A DNA stretch of 64,000 nucleotides from the NCBI GenBank assembly GCA_018389105.1, contig JACATO010000923.1, positions 248,001 to 312,000 of the forward strand, written 5' to 3'. This document shows positions 1 to 64,000 of this stretch, one piece after another. The notes beneath the pieces are model-generated. The model was not told the DNA's origin. It ran no database searches and was given only the letters and a program-made list of their open reading frames with translations. The translations under genes were made by a program, and so were the position numbers. The DNA comes from Nautilus pompilius (taxonomy: Eukaryota; Mollusca; Cephalopoda; Nautilida; Nautilidae). Within the stretch, counting starts at the first letter, position 1; every line of letters starts with the position of its first letter.

Positions 1-434
1 TGAATCTTATAAACTTCACGCAGGTTTTTAAAGCCAGAAAAATATTCTAATGATTAACATACTTCATTGTTGCATGTGCAGTCAGCCTGACATTTCAAAT
101 TTAGCATTCTATAAAATCTTTGTATCAAATAAAACTCCTTTATACTGCTATTGTATAATGAGCTTAGGGTCATAAATATGCTAGCAAACATTTAGCAGTG
201 AATATTTGTTTAAAATTTAAGAGTAAAACTCTGGATTTTTTAAAATATATTCTAATTAGATTGCCCAAAAGGTGTATTTTGAGAAAGCTAATTTACTTTA
301 TATATATAAATGAAGAAAAACAATAACAGCTCAGTCTGGCTGTCACATGCCAGTATTATGGCGAAGCAACACTAAGGTTGACTATTAATATTTGACTGTT
401 GAATTGGTAATAGATATTCCTAACTGTGAGTGTA

Positions 435-864
435 CTTCCATACCTGTGCTTGAGACCAGAGTAGCATCTTGCTGGGAGCTGCCTCCTGCCTTCTAATAAA
501 TGGTCTGCAAAAAAAGCTGAAACTTCACCTTTTTATAAACTAGTATAGTTTTAGATTTTTAAAATTTCGCAGCAGCTCAATTTGCCATAAATGAAGGGGA
601 GGCATAAAACCCCACTGGCAAATATAGGAGGGAAATGTGGTCCATTCAGTAATTAAAATTAAGAAATGAAGGTAATATGGTAGATCAAAAAATTACAAGT
701 TTTATAGAGAGGGTGGTGTGGAAACGCCCATATCTATAATATTTCTACCAACAACTTGTTCCCTTCACCTATTCTGCAGCTTTATTACTGTTTTTTGTTT
801 TACTTACACGTGACGGTCACCCACTTCACAACAGTTTAAACGAAATAAGCAGCTAAAGATGTAC
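435..864. other. Left-edge intron sequence of the aminotransferase gene
   Basis: The donor after LEEELE (exon end at 865) opens an intron towards the left edge. I see no exon with the expected next motif of the family (a GCFSAASN-type segment) between 1 and 864, so that exon should lie outside the window. A short AG...GT stretch at about 437-486 on the minus strand is open in some frames but does not resemble the family. Confidence 0.4.
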
Positions 865-3800
865 CTCAAGTTCCTCTTCTAAGTGACCAATGTCTACCTC
901 GCCATTTGGAGTTTCTTGAATCTGAATGACCTAGAGAGCAAAAACAAAACTATCTGCACTAAAAATTTTAAAACTGATGATATACAGTAATTTAGCAGTT
1001 GATACATCACTAACAGCGTAAGAAAATCTTTATTTCGCTTTTACAAAAACGTTTCTTTTAAGTTATCTATGCAAAAATCTTCAAACCTGCCATTCAGTGT
1101 TTTTTTTGTTTTTTTTTAGAAAGAGCATTGACAAGAGGGTAGCTAGCCTAGATAAAACCATCCTCAACATTAACGTGTTTTAAACGTGTGATCAATAATG
1201 TCAAAGTAGAAAATGCTGGTAATTAGCCAATATCCGATAATTTTATCTGCTCATCTTCAGAAAGATTGCAATAGAATACTACCTTTTCAGCTACTTCTCT
1301 CCAAGGTAGCAAGTTGGAATGATGTTCAAAAGGACCCACCAGCACGATCTGAAAGTTTGTGCAAAAAAACATTAATTGGAAAAAGGATTACATATAGTTA
1401 TTTTTTTAAGGATCCGGAATATTGTTTGTTAAATTATGGCCAGATCTAAAAGTTTTAAAAAGGAGACAAAATCAGTTTGGACGTCAATACAGATGTTGCT
1501 GCTTGCTCCAATCCTAATTTCTTGTTCTTCCAAATTGTCTACTACTGTTTTTTTTTTTTTTTTTAATCATGCTTATTCTTATCAACTTCTGCCAGTCCAA
1601 TTAGCCATTACTTCTGCTTACTCTCCTATCAACCAATTACCCCCCCCCCACACTTTTGGACCAGTTTGATCACATTTCTCTCTCTCTCCCATTTGTCTAA
1701 AGCTACTGAAATATTCTCTGCCATCTGTCTTCATCAGCTGTTCGATAACTATCCAGTCTGTGCTCAAAATTAAGCATCTCTGCCAGGATTCCTCACAGAC
1801 TGGTCCCTAAAGCAATGAAAATGGAGGATTAAAAATTAAACTGAAATTCATGGTTTAATATATTTCCATCTTGACATATCAATGCATCAAGAAATTCATT
1901 TTATGGTAATTTTTATCTTAAAATGTAAAAGATGTCTCCCAGCTAAAGTTCAGTACTATTAATATATTAATAACAAATAAAAAGAATAATCTAATCATTA
2001 ATGAGACCTGACTCCTTCTACTAACTGTTTTACATGAAAACTCCCCCCCCTACATATTTATTAAGTAGACATTTCATTTTTATCCATGCATCAAATTAAA
2101 AACTTCACAAATAAGCATGTTATATGCACGGCTCCAACTGACTGACTGACAGAGAGAGAGAAAGTGGGAGAGAGAGAGAGAGAGAAAGTGGAGAGAGGAG
2201 AGAGAAGAGAGAGAGACGTGGGAGAGAGAGAGAGAGAGAAAGTGGGAGAGAGAGAGAGAGAGAAAGTGGGAGGAGAGAGAGAGAGGAGACCGTGGGGGAG
2301 AGAGAGAGAGAGAGAGAGAAGTTGGGAGAGGAGCGATAGAGCGAGAAAGTGGGAGCTCGAGATTCGAGAGAGACCGTGGGGAGCTGAGAGAGAGCGGAAG
2401 TTGTGGATCGCGCTCAATTTGGAGAGAGAGCGCTCGAGCGAGAGAGGAGGTCTCGAGAGTTCTGAGAGAGCTCGAGGTGAGCGCGAGCTCGAGCGAAAGT
2501 GGGAGAGAGAGTCTCTCGCTCCCTGTGGAGAGAGCTTCGCAGCTCCCTTGGGAGACGAGAGAGGTCTCTGGCTCCCGTTTGAGAGAGAGCATACCCTTGT
2601 TCTCTCTCTCTTCTCTCCTTTTCTCTCTCTCTCTCTCTCCCGTTTTTCAGCGCTCTCTATCGCTCCCGTGGTTCTCTCGCGCTCTCTCGGCTCGAGCCCG
2701 TTTTGGGCGCTCGCGCTCTCGCCCTTTTTCCGCTCGCTCTCGCTTCTCTCCCTTGTTCTCTCGCGCTCTCGCCCTTGAGAGCTCGACTCGTCTCTCTGAG
2801 AGACTACCGTTTTGCGCTCTCTCTTCGCTTTCTTTTTTTCCTTGTCTTTCCTTTTCTTTTTGCCTCCCTGAATTCCTTCCCTTTTTCATCATCTGCTGGG
2901 GATTAAGACACGCCATAGCCTTCCCTAAGTTTGTTGTGCACAGCTGCTGTTGTCCCACTGCCCACAAATATCACAGCATCATGCTCACTTGCATTGGTGG
3001 CATTCCTGATGATGTCTCTACAACACAAAGAATGTTCTGCTTCCATTGCTTACTTTATAGTAAATGTGAACACGTTTAATAAAATTCTAGTACCAGAATA
3101 CCGCCTACTGTATATTGCAGCATCATTGGCCAAACACAGTAGCAGTCAGCCCATACAATTTCGGCATTCTGCGGATTTCAGCACCTAATTATTGGAAATG
3201 TCAGCACTAGATTTTGAAATATTTGCTGTTCATAATTTGTTTATTTTTTTTTTGTGATGCTTTTGTTTACTAACCAATCAACCAACCTGCACCCCCACAA
3301 AGCTAATGGGCAATTCCGTAAATATGAAGGATTCTGAACTAAGGTTATTATACGTAAATTTATATCAGAGAGTTAGACTGGGGCCTCTAGTTTTATAATT
3401 AAGTACCAGGTGTGGAGGAGAGTCTCATGTATCCAGAAAAAATAGCTTCCCTTTGGTGATGCATCTTTTTTGAACACCTGCAGTTTCCTAACACCTGTAT
3501 TTCAAGCTTTGCCCCAATAAAGTGTCTGCTGATCAGTTGTGCTTTTAACCCTGGTTTCATTCCCCTTCGCTTCTCCAGCGGTGAAACAAATCTAATGACA
3601 CAAATGCAGCATTTCTTTTTTAAATTGTATAAGGATTGCATTTCCCATTGATGCAAACATCAATCTGTCCACTCAGTTTGAGAAATCCTTTGGTAATTCT
3701 CCACAACATCACACGGCGAGAGTAAGGGTAGGGCAAAAATCACATTGGATCTGCAGGTTACAGAGGTGTGTTGTTATGACAACAACAATATTAGTCTTGA

Positions 3801-6800
3801 GAGGGAAAAGGAGTTTTTATAGCTGAATGGGTTGAGTCATTTATGATACTGATGGTTTGGCGTATCCTATGCTGATGGAAAAACAATTGCTTGCGTAAGT
3901 CTGATGGCCTTTATAAATGGCTGAAATTGGGTGACAAAATCCCCGACCAATCTGAAAACACTGTTCACAAACTTTCTTGCTGGGAACCATGGAAAATTCA
4001 TGTTTGCCGAGTTACATTAGATTTTTTTCCCCCAGTGTATAACTACATATTTGTTTTGATCTAAAAATCATGTCATAGCTCTTAATATGAGTATCTGATG
4101 CAGAACTAAGCAAAAAGCTAAGTAGGAATTCAAAGTTCTCCACATACTTTTCAGTTTTCGTTTGAAGGGAAGTCGCCAGCTTTGTCACTTAAGTGCGAAA
4201 TTTCCCCCGTTCATACCATTACACAAACCTATTTCATACACTCGCTAATATGGTTAATTCTTTTACTAAAAAATCTAAGTTATTATATCAAAGGTCACAG
4301 ATAGAAATATGTCGGACACATCCTGGTACTTTTTGAACCAAATTTCTTGCTTGGCAAAATTATTGCTGGGTACCTTTATTAAAACCCTTTCGGTCATCCA
4401 AATAATGGAATAAGGTGAAGACCCACAAACCTCACAGAATTTCCAAGTTGAGTCAAAAGAGTAGGAAATTATCATTACGTTTTGGTCTGGAAAGTGTTTT
4501 GCTGATTGATAAATTTTACTTCTTTTTTCTATGATGTCTATTTGAAAATAAACTAACTTTGCTTCTGGCATTAAAACGTTGTAATTTATCTGATACTTTC
4601 CTCTTCTGAATGTCACACAAACAAAATGGCCAATCCAAGCCACAATGTGAATGTTATTCTTAGCCATTATTTAATTCTGTTTTTCTGCAAACACATTTTT
4701 CATTCATGATGCTCTCCTAGAAATCTGATATGAGGGAGAACACTCTTTTAAAAACAGCTTCTAAGGGTAAATTTTGAGGTTTCAGAATTTCAATTACAAC
4801 AATGTGACAGTTGTCATCACTGCTCAGCAGATAAGTCAAATCAGATTTACTTAGTGGGTTTTCTTGTTTTTAGTAGACACTGCCCAATGCCCCACACATT
4901 AAAGTGAACATCACGCTCACCTAGCCTCATGCCGATACATGGTTGTCTGCAGTGATGTAACACTAGTGGTTGTGTGTGTGTTTCCATATTCTGGCAGCAC
5001 TTCTTTTCTTATGTAATCTTCAATGAAAGAAAGGCTTCTGAAATGGGATTAAAATATAAGGTAAATAGTGAATACCATCAATTTTTTTTCTTTAAAATAA
5101 AATCATCAAATACAATTGCAAACTGACTGTTTGGATTTTACTGAGACCTAGAGTTTATGCTTATTAATCACCATTATTTTGAGGAGAAACCTTTAGGACT
5201 TAAAATTTTATATGATGAAGTCTGAGAAATAAAACTTACTATGCAAACTTCATTAATGGTATACATCTAATATTCTTTCATCAGTAACCAAGTAGTGGTA
5301 ATCTACATTATTTCCCGATAATTTGCAAAGTAAACATGTGAAGTAATCAGATATGGTCAATGCATGTTTTATCTTTTTCAAAGACATTGAGTAAAATGAG
5401 CTGTAATCTAAAATACCCATTTTACCTATATTAAATGTGATTCTTCAAGTTTTTATCAGCATCTAAAATTATCTTTTACTGATTTTTCAGCAGTTTCCTG
5501 TTGTCATCTTCAATTCAGTTCTGATGACTCATATGTTCAACATTAATTTTAATTAACCACTTTGCAGAAAGTGCAACAACACTGCTAACAACTGAAATTC
5601 CATACAATTTTTAGTTCAGCTAAGAGAAGAACTGCAGTCTGCCTTATGCTGTCAGTGGTGACATCTCTTCTAGTCCAAAAGTGCACGCAATTAAGGTTTT
5701 TTTGCATTCCTAAACAAGGAAACTGTCCACTGAGCACTTGTAGCGATCCATGATAGCACCCAGTGAACTAAACACTGAACAAGGGTTCAGGAATTTTATG
5801 AACATTTCACTTATATTTAAAGAATCTTAGCCAAGATAAATGAGAGATCTCTGCTTCGCAGAATCTTACAAACTCCTGAACCTCTGAGTATTTTCAATTT
5901 AGCTCAATACGAGATTGGTTACTCTAATGGCACACACTGCCTGTGCAGTCAGATAGAAGACTGCTGATCCAATTTAAAGAAAATCTGAGGTGATCGTGCT
6001 GGAGCCATTTAATGACACTGTTGTTATTTTATTAATTCAGTACAAAATTGTTCCTTACCTTCCTGAAGCTGTGTAATCCAAATAGAGGACTGAAAGTGAA
6101 TGTTGAAATAAGAAAAAATACTAATTTACTACGGCAAACCTGACCACCAACCATATTTAGTATAAAAAACAACCAAACGGTGATTATTATTTAGTTAGTA
6201 TTAGTATATCATAGTACACCATTAGCACGTGTAATCTGTTACCTTTACACAAACAAAACGGCGATTATTATTTAGTTAGTTTAGTATACCATAGTATACA
6301 CCATACACCCATTAGCACGTGTAATCTGTTACCTTTACACAAACCAACGGCATTATTATTTAGTTAGTATTAGTACACATCATAGTAACAACCATTAGCA
6401 CGTGTAATCTGTTACCTTTACCCAAACCAAACGGCGATTATTATTTAGTTAGTATTAGTATAATCATAGTACACACCATTAGCACATGTAATCTGTTACC
6501 TTTACACAAACCAAACGGCGATTATTATTTAGTTAGTATTAGTATATCATAGTACACCATTAGCACGTGTAATCTGTTACCTTTACACAAACCAAACGGC
6601 GGTTATTATTTAGTTAGTATTAGTATACCATAGTACACCATTAGCACGTGTAATCTGTTACCTTTACCCAAACCAAACGGCGATTATTATTTAGTTAGTA
6701 TTAGTATATCATAGTACACCATTAGCACGTGTAATCTGTTACCTTTACACAAACCAAACGGCGATTATTATTTAGTTAGTATTAGTATATCATAGTACAC

Positions 6801-8390
6801 CATTAGCACGTGTAATCTGTTCCTTTACGCAAGCCAAACGGCGATTATTATTTAGTTAGTATTAGTATATCCATAGTACCATATACACCTAGCACGTGTA
6901 ATCTGTTACCTTTACGCAAGCCAAACGGCGATTATTATTTAGTTAGTATTAGTATATACCATAGTACACCATTAGCACGTGTAATCTGTTACCTTTACGC
7001 AAACCAAACGGCGATTATTATTTAGTTAGTATTAGTATATCCATAGTACACCAACACATTAGCACGTGTAATCTGTTACCTTTACGCAACCCAAACGGCG
7101 ATTATTATTTAGTTAGTATTAGTATATCGTAGTACACCCTTAGCACGTGTAATCTGTTACCTTTACACAAACCAAACGGCGATTATTATTTAGTTAGTAT
7201 TATATATATCATAGTACCCACCATTAGCACGTGTAATCTGTTACCTTTACACAAACCAAACGGCGATTATTATTTAGTTTAGTATTATACCATAGTACAC
7301 ATTAGCACGTGTAATCTGTTCCTTCACACAAGCAAAACGGCGATTATTATTTAGTTAGTATTAGTATATCGTAGTACACCATTAGCACGTGTAATCTGTT
7401 ACCTTTACACAAACCAAACGGCGATTATTATTTAGTTAGTATTAGTATACCATAGTACACCATTAGCACGTGTAATCTGTTACCTTTACGCAAACCAAAC
7501 GGCGATTATTATTTAGTTAGTATTAGTATATCGTAGTACACCATTAGCACGTGTAATCTGTTACCTTCACACAAGCAAAACGGCGATTATTATTTAGTTA
7601 GTATTAGTATATCGTAGTACACCATTAGCACGTGTAATCTGTTACCTTTACACAAACCAAACGGCGATTATTATTTAGTTAGTATTAGTATACCATAGTA
7701 CACCATTAGCACGTGTAATCTGTTACCTTTACGCAAACCAAACGGCGATTATTATTTAGTTAGTATTAGTATATCGTAGTACACCATTAGCGACTGTAAT
7801 CTGTTTACCTTACACAAACCAAACGTTATATTTTAGTTAGTATTAGTATACCATAGTACACCATTAGCACGTGTAATCTGTTACCTTTACACAAACCAAA
7901 CGGCGATTATTATTTAGTTAGTATTAGTATACCATAGTACACCATTAGCACGTGTAATCTGTTACCTTTACACAAACCAAACGGCGGTTATTTTTAGTTA
8001 GTATTAGTATAACATAGTACACCATTAGCACGTGTAATCTTTACCTTCACAAAGCAAACGGCGATTATTATTTAGTTAGTTTAGTATATCGTAGTACACC
8101 ATTAGCACGTGTAATCTGTTACCTTTACACAAACCAAACGGCGATTATTATTTAGTTAGTATTAGTATATCATAGTACACCATTAGCACGTGTAATCTGT
8201 TACCTTTACGCAAGCCAAACGGTCCACCAAACACCCTGTCTTTTCCAATAATATTATCGGAAACATATTTTATAAGATCTTCTTTGCGTTCCCCCGTCGT
8301 CTGCTGCTCGCTGAACCCGTATTTTCCCCGCGGAAGAGGGCAGAACAGCAGCCTGTCCACAGGCGGCCTGCCGAAGCCCCCGGCCGCCAT
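865..8390 (-). CDS. Class-V aminotransferase-domain protein (cysteine desulfurase / isopenicillin-epimerase-like), 5' part; gene continues beyond left edge
   Basis: Exons I could join in phase, in gene order: 8204-8390 (62 codons +1), 6059-6089 (31 bp), 4921-5037, about 2942-3017, 1283-1348 and 865-930. All have AG/GT borders; the donor of the fourth is weak and uncertain. The start ATG at 8390 is chosen because its context is AACATGG and it is the first in-frame ATG of a GC-rich exon. Recognisable pieces: VFGGPFGLRK|V then LYLDYTASGR, SLSFIEDYIRKEVLPEYGN, HTTTSVTSLQTTMYRHEAR, DIIRNATNASEHDAVIFVG, SGTTAA, IVLVGPFEHHSNLLPW and NGEVDIGHLEEELE. These match the order seen in animal class-V PLP-dependent aminotransferase-domain proteins. 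The PLP-binding lysine should lie in exons off the window. About 14 residues expected between SGTTAA and IVLVGPFEHH were not found. Substrate unknown. Family assignment is from motif recall. Confidence 0.85.
2149..2830. repeat. GA-rich block followed by CT-rich block (imperfect long inverted repeat)
   Basis: From about 2149 to 2480 the plus strand is dominated by GAGAGA with interspersed GTGGGA. From about 2585 to 2830 it is dominated by CTCTCT with CTCGCGCTC. The two halves are roughly reverse complements around a mixed centre near 2500-2550 rich in GAGCTC and CTCGAG palindromes. Either strand could fold into a long imperfect hairpin. It lies in the intron immediately after the DIIRNATNAS exon of the aminotransferase gene. 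The open frames here on both strands are products of two-base periodicity and are not annotated as genes. Confidence 0.85.
3018..4920. other. Intron 3 of the aminotransferase gene, no other feature recognised
   Basis: Sequence between the exons ending at 3017 and starting at 4921. It holds two short open frames on the minus strand (3399-3656 and 4275-4667) that resemble no family I recognise and lack splice logic with the flanking exons. No repeat structure was seen. Confidence 0.5.
6168..8222 (-). repeat. 25-copy ~81-bp minisatellite derived from the exon 1 / intron 1 border of the aminotransferase gene
   Basis: About 25 tandem units, most 78-90 bp, fill nearly all of intron 1 (6090-8203). 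Read on the minus (gene) strand, each unit contains CCGTTTGGTTTGTGTAAAG followed by GTAACAG, then ATTACACGTGCTAATGG, and further on TACTAATACTAAC. The first part is a near copy of the last 19 nt of exon 1 (CCGTTTGGCTTGCGTAAAG) and its authentic splice donor. The array's right border therefore lies inside the coding exon at 8222/8223. 23 of 25 units keep the E-box CACGTG; the exceptions are near 6483 and 7790. Variation is mostly small indels around the GTAC core. Confidence 0.95.
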
Positions 8391-9400
8391 GTTGGAAACG
8401 CCGGCAGCGCACAGCGGGCGGCGACTGGCGAAGAAATGCCCCCCCCCTTTCCTTTCAAATATATAAATATATAAACATCTCCTGTGTAAGACAGATGATG
8501 CGGGTCTGTCTGGAACCGAAGTCTCGCACCGTACTCCGATTTCAATGTGGTGAGCTGCTGCTGCTTTAGTCAAATCGCGATTCCTTTCCCAAGCCCGACT
8601 TCCGAGAAGGGGAGACAACTCCGTTTCCACTGACGCCACTTCCGCATTGTCAGGGGCCGGAGGGTCGGTGACTAACTTCTTTCGATGTAAGCCCCCCCTC
8701 CCCCCTTTTTTTTTGTTATTTGTATCTGTAAGATTATGCGTGTGTTGTGTTGTGTTGTGGTGGTGGTGGTGGTTTTAAGGACACACCCCCAGATCGCAAT
8801 ACGGGGCTCAGGGTGTTCCTCCCCCCACCCCACCCCCCGGGGTTAGCGAGTAGAGTATAAGGGGTCCGTCGGTCGGTCCTACCGGGAGCAGACTTCTCAG
8901 CCTCAAAGCCCCGTCGGGTCTCACCACGGGCAGAACGATCGACCACTTCTAATTCCGTTTTCTACCTTCCTTCGCACCTTTACCACTGAGCGGACCCTTA
9001 GGTGGGGTGGGGGGAGGGGGGGGAGCCATTGCTTGAGCTGCAAAACCGAATAGGGAGCGATCGACAAGGTCCACAGCAGTCCCTGTGCGAGAGACCAGTG
9101 GTGAAGGGGGCACCTCGACTGAGCTACCCCCACCCCGGGGTACTGTATCGTCTCGACCCCCCCCCTTCCGCTGTGAGAACTCAAGCTATTCATTATCCTG
9201 CAATTCAAGCACAAATTTCCCCTTTTGATCCATAAACAACAACATTTCTTCAAGCAATCCACAGAACCATTTCAGTGCAGCTCATCCAGCAAAATGACGG
9301 ATTAGATTAAAACGTCTAATTCCCCTTCAACAGGTAGAGTAAGTCGAAGAAACCAGCCCCCCCGCGCACTTGACTCTCAGACCTACATCCCTGCTGTAGA
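8230..9400. promoter_or_regulatory. GC/CpG-rich island, probable promoter of the aminotransferase gene and possibly divergent promoter of the raftlin-like gene
   Basis: The base composition changes abruptly from AT-rich to GC-rich with many CpGs, and the start codon of the minus-strand aminotransferase gene lies inside at 8390. On the plus strand a good donor-like site, TTCGAT|GTAAGC, occurs at 8687. It could end a noncoding first exon for the downstream raftlin-like gene, whose coding exon is preceded by a possible acceptor at 11826-11827 (TTTTGTAG). Several poly-C/poly-G runs (8694-8705, 8820-8840, 9005-9022, 9160-9167) are present. No TATA box is evident. Promoter role is inferred from position and composition only. 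Confidence 0.55.
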
Positions 9401-11827
9401 GTGTTTCCTTTCCCTGTAGTAGTAGACGACGATTACTGGGAGATGCTGTCATCCACTTGCTGAATGTTTAAAATAATCTTACCTTATTATTATTTCTAAA
9501 GAAAAGGGGAGAAACGTCGAATAAGATTAATGGTACAGGTTTGTAGTAAGTCTAATATGACTGCATAAAAGTTTATTCATATATACATGTATATATAATT
9601 TACCTGTTTTCATACTTTTCTAAACGGATGGACAGCACGACTAATGATGGTAGGTTACCTTTAATAGACAGATAATTATATCAACAGGCCAGGCCACAAT
9701 TGGCCGGCATGCTTTTAAATTTTCTAATCCAAGGTGCAATAACCAGAACACTCCACGACAAAAGTGCCATTAGTAAGAAGTCAGACAAAACCACATCTTA
9801 TATTACATAATTAATGTTATAACAGCACATAGTTTCACACTTTTATTTCTTATAGTGTATGACAATCCAATATTCATTGCTTCGTATAATATTTTTAAGA
9901 TCCCTTGGTCCATATGAAGATGACAGCAACAACAAAGGGGGTGAAAAACTTTGTTTAAACCAACATATGCACTACACTGAAGAATTGTGCTGGGAATGCA
10001 CCAGAAGAACAGGTCTCGGCGTGTAACAGGAAGGTCACAGCAGATTTAGAAACCTTGCGTGTGGTCTTGTTTGTTGCTGATAACCACCTGTTGAAAAAGT
10101 GCCAGATGGGATGAACTATTTCCAATTCCTTACCCCTGAAATCGGAGCCCCTGCTTGATTATTATGACTGTACATGTCCAGAACTTACTGTCAGATCAGA
10201 AAGAATGATCCTGTTGGATATCTGCACATAAGAAGAGGGTTAAGTTAATTTGGTCACAATAAACAACCAAGGCTGGACAAAGCTGGCAATGCTTTTAGAC
10301 AGTTGGTTGGATATAGTCATTCTTTTGTGTGAACAGCTATTGAATATATCTGTAAAGACCAAATTCTTGTTTCTCTCACTGTTTTGCAAGACTCTAGAGG
10401 GCAGCACATTCATAAGTGAGTCAGGCGGGTAACTAGGGACAAATAGCTCATTAAGGACAATCCACACGGTTAATCTTAATACATTTTTAATCCTCATATT
10501 CTGTTATGTTTTTTTATTACAAGTGACAATTTATACCCTACCAAAACATCTATTTTATTTTGAATTGGACCTGAATGGGTTAAGGATCCATCTCTCTACA
10601 CTTCATATTTAGATAGATTTAAGTATTTTAACAGTTTTACCAAAGGACTAGACACAGTGAACATTATAGTACACGCCACTGCACAAATTCAAATAAAGCA
10701 GACATTGTCTTCTCATGGAGCAAAGTATCTCCTTGATAGAAAGTTTTAAAAAAAGAAAAATTTAGTCAAGTCCATGGTGAAGCTCATGTCTTTGCAGAGC
10801 TTTTATCAGCCAGTAACTTTCTAGTTTAACAACAAATTTCATCATGAGCTTTTGCTATCCTGTTAGAATTACAAACATCAGAAACTAGTTCACTATCAAC
10901 ATGACATTTCAGAGATACCTGGATACCTGTCTTTGTATAGAATAACTGGTCTGGCAAATGTTATAATTCTAAATACACATTCTACCCCATTTGTGTAGTG
11001 GTCTAAAGTTTTTATGAACAGGTTCAAGAGCAACTTGAATAGCCAAAACAGTCTGTCTGGAAAAACAAAAAAAAACACCTTAGATAGGGGAAAGGTTTTT
11101 CAATAAAGGTTAGCTGTATCGATATCAACCAAAAACCAGGGCAAACTTTACCCATTCTACTGTTTATAGTCATACAATGTTTAAACTAAAAGCAGAGTAA
11201 CATTTTCTGTAATTTAATCATGTAAATGTACACAATTGTAGATTTGCCAATGAAATATCCCCAGACTTCACACACACACAATCAATTAATTAGTGCACAC
11301 ACATGCATGGCCATTATAAAAATCCATGCATGTTAAAAAAAAAAAAGTTTTGTTTTCCCAGAGGAAAACACCCCCGTTATACACTGATCTCCCACACTGA
11401 GCAGTATGGGAGGAACGCCTGCCTGCATCTTCTTGGTCACTTCACACGTGTGTTGGTTTTTGTTCCCAATGAAGCTGGCTGCTACAGTGTAATTACCCGT
11501 GTCAGGGCGAGCTTTGTCATTTACAACAAGATGAGAAATACTGTGTTGAATTGATAGACTTTTTAAAGAAATCACAAAATTACCTATCAGATTTTAAGCA
11601 TTGATTTGATTGATTTAATGACTGCACTCAGAATGAATCCTTTTATGAAAGTAGTTCTCTAGAATTTTCTGTGAACAGATCTTTTAAAATTATCCTATTT
11701 TTTCCTTGTTTTAGAAAGAGATGAGAATTATCTTTAAGTAATTTCTTGATCTCAAACTATTACAAGTTTATAATTTTCTCATGTTAATTTCGTCAGAGAA
11801 ATCAGTAAAGTGAAATTTCTTTTGTAG
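9401..11827. other. Gene-free stretch, possible first intron of the raftlin-like gene
   Basis: AT-rich sequence with no convincing exon on either strand. Short open frames at 10240-10497, 10896-11078 and 11303-11575 resemble nothing I recognise. If the raftlin-like gene starts in the CpG island, this is its first intron. Confidence 0.4.
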
Positions 11828-11869
11828 ATATTGGACTTCCCACCTGTTGACACCTGATTTAATTATTCA

Positions 11870-13641
11870 ATGGGAAATTCATCAGCAAGGGAAGTTGAGG
11901 AGAGACCCAAAAAATGCTACTATGGACCTCTGCCAATAGACCAGGTGCCTTATCCAGGTCCATCCGCAGAGTATCACATTGTTATTGCCAATGTTACCTT
12001 CAGCAGCCATTTCGTAACTGGGTTTACACCTGGAAAGCAGGTTGTGTCAACAGATGTCAACAGCTATTATCCTGCACTCTCTCATGTATACTCTCAAGGT
12101 TTCAACCTGCTGACATTTTACAGAATTCCAAACACAGGACACCACCAAATCTTCTCTCTTTCAGTCACAGTGCCCTTCCAAGGGATATTTTGTCGGTATC
12201 CATCAGTTGCGCAGGAACAGAAATGGCAACTACATATCGAAAAGTCAAGCATGTACGTGCAGAACATAGCTCCTCTTTACATTGGTTTTCCTGGACACGC
12301 TGCAACACAAGGGAACACAAGCCATATTACTCAGATGATCAGTAACATGACTGAGGCTGGAGGAAGACTGATTTGTATCGAAATGACTGGTGAAATGGTG
12401 ACTCAGGGAATGGCTGTGGGGATGTCCGGTGCTGGACCTGGTAAGTCTTTTTGAGAGCCTATGGTGTTGTCATACTACTAAAAATGCAGGGATAAGGGAA
12501 GATATGGCTGATTCGCTATCATTATAAACCACTGGCAATTGATCCCATTCATATGCAGTTCTGTTACATTTCTTTTTTTTTTTCAAATATTTTATGCCAA
12601 ACTAAAACTTTAGCCAATCTATATTGATGACATAGATAAATAATTGAGAAATGAGACTAAATGACTTTTACAAATCTGCTGTTTAGTCATTTTGTATGCA
12701 ATAAAATAGTAGATGCAAGCTGGTGAGGTCTGGGGAGCTAAAAATCAATAGATCTAAAAATATTTTCAAATAAGGCTAAGATATTCACAGAAGGTAGAGG
12801 ATTATCTCACAGCACATCTAATTTACACTTTAAAATAAAGCATAATTTTTATTTAACAACTGTATTGGCTCTAATCTTTTAAAGCCAACTTTTGGTAATA
12901 ACCTTTCTATCAAAAGAATATTAAATTCAGAAACCTTTCTGCACTTCATCTATTAGAAAGCAGCATATTTCTATTTCTTTAAGCATGAGATTCCTATAAT
13001 ATATTTTTTCTTCCTTTTTCTCAACAGTACAAGGTGTGGACCTTTTTTTCAACATGCCCCTTTTCCCTAACCCACCCCATTATGCCTACCAGGCAGTCTC
13101 TGTCCCCATCACAATTACCGCAGCTGGAATTGGCCACATCAAGGCACACTGCGACTGGATGGGTATATTTGCCTCATACCTGAATCAGGGATGGCGTCTG
13201 GTTGAAATTTTCCTTGACCAATCCTACAGGAATTTCTACAGAGGAGGATTCTATGGCAATGTCGACATGAATGCCATTTGGTTTTTTGAAAAGGAGTTAT
13301 CCGCCATCGAAAACTACACCCCACTATACGAGGGAACAATAGTAGACTTCAATCTGACTCTGAAAAACAATTTTGGAGGTGTTGTAGCAAAAACAGAATG
13401 GGAATCTCTGTTGTCAGAGATGGGGGGACGAGGCTGGGAGTTAGCTTGTATTTTGGAGACCCCAGAGAAGAGAATGACAGGTTTAATGAGCATCTCAATG
13501 AAGCTTCTCTTCTTTTTCCAGCGTAGATTATCTACTGGACTGATGCTGCCACCTCAGCCTGGTTTCAGATTTGATGATGCTCCACCATCTTACGAGGAAG
13601 CTGCTAAATTGCAGATGTCAGTGCATGAACTTGGGCAGTAG
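11870..13641 (+). CDS. Raftlin-family-like membrane-associated protein with C-terminal PPxY motif
   Basis: Two coding exons, 11870-12440 and 13028-13641, join in phase (G|TA) to give 394 residues; donor GTAAGT, acceptor CTCAACAG. The N-terminus MGNSSA fits an N-myristoylation signal (Gly2, small residue at position 6), as in raftlins. The fold pattern also fits: a first half with a 'YPALSHVYSQGFNLLTF' segment, and a second half with the 'GTIVDFNLTLKNNFGG' and 'ESLLSEMGGRGWELACIL' segments that recall the raftlin C-terminal domain (TVVE...PLL..L...GWQL.CVL). It is shorter than vertebrate raftlins and lacks their long charged tail. It ends instead with APPSYEEAAK (PPSY at residues 376-379), a WW-domain / NEDD4-type ligase docking motif. 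A lipid-raft or endocytic adaptor role is inference from the family. An unseen 5'UTR exon is likely, because TTTTGTAG precedes the start by 43 nt. Confidence 0.8.
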
Positions 13642-14808
13642 TTTATGATGTAAAGTTAGGTGGTCTTTTCTTTTTGTAGTAGATATAATTCAAAGTAAAT
13701 TTAAACTTGTTACATTTAAGCATGCATACTAGTTTTCAATACTGGGAAAATAGTTGTCCAAGATGCCATTTGTTCAGGTTTTGACAGGCCGGCTTTTCTC
13801 ACTTCAGATGAGTTCACGAACACAAGTTGAGTCTCTGATGTGCCCCAATGAGAATGCTTCATTATTTCCTCCTCAGGTACATCTGATAATCTGAGATTAG
13901 CAGTTATGACACTGAAACCAAATCACGAATATGTAACAGTGATGCTTTTAGATAAGAAAGAACGAACCCAAGTACAACTAAGTTCATCGATAATATGCCC
14001 ATTTGTTTCTCCATATGCATAACCCTTGTGTACATAGCTTCTTGGCAGTGTGTTCATAAGAAATTAACAGTACAGGGAAATAACACCGAATTTCTCGTGC
14101 ATTACCTACAAAGCAGTCATTCTCTTCTAGAAATGATGTAAACTCAGATCTACAGACAGCAACAGTAGTGTCCAGGAACCAAAACATCTACAAGCATTGT
14201 TTAAATATCAGTAGAGCTACCTGAAACGAGTGAGTTGTACTGGTGACAAAAGCTTTCTAATGTAAAAGCTTTTTGCTTGACAGCAATACAAGAGAAAAAT
14301 TGTAATACCCCCATATTTAACTTCAGTTTCTTAACTTCACCATAATGGTCTGCAATGAATTCTTTTGAACTACCAAAACAGGTAAGAGTTTTAGTCCTAA
14401 ACTGTTTCATTTTTCATGTCGTTATTTTGATATATAAACCCAACCAGTCTGTAAGAGATAGATAAAACAAAATGCAACAGACAAAATAATTAAACTTCAA
14501 ATCTGCACATCACTGATGGGATTCCATAATATTGACAAAAATCAATTTTTCTTTTGCTTTCACAATATAATTGTTTCATTTTTTTAAAACAAAATTTACC
14601 ATTAAACGCAAATTTTGATAAATTTTAAAAATATTTTATAAACTCACTCGCATAAGATGAGGTTTTCATTGCTTTTGACCTCAAAATACATCGGCAAGTT
14701 TTGCGACTTAAATCATACCATTTCCAGAAGTGGTCTCTCATTTTACATCCTGTTTGTTAACTTATAAATGAAGCCTGTTTTCCTTTTTAATTGTAAGTTT
14801 ATTTAAAC

Positions 14809-15104
14809 ACACCAATATAATTTTGTATTCAATGTTAGAGTGAAAGTGAATTTAAAAATCCATACAATTATTTTGACAGATTAAAACACTTTGTCTACTG
14901 TCAAACTAAAAGGGGAGTGAGTGATGCTATTAAAATATTTAAATTAGCTTAGTCTTACACCAATATAATTTTGTATTCAATGTTAGAGTGAAAGTGAATT
15001 TAAAAATCCATACAATTATTTTGACAGATTAAAACACTTTGTCTACTGTCAAACTAAAAGGGGAGTGAGTGATGCTATTAAAATATTTAAATTAGGTTAG
15101 TCTT
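14809..15104 (+). repeat. Two-copy 148-bp tandem duplication
   Basis: Copy 1 is 14809-14956 and copy 2 is 14957-15104, both beginning ACACCAATATAATTTTG and ending TTAGTCTT. I see one difference (TTAGCTTAG against TTAGGTTAG). The near identity indicates a recent duplication in the presumed 3'UTR of the raftlin-like gene. Confidence 0.95.
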
Positions 15105-15175
15105 CATCGTAGATTGTTTTTTCGTTTTTTTTTCCTTTTTAAAAATGTAGATGTTTCTGTTAATTTAATTGGATA

Positions 15176-15181
15176 AATAAA
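15176..15181 (+). terminator. Candidate polyadenylation signal AATAAA (raftlin-like gene)
   Basis: AATAAA in GGATAAATAAAGTT, followed by T-rich sequence, downstream of the raftlin-like stop codon and just before the convergent MMAA gene. Chance AATAAA hexamers are common in such AT-rich DNA. Confidence 0.35.
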
Positions 15182-15904
15182 GTTATTTTAAAATTTGTTG
15201 GTTTATTACGTATTCCAGAGCAACAAGCTAATTAGTATAATAGTACTAGTTCATCAGGAACACTAAATTTAGAATTATCTTGATCTTCAGTTTCACCATT
15301 AGTACCACTGCTCCATTACAACAAATAACAAACCCATCGATACCATATTCCAAATAATAACATCCATTCTTCTATCTCATCATCTGTCATATAATGATGC
15401 TTTATAATTAACTTTATTTGAACAAAACATGTAACACACACACACACACAATGAACAATATTAAAGTAATCATTTTTTCCACTGAACTTTGAGATGTTAA
15501 TTCCAACTCTTGCAGCTAGTTACGAACACTTTTACAATGAAGCTAAGCAAAAAAAAAACATTAACCCTCTAGCCTGTATACCACCTGGGATGTACTTGCA
15601 CCCTACTATCCTGCAAATCTGTATTACTCCGCACAAGCTAAACCAGAGGGACCATGACACACAACCTTCCTCATTAATATAACCCTTTGTAATGATAAAT
15701 CTGTATTGTTCCAGCACCATATTTTGCATTACCAAATACATAAGTCAGTTCAACACACACATTAATGCTTCTGGGTTAGGATACAAATGCATCCCAGGTG
15801 ATATAAGTAAAAAAAAAAAACTGATATGGTATACAGAGGGTTAAAAATAAACTCAGAATGCTTGAACATAAAAAATTTGATTCAAATAGGCTACTTCATC
15901 TGTA

Positions 15905-15910
15905 TTTATT
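15905..15910 (-). terminator. Candidate polyadenylation signal AATAAA (MMAA)
   Basis: TTTATT on the plus strand, so AATAAA on the MMAA strand, about 190 nt after the MMAA stop codon at 16096-16098. Position fits a short 3'UTR; a second copy of the hexamer lies a few bases away. Confidence 0.4.
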
Positions 15911-16095
15911 TTATTCTGTTCTCAACAAGCTAAATAATCTTAGTAGGTGACCCTGATGTGTGACTAGATTCAGCAATTTGTTTCCCATTTACTAACAGCA
16001 CACCACCATTTTTCAGCCAACAATGACAGCGGTACCTAATGGAGCATTCACGATTAAATACAAAAAATTCTTTATATCTAATTTACTCCGCAGCT

Positions 16096-19000
16096 TCATG
16101 TGTCTTTCAGAAATTCTTTAAGCAAAATATCTGCAGCATGTCCTGGTGTTAAAACACCTTTCTCTACCTGGGATTCTAAAACTGGAAGCTTCAGCTGAAT
16201 TGTTGAATGTGACTGGAAAAGGTCCAAGATATTATTTCGGATGTAGCTCCACATCCATATTTTTCTTTGGTGTTGGCGTTTCTGCACCAGTTCCCCAGCA
16301 TTCTTCAGTTTGTAGCGAAATTCCAACATCATCTCCCACAGTTCACTGATCCCAGATCTAGTCACGCATGAAATTCTTGTTACCTGAGAAAATAATTTTT
16401 AAAAAATACGTAGAACAAAATGTGAGAGAACAAATCTGGTGGTTACTATTGAAAATTCTGAGATATTTTCCTTCATTCTGTAGTTGATCTTCTGTTCTAC
16501 ACTGGTAAGTAAACCATTTCTACACCGGATCTCCTGTTGTGATGGTTGAACATGCAATCACACAGCATCCAACACCTGGCAATATTCTGCTGCAGTCAAA
16601 CATGGAGAATACCCGTGATTATACAAGGGAATTAATTTCCATTTATTTAGCCATGAAAATCAAAATTAACCATTTGGTTTCCAGCCTTTTACATTTCCAT
16701 CTTCCTAAAAACGTTTTTTTGAATTCATTTTTTACCATGGTCAATAGTCACTCCCACCCCTATCCCTCTATAAGAGTACATTAAATAAATGAACTTCAAA
16801 ACAACTGGTACTAAAAGGATTACTTGATACACAAGCCAAAATAAACTTACCTACTTTTCCTGATCATTCTAAGAAAATATAAATTTCACTACACTTTTGT
16901 TTAGAGTTTGTTTTCTGATAGCATCAGATGTGGTACAGGTAAAAGGAAAAGCTAACAACCAGAGATGTTCCAAGAGTATCAGCTACTGATGACACAAGAG
17001 AAAACTTGTTTAGCTTTACAATACTTTGGTCAAATGGCTGTTCCTAAAGAGTAATACCTCAAAGTTCTGAAGAGATAAAAACAGATCAACATTGCACCAT
17101 TGTTCAAGCACTCACCTGTGGTTTCCAGACCTTGGATCTTTTCCTAATGAACTTAAGAGCACTCAAGTATTCACCCTGAATGTGATGAGCAGCAGGTATA
17201 AAGTCGCCATCAGATTTGTTCACTATAACAATATCAGCCACTTCCACAATTCCCTTCTTGATTCCTTAAAATGTGAAAACAAAATATAAAATCAATTCAC
17301 ATATACAGAGGCAAGGCTTAGTTATCATACCCAAAAAGAAATTCCAACAGGCTTCAAAATGGATTTTGGACATTTTAAACTACAGAGAAAAGCAGGTATG
17401 AAGTGGGTTAACAGTCAATTTTATAATTAACCTTTTTTTCTAAGAAAGCAGTTCTTTGAAAGCCCAAATCTGCTGAAAACTCAGCAATCACCTGACTAAG
17501 CACCAACCAGAAAGGGTCAAGTAGTAAATGCAAAAAACCCAAAACTTGTTACAGACTTCTGTTCACTTTTCTATCAAAAGACACTGGCTTCTACTATAGG
17601 CAGATGTGGTGGGCCAAAGATATAAAGACCCCAGTTTATAATCAAATACATTCATCTCCCGCTTTATATGGAATACACCAAGGTTTGAAAAGTCATTCTT
17701 GCACTTTTACAGAGTAATGACTTTATCTGGCATAAAAGGGAGACAATAAACCATACAAAAAAAAAACTATAATCAAGGGAAAATAACTCTAACCATAGAG
17801 TAACAGTACTGTCATAGTATAAATTTTAAAATGCTATTATTCTAATAGAAAATATTTTTTTAAATAAGCAAGCATGCATGTTTTAACAAAAATCAATTAA
17901 CTAAAAACACGAGTACACAACTGATTTTTTTCACAGTTAAGCATATACAGTACAAACACATTTGGTTCTCTATTGCTGTATTTTGCTGACAATGTGCTGC
18001 CATGTTGTTTTTTTTTTTAGGTGGGAAGCTTGGGATGTGTGGCACAAAACAGTAGGTACCTTGTAATTCATCTCCTCCAGCAGGTGGGATAATAAGACAG
18101 AACAAATCAACCATGTCTGCTACAACAAACTCTGACTGACCAACACCTGCCAAAAATCACAAGGTAATAATGATGCAATCAAAAAAACTCTAAAATTTTA
18201 GTAATTACTGGTAACCACAACTGTTCAGAAAAGAATAAGGTAACAGTGTAATTTCTTCAGATGATGTCAAATAATTACTGCAGCTTGTACAAATTTACCC
18301 TTCTAAAATAACCAACAGAGGAGAGCCCACAAGCATTAGGTCATTTATCTTTACAATTCTGTTTTTCCTTTAAGTTACTAAATTGTTAAATACTATTTCA
18401 GAAAGAAGTTAAAAAATTAAACAAAGTTTATCATCCAAACCCCTTAACTTCAGTCAAAGTATTATCCTATTCGTAATTAACAATGCCTTCTAATTTATCA
18501 TGAAAACTGTCACTGATGGTCCAAAGCCTCTATTATCCATAAAACTTTACTGAAAATAGCTTTGTTTCATGTTTAACTACATTTATTTTTGCAGGATCTG
18601 GGCTAAAATCTTTAAATTCAAGTCTGAAAATAAGCCCAGTTTGATCAAAGCCTCATCATGGATTTAAAATTGTTATGTAAATTTTTTTCCTATGTTTATT
18701 TTCAACAAACCTAAGCCATATAGTTACAAAGGATCTCTCACCTACAGTTTCCACAAGGACAAGGTCATAGCCTGCTCCTTCACACAAAATTATGGCTTCA
18801 TTCGTAGTCCTGGTGACTCCTCCCAGAGTCCCTGATGTAGGAGATGGGCGGATGAATGCATTTTCATCTCGAGTAAGTTCAGGCATCCTGATTTTATCTC
18901 CAAGTATGGAGCCTAATTGCAAAATAAAATTAAAATGGCTGCCAATATTTAAAAAACAAAAAAGAAAATGGTCACCAGTGTTTAACTTTGGTTACAACAA

Positions 19001-21042
19001 AAAGCCAATTGTTTTGTTTTCTACTTTGATTTGTACTCAAGAAGGATCATGTAGTTGTGCTTTCTGCTGTAACGTGATGTGTGAGTGAAATGGCAGAAGA
19101 TATATCAGAAACCAGCAAACTTCAGCATTAAAAGAATTGCTGAGGTTTGCAGCCTGGCACTGGATGAAAGAAACCACTGATCTTAATGACATTCCCTCAT
19201 TTTCAAAATCAGATGGAATAAAAGAACTTTGTTGCTTGTAACTGCTGCAAGGGACAATAAAAGCTGGAAACATTATGAAGGCTTTTATCAAACATTTTGA
19301 ACAGAGGGGTTGACATCAAAGAAAGATTTTTTGTGAAATCACCAATAGTGCACCTGCTTTCATGGCAAGAATAGGGGTCAATGCAGCTACCAGAAAAGAT
19401 GTAATTGCCAAAATCTAAACTCCCAACTTAATGCTGTGTCATTGTACTGTGGTGAGAACGGACTTTTCTTGTTTCTTGCCCAGGTCTAATCCACAGAGTT
19501 AAAATATTTGCTGTAAGAAATAGACTGAGCACATACAGACATTCCTCTTTACGGTAATGTTTGCTGCTAGCTGTGGCAAAACATTGGGTTGTTTTGTAAA
19601 ATGCCTGCATGTCATCAAAATCAACAAACCTACCCTGAATTAGATAATTACGAGTGGATGGGGCACCCCTCCTGTTTATGACTGACATTCCATGCCACTA
19701 AAACAAATCTAATCTTTGCTCACAGAGGATTTTACAAAAAAAAAAAAAATTTTTTTTCCGAAGATATCTGTACATCAAAATTCAGCTACTTCCCTTATTA
19801 CCTCAAAAAGCTACCACCATGTTGAGAAGACTGACTTGTGCATGCAAAAGCTGGAACATATATTCTCTGAAAGGTTTCAAGACTTATAACATTTGGACTA
19901 CTGTTTTCATTCATCATTTCAACAAGAATAAGCTGTATGTCTTCGTTACTCTGGGTTCCCTATTTGACCTGCTGGGCCTTCACTTCCTGAAAATGGAACC
20001 GGTTATAAAATGTTGCCTTTGCCAGCTTTCAGCCTTAGGGTCTGCATACCTTTGTGAGCAGATATTTTTCACTCAGGGAAGGTAGCAGACAAGAATCCCA
20101 CTACTATATACCAAGACTTTGTAATCTAAGAGATGGACTTTTGAAGTGGTAAGTATAATAGCATTAACATAATATGTAGCATTACTATTAAAATAAAAAA
20201 AAAACATCATATTCCATTTGCTTTAAAGCTTGATGTGCACTCAATGAGTATTTTTATCTATTATTCGTCTAAACGTCACTAGCATTCTTAACTTTTAGAT
20301 TGGGAAAACAAAACCACCTTTGGAAGATTGCTGACTCTCTGTTATGACATCACTGCTGATGGATAGGAAGAAAAAACACTCTTTTTAATGCCTTAATGTA
20401 TCCAGCATCACTAGTTAATGCATAAAACCATACTGTCATGGGATAATGCCTGTTTTTTTTTCACCTACCACCTGTTGTTGAAGATGATGGGTCTACTGCA
20501 AGTACAGCAACTCTGTGCCCTTTATGAGTAAGAAATTTTCCAAGAACTTCGATAAATGTGCTTTTTCCTGCACCTGGTGGGCCAGACAAACCTGAAAGTA
20601 GATAAATTTGTATTTTACACCTTGATTATTTTGAGAACTGTATTTGAAACATCTATACTTAATTTTAAAAAAAAAAAACAGAAGGCTTTTCTAACTCACC
20701 TATGCGAAAAGCAGTGGATCCATAAATAGCATTGTCTGCTTCTCTCTGGTTGTGTTCCAACACCAGAGTCAACAACCTCTGTCCTAGAACCTTTTTACGA
20801 GGGTGAACTGACTCTACCAGAGTTATTGCCTGGGCAAGCGAAGCTCTGTGTCTCTTTATAAGGCCATTGAACAAACCGCGTACAAATGCTTCTTCATCCT
20901 TAGTAATTTCCTTCACTAATGAACTCTGATCCTTAGCCAGCTGACCTAATGAGTCTACAGGAGTTCTCACCCTAGACGTTACACCATTGGTCAATACTCT
21001 GCGCCGAAAAGCTGATAAAAGACCAATCAAATTCCACCTCAT
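16096..21042 (-). CDS. MMAA: MMAA: mitochondrial G3E-family GTPase, methylmalonyl-CoA mutase / cobalamin chaperone
   Basis: Six coding exons, all with consensus borders and matching phases: 20700-21042, 20469-20591, 18742-18912, 18060-18146, 17116-17264, 16096-16383; 1161 bp, 386 residues. The N-terminus ([17 protein letters not shown]) is Arg-rich with no acidic residue, as in a mitochondrial presequence. Exon 1 also holds the helical [10 protein letters not shown] segment of the family. Exon 2 carries Walker [10 protein letters not shown] (118-126) and VLAVDPSS. Exon 3 carries [11 protein letters not shown] and [28 protein letters not shown] spans exons 3-4, and [10 protein letters not shown] ends exon 4. 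Exon 5 has the base-specificity motif NKSDGD (257-262). The family uses GTP hydrolysis to gate loading of adenosylcobalamin on methylmalonyl-CoA mutase and protect the enzyme. All nucleotide-binding motifs are intact, so it should be functional. The start at 21042 (AGCAGCATGA) follows an acceptor at 21180, implying at least one upstream noncoding exon, perhaps in the CpG island near 25 kb. Confidence 0.96.
19080..20160 (+). mobile_element. hAT transposase relic (ZBED5 / GTF2IRD2-like lineage) inside MMAA intron 2
   Basis: Plus-strand translation with stops and frameshifts gives pieces in family order: [17 protein letters not shown], then [39 protein letters not shown], and at the end [18 protein letters not shown]. 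The last matches the hAT C-terminal dimerisation region (...YLCEQ.FS...). It is opposite in orientation to MMAA and lies between its second and third coding exons. Interrupted by several stop codons, so dead. Terminal repeats and the 8-bp target duplication were not found by eye. Confidence 0.7.
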
Positions 21043-21179
21043 GCTGCTTACCAAATGACAATGCTGTTCAATGATTGAGAGTTGGCTGAACCAATACCCA
21101 GGTAAACCACATTCCTTACAATTTTTGAAAGTTTATGAACAAAACAAACACCATGAGTTTTCAGAATGCAACAGGAATC
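21043..21179 (-). other. MMAA: 5'UTR part of the first MMAA coding exon
   Basis: On the MMAA strand a strong acceptor (a run of T followed by CAG) ends at 21180, and the exon then runs 137 nt to the ATG at 21042. A short upstream ATG frame (ATGGTGTTTG...) closes before the start and could dampen translation. Acceptor strength makes an upstream noncoding exon likely. Confidence 0.55.
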
Positions 21180-21699
21180 CTGAAAAAAAAAATAGATGAT
21201 GATTATGATTAATAAACATTCATTAAACTAAATGCTCCACCATAAGAGAAAAATAAGCAGTCTAATTTTTTAAGGTGGTGAGTACACTCAAGAACCATGG
21301 GTGGGGGGTAGATAATTTTCCCTAAAATCTCTAGAATCTTGCAACATTGAACACTAGAACCATGTGAAGGATAGCAAATGCCTCTTTTAGGAATCAGGTA
21401 TTTATTTTTGTAAGATGAGATAGAGGCACCAATTTAAATATTTTGGAAGTGCTTGTAGTATTAGGCTAAAGGTATTTCCACAGTGTGTGTGTGTATTCTG
21501 CTGATGTGGTTTACGCACCTCCCCCCCCCCCCCTCTCTCTCTCTGGCAGATTGATTCCCTACTCTCAGCCATGATTTGGCATAAGCATGTGGCTCCCACA
21601 CAGAAGGTGGAGGGCCATCAAACTTTAGAAATATTAAAAGTAACACATTCTTTACAAGAAAGTTTCTTTGGATGAAAGTAATGTTGTTGTTCGTGCAGT

Positions 21700-23330
21700 C
21701 AAAGCTTTGCCCACATAAAAGGTGCTATATGGTACATGGAAAAATGTGAACAGTTGAGTAGAGGTTTCAGAACCTGGGTTACTCTCCAGCCATGGTTGCC
21801 AAAATAGTCTCAATAAGCATGGACTGCTTGTCACTAGTAGATTAAATCACATGCACAATTGTCAAACCTCTTCTTCACCATGTTCGATCCACATCAGCTG
21901 GCCAGCTCTTGGTTCAGCATATTCACCTTTATCGACCTGCCAACATTTCTTCTTTGGTGTGGTGGTGCAGAACAATTGAGCACTGAGATTATTACCTACA
22001 TTTCTCAGAAATTGTTTTCATTAATTGTCACAACCTTCCTGTTTTCAGCTGTTGTGACACGCTTAAATTTGTGGTTCTGGGCCACTTCTCTCCTTCATGC
22101 ACTCAAGAGTGCAGATGGTAAGGCACATCTGTTTGTCTGCATATGCTAAGAATGCCTGTCTACTCCAAAGCATTTCAGATAAGCTTGAAAGATCATGCAT
22201 TGCATCATAAATTAGGCCTATATTCACCAAGAATTCAGGCAAATTCTTTCCAACAACCCAAAAATCATTGACCTCTCTTTGTGGGTCATAGGATGTAGTT
22301 TAAAAGTGATGGCATAATGATTGCCCAATTTTTCTTAGCTGCTCACCAACTTCTTTAGCACATCCTGTTTTGTGATAAGTTACTTCACCAATCACATCAG
22401 CAACCGACAATTTCAGCCTATGATTCAAACAGTGCCACACTGAGACATTGGACACCTAGTGACAAGGTAAGTAGCTATACCAAATATTCTTCCCAGCATA
22501 ATTCTGGCCCCATCACAAACAAATACCACAAGATTTATCCTCAGATACTTGTCACTGAATCTGTAATGCTCAAGATTTTCTGCAAGTCTGATGATCCTCT
22601 AGTTGAATCAGGTCAAGAAATAGGATCTTGCTCCTTTGAGGTCTCACATTTCATGTGAATAATAACTGTTATTCGAATGCTGAGCATGGCTGATTTCTCA
22701 ATAAAAACGAAAATCTTTCCATTTCTCTCCTTGATCTGAACATTTTTCTTGCACATTTCAGATGAGATATAGTTCATGTAGACTTAATCCAAAGCCTACC
22801 CCATTTAGTTCCTGTAGTTAAATGAGATCAGAATAATTGGAGTAGGGTTTGTTTTGCAATGTAGTATGCCATTCACATAAGTTTGATCATATCCAAATTT
22901 GCCATTTTGTCAACTGCACATTCCACTGTTTCTCAATTCTGCTTCATCCCTAATCTATGTAATTAAATTTGGTGCTGTCAGCTTTGTCTTTTTCTGCTTT
23001 CTTCCATAGAAACGCTATATGTGCAGATTTATTCTGTATTTAGTCACTCAGCAACAGAATGAGCCGAGTATTCTATGTAAACACCATTGCTCTTGCGTAC
23101 TGCTAGGGAAGAAATGGTGATACGGTCACCATATCCAAACTTACCACCACTGAACATTTTTCAAGGATAATCCTTCTCCATTACCACACACATCAATCCA
23201 GTGAGACATGGGCACCACTGGATTTTGATGAGAAACAAAACACATCCTTTGAACTGTGCCAGTCCTGACTTCACAGTTCACTCACACTATCTGTGCACAC
23301 CATACTACGAAGAGTTTTATTCCTCAAATT
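21700..23330 (-). mobile_element. Second hAT-like transposase relic (KIAA1586 / zinc-finger-BED-like lineage)
   Basis: Minus-strand translation near 22380-22450 reads NVSVWHCLNHRLKLSVADV followed by IGEVTYHKTGCAKEVGEQL. Near 22640-22750 it reads NGKIFVFIEKSAMLSIRI then VIIHMKCETSKEQDP. This is the typical order of the hAT-like RNase-H core of KIAA1586-type proteins (...WHCLNHRLELAV.DA...). Many stops and frame changes are present, so it is a dead copy. The limits given are those of recognisable similarity. It lies between the first MMAA coding exon and the upstream CpG island, probably in the MMAA 5'UTR intron. Confidence 0.65.
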
Positions 23331-23905
23331 TCAGCCAAAGGTAACAGATTGGTTGTTTTCTTTCTTTGAATCTTTTAAGCCTCCCTGATGATAATATTGA
23401 ATAGAAAAGCGCATCTTTAACACAATAAAACCAGTAAAGCTTTTGTTATAATATTCGCAGGGCTTCTGTACTCAGCTCTAGCAGTGACATCAACAAATGA
23501 ACACTCCGCAATGGCATTTGGACCAAAGATTATTATTTTAAGACAAATTCAAAATAACTTGGAAAGAAAAGCATATGCTTAACCATCACATCTTCCACTA
23601 TGTAGTTATACAGGTAAACAAAAAAAAATCAGTTCTATTCCAAGTGATTCAATAATTCTGGACACCACCAGACTGTACTATTACTTATTTTTTCACTTCT
23701 ATAAAAGCAAACAATTGATTTAACATTTCTATTACATATTTCAAATACAATGAAAGTCTTGTTTTTTTTTAATTCTGTCTGGACATAAGTGATGCCGTTT
23801 GAACTGCTGAATGTGTCTCAGATGCGTCCATCGTCAGTGTCTGTGTCTCTCGCCCCACTCCCGTCTAAATGGTTCCCCCTCAACACCTTCTGACATCCAG
23901 AGTTC

Positions 23906-24831
23906 TCACAAACCCAACAGCATCATCTTGCTCACATAATCTAGCAGTCAAACCTCACACAGGTAATTAACAGGGTTTCAGCATCCTTCAGGTGAGATTC
24001 TACTGTTCAGCTCCGCTTTACTCCCCCCCCCCCAAAACTCCTCTCTCCCCTTCAGGGTAACGTTCACACTGAAACACAAACCCAGCAGCATCATCTTGCT
24101 CACATAATCTAGCAGTCAAACCTCACACAGGTAATTAACAGGGTTTCAGCATCCTTCAGGTGAGATTCTACTGTTCAGCTCCACTTTACTCCCCCCCCCC
24201 CCCAATCCTCCTCATCTCTGTAACGTTCACCACTGAAACACAAACCCAGCAGCATCATCTTGCTCACATAATCTAGCAGTCAAACCTCTCACAGGTAATT
24301 AACAGGGTTTCAGCATCCCTCAGGTGTGATTCTACTGTTCAGCTCCACTTTACTCCCCCCCTCCCAAACTCCTCTCTCCCCTTCAGGGTAACGTTCACCA
24401 CTGAAACACAAACCCAGCAGCATCATCTTGCTCACATAATCTAGCAGTCAAACCTCTCACAGGTAATTAACAGGGTTTCAGCATCCCTCAGGTGTGATTC
24501 TACTGTTCAGCTCCACTTTACTCCCCCCTCCCTCCCAAAACTCCTCTCTCCCCTTCAGGGTAACGTTCACCACTGAAACACAAACCCAGCAGCATCATCT
24601 TGCTCACATAATCTAGCAGTCAAACCTCTCACAGGTAATTAACAGGGTTTCAGCATCCTTCAGGTGTGATTCTACTGTTCAGCTCCACTTTACTTCCCCT
24701 CCCCCCCAAACTCCTCCTCTCTCCCCTTCAGGGTAACGTTCACCACTGAAACACAAACCCAGCAGCATCATCTTGCTCACATAATCTAGCAGTCAAACCT
24801 CACACAGGTAATTAATTAACAGGGTTTCAGG
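23906..24831 (+). repeat. Six-copy ~165-174 bp minisatellite
   Basis: Units start near 23906, 24080, 24245, 24410, 24583 and 24757 with AACCCARCAGCATCATCTTG and contain ATCTAGCAGTCAAACCT, a GGTAATTAACAGGGTTTCAG block, a poly-C run of variable length and CTTCAGGGTAACGTTCAC. The sixth copy breaks off at GGGTTTCAG and is joined directly to a GGCCG repeat. Length differences come mainly from the poly-C runs and small indels. Confidence 0.95.
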
Positions 24832-24873
24832 GCCGGGCCGGGCCGGGCCGGGGGTGGGGTGGGGTGGGGTGGC
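24831..24873 (+). repeat. (GGCCG)n and (GGGGT)n tracts with G-quadruplex potential
   Basis: Four GGCCG units followed by GGGGGTGGGGTGGGG-type sequence: four runs of four or more G separated by single T at about 24850-24870, a textbook G4 motif. It forms the left edge of the CpG island and abuts the minisatellite. Confidence 0.9.
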
Positions 24874-25380
24874 GGCAAAACGCGAAACGCGCACACACAC
24901 GCCCTGCCCACTTCCGCCCTACCCTCCTTTGTGTAAGCAGTACTGTACCCGCCCTACGTTAGAGCTTCTTCAGACCATCTCTCCAGAAATTCTCTTCTTC
25001 ATCTACTCCCCGACCGGCCGGCTGCACACGGCGTGTATGGTGGGCGAGAGCTCGCATTATCGGGTCTTACATTCCGCGGCTCATCCATCCCGGCGTCCGT
25101 CCGGCATCCATCCATGTCGGCAGCAGTCGGGTGTCTGCGACCTCCATGACCTCAGTCATGAAATCGTTGTTCGTTCGGAGGAGGAGACGGATCCACTCAG
25201 CAGCCGATTCCGTCCGTCCTCCATCTGCTGCACCAAACGCCGAGTTCCAGGCGGTCAGTCGTTCGGTCCACTCCCAGTTTTCTTAACACCCACCATTTTT
25301 TTGTTGTTGTTGTTGTTGTTGTCTCTATGACGTCAGCGGAGGGGGTTATAAATAGGGTAGAGTACATGTCACGTGGGTAA
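24874..25380. promoter_or_regulatory. CpG island with CRE, TATA box and E-box; probable MMAA promoter and possible opposite-facing promoter
   Basis: GC- and CpG-rich throughout. On the plus strand the right edge contains TGACGTCA (25328-25335), TATAAATA (25347-25354) and CACGTG (25370-25375), a compact core promoter predicting a start near 25380 in the plus direction. On the minus strand a donor-like GGAAT|GTAAGA (exon edge at 25071) could end a noncoding first exon of MMAA, whose coding exon has an upstream acceptor at 21180. The long open frame at 24854-25330 is typical of GC-rich sequence and has no recognisable domain. Confidence 0.55.
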
Positions 25381-25625
25381 AGGTCAACCGTGGCCTGACA
25401 GCTTCAGATGGGGGGGAATCCTCATGAAGACTGCTGCGATAAGATGCACAGACTCTCTCGTTTTGCCAGTACACTGATGGAGGATTAGGTAGAGAAATAA
25501 ATGAGGAAATATCAATCTCCCAGGCTGTCTTTGTGAAGTGATGGATAAGATGTCAACAAGCAACAACAGCAGCAACAACAACAAAATCCATTCTTGGAAT
25601 AAAAGTATATACATATTAGTGTAAG
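25380..25625 (+). other. Possible compact transcription unit with a 26-residue first ORF
   Basis: Directly downstream of the CRE/TATA element, the first ATG (25408) opens a 26-codon frame ending at 25488 (MGGNPHEDCCDKMHRLSR...). A second small frame starts at 25541 with an Asn/Ser-rich stretch encoded by CAA/CAG-like repeats. An AATAAA follows at 25598-25603. Promoter, short frames and poly(A) hexamer together suggest a ~250-nt transcript. It resembles nothing I know and could be a noncoding RNA or chance. Confidence 0.2.
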
Positions 25626-28436
25626 TTATGTACTGTTGACTGATTAAATATGAATGTAATATTATCAGGGGACGAATAAACAGAAATTGTAAGAAGACTA
25701 ATGAGTGCTGCTGCTGTTGCTAACCAATCAAATACCGTCTTTTTTTTTAAATCCCCTAATATTGAGCCCCCATCATGAACCAGACCTACCCCCAGGTGGG
25801 CGGGGCACATGAGGAAGACTGTCCAGGAACTGATAAATAAGGACCACAAGCAGCAATGACTGTCACTGCAGTCAGGAGATCGGCCAAATAATATACTGAC
25901 ATGGGCCTTGTGAAAATGTCTCTCTTTCTGAACATTCGCAAACTGGACTCTCTTTTCTACCGTCACTGTTACTGTTGAACCAGTCAGCCAGAATGTTGTT
26001 TCTTTTACTTTTATCAATATATACACATATTTATAAAATGTTCAAGCCAAAAAAAAAAGAAGAAAAAATAAACCTGGAGTTTCCTTTTAAGAATAAGAGA
26101 ACCTATGTGATCAATGATGGTGTATGGGGGGAAAATTAGCAGCATAAAACTTTTGTTTCACATAAATGAAATTACTACTGTTCCAAAGGTTTAACAAATA
26201 ATTTACCACTGGCAACAGTTGATGATTTAGATGCATTGTTCAGGAGTTTTTCCTGAGAGCAAGATCCACCATCAGAACAAAGAATTGCACTATTGCGAAT
26301 AATAAGGCCATTGGTCCACATTTTCCCGAATATCTTGTACAGCACTATAAGACCCCATTTAGTGTTGATATTGATGGGTTAAGTAGTATTAATGTTGAGA
26401 AATTGAAAATTTTTTACATTGGCTGATCAAAAACTTGCATTTCACTTCTATGTAATGTTAAAAAGCAACAGGGGTACATCAAAAGTTGAGTCTGCTGATG
26501 ACTGTAATGGCACGCTGTCGCCAGAAGATTCCCCCTTCTGCAGAGATCAGCTGAGCTTGTGCTGGTGTTGCCACAGGGCAATGCAGGGAGCTTTTTAGTA
26601 CTGTTTAAAAAACAGAGACATCCCTGAAAACTTGCTGGAATACCATCCAGTTACTCGGCAATCAGACCATATAACCCTAAAGCCATATCTTCTTGTTTAA
26701 TCTAACTCTTCTTAAGCAATTCAAAAAGGCAACCAAGGCTTCTAATGAACACAAAACCAAAGATGATTAATTTAATGGACTGTGATATTTTAAATACTGT
26801 AATTTTGTTTTGATTTTCTGGCCTCAAAACTAGGCAAAAGTATCCAAATTCAAGATCTAGCATCTTGAATCTAGTGAACCCAAGGTGTATACCAAGTAGA
26901 ATTTTACAAAATTAAAATGCTTTGTTAAATGCAAAATGAAATATCTAAATATCTTATCTTATATCGTATATTTAATTTTAATTTGCAACAATTGTTTTGA
27001 ATTGATTACATAAGAAAACCAGCCACTTATAAAATGTCTATCAGGATTATTACTTTGTAAAAAATTATCTTCTTTGCTCTCAAATAGTGAGTTCAGTTGG
27101 AACTAGTATATTTTCCCATTTTGAGAAATTACCAGTTACAAAAAGAATCTCCAAGTATGCAATTTTCTGAGGGCTGCTACTGACCAATAACAAAAAAAAT
27201 CCAACCTGCTAACTGTTTACCTAACAAAACCAAAACTCAAATCTACTTCACTGAGCAGAGTTTATTTTCTGCATTACCACCAAGTGTTGTGTGGGGACTG
27301 GAGTTGTTAGAGAATGTTTCTAGTCTCATGGACTTAAATAATTTTCCTTGCTTATATGGGTGCAGATTCTTTTCTCACAGAATCTCCAATTTATATATTT
27401 TACACACACACCACCTAAATTCTCATCGCGATTTGTATAACACAAAACCAGAGATTTAAAAATGAACAGAGCCAATTAAATCAAGATTAACCTGACTTAA
27501 GAAAAAAGCAAAATCAACTTAGGTGGACATGGTATTCTTTCTAAAAACTGTGTTAAAACAGCCATTCAGATGCACTGTCATTGTCCTCACCCAAGAAATT
27601 TTTCTTAGAAAGTATTATGCTTGGAAATATTTTCAGAAATAAATAATTACAAAGACATTTGTAGGTTGCTTTGGTTTGATTTTGCATGGTGACAAAAACT
27701 GATGATAGTGTAATTGGGGAGGTGTTCTCTTTTCCTAAGTTGGCATTGTAAATTTAAGCAAATGTTTGATACAACTTTCTGGTATACTTAAGATTTAACC
27801 AACAAATGTAAGAACTGCCCATGTAAACACGCTAATCAGGACTTCACAAATCTCACTATTTTGCATTTTCAGAACAAGGCAACTCTGCGCACAGGATGAA
27901 TCTGCCAAGTTAGAAAACCTTCCCACAATGCAACTTTACCAAAAAAAACAACATGATTAGGTTCCAATCATTTCCAATTGTTTACATACAAACTAGTAAG
28001 GCAGATAGAAAAAAAATTCTACTTTTTTTTTAGGAGAACCAAAGCAGAGGAGAAGAGCACAGTAAAAAAAAAACCCAGAAAGTGACAAAAAATAGCTTTG
28101 GAAGATTTGCAGATACAGAAACTAGATTCAAATTGCTTACACAGCCTCTTTAAAAAACCTGTTTTGTAGCAATATACAATGGAGTTATAAGCATCTTCCT
28201 AGATTTTATTTACAACAGGTCATCTAGAACATAATAGGCATATAGTAACTTTCTACTTGTTCATCAAAGTTCATGTATCACTGAGAAATCATGAATACTT
28301 TTTTTTTTGAAGTGGGGAGTGACTGCTCCAATAAACCACACAGAAGTGGGTACTGAACGTAGAACCCATTCAAAAGGAGCCATCGTTTTCTAAGGTGGCT
28401 GGTAACTAGTCTGGTAGGTACAAATCTCTAGCATTT
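25626..28436. other. Gene-free stretch between MMAA promoter region and ILK
   Basis: AT-rich, with no exon I can support. A minus-strand open frame at 25616-26026 and a minus-strand stretch at about 26190-26360 (WGLIVLYKIFGKMWTNGL...) look protein-like but match no family I recall and have no clear splice partners. Confidence 0.4.
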
Positions 28437-28503
28437 TCAGGCAAGCTCATCATCACCATCTAGCATGGTAAAGTACTTTGGTACCACATGCTCTGTTGGA
28501 TCT
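28437..28503 (-). CDS. Candidate orphan C-terminal exon (22 codons), unidentified
   Basis: On the minus strand an acceptor-like CTTAAACTTTAG is followed by a 67-nt open stretch, one base then DPTEHVVPKYFTMLDGDDE, LA and TGA. The composition is protein-like and strongly acidic at the end. Its phase (needs two bases from upstream) does not fit the donors of the last three ILK exons. No companion exon was recognised between here and the ILK stop at 30234. It may be chance or the tail of a small unrecognised gene. Confidence 0.2.
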
Positions 28504-30121
28504 CTAAAGTTTAAGAGATTATCCTAAATAAATACTTTTCAACAGCTAACAGGTTCAACCACACACACACAGTCCATTGAGTTAGACAGGTTAGCTGTAA
28601 ACACAAAACAGAGGCATTTCTGTACTCTCATTTTTAAGGATGCAGTGACACAGCATTATACATCCCAGTAATTTGTGATGTTTTCTCACACACTTTCCTT
28701 CAATAGAGATTAAAAGTATCGTTTCCCCAGTGGCTGCTTTGTCTGAACGGCCCAGTTACTCTTGTCTACTTTGTACTCCCCTGGATTTGCCCTTTACATT
28801 TTCTAAATATTAGCATTATGAATTAACAGTGGTTCAATATTCAAAACTCACAAAATGAAAGTATGCTAAAAAAACTTTATTTCTTTCTGCCAGTCTACAC
28901 TTAGAAATTTTGAAATAGTAGAAAGTGTTAAAAGAAACAATAAATAATTAATACATAGTCTAAATAGGTGCAGTATTGAATATCATAACTGAAAAGGCCA
29001 ATGAAAAATAAGCAATACACCATGAAATACCATGCACTATTTATAAGGAGTATTAGCATTATGAATTTCTTGTATTAAATCACAAATGAAATAAATAAAA
29101 ATCTTGAAGAATGGGAATTTCTCATTACTTTTCATTCTTAAAAAACAAAAATGCACACATTACTGAAAATACATAACTTTGTTTAGTACATAAGCAAAAG
29201 ATATTAGAAGATTAACTTCATTATTTATGTAAAATGCAGATATTAAGTAATAAATTTCTCTCTGTTTATTATTGAATAAGGTAGCAAATATGTTTGTGCA
29301 TGCAAAGCAAATGCAATAGCTTAAAGTTAAGATTACTCAATTTTGGCTTGGCATCAATAAATACCACTTTCAGATAAACCTGAAAATTTAATAATAGTTA
29401 ATATACTAAGATACTGTTACTGAATTTGAGTTGATAAGTGAACCATACCTTCATTGCTACCTGGTATTTATGTTGTAGCAAAAGCCTTTTGAACAAAGAA
29501 ACAAACAATTAAATACAGAACAAAGGAATCTATTATGGTAAGTAAATGAGTGGTTGCTGACTGTCTGTCATAAATCGTCACTCACAGAATTCAAAATTAG
29601 ACCAAAAAGACATGCTCTACATTTCATCATAACCACCAATGATTTTAATTTTGCAAAAGTTGTTCTAAATTTTTATAACTAAATTAAAAAAAAAAAACAT
29701 TAAAAAATATCCAGAATTAAGAGATTAACAGGGTCTGCAAAGGTTAAACCAGCCAAAAAAAACGAATCTATGCAGTCTAGATTTCTGACAAAGGGAAGAT
29801 AACTAGGTTTGGAAAAACGAGCACCACATTGTTGCATTCCTTTTACATGAACACTGGTTGTTACAAATTTGCCAGAAGAATCTGCCTGTCCTCTGTAGCA
29901 TTAAATTCAGGTATGAACAGTAGTTACTAACAGTCCATGTGGTAAGAAATGCAGATGATGACATGGAAGCCATCTTGTCAATAAATACCATCATGACTGG
30001 TACCAGATTAGCAAAAAACCAATTGAATGTTAATAACATCTTGTTCTAATATTCCTGTATTTTAAATAACATTGACAGGTACTACAGTGTGTTTCAATTA
30101 TATATATATATATATATATAC

Positions 30122-30127
30122 TTTATT
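30122..30127 (-). terminator. Candidate polyadenylation signal AATAAA (ILK)
   Basis: TTTATT on the plus strand, so AATAAA on the ILK strand, about 107 nt after the stop codon. It lies next to a (TA)n tract at 30101-30120. Further AATAAA sites between 28.8 and 29.3 kb would give longer 3'UTRs. Confidence 0.35.
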
Positions 30128-30233
30128 ATGTATAGATGAGCATATATATATTAACTATATGGATGTAACTTAGATTGCACATATGTATCAGCAGTCAATC
30201 TTCTATGAACAAAAACTCAAGTGTGCTATTTCT

Positions 30234-33200
30234 TCAGCTGGCTTGACGCATCTTCTCTAAAATAGGGATGATCATGTCAAATCGGGGTCGTTTGCCAGGT
30301 TCTTCATTCATGCAGATTTTAAGGAGACGAACAATGTGCGAAGATATTCCAGGAGGAATCGTGATCCTTAGCCCTTCTAATGCAACCTAAAAAAAAAAAG
30401 ATTACGCAAACAATAGACTTGATTAGTGTGGGTTTATTTTTCTTTATAAAAGTTTTCCAAAAAAACCAAGGAAATTAATCTCTCCTCTCATCTGTCTCTG
30501 ATATATATGTATATAACAGCTCATTTATCTCCAAATATTTAAATTGTCTCCCTAATTTTATCCATTTTTTTTTGGAGGGAAGTCAAATTTACTGAAATGC
30601 TAATAAGAACCTCACCTTCATCCCGATTTCCATCGGAGACAGATCAGCAAAGGGCACCTCTCTTGTCTCCATCTCCCAAATAAGGATTGCATAACTCCAC
30701 ATGTCAGCAGCACGAACATTGATCTCTTCAGGCTTCTTCTGCAATGCTGTAAGTTAAGAGAGAGAGAGAGAGAAACTCTGGTGATGCCCTCTCTTGCTTG
30801 TTCTCTACTTTAGAATTACAAAACTCGGGTTTAAAATCCAGAACAGGGAAGATAATAAAAAAAAAATGGTTACTCAAAATTACTAATGGAACAACAGGTT
30901 CTATTTAACTGTGGTCAGCAGGGATAATCTTTGTTTTAATTGGTCACTTCCGTTTTATTTGATATTAACTACTGGCTTAAATTAGCATTTCTATTGAAAT
31001 TACTGCCACTCTTCTGCAAACTTTATTTTAAATATGGAACATCCGAGGTCAGGGTTCATAGCGAGTGGCTTGGAAACACGTACCTTCTGGAGCCATCCAT
31101 GCAGGGGAAAACAACTTTCCCTTTTCATGAAAGGAAAAACGATAATCAGCCATGTTAACTCTTGCTGTCAGATCTTCATCAATCTGAAGGAAAAAAAACA
31201 AAATAAAACAATTAGTAAAATGCCTTTTATTTAATTTACCACTGAATGCAGTTGCTAGAGAAACACTGACTTAATACTAGTGTTACAGATATAAATTCTA
31301 AAAGAAACCACAATCAGGCATCTACGTATTTTAAAAACTTGAGATGTAAAAGGCGAATAGATCTCTTCCTGTTTGGAAAGTATGAGTGATATGCAAATAA
31401 AATATTCAATGCCTTTAAAAAATTTCACTTCTTTTTCAAAAGAATTGTGGCAGCATTTAGTTAATACATATAGATTTAATATTTACCATTTTTTAAACTC
31501 TCTTGCAGTTCCTTGTAGATAGAAGACAAACAATGCCATTATAATACATACATTGGTCTCACATTTTACAAGATTCAAATTTTTTTTTAAAAAAATCCAC
31601 AGATTATGTTAAGCAGATTAGTAAAAACTACGTGTTTTTGCGTAAGAAATATCACCGAGATAAATACTGCAATGTAATAGTAGTTATCAGGGATTGTATT
31701 ACTGTACCACAGCTCCTTTAAATAGCATCTGTTGTCAAGTCAAAGTTGTAGCAATTTCATTCTAATCATGATCGAGGCTAACAATTAAGTCCATGCAACA
31801 GGATGCTGGTAAAAAATCAAAATCAAAAGTTGCCAAAACAGTGATTGTTTTAAAAGAACCTGGTACATCACTTAAAATAATAATAATGAACCACCCAAGA
31901 ATTTTTAAAAAAAAGACCTCTTGTTGTAATTCCTTTTGTTAACCTGTAAGGAAGAAATATAACTAATCTTCAATAAAAGTTGAGAGAGAGCATCTTAAAT
32001 CCATCAGCAATACAAAATTTCCAGCTAATTTTTAAGTGAAAGAAAAACAAACTATTTATTGACAAATGCATGAACCAGAAACATTTCTAATATGGAATTT
32101 TGAGAGAAGCAGTTTTGGTGGGTGACTAGAGAAGAGAGGCTATAGATCTCTCTCTTTTGGAAAATCTTCCTCAGCCAAGAATATAATGTAATAGGCAGTT
32201 ACACATATAAGATACATTTTCTATAAAACAAACAAGTCCTACTGGTGAGCATGAAGAGATTCATTCCCATGACAATGGATTTCAAAGACTGTCTGTCAAA
32301 TGGCAATCAGTTAGGGGGAAATTGACGTAAGAATTTCAGGTGTCCTTGCACTAATTTGATCAGCAATGAAACTGGTGGTTCTAAAACACTTACCTGTGGA
32401 ACAAAAAAGAACACCATTAATTTCAGACAATATTTGTGCTATGATGCAGATGAAGTTTCAGAAATGTTAAGTGTATCAGTAACAGTTCATATCCACTGGT
32501 AACTCATTCTGGTTATCCACACCATTTATGCTGATTAGATTTTACCCTTTGACAAGCAGTACAGGTGAAACAATGCCGAATTATTGTAAAGAAAAAATTT
32601 GTAGGCTCCATCTGGAGTTCAATAATTAGCGTTTATCCCCGCCATTTTCTTGATTTACTCAAAATAAGCAGGCAAAAGCCAAAGCAAAATTAGCTCAAAA
32701 GAAAGTTCACCTAAAAATGTCGGTAACATTCTACATACATACACCTTGAAAGTATTACTGATAACAGTTAAAAAGATAAAGAGAATGTTTTATCGAACCA
32801 AAAAAAAAAATACTGCAGTCTGAAATTTTATTTTACAAAAAGAAAATGAATTTTGAAAATTCTTTTAATCTATTGTTTCGTATCATGTATCTCAACCCGA
32901 TCAAAGATGAATTTTCTAACTCAATATAAATTTCTATGGTAATTATAGAAATCCACTTTTTGTTCTTTATATAGATTTAAAAAAAAAATATATAGTTTAC
33001 TTTTTTCCTAGTTACCCAAAGAAAATTATGACCATTCCTCATCCAACACCACTGCTTAAGATGTGGAAGTGATGGGAACTCATAATAGCTCTTCTGCTTC
33101 TCTGTTTAAAAAAGAAAGCAACATTATGCTACACCTAGCAAACGTGTAACCCCATAATGAAGAACACCCATTTGAAAGACAATAAATCACCATATGGCTC

Positions 33201-35964
33201 CCTAATCCCTGAGGTTTTACTATTCACATAATTTGAGCAAAAATAAGTTGTTCCGTTCGTTTGTTCTTGAGGTCAAGTCTTTTTTTTAAAAACTTTTTCT
33301 GAAACATACCTACTTTTGTTTCATTTTGCCGATATTTGACAAATCTCAATTTAGTTCTGAGTGGCAATCCAGTAATAAGGAGATCATCCAATGCTTATTC
33401 TCACTCAAATGGTTGGTCTATGCTGTGTCATTTCATTACCCTGGTAAACTATAATACCTAGATGTTTCTCTCTCCATACTGAACGGAAGTGTCTGTTATC
33501 AGCCTGTGCATGTCTCCATTTGTTCTGCTTTGTATATGGGCCAGAATTATAAACAGCCTTTCCTAATGAGCAAGTGTGCATACAAGATGTAAAACTGTTC
33601 TCAACTGCCAAACTCCTTAACTAGAAAACTGTAAAGCAGCAGCATAATTAGAATGTTTTATTGGTTAAATAACAAAATCCCCAAAATTACAAACTGTTTT
33701 GGTCAAGTCCACGGATTTACATAGCAGGCCGGGTTACACTCGCTTCTCTCCCCAGAAAATGACTAGCGTAACAAATCAACATCATTTCTGGGATGATGCA
33801 GCTGCCTCATTGCGCTTTGGCAAATGAATGGAATCTAAAACAAGTTTCTGTCTACTGATGACTAAGGAATCCACTCCACAATGTAATGTTGCAGTAGCAA
33901 CTCCTGTCCTAAACACAGGTGCAATTCTCTATGGCTTTTCACTTGTAAGTATTATCTTAGATATAATGTCTGGATACAGATCTCATGGATTTTTTTCCAC
34001 CAGCCATTGTTTAGCCAAGTTCTACAGTACATCACACTTTCCAAGGTTGAATTGTGGGAATGTCTGAGGGAGGGAGAGATGACGTCAGTAGTGCACACAG
34101 ACAGAGAGGGAGAGATGACGTCAGTAGTGCACACAGACAGAGAGGGAGAGATGACGTCAGTAGTGCACACAGACAGAGAGGGAGAGATGACGTCAGTAGT
34201 GCACACAGACAGAGAGGAGAGATGACGTCAGTAGTGCACACAGACAGAGAGGGAGAGATGACGTCAGTAGTGCACACAGACAGAGAGGGAGAGATGACGT
34301 CAGTAGTGCACACAGACAGAGAGGGAGAGATGACGTCAGTAGTGCACACAGACAGAGAGGGAGAGATGACGTCAGTAGTGCACACAGACAGAGAGGGAGA
34401 GATGACGTCAGTAGTGCCACAGACAGAGAGGGAGAGAGAGATGACGTCAGTAGTGCACACAGACAGAGAGGGAGAGATGACGTCAGTAGTGCACACAGAC
34501 AGAGAGGGAGAGATGACGTCAGTAGTGCACACAGACAGAGAGGGAGAGATGACGTCAGTAGTGCACACAGACAGAGAGGAGGGAGAGATGACGTCAGTAG
34601 TGCACACAGACAGAGACAGGAGAGAGGGAGAGATGACGTCAGTAGTGCACACAGACAGAGAGAGGGAGAGATGACGTCAGTAGTACACACAGACAGAGAT
34701 GGAGAGATGACGTCAGTAGTACACACAGACAGAGAGGGAGAGATGACGTCAGTAGTACACACAGACAGAGAGGGAGAGATGACGTCAGTAGTACACACAG
34801 ACAGAGAGAGAGAGGGAGAGATGACGTCAGTAGTACACACAGACAGAGGAGAGAGAGGGAGAGATGACGTCAGTAGTACACACAGACAGAGAGAGAGAGA
34901 GGAGAGATGACGTCAGTAGTACACACAGACAGAGAGAGAGAGAGGGAGAGATGACGTCAGTAGTACCACACAGACAGAGAGAGAGGAGGAGAGAGATGAC
35001 GTCAGTAGTACACACAGACAGAGAGAGAGAGGGAGAGATGACGTCAGTAGTACACACAGACAGAGAGAGAGAGGGAGAGATGACGTCAGTAGTACACACA
35101 GACAGAGAGAGAGGGAGAGATGACGTCAGTAGTACACACAGACAGAGAGAGAGAGGAGAGATGACGTCAGTAGTACACACACACAGAGAGAGAGGGAGAG
35201 ATGACGTCAGTAGTACACACAGACAGAGAGAGAGAGGGAGAGATGACGTCAGTAGTACACACAGACAGAGAGAGGGGAGAGATGACGTCAGTAGTACACA
35301 CAGACAGAGAGAGAGAGAGGGAGAGATGACGTCAGTAGTACACACAGACAGAGAGAGAGGAGAGATGACGTCAGTAGTACACACAGACAGAGAGAGAGGG
35401 AGAGATGACGTCAGTAGTACACACAGACCGAGAGAGAGAGAGAGAAGAGAGGGAGAGATGACGTCAGTAGTACACACAGACAGAGAGAGAGAGAGGGGAG
35501 AGATGACGTCAGTAGTACACACAGACAGAGAGAGAGAGAGGAGAGATGACGTCAGTAGTACACACAGACAGAGAGAGAGAGAGGGAGAGATGACGTCAGT
35601 AGTACACACAGACAGGAGAGGAGAGAGAGAGGGGGAGATGACGTCAGTAGTACACACAGACAGAGAGAGAGAGAGGAGGGAGATGACGTCAGTAGTACAC
35701 ACAGACAGAGAGAGAGAGAGGGAGAGATGACGTCAGTAGTACACACAGACAGAGAGAGAGAGGGAGAGATGACGTCAGTAGTACACACAGACAGAGAGAG
35801 AGAGGGAGAGATGACGTCAGTAGTACACACAGACAGAGAGAGAGAGGGAGAGATGACGTCAGTAGTACACACAGACAGAGAGAGAGAGGGAGAGATGACG
35901 TCAGTAGTACACACAGACAGAGAGGAGAGAGAGCGAGAGATGACGTCAGTGTATACACACAGAC

Positions 35965-35995
<31 letters not shown>

Positions 35996-38900
35996 GAGAG
36001 AGATGATTCCAACTAAACACTAACATTGTAAGGTTCTATTTAAACCAAAAAAAAAAAAAAATCAGATTAGAAAAGTTCTCTTAGCACACTGGTTCTTTCC
36101 TATTTAATAAAAAAAGGAACACTAAATTAATCTGTCAAATAATTTTTAAAAAGTTGTCTTAATAAATCTACACAAGGAAGCAGGAACGTTCCCAAAACAC
36201 ACACACATATAGGTAGTATAGGCTGTAGACAGCGAACTACTTCTCTAAATAGCTGAAAGAAAATACCTCGGTGCTCGGATTTCTGGAAAACAAACATTCC
36301 TATCTGCAGTACAAAATCTAGAAATTTTTAAGAAAAAATAAATACTGATAATTTATAACCATCAAGATCTACTCTATTTCTATTTGTTTTAAATTTTACA
36401 TTCTAAGGTTTTGAAAGTTACCTGTCAGCAAAGTCTTTTATTAATACTGAGCATCAAAACTAAAATTGTTCATATTTTGACTTATTACTTCGGCTGACAA
36501 AAAAATTCTAAGTTTATAACAGCACTTAGTCTAAAGTAGAAAAAAAAATCACATTATGAACAGATTTCCTTTTACATGATTTAATGTTTTCAAGTGGAAC
36601 TGTAGCGCAAGAATATAATTTGCACATTACCATATAGCTTTATTTGACTCCTATAATGAATTTGTTGATTGGAATTGCCTTTCGACCATAGAAAACAAAT
36701 AAGTCACCATAGTTAATAAGAAATTATGCTAGATCATAGCAAAGCTAATAACCATAATTTAGTCATTTGCTGCAACATGCTATGGTAAAAAATGGCAGCC
36801 ATCTTCATATGTTATCTAGATGTATTAACTGGTTATAATCAAGTTTCAATTTTGGTGTCATTGGTAAAAAGTTGCTTTCTTGTTTTTAAATTATTCCAAG
36901 GTTATGATGTGCAAATTACATTAAAGTACTAGGAGTCCCATTAAGTGGATTACATTTTTATCTAACAAAATACAGAATAGAAGATATGCACTAGATGAGG
37001 AAGAGGTCAATGTGCGAAGAAGGATCAAGTAAACAAGACAGACAGACATTTCTGAAAGAGAAAGATAAAAATTTCTTCTTCAAGTTTAACATCTTTAAAA
37101 ACCACTCCACATCACGTCAGTCAGTTTGCAATATTAAGCCAAAGATTATTGCATAAAAACAAACTTTTTTTAGAATAAAAACTTCATAAAACAAATGTAC
37201 CATGCACGACGAAAACCAAAATCATTAAAACAAAAACCATGCTTTAGAAGAAAGTGAGTAACAAAATTCAAAAGATAATAAACAACTTGGCAAAAGTAAC
37301 CTGTAGGCAAATCTGACAGCAGCCATGCAGTAAATGTCTTTGACCAATCATAGCCTGCACTAAAGTTTAGTGTATTATGAAAAACTAAAGCCAAGACACA
37401 ATGGCAAATTTAGCAAAATTATTCTAACAACGTAACAAAACCATACAATATCCATTACCATTACTGTTTTACTGCTGTTATTATTTAGTGATTTTAATGT
37501 TTTAACTAAACAAGAATCTTCAAATACACTCGTTTTCACATTACTAGGCTAATTAACACCTTTTCCCTATTCATACGAAATGCCATGACTGGTCCTTTCT
37601 ACAAACAGTTGGCTGAACAACTCTGACTTTGCTTGCGGCATGAGAATGTACGGCATTCTGCCATTTACAAGAAAGGGCAACAACACTAAATCAATCATTA
37701 ATGGGCAATCTCCTCACCATCATCATTTCAGGCAGACAAAAAGTTAACAGCAATCAATAAAGATTCTGAAGAAATGCTGTAAAAATTTTTAAAAAATAAA
37801 TTACAATATACTTTCTGATGATTAAATGATAAATATAAATCACCAAATTGTATATTATTTACTTATATTTGATGAGTTTGATAAAAAATTTTACATGCAC
37901 ATAAAACTAACAACAGACGAGAGCACAAAGCGGCAGCATTGTAAGGTGTGAAACGGTCTCTTATTGAATGGGAGCCACCAAATGACAAACAGGAACGCAA
38001 TTTCAGCAGCAGCTTCCACAGTTTTATCATCTCCTCTGAGATATTTACACATAGGTACGTGCTGAGTGTAATGTAAAAATAATTTAAAGCAGTTGTTCTC
38101 TCAGAGTAACCTCAAACCACAAAGAATGTTACACGAGAAAACAAAGATCAGCTCAGAGGCAGTTATTAGCCAGTCATGGGGAGGATAATCGACCTGCTTT
38201 TCAGATTGCCGCAATGTTTAAACACAAAAACGGGAGATAAAAACTCTTGAATTATAAATGATACATACTGTACTGTACTGTACAGATATATTTTGAGGGA
38301 AAAATCTCAAAGAAAGAGTCTGTTGATGTTTATTAAATCTGGCATAAGCAAAATAAAGCTAAAGTATTAAAAGTTTTATTCAAGCATAGATCTAAATCTA
38401 GATATATAGCTAAAAAGTACAGAACTTGATATCATTTCAAAACGTCTGATTGTCGAAATTCTAAATTACGACAAGAATTTTCAAAAAAAAAATCTTCCTT
38501 CTGACGCAAAACTTCCAAGAAAATTCTAACAGAGTTTTGTAGGAAATCTTATTTATTTATTTATAATTTGCAAAAAAAAATATTTGTGAAAGTATCTCAT
38601 GGTCTTTATTAGACTTTTTCTGACAGACAGACAGACAAAATGCAGGGAAGGAGATGTTGCATGCTGGAGCACCTGCACACAGGTGATGTATTATTTATAT
38701 GCCCCACATTAACTCTAAACAAGCCAGGTTTTCGGCACACAGAGATACAATATACCTATCAGGTCATAGAAAGAAAAAAACTTTCAGCTGACAACAAACG
38801 TGAATAGCTGAGTTCTGTGGCAGAAAAACTGTATCTAATGCAAAAGAGAATTTCTTCCTAAACATTCACTTCACAAAGCAGATAAAATTTATCTAGAAAA

Positions 38901-41900
38901 TTTTATTTTCTGGTTGAAATTTATTTGAGTAGTCTCCCTTGATTTAATACAGCCACTGGGAGCCAAGAGTCACAAATATGCTAAAAACAAAACATGGCAG
39001 AACGCAGAACTGTAGGTGGTGGTGGTGGGGTCTCGATGCAGGTACAATGAGCTTAAATGGTCAGGGTTACACGTCAAAGGCACAAAAAGGAAATATTCCT
39101 CTTAGATTTACTTCGCTTTCTTTCACCATCTCTAGGTGCAAAGTTTTAGCAATCTTCTATAAACATCTAAAATATATAACTTTCTTATCTAATAACAGGT
39201 ATCTGGTTTTTGCAATGGAAATGTGGCTAATGAAATTATGGAAAGGTGATAATTTAGTATCCTGGTACAACTAGATTAATTAATTAATAAAATAGAATAA
39301 AAGTAAAAAATTTTTTTAATTGCAGATATAGCTGCAGTATATCCTAATTTGAGCTAAACCAAAGAACTACTGTATTCATTTGGCATCTATTAAGAAAAAA
39401 AGCACGAAATTATATTCATTCATTTGCATTGTATTTTTAAATCAGATTAACTAAAAGTCTGAATTCCATCTCTTGGAATCTATACTAATTTTATATAGAT
39501 ACCCTGGCGTACAGATTTCAAACTATCCCATACCCGAGATGACAAATGACCAACACACCGTGCAATAAAATTACTGAGAAAACACTAAGAGTCATCAAGG
39601 TGCTAAATTATATTTCAAGATATGGTTTATCAAGAAATATGCCTGAAAATGGATGTATGGGGAATTAAAAAATTAATGAACTGCTGCAAATGTTTACAGT
39701 TAACATCCACACTTTACTCCATTCATGTTACGGCTTTTCTTCTTTTCCATAACTAAAAAAAAAAACGTTATCATATTTAAAGAAAGACTATCAAGAGGTG
39801 CTACCAAAACACCACGTCCTATTCTAATTGACAAAAGAAGAACACCTTCTACCTTTCTTTTAGACTATAAGTATGGTAGTATTAGTAGCATCACTATCTA
39901 GCTAGCCTGCTCTACGATCATCAGTTGTCTACACCATGATACACAAGGGGCCAGCAACATCAAGTCCACACACTGGGGTGGCAGCAAGTTTGAACTACTG
40001 AGGGAGAGTTAGCAGTGAAATGTTTGTTGTTAGTGGTGCAACTTGCTTCACAGCAGTCGGCCACAAGACATATTACCCCATCAATTGATGCATCGTTTGC
40101 AGAGTATTTAGGATCATCAATGTTTATTTTAGCCAGGTCTTCGTCAATCTAAAACAGAACACAGCAATCAAAAAGATCACCCTGAAAACAGACTAAAAGA
40201 CATTATGGTCATCATTATTCATGGTTGCCCCATTGTTTTTCTTTTTCTTTTTTTTTCAAATATTTAAGCAAATAAAAAAAAATTTGTCAGAAGTATTAAT
40301 CACATACTGGCTCATCAATAACCAAATAAATATTGTAACAAATTAAAGGCCAAGATTTCTTTAAAATTCCACATTTTTTTTCTTGTGCTTACTGGCCAGA
40401 ATCGACTTTACAGTCAATCAGACATCTAAAGACTCTAGTACTGCCTTCCTTAATGTTACATTTATAAAGAAAGGTTTTTGTTGTTGTTTTAAGTATTCAT
40501 TCTTAAAGTAGCATTCAGCGCCTTCTTGTGCAGGGAGTACTTACTGTATGACGACGACTTACTGACAAAAATTCTTAAATGAGTATGTTGATCAAACTAC
40601 ACGCAGTTAATTATGCTGTGTACATCTGCACTGTTTTGGTTCAAAATGGCAAATCTGCTTTAAGGTTGGAGCCAACCAATGCACCCTCCCTTGAAATCAA
40701 CCTTTAGTAAACCTTTTATTCCAATACATGAAGCAGAACTCGGCTCAAACACACTTAAAATACTTATGAAATTTGTCTCAAGAAATTTAAACATGAAAGA
40801 TCATCATTAAAATTCCAAACACCTGAATTATGACTGGATGTTTATCTTTGTTTACAGATCTTGAACTTCAACCTTTCGTCATTCACCTGGAGCCATTTAG
40901 AAATAAGTGAGCTTGTAAGATGTTGTCTCGTAGTGATGGCTGATGAAAACTGAAATCTCAAATTAAAAGTATTCAAAAGGTTTTAATTTTTGTGTGATAA
41001 GAAAGAGTGATAAACAAGATTTCTTTACCATCACGTGTTTGCTGGTGAGTGTCAGGTTTGGTACCAATGGTTCCATCGAGTGCAGAAACTCCATACCGCG
41101 AGCAATATCAAGTGCGAATCTTAGTGCCTGGTTCTGATCAACAACGATGCCTGCAAGTTAAAGAACAGATAGATAAAGGGAAATGTCAAGTAGAGAATAG
41201 AGAAAAATAAAATCTGCATGCTGCAAGTTCACACTACAGAGATCCATTCGTGTTCAAAATAAAATTTTTTCCATTGTTACAACAACAAAATGAAGGACAT
41301 TTGTTTAGCTGTTGAAAGTAGCTGCTTAAAACAGGTTGTTCTTTAGCTATTTTTCTATGGACTGTCAGAGTTTAAGCAATGAATAGTGCACCTGTTTCGC
41401 CATGGAGTACATTGAACAGAGATCCATAGGGCATAAACTGGCTGATCACTATTAGGCTCGGAGGTTGGTTACAACAAGCAAGAACTGGCAAAATGTTCGG
41501 ATGATTAAATATCCTGAAACAGAGAAAGTGAAATTAAAGTAAATCGTTCCAGTCTTTCCTGAAGAGAAAAAAAAGAGAACTACCAAACAACGTATGGAAA
41601 ATAAATTAGACTCTTTTTTTTAAAAAAAAAATAGAACAGTAATACTTCTGAATATTTTTTAAATCCCACAACAGTTCACATCTGAGTAAGAAACTATTAT
41701 GTAGAGAAAGCCTGCGCTATAATTCGATTCAGACTCGAGTATCAATTTCTGTAGTTATCCCACCTTTTACATACCAAACCAATCACCAAAAACAAAAAAG
41801 GGTGACAGAAAAAAGAGAATGGCAGAATGCAAAACATGTGTAACTTCAATCACAGACTTATTATTTCAAGAAACAAATAGAATTATTGCCGATTCATTTA

Positions 41901-44900
41901 CCTTAATCGTGGAAATTCTTCCTGGAAATCCCTAGACATCCTAATGGTGCAATCCCGCATATTCAACACTTTTGCGACAATTTCATTGTCTTGCCACATA
42001 CCTCTCCATACCTGGGGATCGACAAAGATACAGAAATTAAATTACTATTTGTTTTATTTTAAGTAACTAGCAAACTTTCCCTAAACAAAAAATAAAAAAT
42101 AAGAAGTTGTGTAAGTCTGTAAACTGCAGTGGGGATTGGAAACCCCTTCTTGACAATTAATTGTTTGAAATATTAAAGTTACTTAGACCACCAAAAAAAG
42201 AAACAAGACTGCCTGTCCAGTGATAGGGAATGCGAAAGAAAACAATACACGGTTCTTTCAATGTATAATCAAAGCCCTTGTAGTCTGGAGGTGTAATGAC
42301 CCTTCAACAGCCCTGCATACAGACTCTTACCCTGAAAAGTCATTACAGTAAGAATGCACAACAACTGCTCATTGGCAGGAAGATGTCTCAAGTTCAAGTA
42401 TAGTCGAAAACCTCAACTATATTCCTTGGGAGCCTGTGTCACCACCAACTTAAACTCGCATTCTCCAAACGAAGTTAAATTTTGAAAAAAGAAAAAAAAA
42501 GACACCTTGGAATAATGCACAGTACTTGTTGCTCTGCCACCAAACAATCATCTCTTCTGGATGGCCTGTGAAACATTTGGGCTAGAGGGATGCACAAAGT
42601 GAATATATGCATCTTTGTTCTACTGAAATATTTCTTAGTCACTATCATAGATTTATGAGACATACTTTGCTGGTAGCAACTTTAAATCTTGTATCCAAAT
42701 CAGCGAAATGGAAACATTTGCTTGAAATTATACGTTGTCCTTTGATACCTGCTGACTTGTATGATTTTCATGTATTGGGATGAAATGCTAATTTTCTTGT
42801 CTTCCGGTTACTGCATTCTTTCCACATATCCTGGACATTCCTTCACTTGGAGAATTATAACAGCAGCAGCAGCTCTTTACATTGCTCTCACTGCAACCTT
42901 CAAACATACTCTTGTTTTTCGAATTGCCGGACTTTGAAACTTTTTCCGTGTATGTAAAGCAAACTTTTCTTTACATGGCCCATATTGGATGATGATTTTA
43001 TTCATCAGAAATGTTCTAATCATCTGCTAACATAAAGAAATCTTAGTCTGTTGTCTTGACAAATTGAAATCTAGGACTGGCTTAAATGCTTTCACATCTA
43101 TATTCAAAAGAAAAGAGAATATTCCTTGCATTAAATATCACTGGCTGTTAGGATTTGATCCTCTACAGCTCGATGAAAGCTTGCACAGGCTGCCAAGTGT
43201 TTTACTGTGCCTCCATCACGAGGGAATTTGCAAATGACTGGTATTAGGGAAGAAAAAAAATTTTCCCTTCTGCTGTAATGCTTCCAAAGTAATGTAATCC
43301 TTGTAATTTGTAACACACAGTTAAGTAACCAGTGAAGTAGTGGATGTGTTTGATTTCCAAAAGACTTCTCTTTAAGCATGTACCTTCTATAGAAAGGCAT
43401 ACACTGTTGGTGATTCATGTTTCAGGAAATCACTTGACACAGATACTTATGCTTTCAATTGATCCATCTTTAGTTTTGCGATACACCACAAATGAATTCA
43501 CATTTGCTTGGCTGTTCTCCCAGTGAAAACTCCACAAAACCCATCAACAGTTACTCTAGTCTGGTGGCAGCCACTGGCTCTGTTTTTTGATGAAATAGAT
43601 ATATTTTCTTTTTACTGCTGTTGCTGTGTTTTTTTGTCTATAAAGCTTTACTACTTTGCATGATACATAGTGCAAGCATATGTGAATGAATTATATAGTC
43701 ACCCAACCTTGGTAGGCTAAAGTGACTAATGATTTCAAAACGTGTGCATGAATGCAAATAGTAGCATACAATGTTGGGTGGTTTTTATCCCTCGGAATCA
43801 AGGCGGTCAAACAAGTTTGCCGCGATTCTCACACCTCAGGACATGAACATCTCATACATGTATTCAGTGCCACAAAGCCATTTTCAATCCTGAAGTGGGT
43901 TTTTGGTCACATTTAGCAAGGGAATCTTCACAGAACTCTGTAGATGATAATGGTGATATTCTACATTCTGGTTATATTTCATATTGAGATAACAGAAAGT
44001 CAGCTGCCATGCTTCACCAGTGCTTGACTTTGAGCTCCAAATATGGCTTCATGCACCGCATGACATGATCAAATGTCCACTTTGGATTTAATTAGGGACA
44101 AAAATAAAAATCAAAGACTCAGGAATTATACAGAACTGAGCAACCCAAATTCAAAAATTTTAATTTTAATTTTAAACAACCAAAAAAAGAACATCTTAAT
44201 ATACCCAACTTTCAGATCCGTAATCATATAAGTGAACTGTAATTAAAACATTACGTGTGTTTTTTTGGGATTAAATTATCCCAATGTACTCATACATCAT
44301 ATCTCCTTCTAAAGTCCAGTTTCTTCCAGTACACAAGTAAAAAGTCAGCAAAGATTTCCTTAAATTTACAGCTGTCAAATTTGTTTTAGCACACCCAGCA
44401 TCTCCTGTATCAATTTGTATATTAACTAACTAGAATGTTTAATAATCAGACTATAAAAATATTTTAGTCTTTATTAATTGTTTTATATTGGAAAACAGTA
44501 GTCATCAAGTGCGATGTTTTCCTTGAATTCTCTGACTCAGTGAATCTCAGGCTGGCTCAGCCACTTCCAACTGAAGACTCATTTATCCACCCAACATTAT
44601 TAAAAAAAAAAAAAACAGATTTTCTTGAATTGGTCTACCATATTGTTGATGTTGTGTTTGTTTTTTTCTCTCACACATCTGAAAATGAAGAGTTCTAGTC
44701 AGAATTTCCATAGATTAAAGTCTGAGGACACCAAATACTCCTGCGCTTACTGTCGTCATTTCCAATGTCATGCAGCTGGGTCACAGCCTCTGAGAGGCCA
44801 GGGTCACTACAACAATAGGGTTCCTTCTGACAGCTTCATCAGCAAAGAAAGAATAACTGTTACATAATCAAAAATGAGTGAAAATAACTCACTTTGCAAA

Positions 44901-47900
44901 AAGTTGCATATGGAGGGACTCCCCATATAATTACTTGGCATGGAAACAAGGATGCTAGACTTCTATTTCTGTAGACAAGGAAATCTGAGGACTTTTCATA
45001 ACTGTGGGAACCCTGTTGATCATTTCTGACAAGATTTTTTAAATCTACATAAATAGTTATCCTAGGAATTCGAGTTTCATGATAACAGCTGTCTTGTGCT
45101 TGCAGCTGCTGATCAATGAACTGTGGATTTTGTCACGTGTAAAATGAAGCATTTTTTAAACCCAAGTATCTTATTGTTGAGGTCCTGTACCTTTGGAACT
45201 GTGAGAGCTGGGGGGCTTCAGCTTTACAAACCTTCCTTTGGGAGCCCAATGATCCATCAGTAGAAGTTTCATCAAAATCTGAGAATGAAGTGGGGGCACT
45301 TTCTCAAAATTTGATGACCTGATGTGGAGTAGCCCAAGAGCAAACTTTATAGGCTCAAAGAAAAAGATGATATCTATACTTTTTTCTTTTTGAAGAAGAC
45401 TGAATCATGAAATTCATCAAAAAATATTTGAAAAACAGCAGCAGCAATAGAAAAATGTTAAAAGTGAGAGGAGAGTTCTCGAGTCTAACCTGTCCTGAGT
45501 GAGTGGATGCTACAGCCCCACTCAGACTGAGCTGAGAGATGTCCACTCCAGTGTGTCTGGATAAAGTCGCATCACCTGAAATACATGGAACAAATACAAT
45601 TTTTTTTTCCCTTAAAGCTACATTTTAAAAACAACAAGTTATGTAAATAAACAAAATAAAATCTGACAACAAACAGTGTATACAGTTGTTGCACAAATTG
45701 ATTTTGTTGCTGAACTTCATTAAACAATACTAGAAATTATGCAAAAATTATTCATTCTGATATAAGATTGGTTTTTTGAAGAAGACTAGGCTGACAGCCA
45801 TTTATACATAAATAAAGAATCTAAGAATAATAAAAATGGCTTTTTTTTAGTTACCATGGTGACAGTAATTTGTTTGTTTCATTACATTTAAATTAATTTT
45901 AATTTTTTTTTTTCTATTTTCACATCAGATTCATTATTTTCAAAAGAAAACCTTACGTACGACTCCGCGTCTTGTATCCTAGCCAGCTTCGATCTTTAAA
46001 TGGAACTTTTTTAAAGTCCTGTCCCAGAGCTGCAGCCCGATCTGAAAATAATCGTATTCACCCATAGAGTAAATATCACAGGCCTCCGACACAGAATGTG
46101 AAGGTTTGCAGTGACATGCAGTGTGTTTATTACTAACTGAACTATTCTGTCGAATAAACCAGTAAGGCCATGGGTAACAAATGCACAAGCTGAAGATTAG
46201 TCATTATACTAATATCTGCGAGGTTAAGAATTAGCACACTGCCCTTTTCTTCTTCTTAAATCAATCAATGAGCAAGTAGACAACTTCAATTTATTAACAG
46301 CTTTAACAAGCTGTTCTTTATAAAATATATATTTTGAAAATTATCATTAATAATTTTTTTTTTTAATTCCACAATTAGCTACTTAATAATTATGGTGAGT
46401 ATTCGATCTCTAATAATAATAATATATAAATGTTTATATTAGTTACATCTCATGGACACTTTTAAAAAATCTTTTTTATTTTCTACACAGAATGTACCCC
46501 CAGTGCAAAAGGAAACAATATGGATAATTAGTAAGATGAATAAATTCAAAAAAGTGAAAACTATTGCAATTTCCATAAAACATGTGCACAGATAAATCCA
46601 ATTATAATTTATAAACACACCTCTTTTTTTCTGAGCTATGAACTACCAGCCAATAATATGTCGGAGTACCTACCTTTCAGAATGATGGCCAACTGTGGAT
46701 TAGCTCTGTCTAGCGCTGTCTCATCGTATTTGTTTGCAATGCAGACCAAAGCACCGTTATGCACCAAATCCTGTGATGGATAAATTATTAGAATTCTGCT
46801 CATCTTATTTGTGTTTTGGTACATCCAAGGTTTCCAAAATTATACAACAACAAAATGAAATGTCTACGTCTTCTATAGCCTGACATCATCAATTCTCATT
46901 TAAAAATGAAGATAATCTGCCATGAATTTCATTAGTTTGGGTTTTTCTTACCAGCCTTATCAGTAGTAACTAATGAACTTTGTTCATTGCTATGATCAGG
47001 CTTTAGTCCCAAAAGAGAATTTTTTGGTGTGTATGTTAATTTGCAGCAGACTTTCCTAACAGTTAACAGGGGCACTCACTATCCCCAAACTGGGGATACT
47101 TATGCAAACATCAACAAAAAGTAGATTCAGTTTAATCACTAATACTGATAAGATCAGGCGAGCTAGCCTCCTATTCTCTGTAAACAATGCCACCAATAAT
47201 TGTCCCATCTTTTTTTAGATTTACAAAAAAAAAATTGAATTAAAGTATCTTCCTGTCAGGATGGCAACAAATTAATGAGAAACTTTGTTTAATTTTCCGT
47301 TGACTTACTAAATTCTCAATTGTGTGGTTTATTCTTCACTAAAACAGGTATTTCTTTTTTTAAGAGAGTAAATAGGGGGCACTACACACCATCTTGTCTT
47401 CGATGGTAGGCATACAATACTAAAAACCTAAATATGAGGGTAATTGCTCACCTCTGTAATATGATCGTATCCCCAGAAGCAGGCATAATGCAAGGGTGTA
47501 TTACCATGTTCATTGACAGCATTGATGTTGGCTTTGTTCTGCAGCAACTACAACATAATTTTAAAAAAAAAATAAAAAATAGTGCAATATTTTTCTCTGA
47601 GATAAGTTAATTAGCATTTTCTTCTAAGAAAAAGAAATACAAACTGTAAATGCCACCTTCCATTTTGAAATCAAAACAAGAATCCAGGCTCTTTATATCC
47701 TAATTTAAATAATTAGAAAATTTACATGATCCACATTCAAATAAAAATAAACTTCTAAATTTAAAATAAAAAGTTTTCTTTACGATTTTTTTCAAAGTGA
47801 ATTCAACTTGTCAATAAATTTCAAAGAAAAATCTGAATAGACCACCGCCGGATTATACGTGATAACCATCGTCTACTATACATTTAGTATCACATAAAAG

Positions 47901-48773
47901 TAGAAAAAAAGGTCTGTTTCAATAATCAGAAACGTTTCTAGCCAAATTTTTGTCTGCCCCCCCCTTTCATATTTTCCTTTCGTTAGGACAAAGGTCTACT
48001 GATTGTTCACAAATGACTAGATTACAGCAGTTAAAATAACATTCTAAAGTTTCACTTCATGAAAAACTTGTTACAGATTTAGGTGATGGGAAAGATAAAA
48101 CTTGCGCTTGCTACATCACATTATGGCATTCATCATAAAGAGCTACCATACAAAGAATAATTTAGAACAATTTTTGATTAATTGAAGTACTTTGCATACA
48201 TTATTATTAATAGTTTATCAGTTCCAAAGTGTTTTTTAATATGTACAAATGTTTATATAATAGGTAAATTGCCTCTGATATCCCTTGTGGAATAATGCCA
48301 ATGAGAACATGGGTATTAGACAGGGATCGGAAACTAGAATTAGTTTGAGCAGTTCCCACCACCTTGGTAAAAACCAATTAGAAGCCTACACTTCAATGAT
48401 ATTTCCATCTTCACTATGTAGTTGTAAAGACGACAACTGTTCTGGCGCGCAATGATGTTAGCTTGCAGTAGAGATTTCTACTGTTTGAATAGCACAAGTG
48501 GCTGATCGGCTTTCTTAGACTACTCTTCTGTTCTAAAATCCCACCTCTTGTCAAATCTCATCCTTATCTCTCACCCCATTCATAGCAGCAAATCTGCACC
48601 ATTTTACCTTCAACACAATGTCCCTGTGGCCGTGGGCAGCAGCCAGATGCAGTGCTGTGTCATCACCCATGTTGGTGGCATTAATGCGAGCACCCCGCAT
48701 TATCAGCATTTCTACGATGTTCGTCCGACCCTCTCTGGCAGCCCAGTGCAACAAGCTAAAACGATGGTCATCG
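30234..48773 (-). CDS. ILK: ILK: integrin-linked (pseudo)kinase, all but the first ~30 residues
   Basis: Eleven exons in gene order: 48608-48773, 47452-47547, 46674-46770, 45961-46041, 45490-45575, 41902-42011, 41392-41513, 41029-41150, 31084-31183, 30616-30746, 30234-30386. Every border is AG/GT and all phases match, giving 420 residues plus stop. The N-terminal ankyrin repeats begin [18 protein letters not shown] and include [10 protein letters not shown]-type turns, [14 protein letters not shown] and [14 protein letters not shown] linker follows ([16 protein letters not shown]), then the kinase-like domain with [45 protein letters not shown] and a C-terminus ending MRQAS. As in other ILKs the catalytic sites are degenerate: [10 protein letters not shown] replaces HRDLxxxN and MADYRF replaces DFG, while the ATP-site lysine (AKVL) and APE remain. 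ILK scaffolds PINCH and parvin at integrin adhesions. The first exon was not found up to 64000, so intron 1 exceeds 15 kb or its exon is lost from the assembly. Confidence 0.97.
34072..36006. repeat. 47-copy minisatellite with a perfect CRE octamer in every unit
   Basis: Tandem units of mostly 36-44 bp with consensus GAGAGATGACGTCAGTAG, then TRCACACAGACAG and a variable GA run. I counted 47 occurrences of TGACGTCA from 34080 to 35948. The first 17 units carry GTGCACAC and the later ones GTACACAC; later units are longer because their GA runs are expanded. Long open frames on both strands (about 200-290 codons) are a consequence of the repeat having no stop codon in several frames and are not genes. 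Located in the large ILK intron. Confidence 0.97.
40077..40148 (-). CDS. ILK: Candidate duplicated / alternative ILK exon (24 codons, in frame)
   Basis: A good acceptor (CTGTGTTCTGTTTTAG) is followed by [19 protein letters not shown] and ASIDG, then a donor-like GGG|GTAATA. Its start closely parallels the constitutive exon at 31084-31183 ([16 protein letters not shown]). It is 72 bp and both flanking ILK borders are phase 0, so it could be inserted as a cassette without shifting frame. Used instead as a last exon, it would read through 27 further residues to a stop and cut off the kinase C-lobe. The splice-site pair and homology are seen; usage is inference. Confidence 0.5.
42012..45489. other. 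ILK intron, no recognised feature
   Basis: 3.5-kb intron between the exons encoding THSGQ and VWRGMWQ. Several short open frames on both strands (43131-43418, 43344-43526, 44625-44867) are protein-like but unidentified. The stretch may be an old transposon too decayed for me to name. Confidence 0.4.
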
Positions 48774-50155
48774 CTGATATAAAAAAAACAAACAAACATA
48801 ATTAACGACCAGCTGCAGGATCAGGAATAGATGCGAAGATCTGAGCAAAAAGAAAAAAACACAAAATGGCATCTTATAAGACATCCATGATTTCTGCGGC
48901 ATAGTAAGCTATTGAGGTTGAGTCCCAGAAAAGGGTGTAAAATACAAGTCTTGGCATTTGCTGTTGATAAACAGCAGTATGCACTATCCCAGAATACTTC
49001 CCGGCCACCATCTGTGCCGACAGAAGTCCGAGGTTCCCTAACCCTAACCGGCTCTCCTATTACCTATTTACCCACTAACCCTAACCCTGCTTCACTGCAC
49101 AGATCACTTTCACGTATTAACATAAAAATAACAACAACAAATTTCCGGAATTTTTCTTTTATTTATGATTTACATGAAGAGAAACTAAAAAATACGAACG
49201 TAAACAATTTCCCACTGATGCTCTTTTCATACACAATAAATAACCTTTTGTATAAATAAGGCTCATTTTCTGTGTGAACCCTGACTAACATTTGAAAATT
49301 CCTTGGGGGGAAAAAAAAAAATTCAAAAAGTTTCAAATGTAAAAACAATAAGATTTTCAAACAGTCATCATGGCTCCTGTAAAGTGACTGAAAATATATA
49401 ATTATCCTAATGCTTCTCTCTCTCTTATGTTAAAATCCCAATTTTATTGTACACAATTTAATACTTTTGTTTAATATAGGTCATTGCCACGATAATTCTA
49501 ACACCACAAAATGTGTACATACATTACGTAATGAATGTGTATCTGCTAAAAAAGTCATTAGTATTTGGGAGAGCTTGTAGGCATGGAACCCATCAGGTGA
49601 TCAATGACGACCTTGTCCAGGTTTCATTACAAATTTTACGAGTATTACTGCTGTGAGGTTGGTCTTCGCTATATGCTGAATAGGGGTTATGTTTAGCTAT
49701 AGTAGTTTTGGGATGGCATAGTGCAATATCTTCCTATAGGGTATGGTGATCTCGTGATCAAATATATGCAACAGAAGATTCTGGCTATGAAACCAATGGA
49801 ATTTCAGCCTAAACCAATGAGTGCAAGTTCTGTTTTACTTCCATATTTAATGGTTACCCACACCGTTGTTCCAAATCTTACTGGCCAATTTGCTATAACC
49901 ACTGGGTAATAAATTGGTAAGAGTTTTAAACTCTGTCGAGACTATGGAGAGCTGCCAATATAAAAATGGGCCAGCTAGTGATGTATAGCTTTTTTTTTCA
50001 CATACACCTGTTATCACTGGCTTCCTTCCATCCCCCCAGTATACATTACAGTCCTCACAGAAGCAATTGCACAGTGCGCCAATTCAAGTGCTGCAACAGT
50101 TGAAAGAGATTGTTGACGTCAGTGAAAAATCGGCAGAAATCATTCTGCAAAGATA
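48774..50155. other. Sequence upstream of the first visible ILK exon, probably ILK intron 1
   Basis: No host exon recognised. Contains short telomere-like CCCTAA pairs at about 49033-49045 and 49075-49087. An open frame at 49721-49909 (plus) has no recognisable motif. Confidence 0.35.
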
Positions 50156-51380
50156 TTAGGTCATTACAAAAGATTTGTCGGTTTTTATGTTATGTTAATC
50201 TGGGGTTCATTTTTTTGCATACTTATGAAGGTGTATCTAGATAAGTTATGTATTGTTTTGTAACGTGAGCTTTGGCATACATTACGCAAAGCCTACGTTT
50301 TTAAAAATCATTAAATGGATGTTTGTTTCAGAGTCCTGAGTGAAGCATGGATAGAAAAGTTTTTCGTGCCATTTTGCTTCACGAGTTCAAACCAGGCCAC
50401 AAAGCAAGCGAGGAAACTCGTAACATTAAGCAAGCATGGGGCGAGGATACAGCAAATGGGCACACAGTACAACGATGGTTTGCAAAGTTTTGATCAGGAT
50501 ATGACAGCCTCATAGAAAAGGAACATAGTGGACATAACTGATCCAAGAAAAACAGAGAGAGAGAAATTGCTGGAGAGCTTGACATAAGCACTGCAACTGT
50601 TTCCCAGCATCTTGACCATAATTGGCAAGGTGAAAAGGCTTCACAAGTGGGTGTCTCATGAGTTGAACAAACAACAACAAAATCGTCAATTGGAAATCTG
50701 CTCTTTGCTTGTCATAAGAAACAAAAACAACCCATTTCTTGACTGAATCATTAGGTGTGATGAAAAATGGATCCTTTACGACAATTGCAAATGATCAGCA
50801 CAGTGGCTCAACAGAGACAAAGCACCTAACCACATTTCAAAATCCAGCCTCCACTCAAAGAAGGTCATGGTCACTGTCTGGTGGACTGCAACTGATGTCA
50901 TCCACTATAACTTCTTGCAACCTGGTGAAACCATCACAGCTGAAGAGTACTGTCATGAATTTAACATTGTTCATCAGAAATTCTCCCAACAACAGCCAGC
51001 ATTGGTGAATTGAAGAGGCCCAATCCTGCCCCATGACAACGCTCGTCCTTGTGTTATAAAAGTGACTTTTCAGAAATTGAACACATTGGGGTATGAAGTC
51101 ACCTGACCTTTCTCCCAGAGACTACCACCTTTTCAAACATGTCAACAGCTTCCTCCATATGAAATCCTTCTCCAACCAAGCAGAATTTGAAACTGCCTTC
51201 CAACAGTTTATCAACTCCAGAAATTCAGATTTTTTTCAAAATGGTATATGCTTTTAACTCATTGGCAGAAGTGTATTGAAAGTAATGGAACTTACTTTGA
51301 TTAATAAGCCTCACATTCAGCAAAGATATGAAGTCTCATTGTTGCGGTAAAAAAACGACTAAAATTTTGTATCAACCTAA
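50156..51380 (+). mobile_element. Degenerate mariner-family transposon with terminal inverted repeats and TA target duplication
   Basis: The left end TTAGGTCATTACAAAAGATT is mirrored by the right end, whose reverse complement is TTAGGTTGATACAAAATTTT. Both ends are flanked by TA (50154-50155 and 51381-51382). Length is 1225 bp, usual for mariners. Interrupted transposase pieces on the plus strand: MDRKVFRAILLHEFKPGHKA, AWGEDTANGHTVQRWFAKF, ELDISTATVSQHLDH, CDEKWILYDN and, later, HDNARPCVIKVTFQKLNTLG; the last two hold the first two acidic residues of the DD34D-type catalytic core. Multiple stops and frameshifts show that it is inactive. Confidence 0.9.
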
Positions 51381-51382
51381 TA

Positions 51383-53566
51383 GTAAGAGGGCACCCAGAA
51401 TTTTGGTATAAAGCAGTCACCAGTTACATATTCCTCCCTAAACAAACAAATTATTTGATGGACAACATGAAATAAACAGCCTGGGATCAGTCATTTACCT
51501 AACCCTGGGTAAATGAGTCGGAATGCATCAGTAAGCCCTGGTCAGATATGTAAATCATGGTTGAAATTAATTTCTGTAGATGCTCAAATTATCATAGCAA
51601 GAATTTGCATGATTTAATATGATTAAAATTTTATAAGATTTGTTAATGTGAACTTAAAGATTGGTTAATTGGAACTCTTATATACTATTTCATACAATAA
51701 ATACACTTAAGCTTTATTATACAAGAGAATATACTAAACATATATCTGTATCATTTTAATGTCAACATCAATGCTGCAGTTTCTTTTTCTCATTTTATAT
51801 TTGATTTACAGAAGTCTTGAGTCAAAGTTACATGTTTATTTCTTAATCTGTGGAATTAGTTTTAGCTATCACATTTTACTTTACATGCAGTAAGTCTGAT
51901 TTTTAATGGTATTTTGTTTTTTATACTTTACATCCTGCACTAGTAATGTCCCTTCCTCACCTCTTCAGACAGAAAAAGCTAAAAAAAAAAACACTTTATA
52001 AAATTACACACACACAAACACAGACATGGCACAAGTAACTCAAGGTTTGAAGAAACTGCATGCTCATCTGGAACCATATATAGACAGCACTTTATCAAAT
52101 CTCTGTATACAAATATAGGGTGGCTCGATGGCCCTGAGAGACTACTGAAAAGCAGAGTGCAAATCCCAGTCTAGACTGGTTTAATTTGGTAGGAGCTTTC
52201 TGCACCCTAGTCCCCACTAGTCTTCACAATGTGGAAGAAACGTTGTTGGAAGTGTCACATTCTAACACGAAGGATGATGACATTGCCATGTATTTGTAAT
52301 AATGTCCATGTCCTTTGAGGAAAATGAATTCCGCTAGGAAAAAATGCAGTTACAAAACATCTTTAAAATAAATTTGTAAAACGCTCAACTTTTTGCTACA
52401 GCAGTGTAGTGAAATCCAATACAGCAGAAACTCAGAATGCTAAAGTTCTTCAGTATTCTATTTCCGTTAGCTGCAAATGCAGAATCTGCCATTAAATAAA
52501 TTATAAAATTTTTAGAAAAAAATAAAAATCAATTTGCTCAGTAAATAGGTATCTCAGTTTGTTTTTTGTTCTTTAATTAAATTTTGTTCAATTTTTCTGT
52601 CCACCGAAAGACTGGAAATTATTTCTTTTTAAAATTTCTTTAGCTAGTGAGTACTAGTTATGCAAACATTATTAACTCAGATGACAAACTCCAGATGTCT
52701 TGCAATTACTAACAGATGACAGACATTAGTATCACAATTCAGCTGTGTGCCATACCATTTAATTAACTAAACCTCTAGAGTGGGTCTGCTTATCCTATCA
52801 AGTTATATGCCAGAACTTATGCAACAAAGAGAGATGATCAAAGTTTCTCAAACCCTGTAGCATCACAGAAAAATAGACATTTTCCTGCAAATAGGTGGAA
52901 TTCTTATTATTGGTTAAATTAGTATTCATTTTCTTTGGCCTTGGAAACTGCTACAGAAGTTGTAGTTACTTTGTCAGTTGCTAGGCAGAAGGTGCCAAGG
53001 TCAAAGTGCACACCATGAGGAATCCTTGTGATTACATGAGGGCTGGAAATGATTAATAATAATTAATTCCACAGAAATTGATAAATCTTAAAAAAAACAA
53101 GAAAATATTTGTTGTTTGCAGTTTTATCCTAAGGGAGGTTTTCAAAACCCATATAAATTAAGAATTACCAAGATTAAAGTATAAACTAAGTCCCAAGAAG
53201 TCTTTTCTGATGCACAATATGGCAAATGGTTGGTAAACAAAAAAAACTCATCTAAGTTGAGTCTGGGGCAAGTCCAGGCTTCCCTCCAAATCTAAACTAT
53301 ATCCTCATGATGGTAACTGGGAGAGGCCGCCAAAACAGCTACTACTGACCTTCTGGTAAATAACGTATGGCCAAAAACTTTACACTAACCAGAAGAAAAG
53401 TAAAACAACACTATCTTATGGAGATATAGTCATAAATGTGATCTAACCCTAAAGTTTGGAGAAAATACTAATTGACAGAGTAATAATGGAATGTCTGTAG
53501 GAAAAAAAAAACAATGAAAAATACCAAAAACACCATAACTTATAAAAATCCAGATCAATAGATTAC
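51383..53566. other. Gene-free AT-rich stretch with a possible SINE
   Basis: No host exon recognised. At about 52121-52290 (plus) a tRNA-like head, GGGTGGCTCGATGGCC with a B-box-like GTGCAAATCCC about 40 nt later, suggests a tRNA-derived SINE. The tail is not similar to the SINE pair at 59-60 kb. Low confidence. Confidence 0.3.
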
Positions 53567-53996
53567 TGTTATTTTCCTGTTTGCATAATATATTTATATT
53601 TATTTTGAAAGATGTGGCACCAGCCACATAAATAGCTCAAATCAATCACAATAATTCTTCAATCCAGCAAGACCTTAAACATGAGTTGACATGACTCCAA
53701 ACTCTCATCTGTTATTTTCCTGTTTGCATAAAATATTTATATTCATTTTGAAAGATGCAGCACCAGCCACATAAATAGCTCAAATCAATCACAATAATTC
53801 TTCAATCCAGCAAGAACCTTAAACATGAGTTGACATGACTCCAAACTCTCATCTGTTATTTTCCTGTTTGCATAATATATTTATATTCATTTTGAAAGAT
53901 GCGGCACCAGCCACATAAATAGCTCAAATCAATCACAATAATTCTTCGATCCAGCAAGACCTTAAACATGAGTTGACATGACTCCAAACTCTCATC
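53567..53996 (+). repeat. Three-copy ~143-bp tandem repeat
   Basis: Units at about 53567-53709, 53710-53853 and 53854-53996 start TGTTATTTTCCTGTTTGCAT and include CACCAGCCACATAAATAGC and AACATGAGTTGACATGACTC. Only a few substitutions and single-base indels separate them. Confidence 0.95.
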
Positions 53997-55570
53997 AGAA
54001 TTTTGGCAAGGTTTTTTTTTCAGTAGATTCAGCTTAAATTAGTGTTTACACTGTTGGTTCCAATTTTTATTTGGTTATACAGCTCTGCCTAATTATAAAA
54101 TGATAGCCCTAACCCTAACTTGCTGACAGGAGCTGGAACTATGCAGTCCCATAACATGTACGGATCAACTATAATACCAATGTCTGATCTCAACACTATT
54201 TCTCAATGAAGGAACATGGCTTTGAAGTGAAACCCCATAAATGAAGTTTCATTATAAATTATCTTGAGCAACCTAACTCATGCATATGCAACTCCTTTTT
54301 CATTTCATGTTTCCATGGCAGACTTTTTCAAGTGAACAGAATTCAACAGCATACACTATTCTTACTCACCTTTGATTAAGAGTCCTATCTATCTTCCATT
54401 TGCAATATTTGACAGCAAACTAACCAGACTTCAATGTATCTATAGACACCTAAAAGAACTTGGGACCACCCAAATTATAGAACATTTAGGTATGTATTTT
54501 GAAAATCTCTACCAGATCTCAGCTCAAATATCTAAATAGATAAATGTAATTATTTTAATTAAACAATATTCTAAATTCTGATAAAAATCTATGTTGAAGG
54601 ACTCTTCCTAATATTTCACTATCCTTTCTTGAATCAAGGCATGAACAGACAAAAAGATACATATGGAAGCAAAATTTCTTTAGTTTTATGGTTTACTTAA
54701 ATATTTCTAGAATTGAAGTTTGTCAAAACAACTTATGCATACCATGCATAATAATCAATCAGGCTTTTGAGATTGGCATATAGCTTCTCCAAAAGGCTAC
54801 ATTTCCATTGTACTTTTGATGAAAAGCTGAATGCAGGCTGATAGGATCGGTGTTCTTCCAAAAGTTGGTAGTTTGGTTACTTGCATTTTGTTAGAATAAA
54901 AGGAATTTTAACATACCTTCTCTAACTTGTTATCTTATTTATATTCCACTATTTTTCTCTAGCAGTGTGAATTTTTTAACAGTATGTCTTTATTTTGAAA
55001 TAAAACAGCAAAGAGCTTATAGTAGATTTACCTAATGTAGGATGAGGAATGGGATAACTGCAGATATATTTATAGTATTTCAATGAAAAATAACTGAATT
55101 AGAAAACAATGTCTTGTGTTTGTGTTTACTTCATTAGAAAAATCAATAGAATTAATCATACAAACTTTATGTAAATATACAATTACACCTATTTTCCCAG
55201 CAAGAAAAACAAGCAATATATCGATTTCCTTTCCAATTCAATTTTTTTTCTTGATAAATTTTACATAGGTGATTTCCCTAAAACTTCCTAACAGTCAAAC
55301 AAAAGGTCCAGAATGCACCAAGCACTGCAGCTAAATGTTTGTCTGGTATCAAACTTGAACCAAAGCTGGTGCTATGCTTACCACCTCATTTAGAATACTC
55401 TCTTCAATTCTTGTGCACAAATGTTACTGTAAATCATGCATTTATTGGTTCATGAAGTGATGCTGGTGTTAGTTGAAGAATTTCGAGAGATTTAAATTTT
55501 CTTGATTTGAAATATATGGGTTCAGATGACAACCTGATAACAAATCAGCTATTCTCTCAGGCTGATACCC
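53997..55570. other. Gene-free stretch
   Basis: No exon, array or transposon fragment recognised. One telomere-like CCCTAACCCTAA occurs at about 54106-54118. Confidence 0.35.
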
Positions 55571-57010
55571 ATGGTTAATAGTTTAGATGACAATATCTCC
55601 AAAGCTGAGAGAGAACTTGGTCATACTGATGTAGATAACTCTACTGCTCCACTGAAAGCACAGCAGCAGCGAGGATTGGATGATGTGGCTGATGATCCGC
55701 AGCAGCAAGCTTGGTCACAACCAACAAAGCCTTCATTTATAACTCAAGATTTCTCACTGAGCTTTTTGTATTCTTCCTTGGTGGCAGTGATATTGATTAC
55801 ATGATAGAAATGATAAACATGAATACAAGAATTATTTATGTTCCAGCTTCTTTTTGTTAATAATTAATGATGTATACTCCAGGCATGATGACATCTTAAT
55901 TGAAGACAAAAGTGAAAGAGTTCAAGATGATTTTAGCAATCCTTCTGATATCTGGTTACATACCATTACTATGATGCCCATCTTCTGAGAGAAGTCTGTC
56001 AACTTCCACATCAATGGTCTATCTGCATCTGTGTGACAATCAAACGACAAACTTTCAAAGCTAAGGAATTACTACACAATGATCAGTGAAAGGAGTCTGA
56101 GATTCATGCCCCTCACACAGAATCTCGGCATCAAGACAATGGTTCCATATTATGAAAGGCATCTTACTAAACAGCTCATCAAATAAAAGCCAATGAGGTT
56201 TGGATTCAAAGTGTGGACATAAACAACCTTTACATGTTGTGAGATTTAGTGTAATCCATATACTGGTAGAGGTGCTAAGAACTACAGACTCAGCGTTGGA
56301 AGTAATGTGGTCCTTGACCTGATATCAAACTTACTGGAAGATCTGCCCTTTCACCCCAGTTTTGATAACTACCTTACATCTCTCAAATTCCTTAAGACTC
56401 TGTTTTTCTGCATGCGACACAATTCAGTCAAACAGGATCAACAACACTATCCCCTAAAGGATGCCAATAAACTTCCAGCATGATTGCCATAAAGGAGTAC
56501 TAATTTTTTCATAACAACATTGTAACCACTGTCACAAATTGGAGCCTTTGGCCCAGTCTGAGAAAAGGTCCAAGCAGAAGAAACATACCTTCCTCATTTG
56601 TCACGAAGATCTACAGCACCATGGTGAGCAGTGGAGACAAGCCAGAACAAAGCATTCTCCTACTACAAGATCAGCATGCAAGCAAAGAAATGCTGGTGGC
56701 TACTGTTTGCGTCCACTCTAGACACAGTTTACAGAATTTTTGGCTGTTGCACAGGCAGCCCACTTGAGCGGAAGCAGAACTTCTGGATCTGCTTGGATTT
56801 TGGTGTGCCATTGGTCATATTCTTATGTACCATGAAGTGAAGATGAAAGTTGCACATCCAGGTTGTACCCTCTCCTTGAAATGAAGGATTCCAGATCATG
56901 GCAGACTGGACCAGAAATATCACTTTCAGGTTGATCTGCCAAAGCAGAGATGCGCTTTGTGTACGGAAAATACACAAAAAAATAGCAGCAAATGTGACAA
57001 TGGATTGATA
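55571..57010 (+). mobile_element. piggyBac transposase relic
   Basis: Plus-strand pieces in family order: an acidic N-terminal stretch with a GLDDVADDPQQ segment; HLTKQLI then KPMRFGFKVWT; LSVGSNVVLDLISNLLEDLP then SFDNYLTSLKFLKTL; QDQQHYPLKDANKLP; KISMQAKKCWWLLFASTLDT; and the Cys-rich C-terminal finger RCALCTENTQKNSSKCDNGL near 56950-57003. This is the order of piggyBac (PGBD/Tnp_1_7) transposases. Stops, frameshifts and a missing segment around 55800-56100 show it is dead. TTAA-flanked ends were not located. Confidence 0.8.
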
Positions 57011-59261
57011 TAGCATAGGGTGTCTATTTTCATTCAATAATATTTTAAATAATGCTGACATAGACTTTTTTTTTGTACAGTTTGAATTACATTATTATTT
57101 TTTTTTGTTCTGTTTTGTTTGCATACTGGATGTCTCTATTGAACAATATCCATTAATATTAGATTGGTAAAAAGTCTGGATCAATGTTATTTCCAACACT
57201 TGTTCTATCTTATCATGTAGCTACAGTATCTAATTTCACTGGTGAATTTTTGAAACATTTTATTAAAAGATTATGATTGTTTGTATTGTCACATCTTTAA
57301 TTTCATGCAGTATGACAATTACAACGAAATAAAAATCTTCATATAAAACTTCCACTGCACATGAATATTTAATGGCAACACACAAAACCAGGGAAATCCA
57401 ACAGATGACAAACATGCTCAATGTCACAAATAAGAATAATAGTGAGCCACATTGGCTCAGAAGATACACAGAGGCTTTTTAAACCAGGATATACTTGCTG
57501 TGGAAAAAATCATTCACATGTGTACCTTCCCAAGGGTTCATCTTGCCACTCAAAGTCAAAATAAACTTTTGATAAAATTCTGCTGTTTTATTTGGTCTAA
57601 AATCATCCAAAAAATGCTTTGGCTGAATATTTTACTCTATTTTTGAATGATATGGGGTTAAGACAGTTAATAACTCTGCACAAGAAACTCACTCTCATGT
57701 ATCTCTAACTCTCCAGACTGAATTTTTTCAAACCGGAGGTTGTCTGACCTTATTATTTGCCATGTTGGGACACCAAAAGATATCTTTTTTCACACACACA
57801 GCTGAAGGAACCAAGTGCATTCTCCTGATATGGAGATTAGCAATGAAACAAATACTCACTCAACCTTTAAGAGCAAAGATATAATAAATGTCTAGCATTA
57901 CAAATAGACTGCAAATAATCTCCTCACACCTCCAAATATGATAATGTATGTTGCCACCAGCCTCCCTCTTACAATCAATCATCAGTCAAAATTATTTTTT
58001 GATTGACTCTTTACTTTACGTAACACTCATAGTAATTTTGCAGTATGCTGATTAAATTTAACTTGTTCATAGTTACAAAAAATTGTGTAAACAGTAAAAA
58101 AAAAATTAGTTAAACACATTAACTTAAGGGGATTAATCTATGCATAAATTAAATGTATGAGATTGAATTCAGCGTAAATACACTGAACTATTTTTTATGC
58201 TAGTCTGTATATGTATGATTCTTTCTAAAATAGTTTATAAATTGGGTTCCCCACATACTGAGCTGTGATTATCTGAAATTTAAATGAAAGCTGCTTATTT
58301 ACATTACAACATTCTTACCCAAGAATAAGTTGAATTGCTAAATTGTTAAAGTATTCTCAAAAAGCCTAGCATTTTCTAGGGTTTCATAGACAAGACAAAT
58401 CCCAGTTTCTCATGTCCTAGAACGTACATAAATCTCTTCTTTTCTGACCAACTATGCTTCATTTTTCACCAATGGCCTGGCTGCTCATTATAACTACCCA
58501 TGTTTGTTTCCATACAAGACTATGGTAGTTCCATGTTTTGAGGCAGAAAGAAAAAGGACTATGAGGATCCTAAATAATCACCTTGGAACAATGCAGACCA
58601 AAGTTGGGTTTCGCCAGATGAATACCGTATAAGCATAAACCCTAAACACACAAGGGTTCTAGTCGGCAGGTTTAGGTGATCACAATGGATGGTGTTTTTC
58701 ACAGTTGCTTATCTATTTGCCAAAAATTATGAAAACAAATCCATTCTCCTGGTTTCACCAACAAAAGGGATCTGACCTCAGTACTAAAACTATTTCCACT
58801 GGCTGCATAATAGAGGTATTTAACTACTGCTAAGAGTGGAACATCACATACGATGCCATTTTTAAAAAGTAATTCCACCAAACTTGTCACACTAAAAAAG
58901 TTAGTTTTGCTATAGAAAAGGAAAGTGTTTGTCAGAAGTAAGTGTTGTTGAAACTAATCAATGTCGACAAGAATTTAACTCTACATGCCACAGCAGTTGG
59001 TCAGTCATGCACATGAATGTCCACAGCATTTAGCTTCCACACCATGACTCCCTAATTTCAAACAATAGTCTGAACTTTTAATTAAACAAGAATAGAATGT
59101 TAGAAAAACCAACCAAAGATTATTAGCGAATTTGCAATACAAGAATACTTTCTCACTGATACTGACCTGGAAAACTTCCAGAAGCTAGTGCATTCCTACT
59201 GATCATAAATTATAACAACTGTTAATTAGTAGATTGAGTTCTATTAATCTTGCAGCACAGA
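57011..59261. other. Gene-free stretch
   Basis: AT-rich, no recognised exon, array or transposase fragment. Short open frames at 57263-57469, 57452-57646 and 58699-58890 carry no motif. Confidence 0.35.
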
Positions 59262-59510
59262 CAGAGGATGAATAATAGTAGTAGACTAGCTTGTTATAGC
59301 TAAGGCCCTGAGTTTGATCCCTGTTGGAAACCAACTTCCCATAGCATGGTTTCTTTCCATTGTTCTGTACCAGTCCGTCGGTGTCAATTTCTTCCAATAG
59401 GTAAACTGGTTTGAGTAGGCAGTTTCCATTTTCTGCTAAAGACTTGCACAAAACATGGGAATGCTTGTTAGTGGTAACCATGGCATTATGCAACCCCTAT
59501 CAAACACACT
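59262..59510 (+). mobile_element. tRNA-derived SINE, copy A
   Basis: The head contains CTAGCTTGTTATAGCTAAGG and the B-box-like GAGTTTGATCCC. The body ends with GGGAATGCTTGTTAGTGGTA. Both head and tail parallel the oppositely oriented copy at 60262-60470 (GGCCTGACTTTAATTCC head, GGCAATGCTTGTTAGTGAAT tail), so the two belong to one dispersed family. Ends are approximate and target duplications were not resolved. Confidence 0.5.
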
Positions 59511-60261
59511 TTCAGTTGCAGACAATTACATCCACAGACGATAAAGACAACTAGCATTTTGTCTAAAGGGTTAAACAATTTTATTATTAGAAACACGAGC
59601 CGGCACTAAACACGTAGATCTGCCAACTCTCTGATAACAAATAAAATTAGTTTTTAGAAGAAAATCCATTAAAAATTAACTTTGTGATTTCATCATGGAT
59701 TTGTGAGATTATAACTGGCTCAAGGGGTCTGGTAAACTGTTGTAACAACTTTGCTTTTCAAAAACAAAAGAAAAATACTGACTAAAAATGAATATTTTTC
59801 TGTGCCTGACCATCCTAAATTCCCTCTGCTTTGTTGGCGACGTGAAGACTGTCCCTCAGTGCTCGCTCGCTCTCTCTCTCTCTCTCATATTACACAGATA
59901 TCATGCTAGATTTTTCAAACAATTTCTTCTAAAACAAAAAGTTGGCCAAACCTCACCCAGAATGACTGATCGTTTATAATATTTCAGTTAAAATGATTGC
60001 CAAAAATCTGCTACCATACACTTTAAAATGGCACAAATCTCTTAACCTAAACTCAGTGTAGATCTAACGGAGACATACACAATTTATATATATAATATGC
60101 TTTGACTGATTAGAATAACTAGCAAGTTAAAATAAAAACAACTTGGATATGCATTTGATTTACATTATCGCATAAAAATGTTTCCTTTAAAATAAAATTT
60201 TTTTTTTAAATTACAAGCAACACTTTTCTTTCACAAACACATTACTGGCTTCGAGTGTAGG

Positions 60262-60470
60262 TGCACCTGATGCTGTTATGGCTACCATTCACTAACAAGC
60301 ATTGCCATAAGTGCGCCTTCAGCAGAAAAGGGAAAATTTCTACTAGAGTGAGGAACCCATGCCAAGAGGGATTTGCTAAAATTAAGTCAATCTCCAAAAG
60401 GAATTAAAGTCAGGCCATCTGCCACAGTTGGCCAGTATGCTACCCACTCGGCCATCCTAACTTTTCAAAC
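60262..60470 (-). mobile_element. tRNA-derived SINE, copy B
   Basis: On the minus strand it begins with GGATGGCCGAGTGGGTAGCA, close to the A-box region of a Ser/Leu-type tRNA, followed by a degenerate B box (TGACTTTAATTCC). The body is about 150 nt and contains GGCAATGCTTGTTAGTGAAT, shared with the copy at 59.3 kb. The tRNA-like part lacks the pairing expected of a working tRNA gene, so it is called a SINE rather than a tRNA. Confidence 0.55.
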
Positions 60471-63400
60471 ACTGTGGAATTTCTTGCAATCTTACAGCAG
60501 CAAAGGCAACTCTGGAAGCTGTTAAAATAATCTGTACTACTGGTCAACAAAATGGAGAAAATTGCCTGTAAAGAGTTAATCGACAGATTGTTGAAACTGC
60601 AGCAACTGGTCTTAAATCTAGTAAAACAATTACAAGTTTGTTTAGGTTGTCTTCATACATTTGTTCAAATTTACATTCCACTTTAATGAATGACCGATTT
60701 GGGAATCGGAAAGTTTCTCTATAAATCTGAAGTCTCCTTTTTACTTCATCAACATAAATAAATATCTGTGTAATCAGTGGATGATTCCAACTACATCCCT
60801 GCATCATTACTATGCAATTTACTTGTAATAAGTGACCTTTTCAGCTGTTTTCACAGCCTTCAAAAAAAGGAAAGATTAAATGTAACTAACTATAGACCCC
60901 ATTATCCTCTATACTCTGAAAACCCCACCTAGTTATCAAAAGCCTAACATTCTTTTTCATTGTACAGCTCTGTTTGATGTCTTTACCAGGAACTAATAGT
61001 CCCATTGTTTTATTTACACTGATATAGGTCAATCTATTTCTAAAGAATACCATTAGGTAAGAGATATTCTGCCTGTCATTGACAAATTCCTGACAACAAT
61101 AAAACAAGGTGAACACAATGGTTACTTCTTTAGAAACAAGAGTAAACTGGTCCTGTTTACTGAGCAGATTAACTAGAAAACAACAATCATGCACTTCACA
61201 ATAACCATAGAATTATTTTCTGAAGTCTGTTAGCATACTTATTTATTTTATAACTAAAATCATTTTTTAAATAATAACTTACCTATTATCATTAATTTCA
61301 ACCAAAATTTCCTAAATTTAAACTTCTGATGCCATAGCTCTCCTGTCAAGATGATCCCAAACAACTTCATGCGCATCACACTTGTGCATAGTGCCACATG
61401 GTATTTCAGTGTTTGTCAGATTCGTGCAAAATGGAGCCATTTGTATAGATTTTGACATAACTAAAAAAAAAAAACAATATGGCGGACTGAATACTGATGT
61501 TAGGATATTTATTTATAACTATTCAATAATTTGTGATTTTATCGAAATTTAATCATAGCAGTAGTAACATGTGCTAAAATTGTGTAGGTGTAAATGCTGC
61601 TTTAAATGACAGAACTGTAGCTGGAGGGAAATAGGAGTGGGAGAAAATTAAATTGTTTGGTTTTTAATGGTATGTGAACTTCAGTTATGTAAAACTAAAC
61701 TTCACAAATATGCAGTGGATTCTGCCTAAGCCAATCTCTGAGCACAGACATTTTGCCCAAACCAAAATAGATGTTTAGTCCTAGCAGAATACACCATTAT
61801 TATTATTATTATTATTTAAATTGAGTAAATCCAACATCTTCAAATTTCCCCACCCAGTTTCGATACCAGATGCTATTTTATACAGAAAATATCTCTTGGT
61901 AAACAAACAATGTCACAGTGAGCTTCTAACACTTGTAATGCATATCTGACTGACAGATGAATCAAAGCAGATAAATAGCTGTGGAATTATGGAATGTTAA
62001 TAATTATGCATCTGGTAACAGGAGCGGCTAGAAAACGAGGGGAGCAACATACAAATTATCCTTTAAATTAATTGTTTATTTTCCTCAAGCAAATGCGCCA
62101 ATGCGATATCCTCACTACAGTAGATAAAGGGTGCTGTGATCCCAGGATGAAAAAAAATTTGACCTCGTTGCCAATGTCATGCAATCACACACACGCGCGC
62201 ATGCACGTGGCAAAACTGCAACTCAGCCTTTGCCTATTTCATAAAATTGGCAACACTGTGCATGGAAGTTGAAATTTCATTTGGTCTATCTATATAACAA
62301 CGAATTAATAATTAGTTAATATCTGACAGTTTATGACACCTTAGCAGATTATTAATATCTCTATCTGGATGGTCACGTGGAGAGATGATCGATCCACAAG
62401 CATATTCAGGATCAGAATACCAACATCCCATTGTCCACTGTCCATAAGTACATCTCTCAGTGTGAAATATATGCTAAGATGAGATCCAGATAAGAAACAG
62501 CATCTGGAATAATCAGACCTATTACTGGAGAGGACTTCTGTGAGCATGTCAGGTAGATATACAGACTATGAAAGATGGTAGTTACCAGTTTAAAGTATCT
62601 GACAAAGTTCCACATGATTCGCTCTCTTTAATGCAAGGTGACAACAGAAGTGGCTCATGAAACATTACTGACTGATCTTTCTGGACTTGAGTGCACACAT
62701 TTTAAAATCCGACAGTGGATGTAAGTTTACAGCCAGGGTATTCAAGAACTAGCCTCTGGTCAGGGTTGGTTTCTGTGAATGGATGACTATGTCATCCTCA
62801 AAGCTGGGGATCAGTGAAACAAGGGAATGGTGACATCAAGCAGAGGAACAAATGCTAGGTAGAGCTATGGCATTTGCTTTGTTCAGTGGTCCATGAACAC
62901 ATCATGCCATTAGACTATGATGGAGCCACAGAAAGCTAAGGACTGGTAACAAACCTTGCTGTGGGCCAATTTCCACATTATCGCTAAAATCTTCATTCAT
63001 CTTGGTACAGGTTTTATGAAAAAGTAGAGAACAAGCTGAAGGAAGTTTCTCCTAACCTGCCTGGTGCCTTTGCTCCTAGTAAAGACCCTATCAGTAACCA
63101 AACTGTTGTCACCACCCAAGACCCAATGTCACTGTCTACTGTTGACTCCAGTGGCCATAATACCCACTTCAGACACTGAAGTCATGTCTCCAGAACACCA
63201 TGCTGCAAAGTGGATGAAAGAGGAAGCCCAACAGGGAATCATTAGCCAAGAAGATGAATGGGTATTAAAAAGTAATCCTTAGAGCTGTAGGAAGAGGTAA
63301 CAATATAGCTGTGTCAGTTTCTCAGTGTAGTCAAAGCAAAGTCTATCCACCAACTGTCAGAGTAGTGCTAGCAGTTGATCAGTCTGGAATGTGATTGGCA

Positions 63401-64000
63401 CTAAGGAGTGGAGTCCTCAAAAAAAAACAACCCAGCAACCTGGAAAGTTTAATGGCCTAAAAGCTGGAAATGTTCTACCCGAGCAAGAAAATTGTACATC
63501 CAGTGAAAAACAGGGTTTAAGATGCAACAGTACATAGTTTCTACATTTGCACTTGTGACTAACTGGTAAACTACATTTGTTGTGTAATGGATAGAGGTAA
63601 TAGTCAATAAATTGTCAGGGTTTACTACTGTGAACTATACCAGGTCTTCTTAGAGAATGCAATTATGGGGTATTACTTTTTACGTTCTGCAGTTATTGAT
63701 AAGGTAATGATATTGTTGATGTATAGTATACAATTTCAAAGAATATCTGTTTTTTTTTTACAGTCATCTCTCTTTTAGTTAATTTTATAACTTTAAATGT
63801 GTTAAAGCTAGCATTAGTTAACTATTCCATCTGATTTTAAATTTAAGATCAGATAAAGATATTTATAAATTCTACATTTCATGAAATGTGAAGATGGTTT
63901 GTCCACTTCATGGAATAAATATTAGTAAAATGTGTATAGCACCTAAAGTTATATGTGAAGGTCAGTAAAAATTGTGTGTAAGGCACCTGCCCATTTCATG
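60471..64000. other. Gene-free right flank, possibly ILK intron 1
   Basis: No host exon recognised; in particular the expected first ILK exon (a MxDIF...REGNA-type start) was not found. A (TTA)n tract lies at about 61795-61816. A short plus-strand piece near 62590-62630 (SDKVPHDSL) recalls the FDKVPHDSLL motif of LINE reverse transcriptases, but flanking domains could not be traced. Confidence 0.35.

Follow-up and report, generated by a model that had tools for sequence, protein, structure and literature searches.

Does the perfect cAMP-response element (CRE) in every unit of a minisatellite reflect the binding of CREB/ATF proteins, or does it reflect the way in which the array arose? The question is posed by an array in an intron of the ILK gene of Nautilus pompilius, lying in a window of 64,000 nucleotides (the whole stretch of DNA that was analysed). 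The preliminary description of this DNA had read the intact octamer beside a varying spacer as a possible sign of selection or binding. We consider it probable that the ILK array is instead one local representative of a minisatellite family dispersed throughout the genome, and this family is a more interesting object than the single ILK array.

The array is 1.9 kb in length and its unit has the consensus TGACGTCAGTAGTRCACACAGACAGAGA(GA)nGGGAGAGA, which merges into a (GA)n tail. The perfect CRE octamer TGACGTCA was recovered in 47 of 47 units, in agreement with the preliminary count; the octamers span 34080–35948, and the spacing between successive octamers defines 46 units with lengths inside the range of about 10–100 bp that is usual for minisatellites. 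TRF assigns a period of 36 and a score of 1661 to the row 34070–35441. Shuffles of the window average 0.52 octamers (largest value 4), so the density had rightly been described as far above chance. An A stands before the octamer in all 47 units, giving ATGACGTCA, which includes the heptamer ATGACGT. Within the array the GA runs alone vary much, and their variation had been noted. The GTRCAC block had also been called variable, which is misleading: the R site is G in units 1–16 and A in units 17–46, with unit 47 altered, and this single boundary points to an old change carried by duplication rather than to free variation. A four-unit stretch folds better than its shuffles (z = −4.8 as DNA and −5.8 as RNA of the other strand), as is expected of tandem palindromes. 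Outside the array the window holds two more copies of TGACGTCA, at 25328 and 50114. After the lone octamer at 25328–25335 come GCGGAGGGGG, a TATA-like TTATAAATA and, further downstream, CACGTG, an arrangement that looks like an ordinary CRE-plus-TATA promoter.

The placement within an ILK intron was confirmed by tblastn, which matched 11 minus-strand segments (Table 1). With human ILK as the query, the alignments at 41181–41017 and 46776–46612 cross a stop codon, so that the exon edges are approximate. The array sits between the segments at 41181–41017 and 31189–31082. The gene is depleted in CpG, with an observed/expected ratio (o/e) of 0.38, and the CpG density is 9.9 per kb in the intron compared with 25 in the array. 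Despite this depletion, the octamer CpG is kept in all 47 units, as the preliminary description had stated.

Table 1. Coordinates of the array, its blocks and the surrounding ILK gene in the window.
Feature	Position	Strand	Remarks
ILK gene	30243..48772	-	11 matched segments, tblastn with human ILK query
ILK segments 1–6	48772-48605, 47547-47452, 46776-46612, 46054-45959, 45573-45487, 42014-41901	-	tblastn
ILK segments 7–11	41518-41393, 41181-41017, 31189-31082, 30747-30613, 30386-30243	-	tblastn
ILK intron with array	31190..41016	-	9.8 kb, boundaries approximate; CpG o/e 0.37 without array
Minisatellite array	34072..36006	+	47 octamers; 46 units of 35–53 bp plus altered last unit
G-type block	34080..34671	+	Units 1–16 (GTAGTGC); exactly 36 bp in 11/16; most homogeneous portion
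A-type block	34672..35940	+	Units 17–46 (GTAGTAC); GA-run length variable
Last unit	35941..36006	+	Intact octamer, altered spacer (GTGTATACACAC), then GA tract

The preliminary description had proposed a search for the unit elsewhere in the genome, and this search shows repeats of the TGACGTCA core to be widely dispersed. In the host assembly (727.6 Mb in 2,558 contigs) the octamer occurs 93,914 times, compared with 19,528 for a reversed-letter control without CpG, and pairs within 30 bp number 28,614, compared with 81 for the control. In the collections viral_contigs and genome_contigs, exact patterns of the unit gave no match; 19 viral stretches matched a loose pattern of three octamers and were treated as background. 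From the octamer and pair counts we estimate that the loci of the family number in the thousands. Arrays on contig C1, at background loci and on other contigs share the core TGACGTCA-GTAC-(AG)n, read on the GA-rich strand, and occupy otherwise unrelated flanks. When up to 700 bp was compared on each side of 19 arrays, GA runs and leftover repeat units were all that the flanks had in common. Runs of four or more GA repeats come within 60 nt of the array on both sides in 13 of the 19, on one side in five and on neither in one. Degenerate octamers are also expanded inside arrays. The spacers are locus-specific, as established by exact copy for the A-type spacer of the ILK array alone and by inspection for the other arrays. 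At position 9530 of locus L024, a GA tract with a single octamer and ATACAGTACAGACAGAG may be a seed of the family that has not expanded.

Conservation of the octamer relative to its neighbours was examined in the array and in the family. No large excess was seen in the alignment of the array or in two genome-wide spacer tests. With each unit aligned to the consensus, the octamer has no substitutions and the neighbouring 16 bp have one (the R site apart); the rest of the first 26 bp shows one substitution and a few small indels, altogether in six of the 47 units. Changes are so few that preservation of the octamer relative to its neighbour cannot be demonstrated from the array. In the first genome-wide test two exact 15-bp spacers were fixed and the eight bases between them were left free. 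All 94 matches are octamer-like (at most two mismatches), with 50 perfect, 36 carrying one change and eight carrying two; counted by locus, a perfect copy is present in 39 of 68. The converse test, in which the octamers were fixed and the 15 bases between them were free, gave 4,110 places with pairs at exactly 15-bp spacing (0 for the control). Among the matches listed (50 distinct places on contigs C1–C17), 11 spacers are exactly GTACAGAGAGAGATA and 48 lie within four mismatches of it. Among these listed matches the octamer has a per-site identity of 0.93, the adjoining GTACA 0.92 and the 15 spacer sites together 0.88. Such small differences mean little, since each test conditions on a different part of the sequence and the listed places come from C1–C17 only. 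A sample of 21 arrays from outside the window contains 291 octamer-like sites, of which 209 are perfect. The octamer mutates about as freely as the adjoining GTACA across the family. The preliminary description had itself named an octamer that mutates like its spacer as evidence against its reading, and this is what we observe, the arrays compared being paralogs and not orthologs. The idea that the octamer is specially conserved was therefore dropped, the neighbours being nearly equal in the array and in the family. Of the earlier interpretation, the CREs, their density, the ILK intron and the intact CpGs stand, but the step from intactness to selection does not.

The ILK array appears to have grown where it is. 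An exact search of the genome for the A-type spacer GTAGTACACACAGACAGAGA gave 25 matches, every one of them inside the array, and the left flank (33300–34071) matches itself alone and is single-copy. An A-type spacer without an exact copy elsewhere, together with a single-copy left flank, argues for growth in place, and the array looks to have been made uniform recently. In the account that we favour, the short module TGACGTCAGTAC, which is set in (GA)n tracts at many otherwise unrelated sites, would expand locally by replication slippage and unequal exchange. Arrays would then homogenise with their own spacers, carrying whatever octamer they began with. The CRE is the core of the family, and its perfection in the ILK array would stem from recent homogenisation. 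Judged from the sequence, selection on CREB/ATF binding is probably unnecessary to explain the perfect CRE; binding itself is chemically plausible. Jeffreys-type dispersed hypervariable minisatellites likewise comprise many loci with a short unit and a common core, and the present arrays resemble them in this and in being homogenised with their own spacers. The present arrays differ in that their core joins GTAC to the palindromic CRE octamer and lies in GA tracts, and in that the family is known from one assembly. Slippage alone does not explain the dispersal of one core to so many loci. The favoured account also has to accommodate 47 intact CpGs, which exceed simple neutrality in a CpG-depleted gene unless the expansion is young, an octamer identity slightly above that of the whole spacer among the matches listed, and the apparent avoidance of CpG-poor sequence described below.

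The CpG setting of the arrays was compared with that of background loci taken at fixed positions on 20 regularly spaced contigs, of which 16 existed (150,451 bases). The CpG o/e of these is below 0.6 in six and between 0.81 and 1.16 in ten, with transitions within single contigs, a pattern that would fit an animal with mosaic methylation. CpG-rich sequence hosts 40 of the 42 arrays examined, and the two below 0.6 are the ILK array (flank 0.31) and L057 (0.53). The 42 arrays include 14 loci of contig C1, the weak cluster L020 (one of four octamers perfect) and 20 of the 68 loci on the spacer list, which were chosen as ten with a CpG-decayed and ten with a perfect octamer. A CpG o/e below 0.6 was found for one of these 20 spacer-list loci (on 20 contigs) and for six of the 16 background loci (P = 0.03); with the addition of eight octamer-pair loci with readable flanks (a ninth had none) the figure is one in 28 (P = 0.006). 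The family apparently shuns CpG-poor sequence, a bias that suggests a connection of some kind with unmethylated DNA. In L057 the octamer is changed at its CpG in 23 of 31 copies, compared with none of 47 in the ILK array. All 23 changes are the one variant TGACATCA and perhaps represent one change spread by duplication; with two arrays, the contrast is a hint and not a rule. Over the 42 arrays the flank CpG o/e does not correlate with the fraction of CpG-decayed octamers (rho = 0.02, P = 0.91), and an explanation of CpG decay by the CpG state of the flank was dropped.

Three other readings were weighed against membership of a dispersed family. It seems unlikely that CREB/ATF proteins occupy the array and make it an intronic enhancer of ILK or a sink, with selection or binding keeping the octamer intact and unmethylated. 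The full octamer in all 47 units, with its CpGs intact in a CpG-depleted gene, is what this reading expects, and the CpG changes in the CpG-poor L057 would agree with it if they were more than one duplicated change. A CRE in the LTRs of IAP elements is active through CREB1 when unmethylated, and the binding of CREB1 to TGACGTCA is methylation-sensitive (PMC9729108), so that arrays in unmethylated DNA could be bound. The IAP elements are likewise repeat DNA bearing TGACGTCA, but their site lies in the 5′ LTR of a retrotransposon, unlike that of the ILK minisatellite (PMC9729108). Against a functional cluster, the octamer is hardly better kept than the adjoining sequence in array or family, many like arrays occur elsewhere in the genome, and CpG decay is unrelated to the flank. 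Very many dispersed copies could also be taken to mean that the array was carried around by a mobile element, as its internal or tail repeat; we regard this as very improbable and disfavour it, since the left flank is single-copy and no shared element was found beside the 19 arrays within the 700 bp or less inspected per side.

It likewise seems unlikely that the dispersal itself is driven by recombination. On this reading germline ATF/CREB proteins might bind the CRE and promote breaks, and repair through GA-tract homology might copy and expand the module, so that the core would spread because it is a CRE. In S. pombe, M26 and CRE-like hotspots with the heptamer ATGACGT are bound by Atf1–Pcr1 (PMC2677671). 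The ILK array has this heptamer at 47 of 47 sites; M26 is a yeast hotspot with measured recombination, whereas the array is known here from sequence alone. Because TGACGTCA with its preceding A contains the M26 heptamer, recombination-driven spread is worth testing. The reading gains from dispersal without a shared host element, and from the location of 40 of 42 arrays in CpG-rich sequence, where the CRE could be bound. Local copying would also be expected to leave regional modules, and a GGAGA-type module (mostly GGAGAGATA) is present at ten of 14 loci on C1, at none of 24 elsewhere (Fisher test run with 23 of them, P = 3e-6) and at none of nine further loci, although it was spotted post hoc, the sampling differed between loci and contig C950 (locus L016) carries related CAGGAGAGA/TAGGAGAGA modules. 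General regional similarity of spacers over 39 arrays is not significant, 1040 of 5000 permutations reaching the observed mean, and was dropped as a candidate. Degenerate octamers, moreover, expand inside arrays as well. The boldest form of this reading, likewise improbable, is a self-spreading minisatellite in which germline ATF/CREB proteins act on unmethylated TGACGTCA to cause breaks and GA-directed repair copies and expands the module at very many loci; equally doubtful is its corollary, that the CRE would be the agent of its own spread and the ILK array a young outpost in a methylated-type gene. Three arrays lie close together in about 5 kb at locus L016 (C950:20001–30000), and by inspection their modules (CAGGAGAGA/TAGGAGAGA and ATACAGAGACAGAGA) are related in part.

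One lesson of the ILK array is that little can be concluded about function when a motif is perfect in all units of a single array. This genome, in which perfect CREs exceed the reversed-letter control by tens of thousands, with many in dispersed arrays, also offers a natural test of whether repeats that contain transcription-factor sites sequester those factors, evade methylation or promote recombination. A literature search found no work on a TGACGTCA-core minisatellite family or its unit sequences among the matches listed.

Elsewhere in the window, an 81-bp tandem repeat of 25 copies occupies 6171–8222, and the 2-kb bin 6001–8000 has a CpG o/e of 1.40 in an otherwise mostly CpG-poor window. 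An open reading frame at 13036–13641 matches Pfam Raftlin (E = 5.7e-08, 32.3 bits with a cut-off of 29.4). Further tandem repeats lie at 23907–24815 (periods 168 and 332) and 53566–53996 (period 143).
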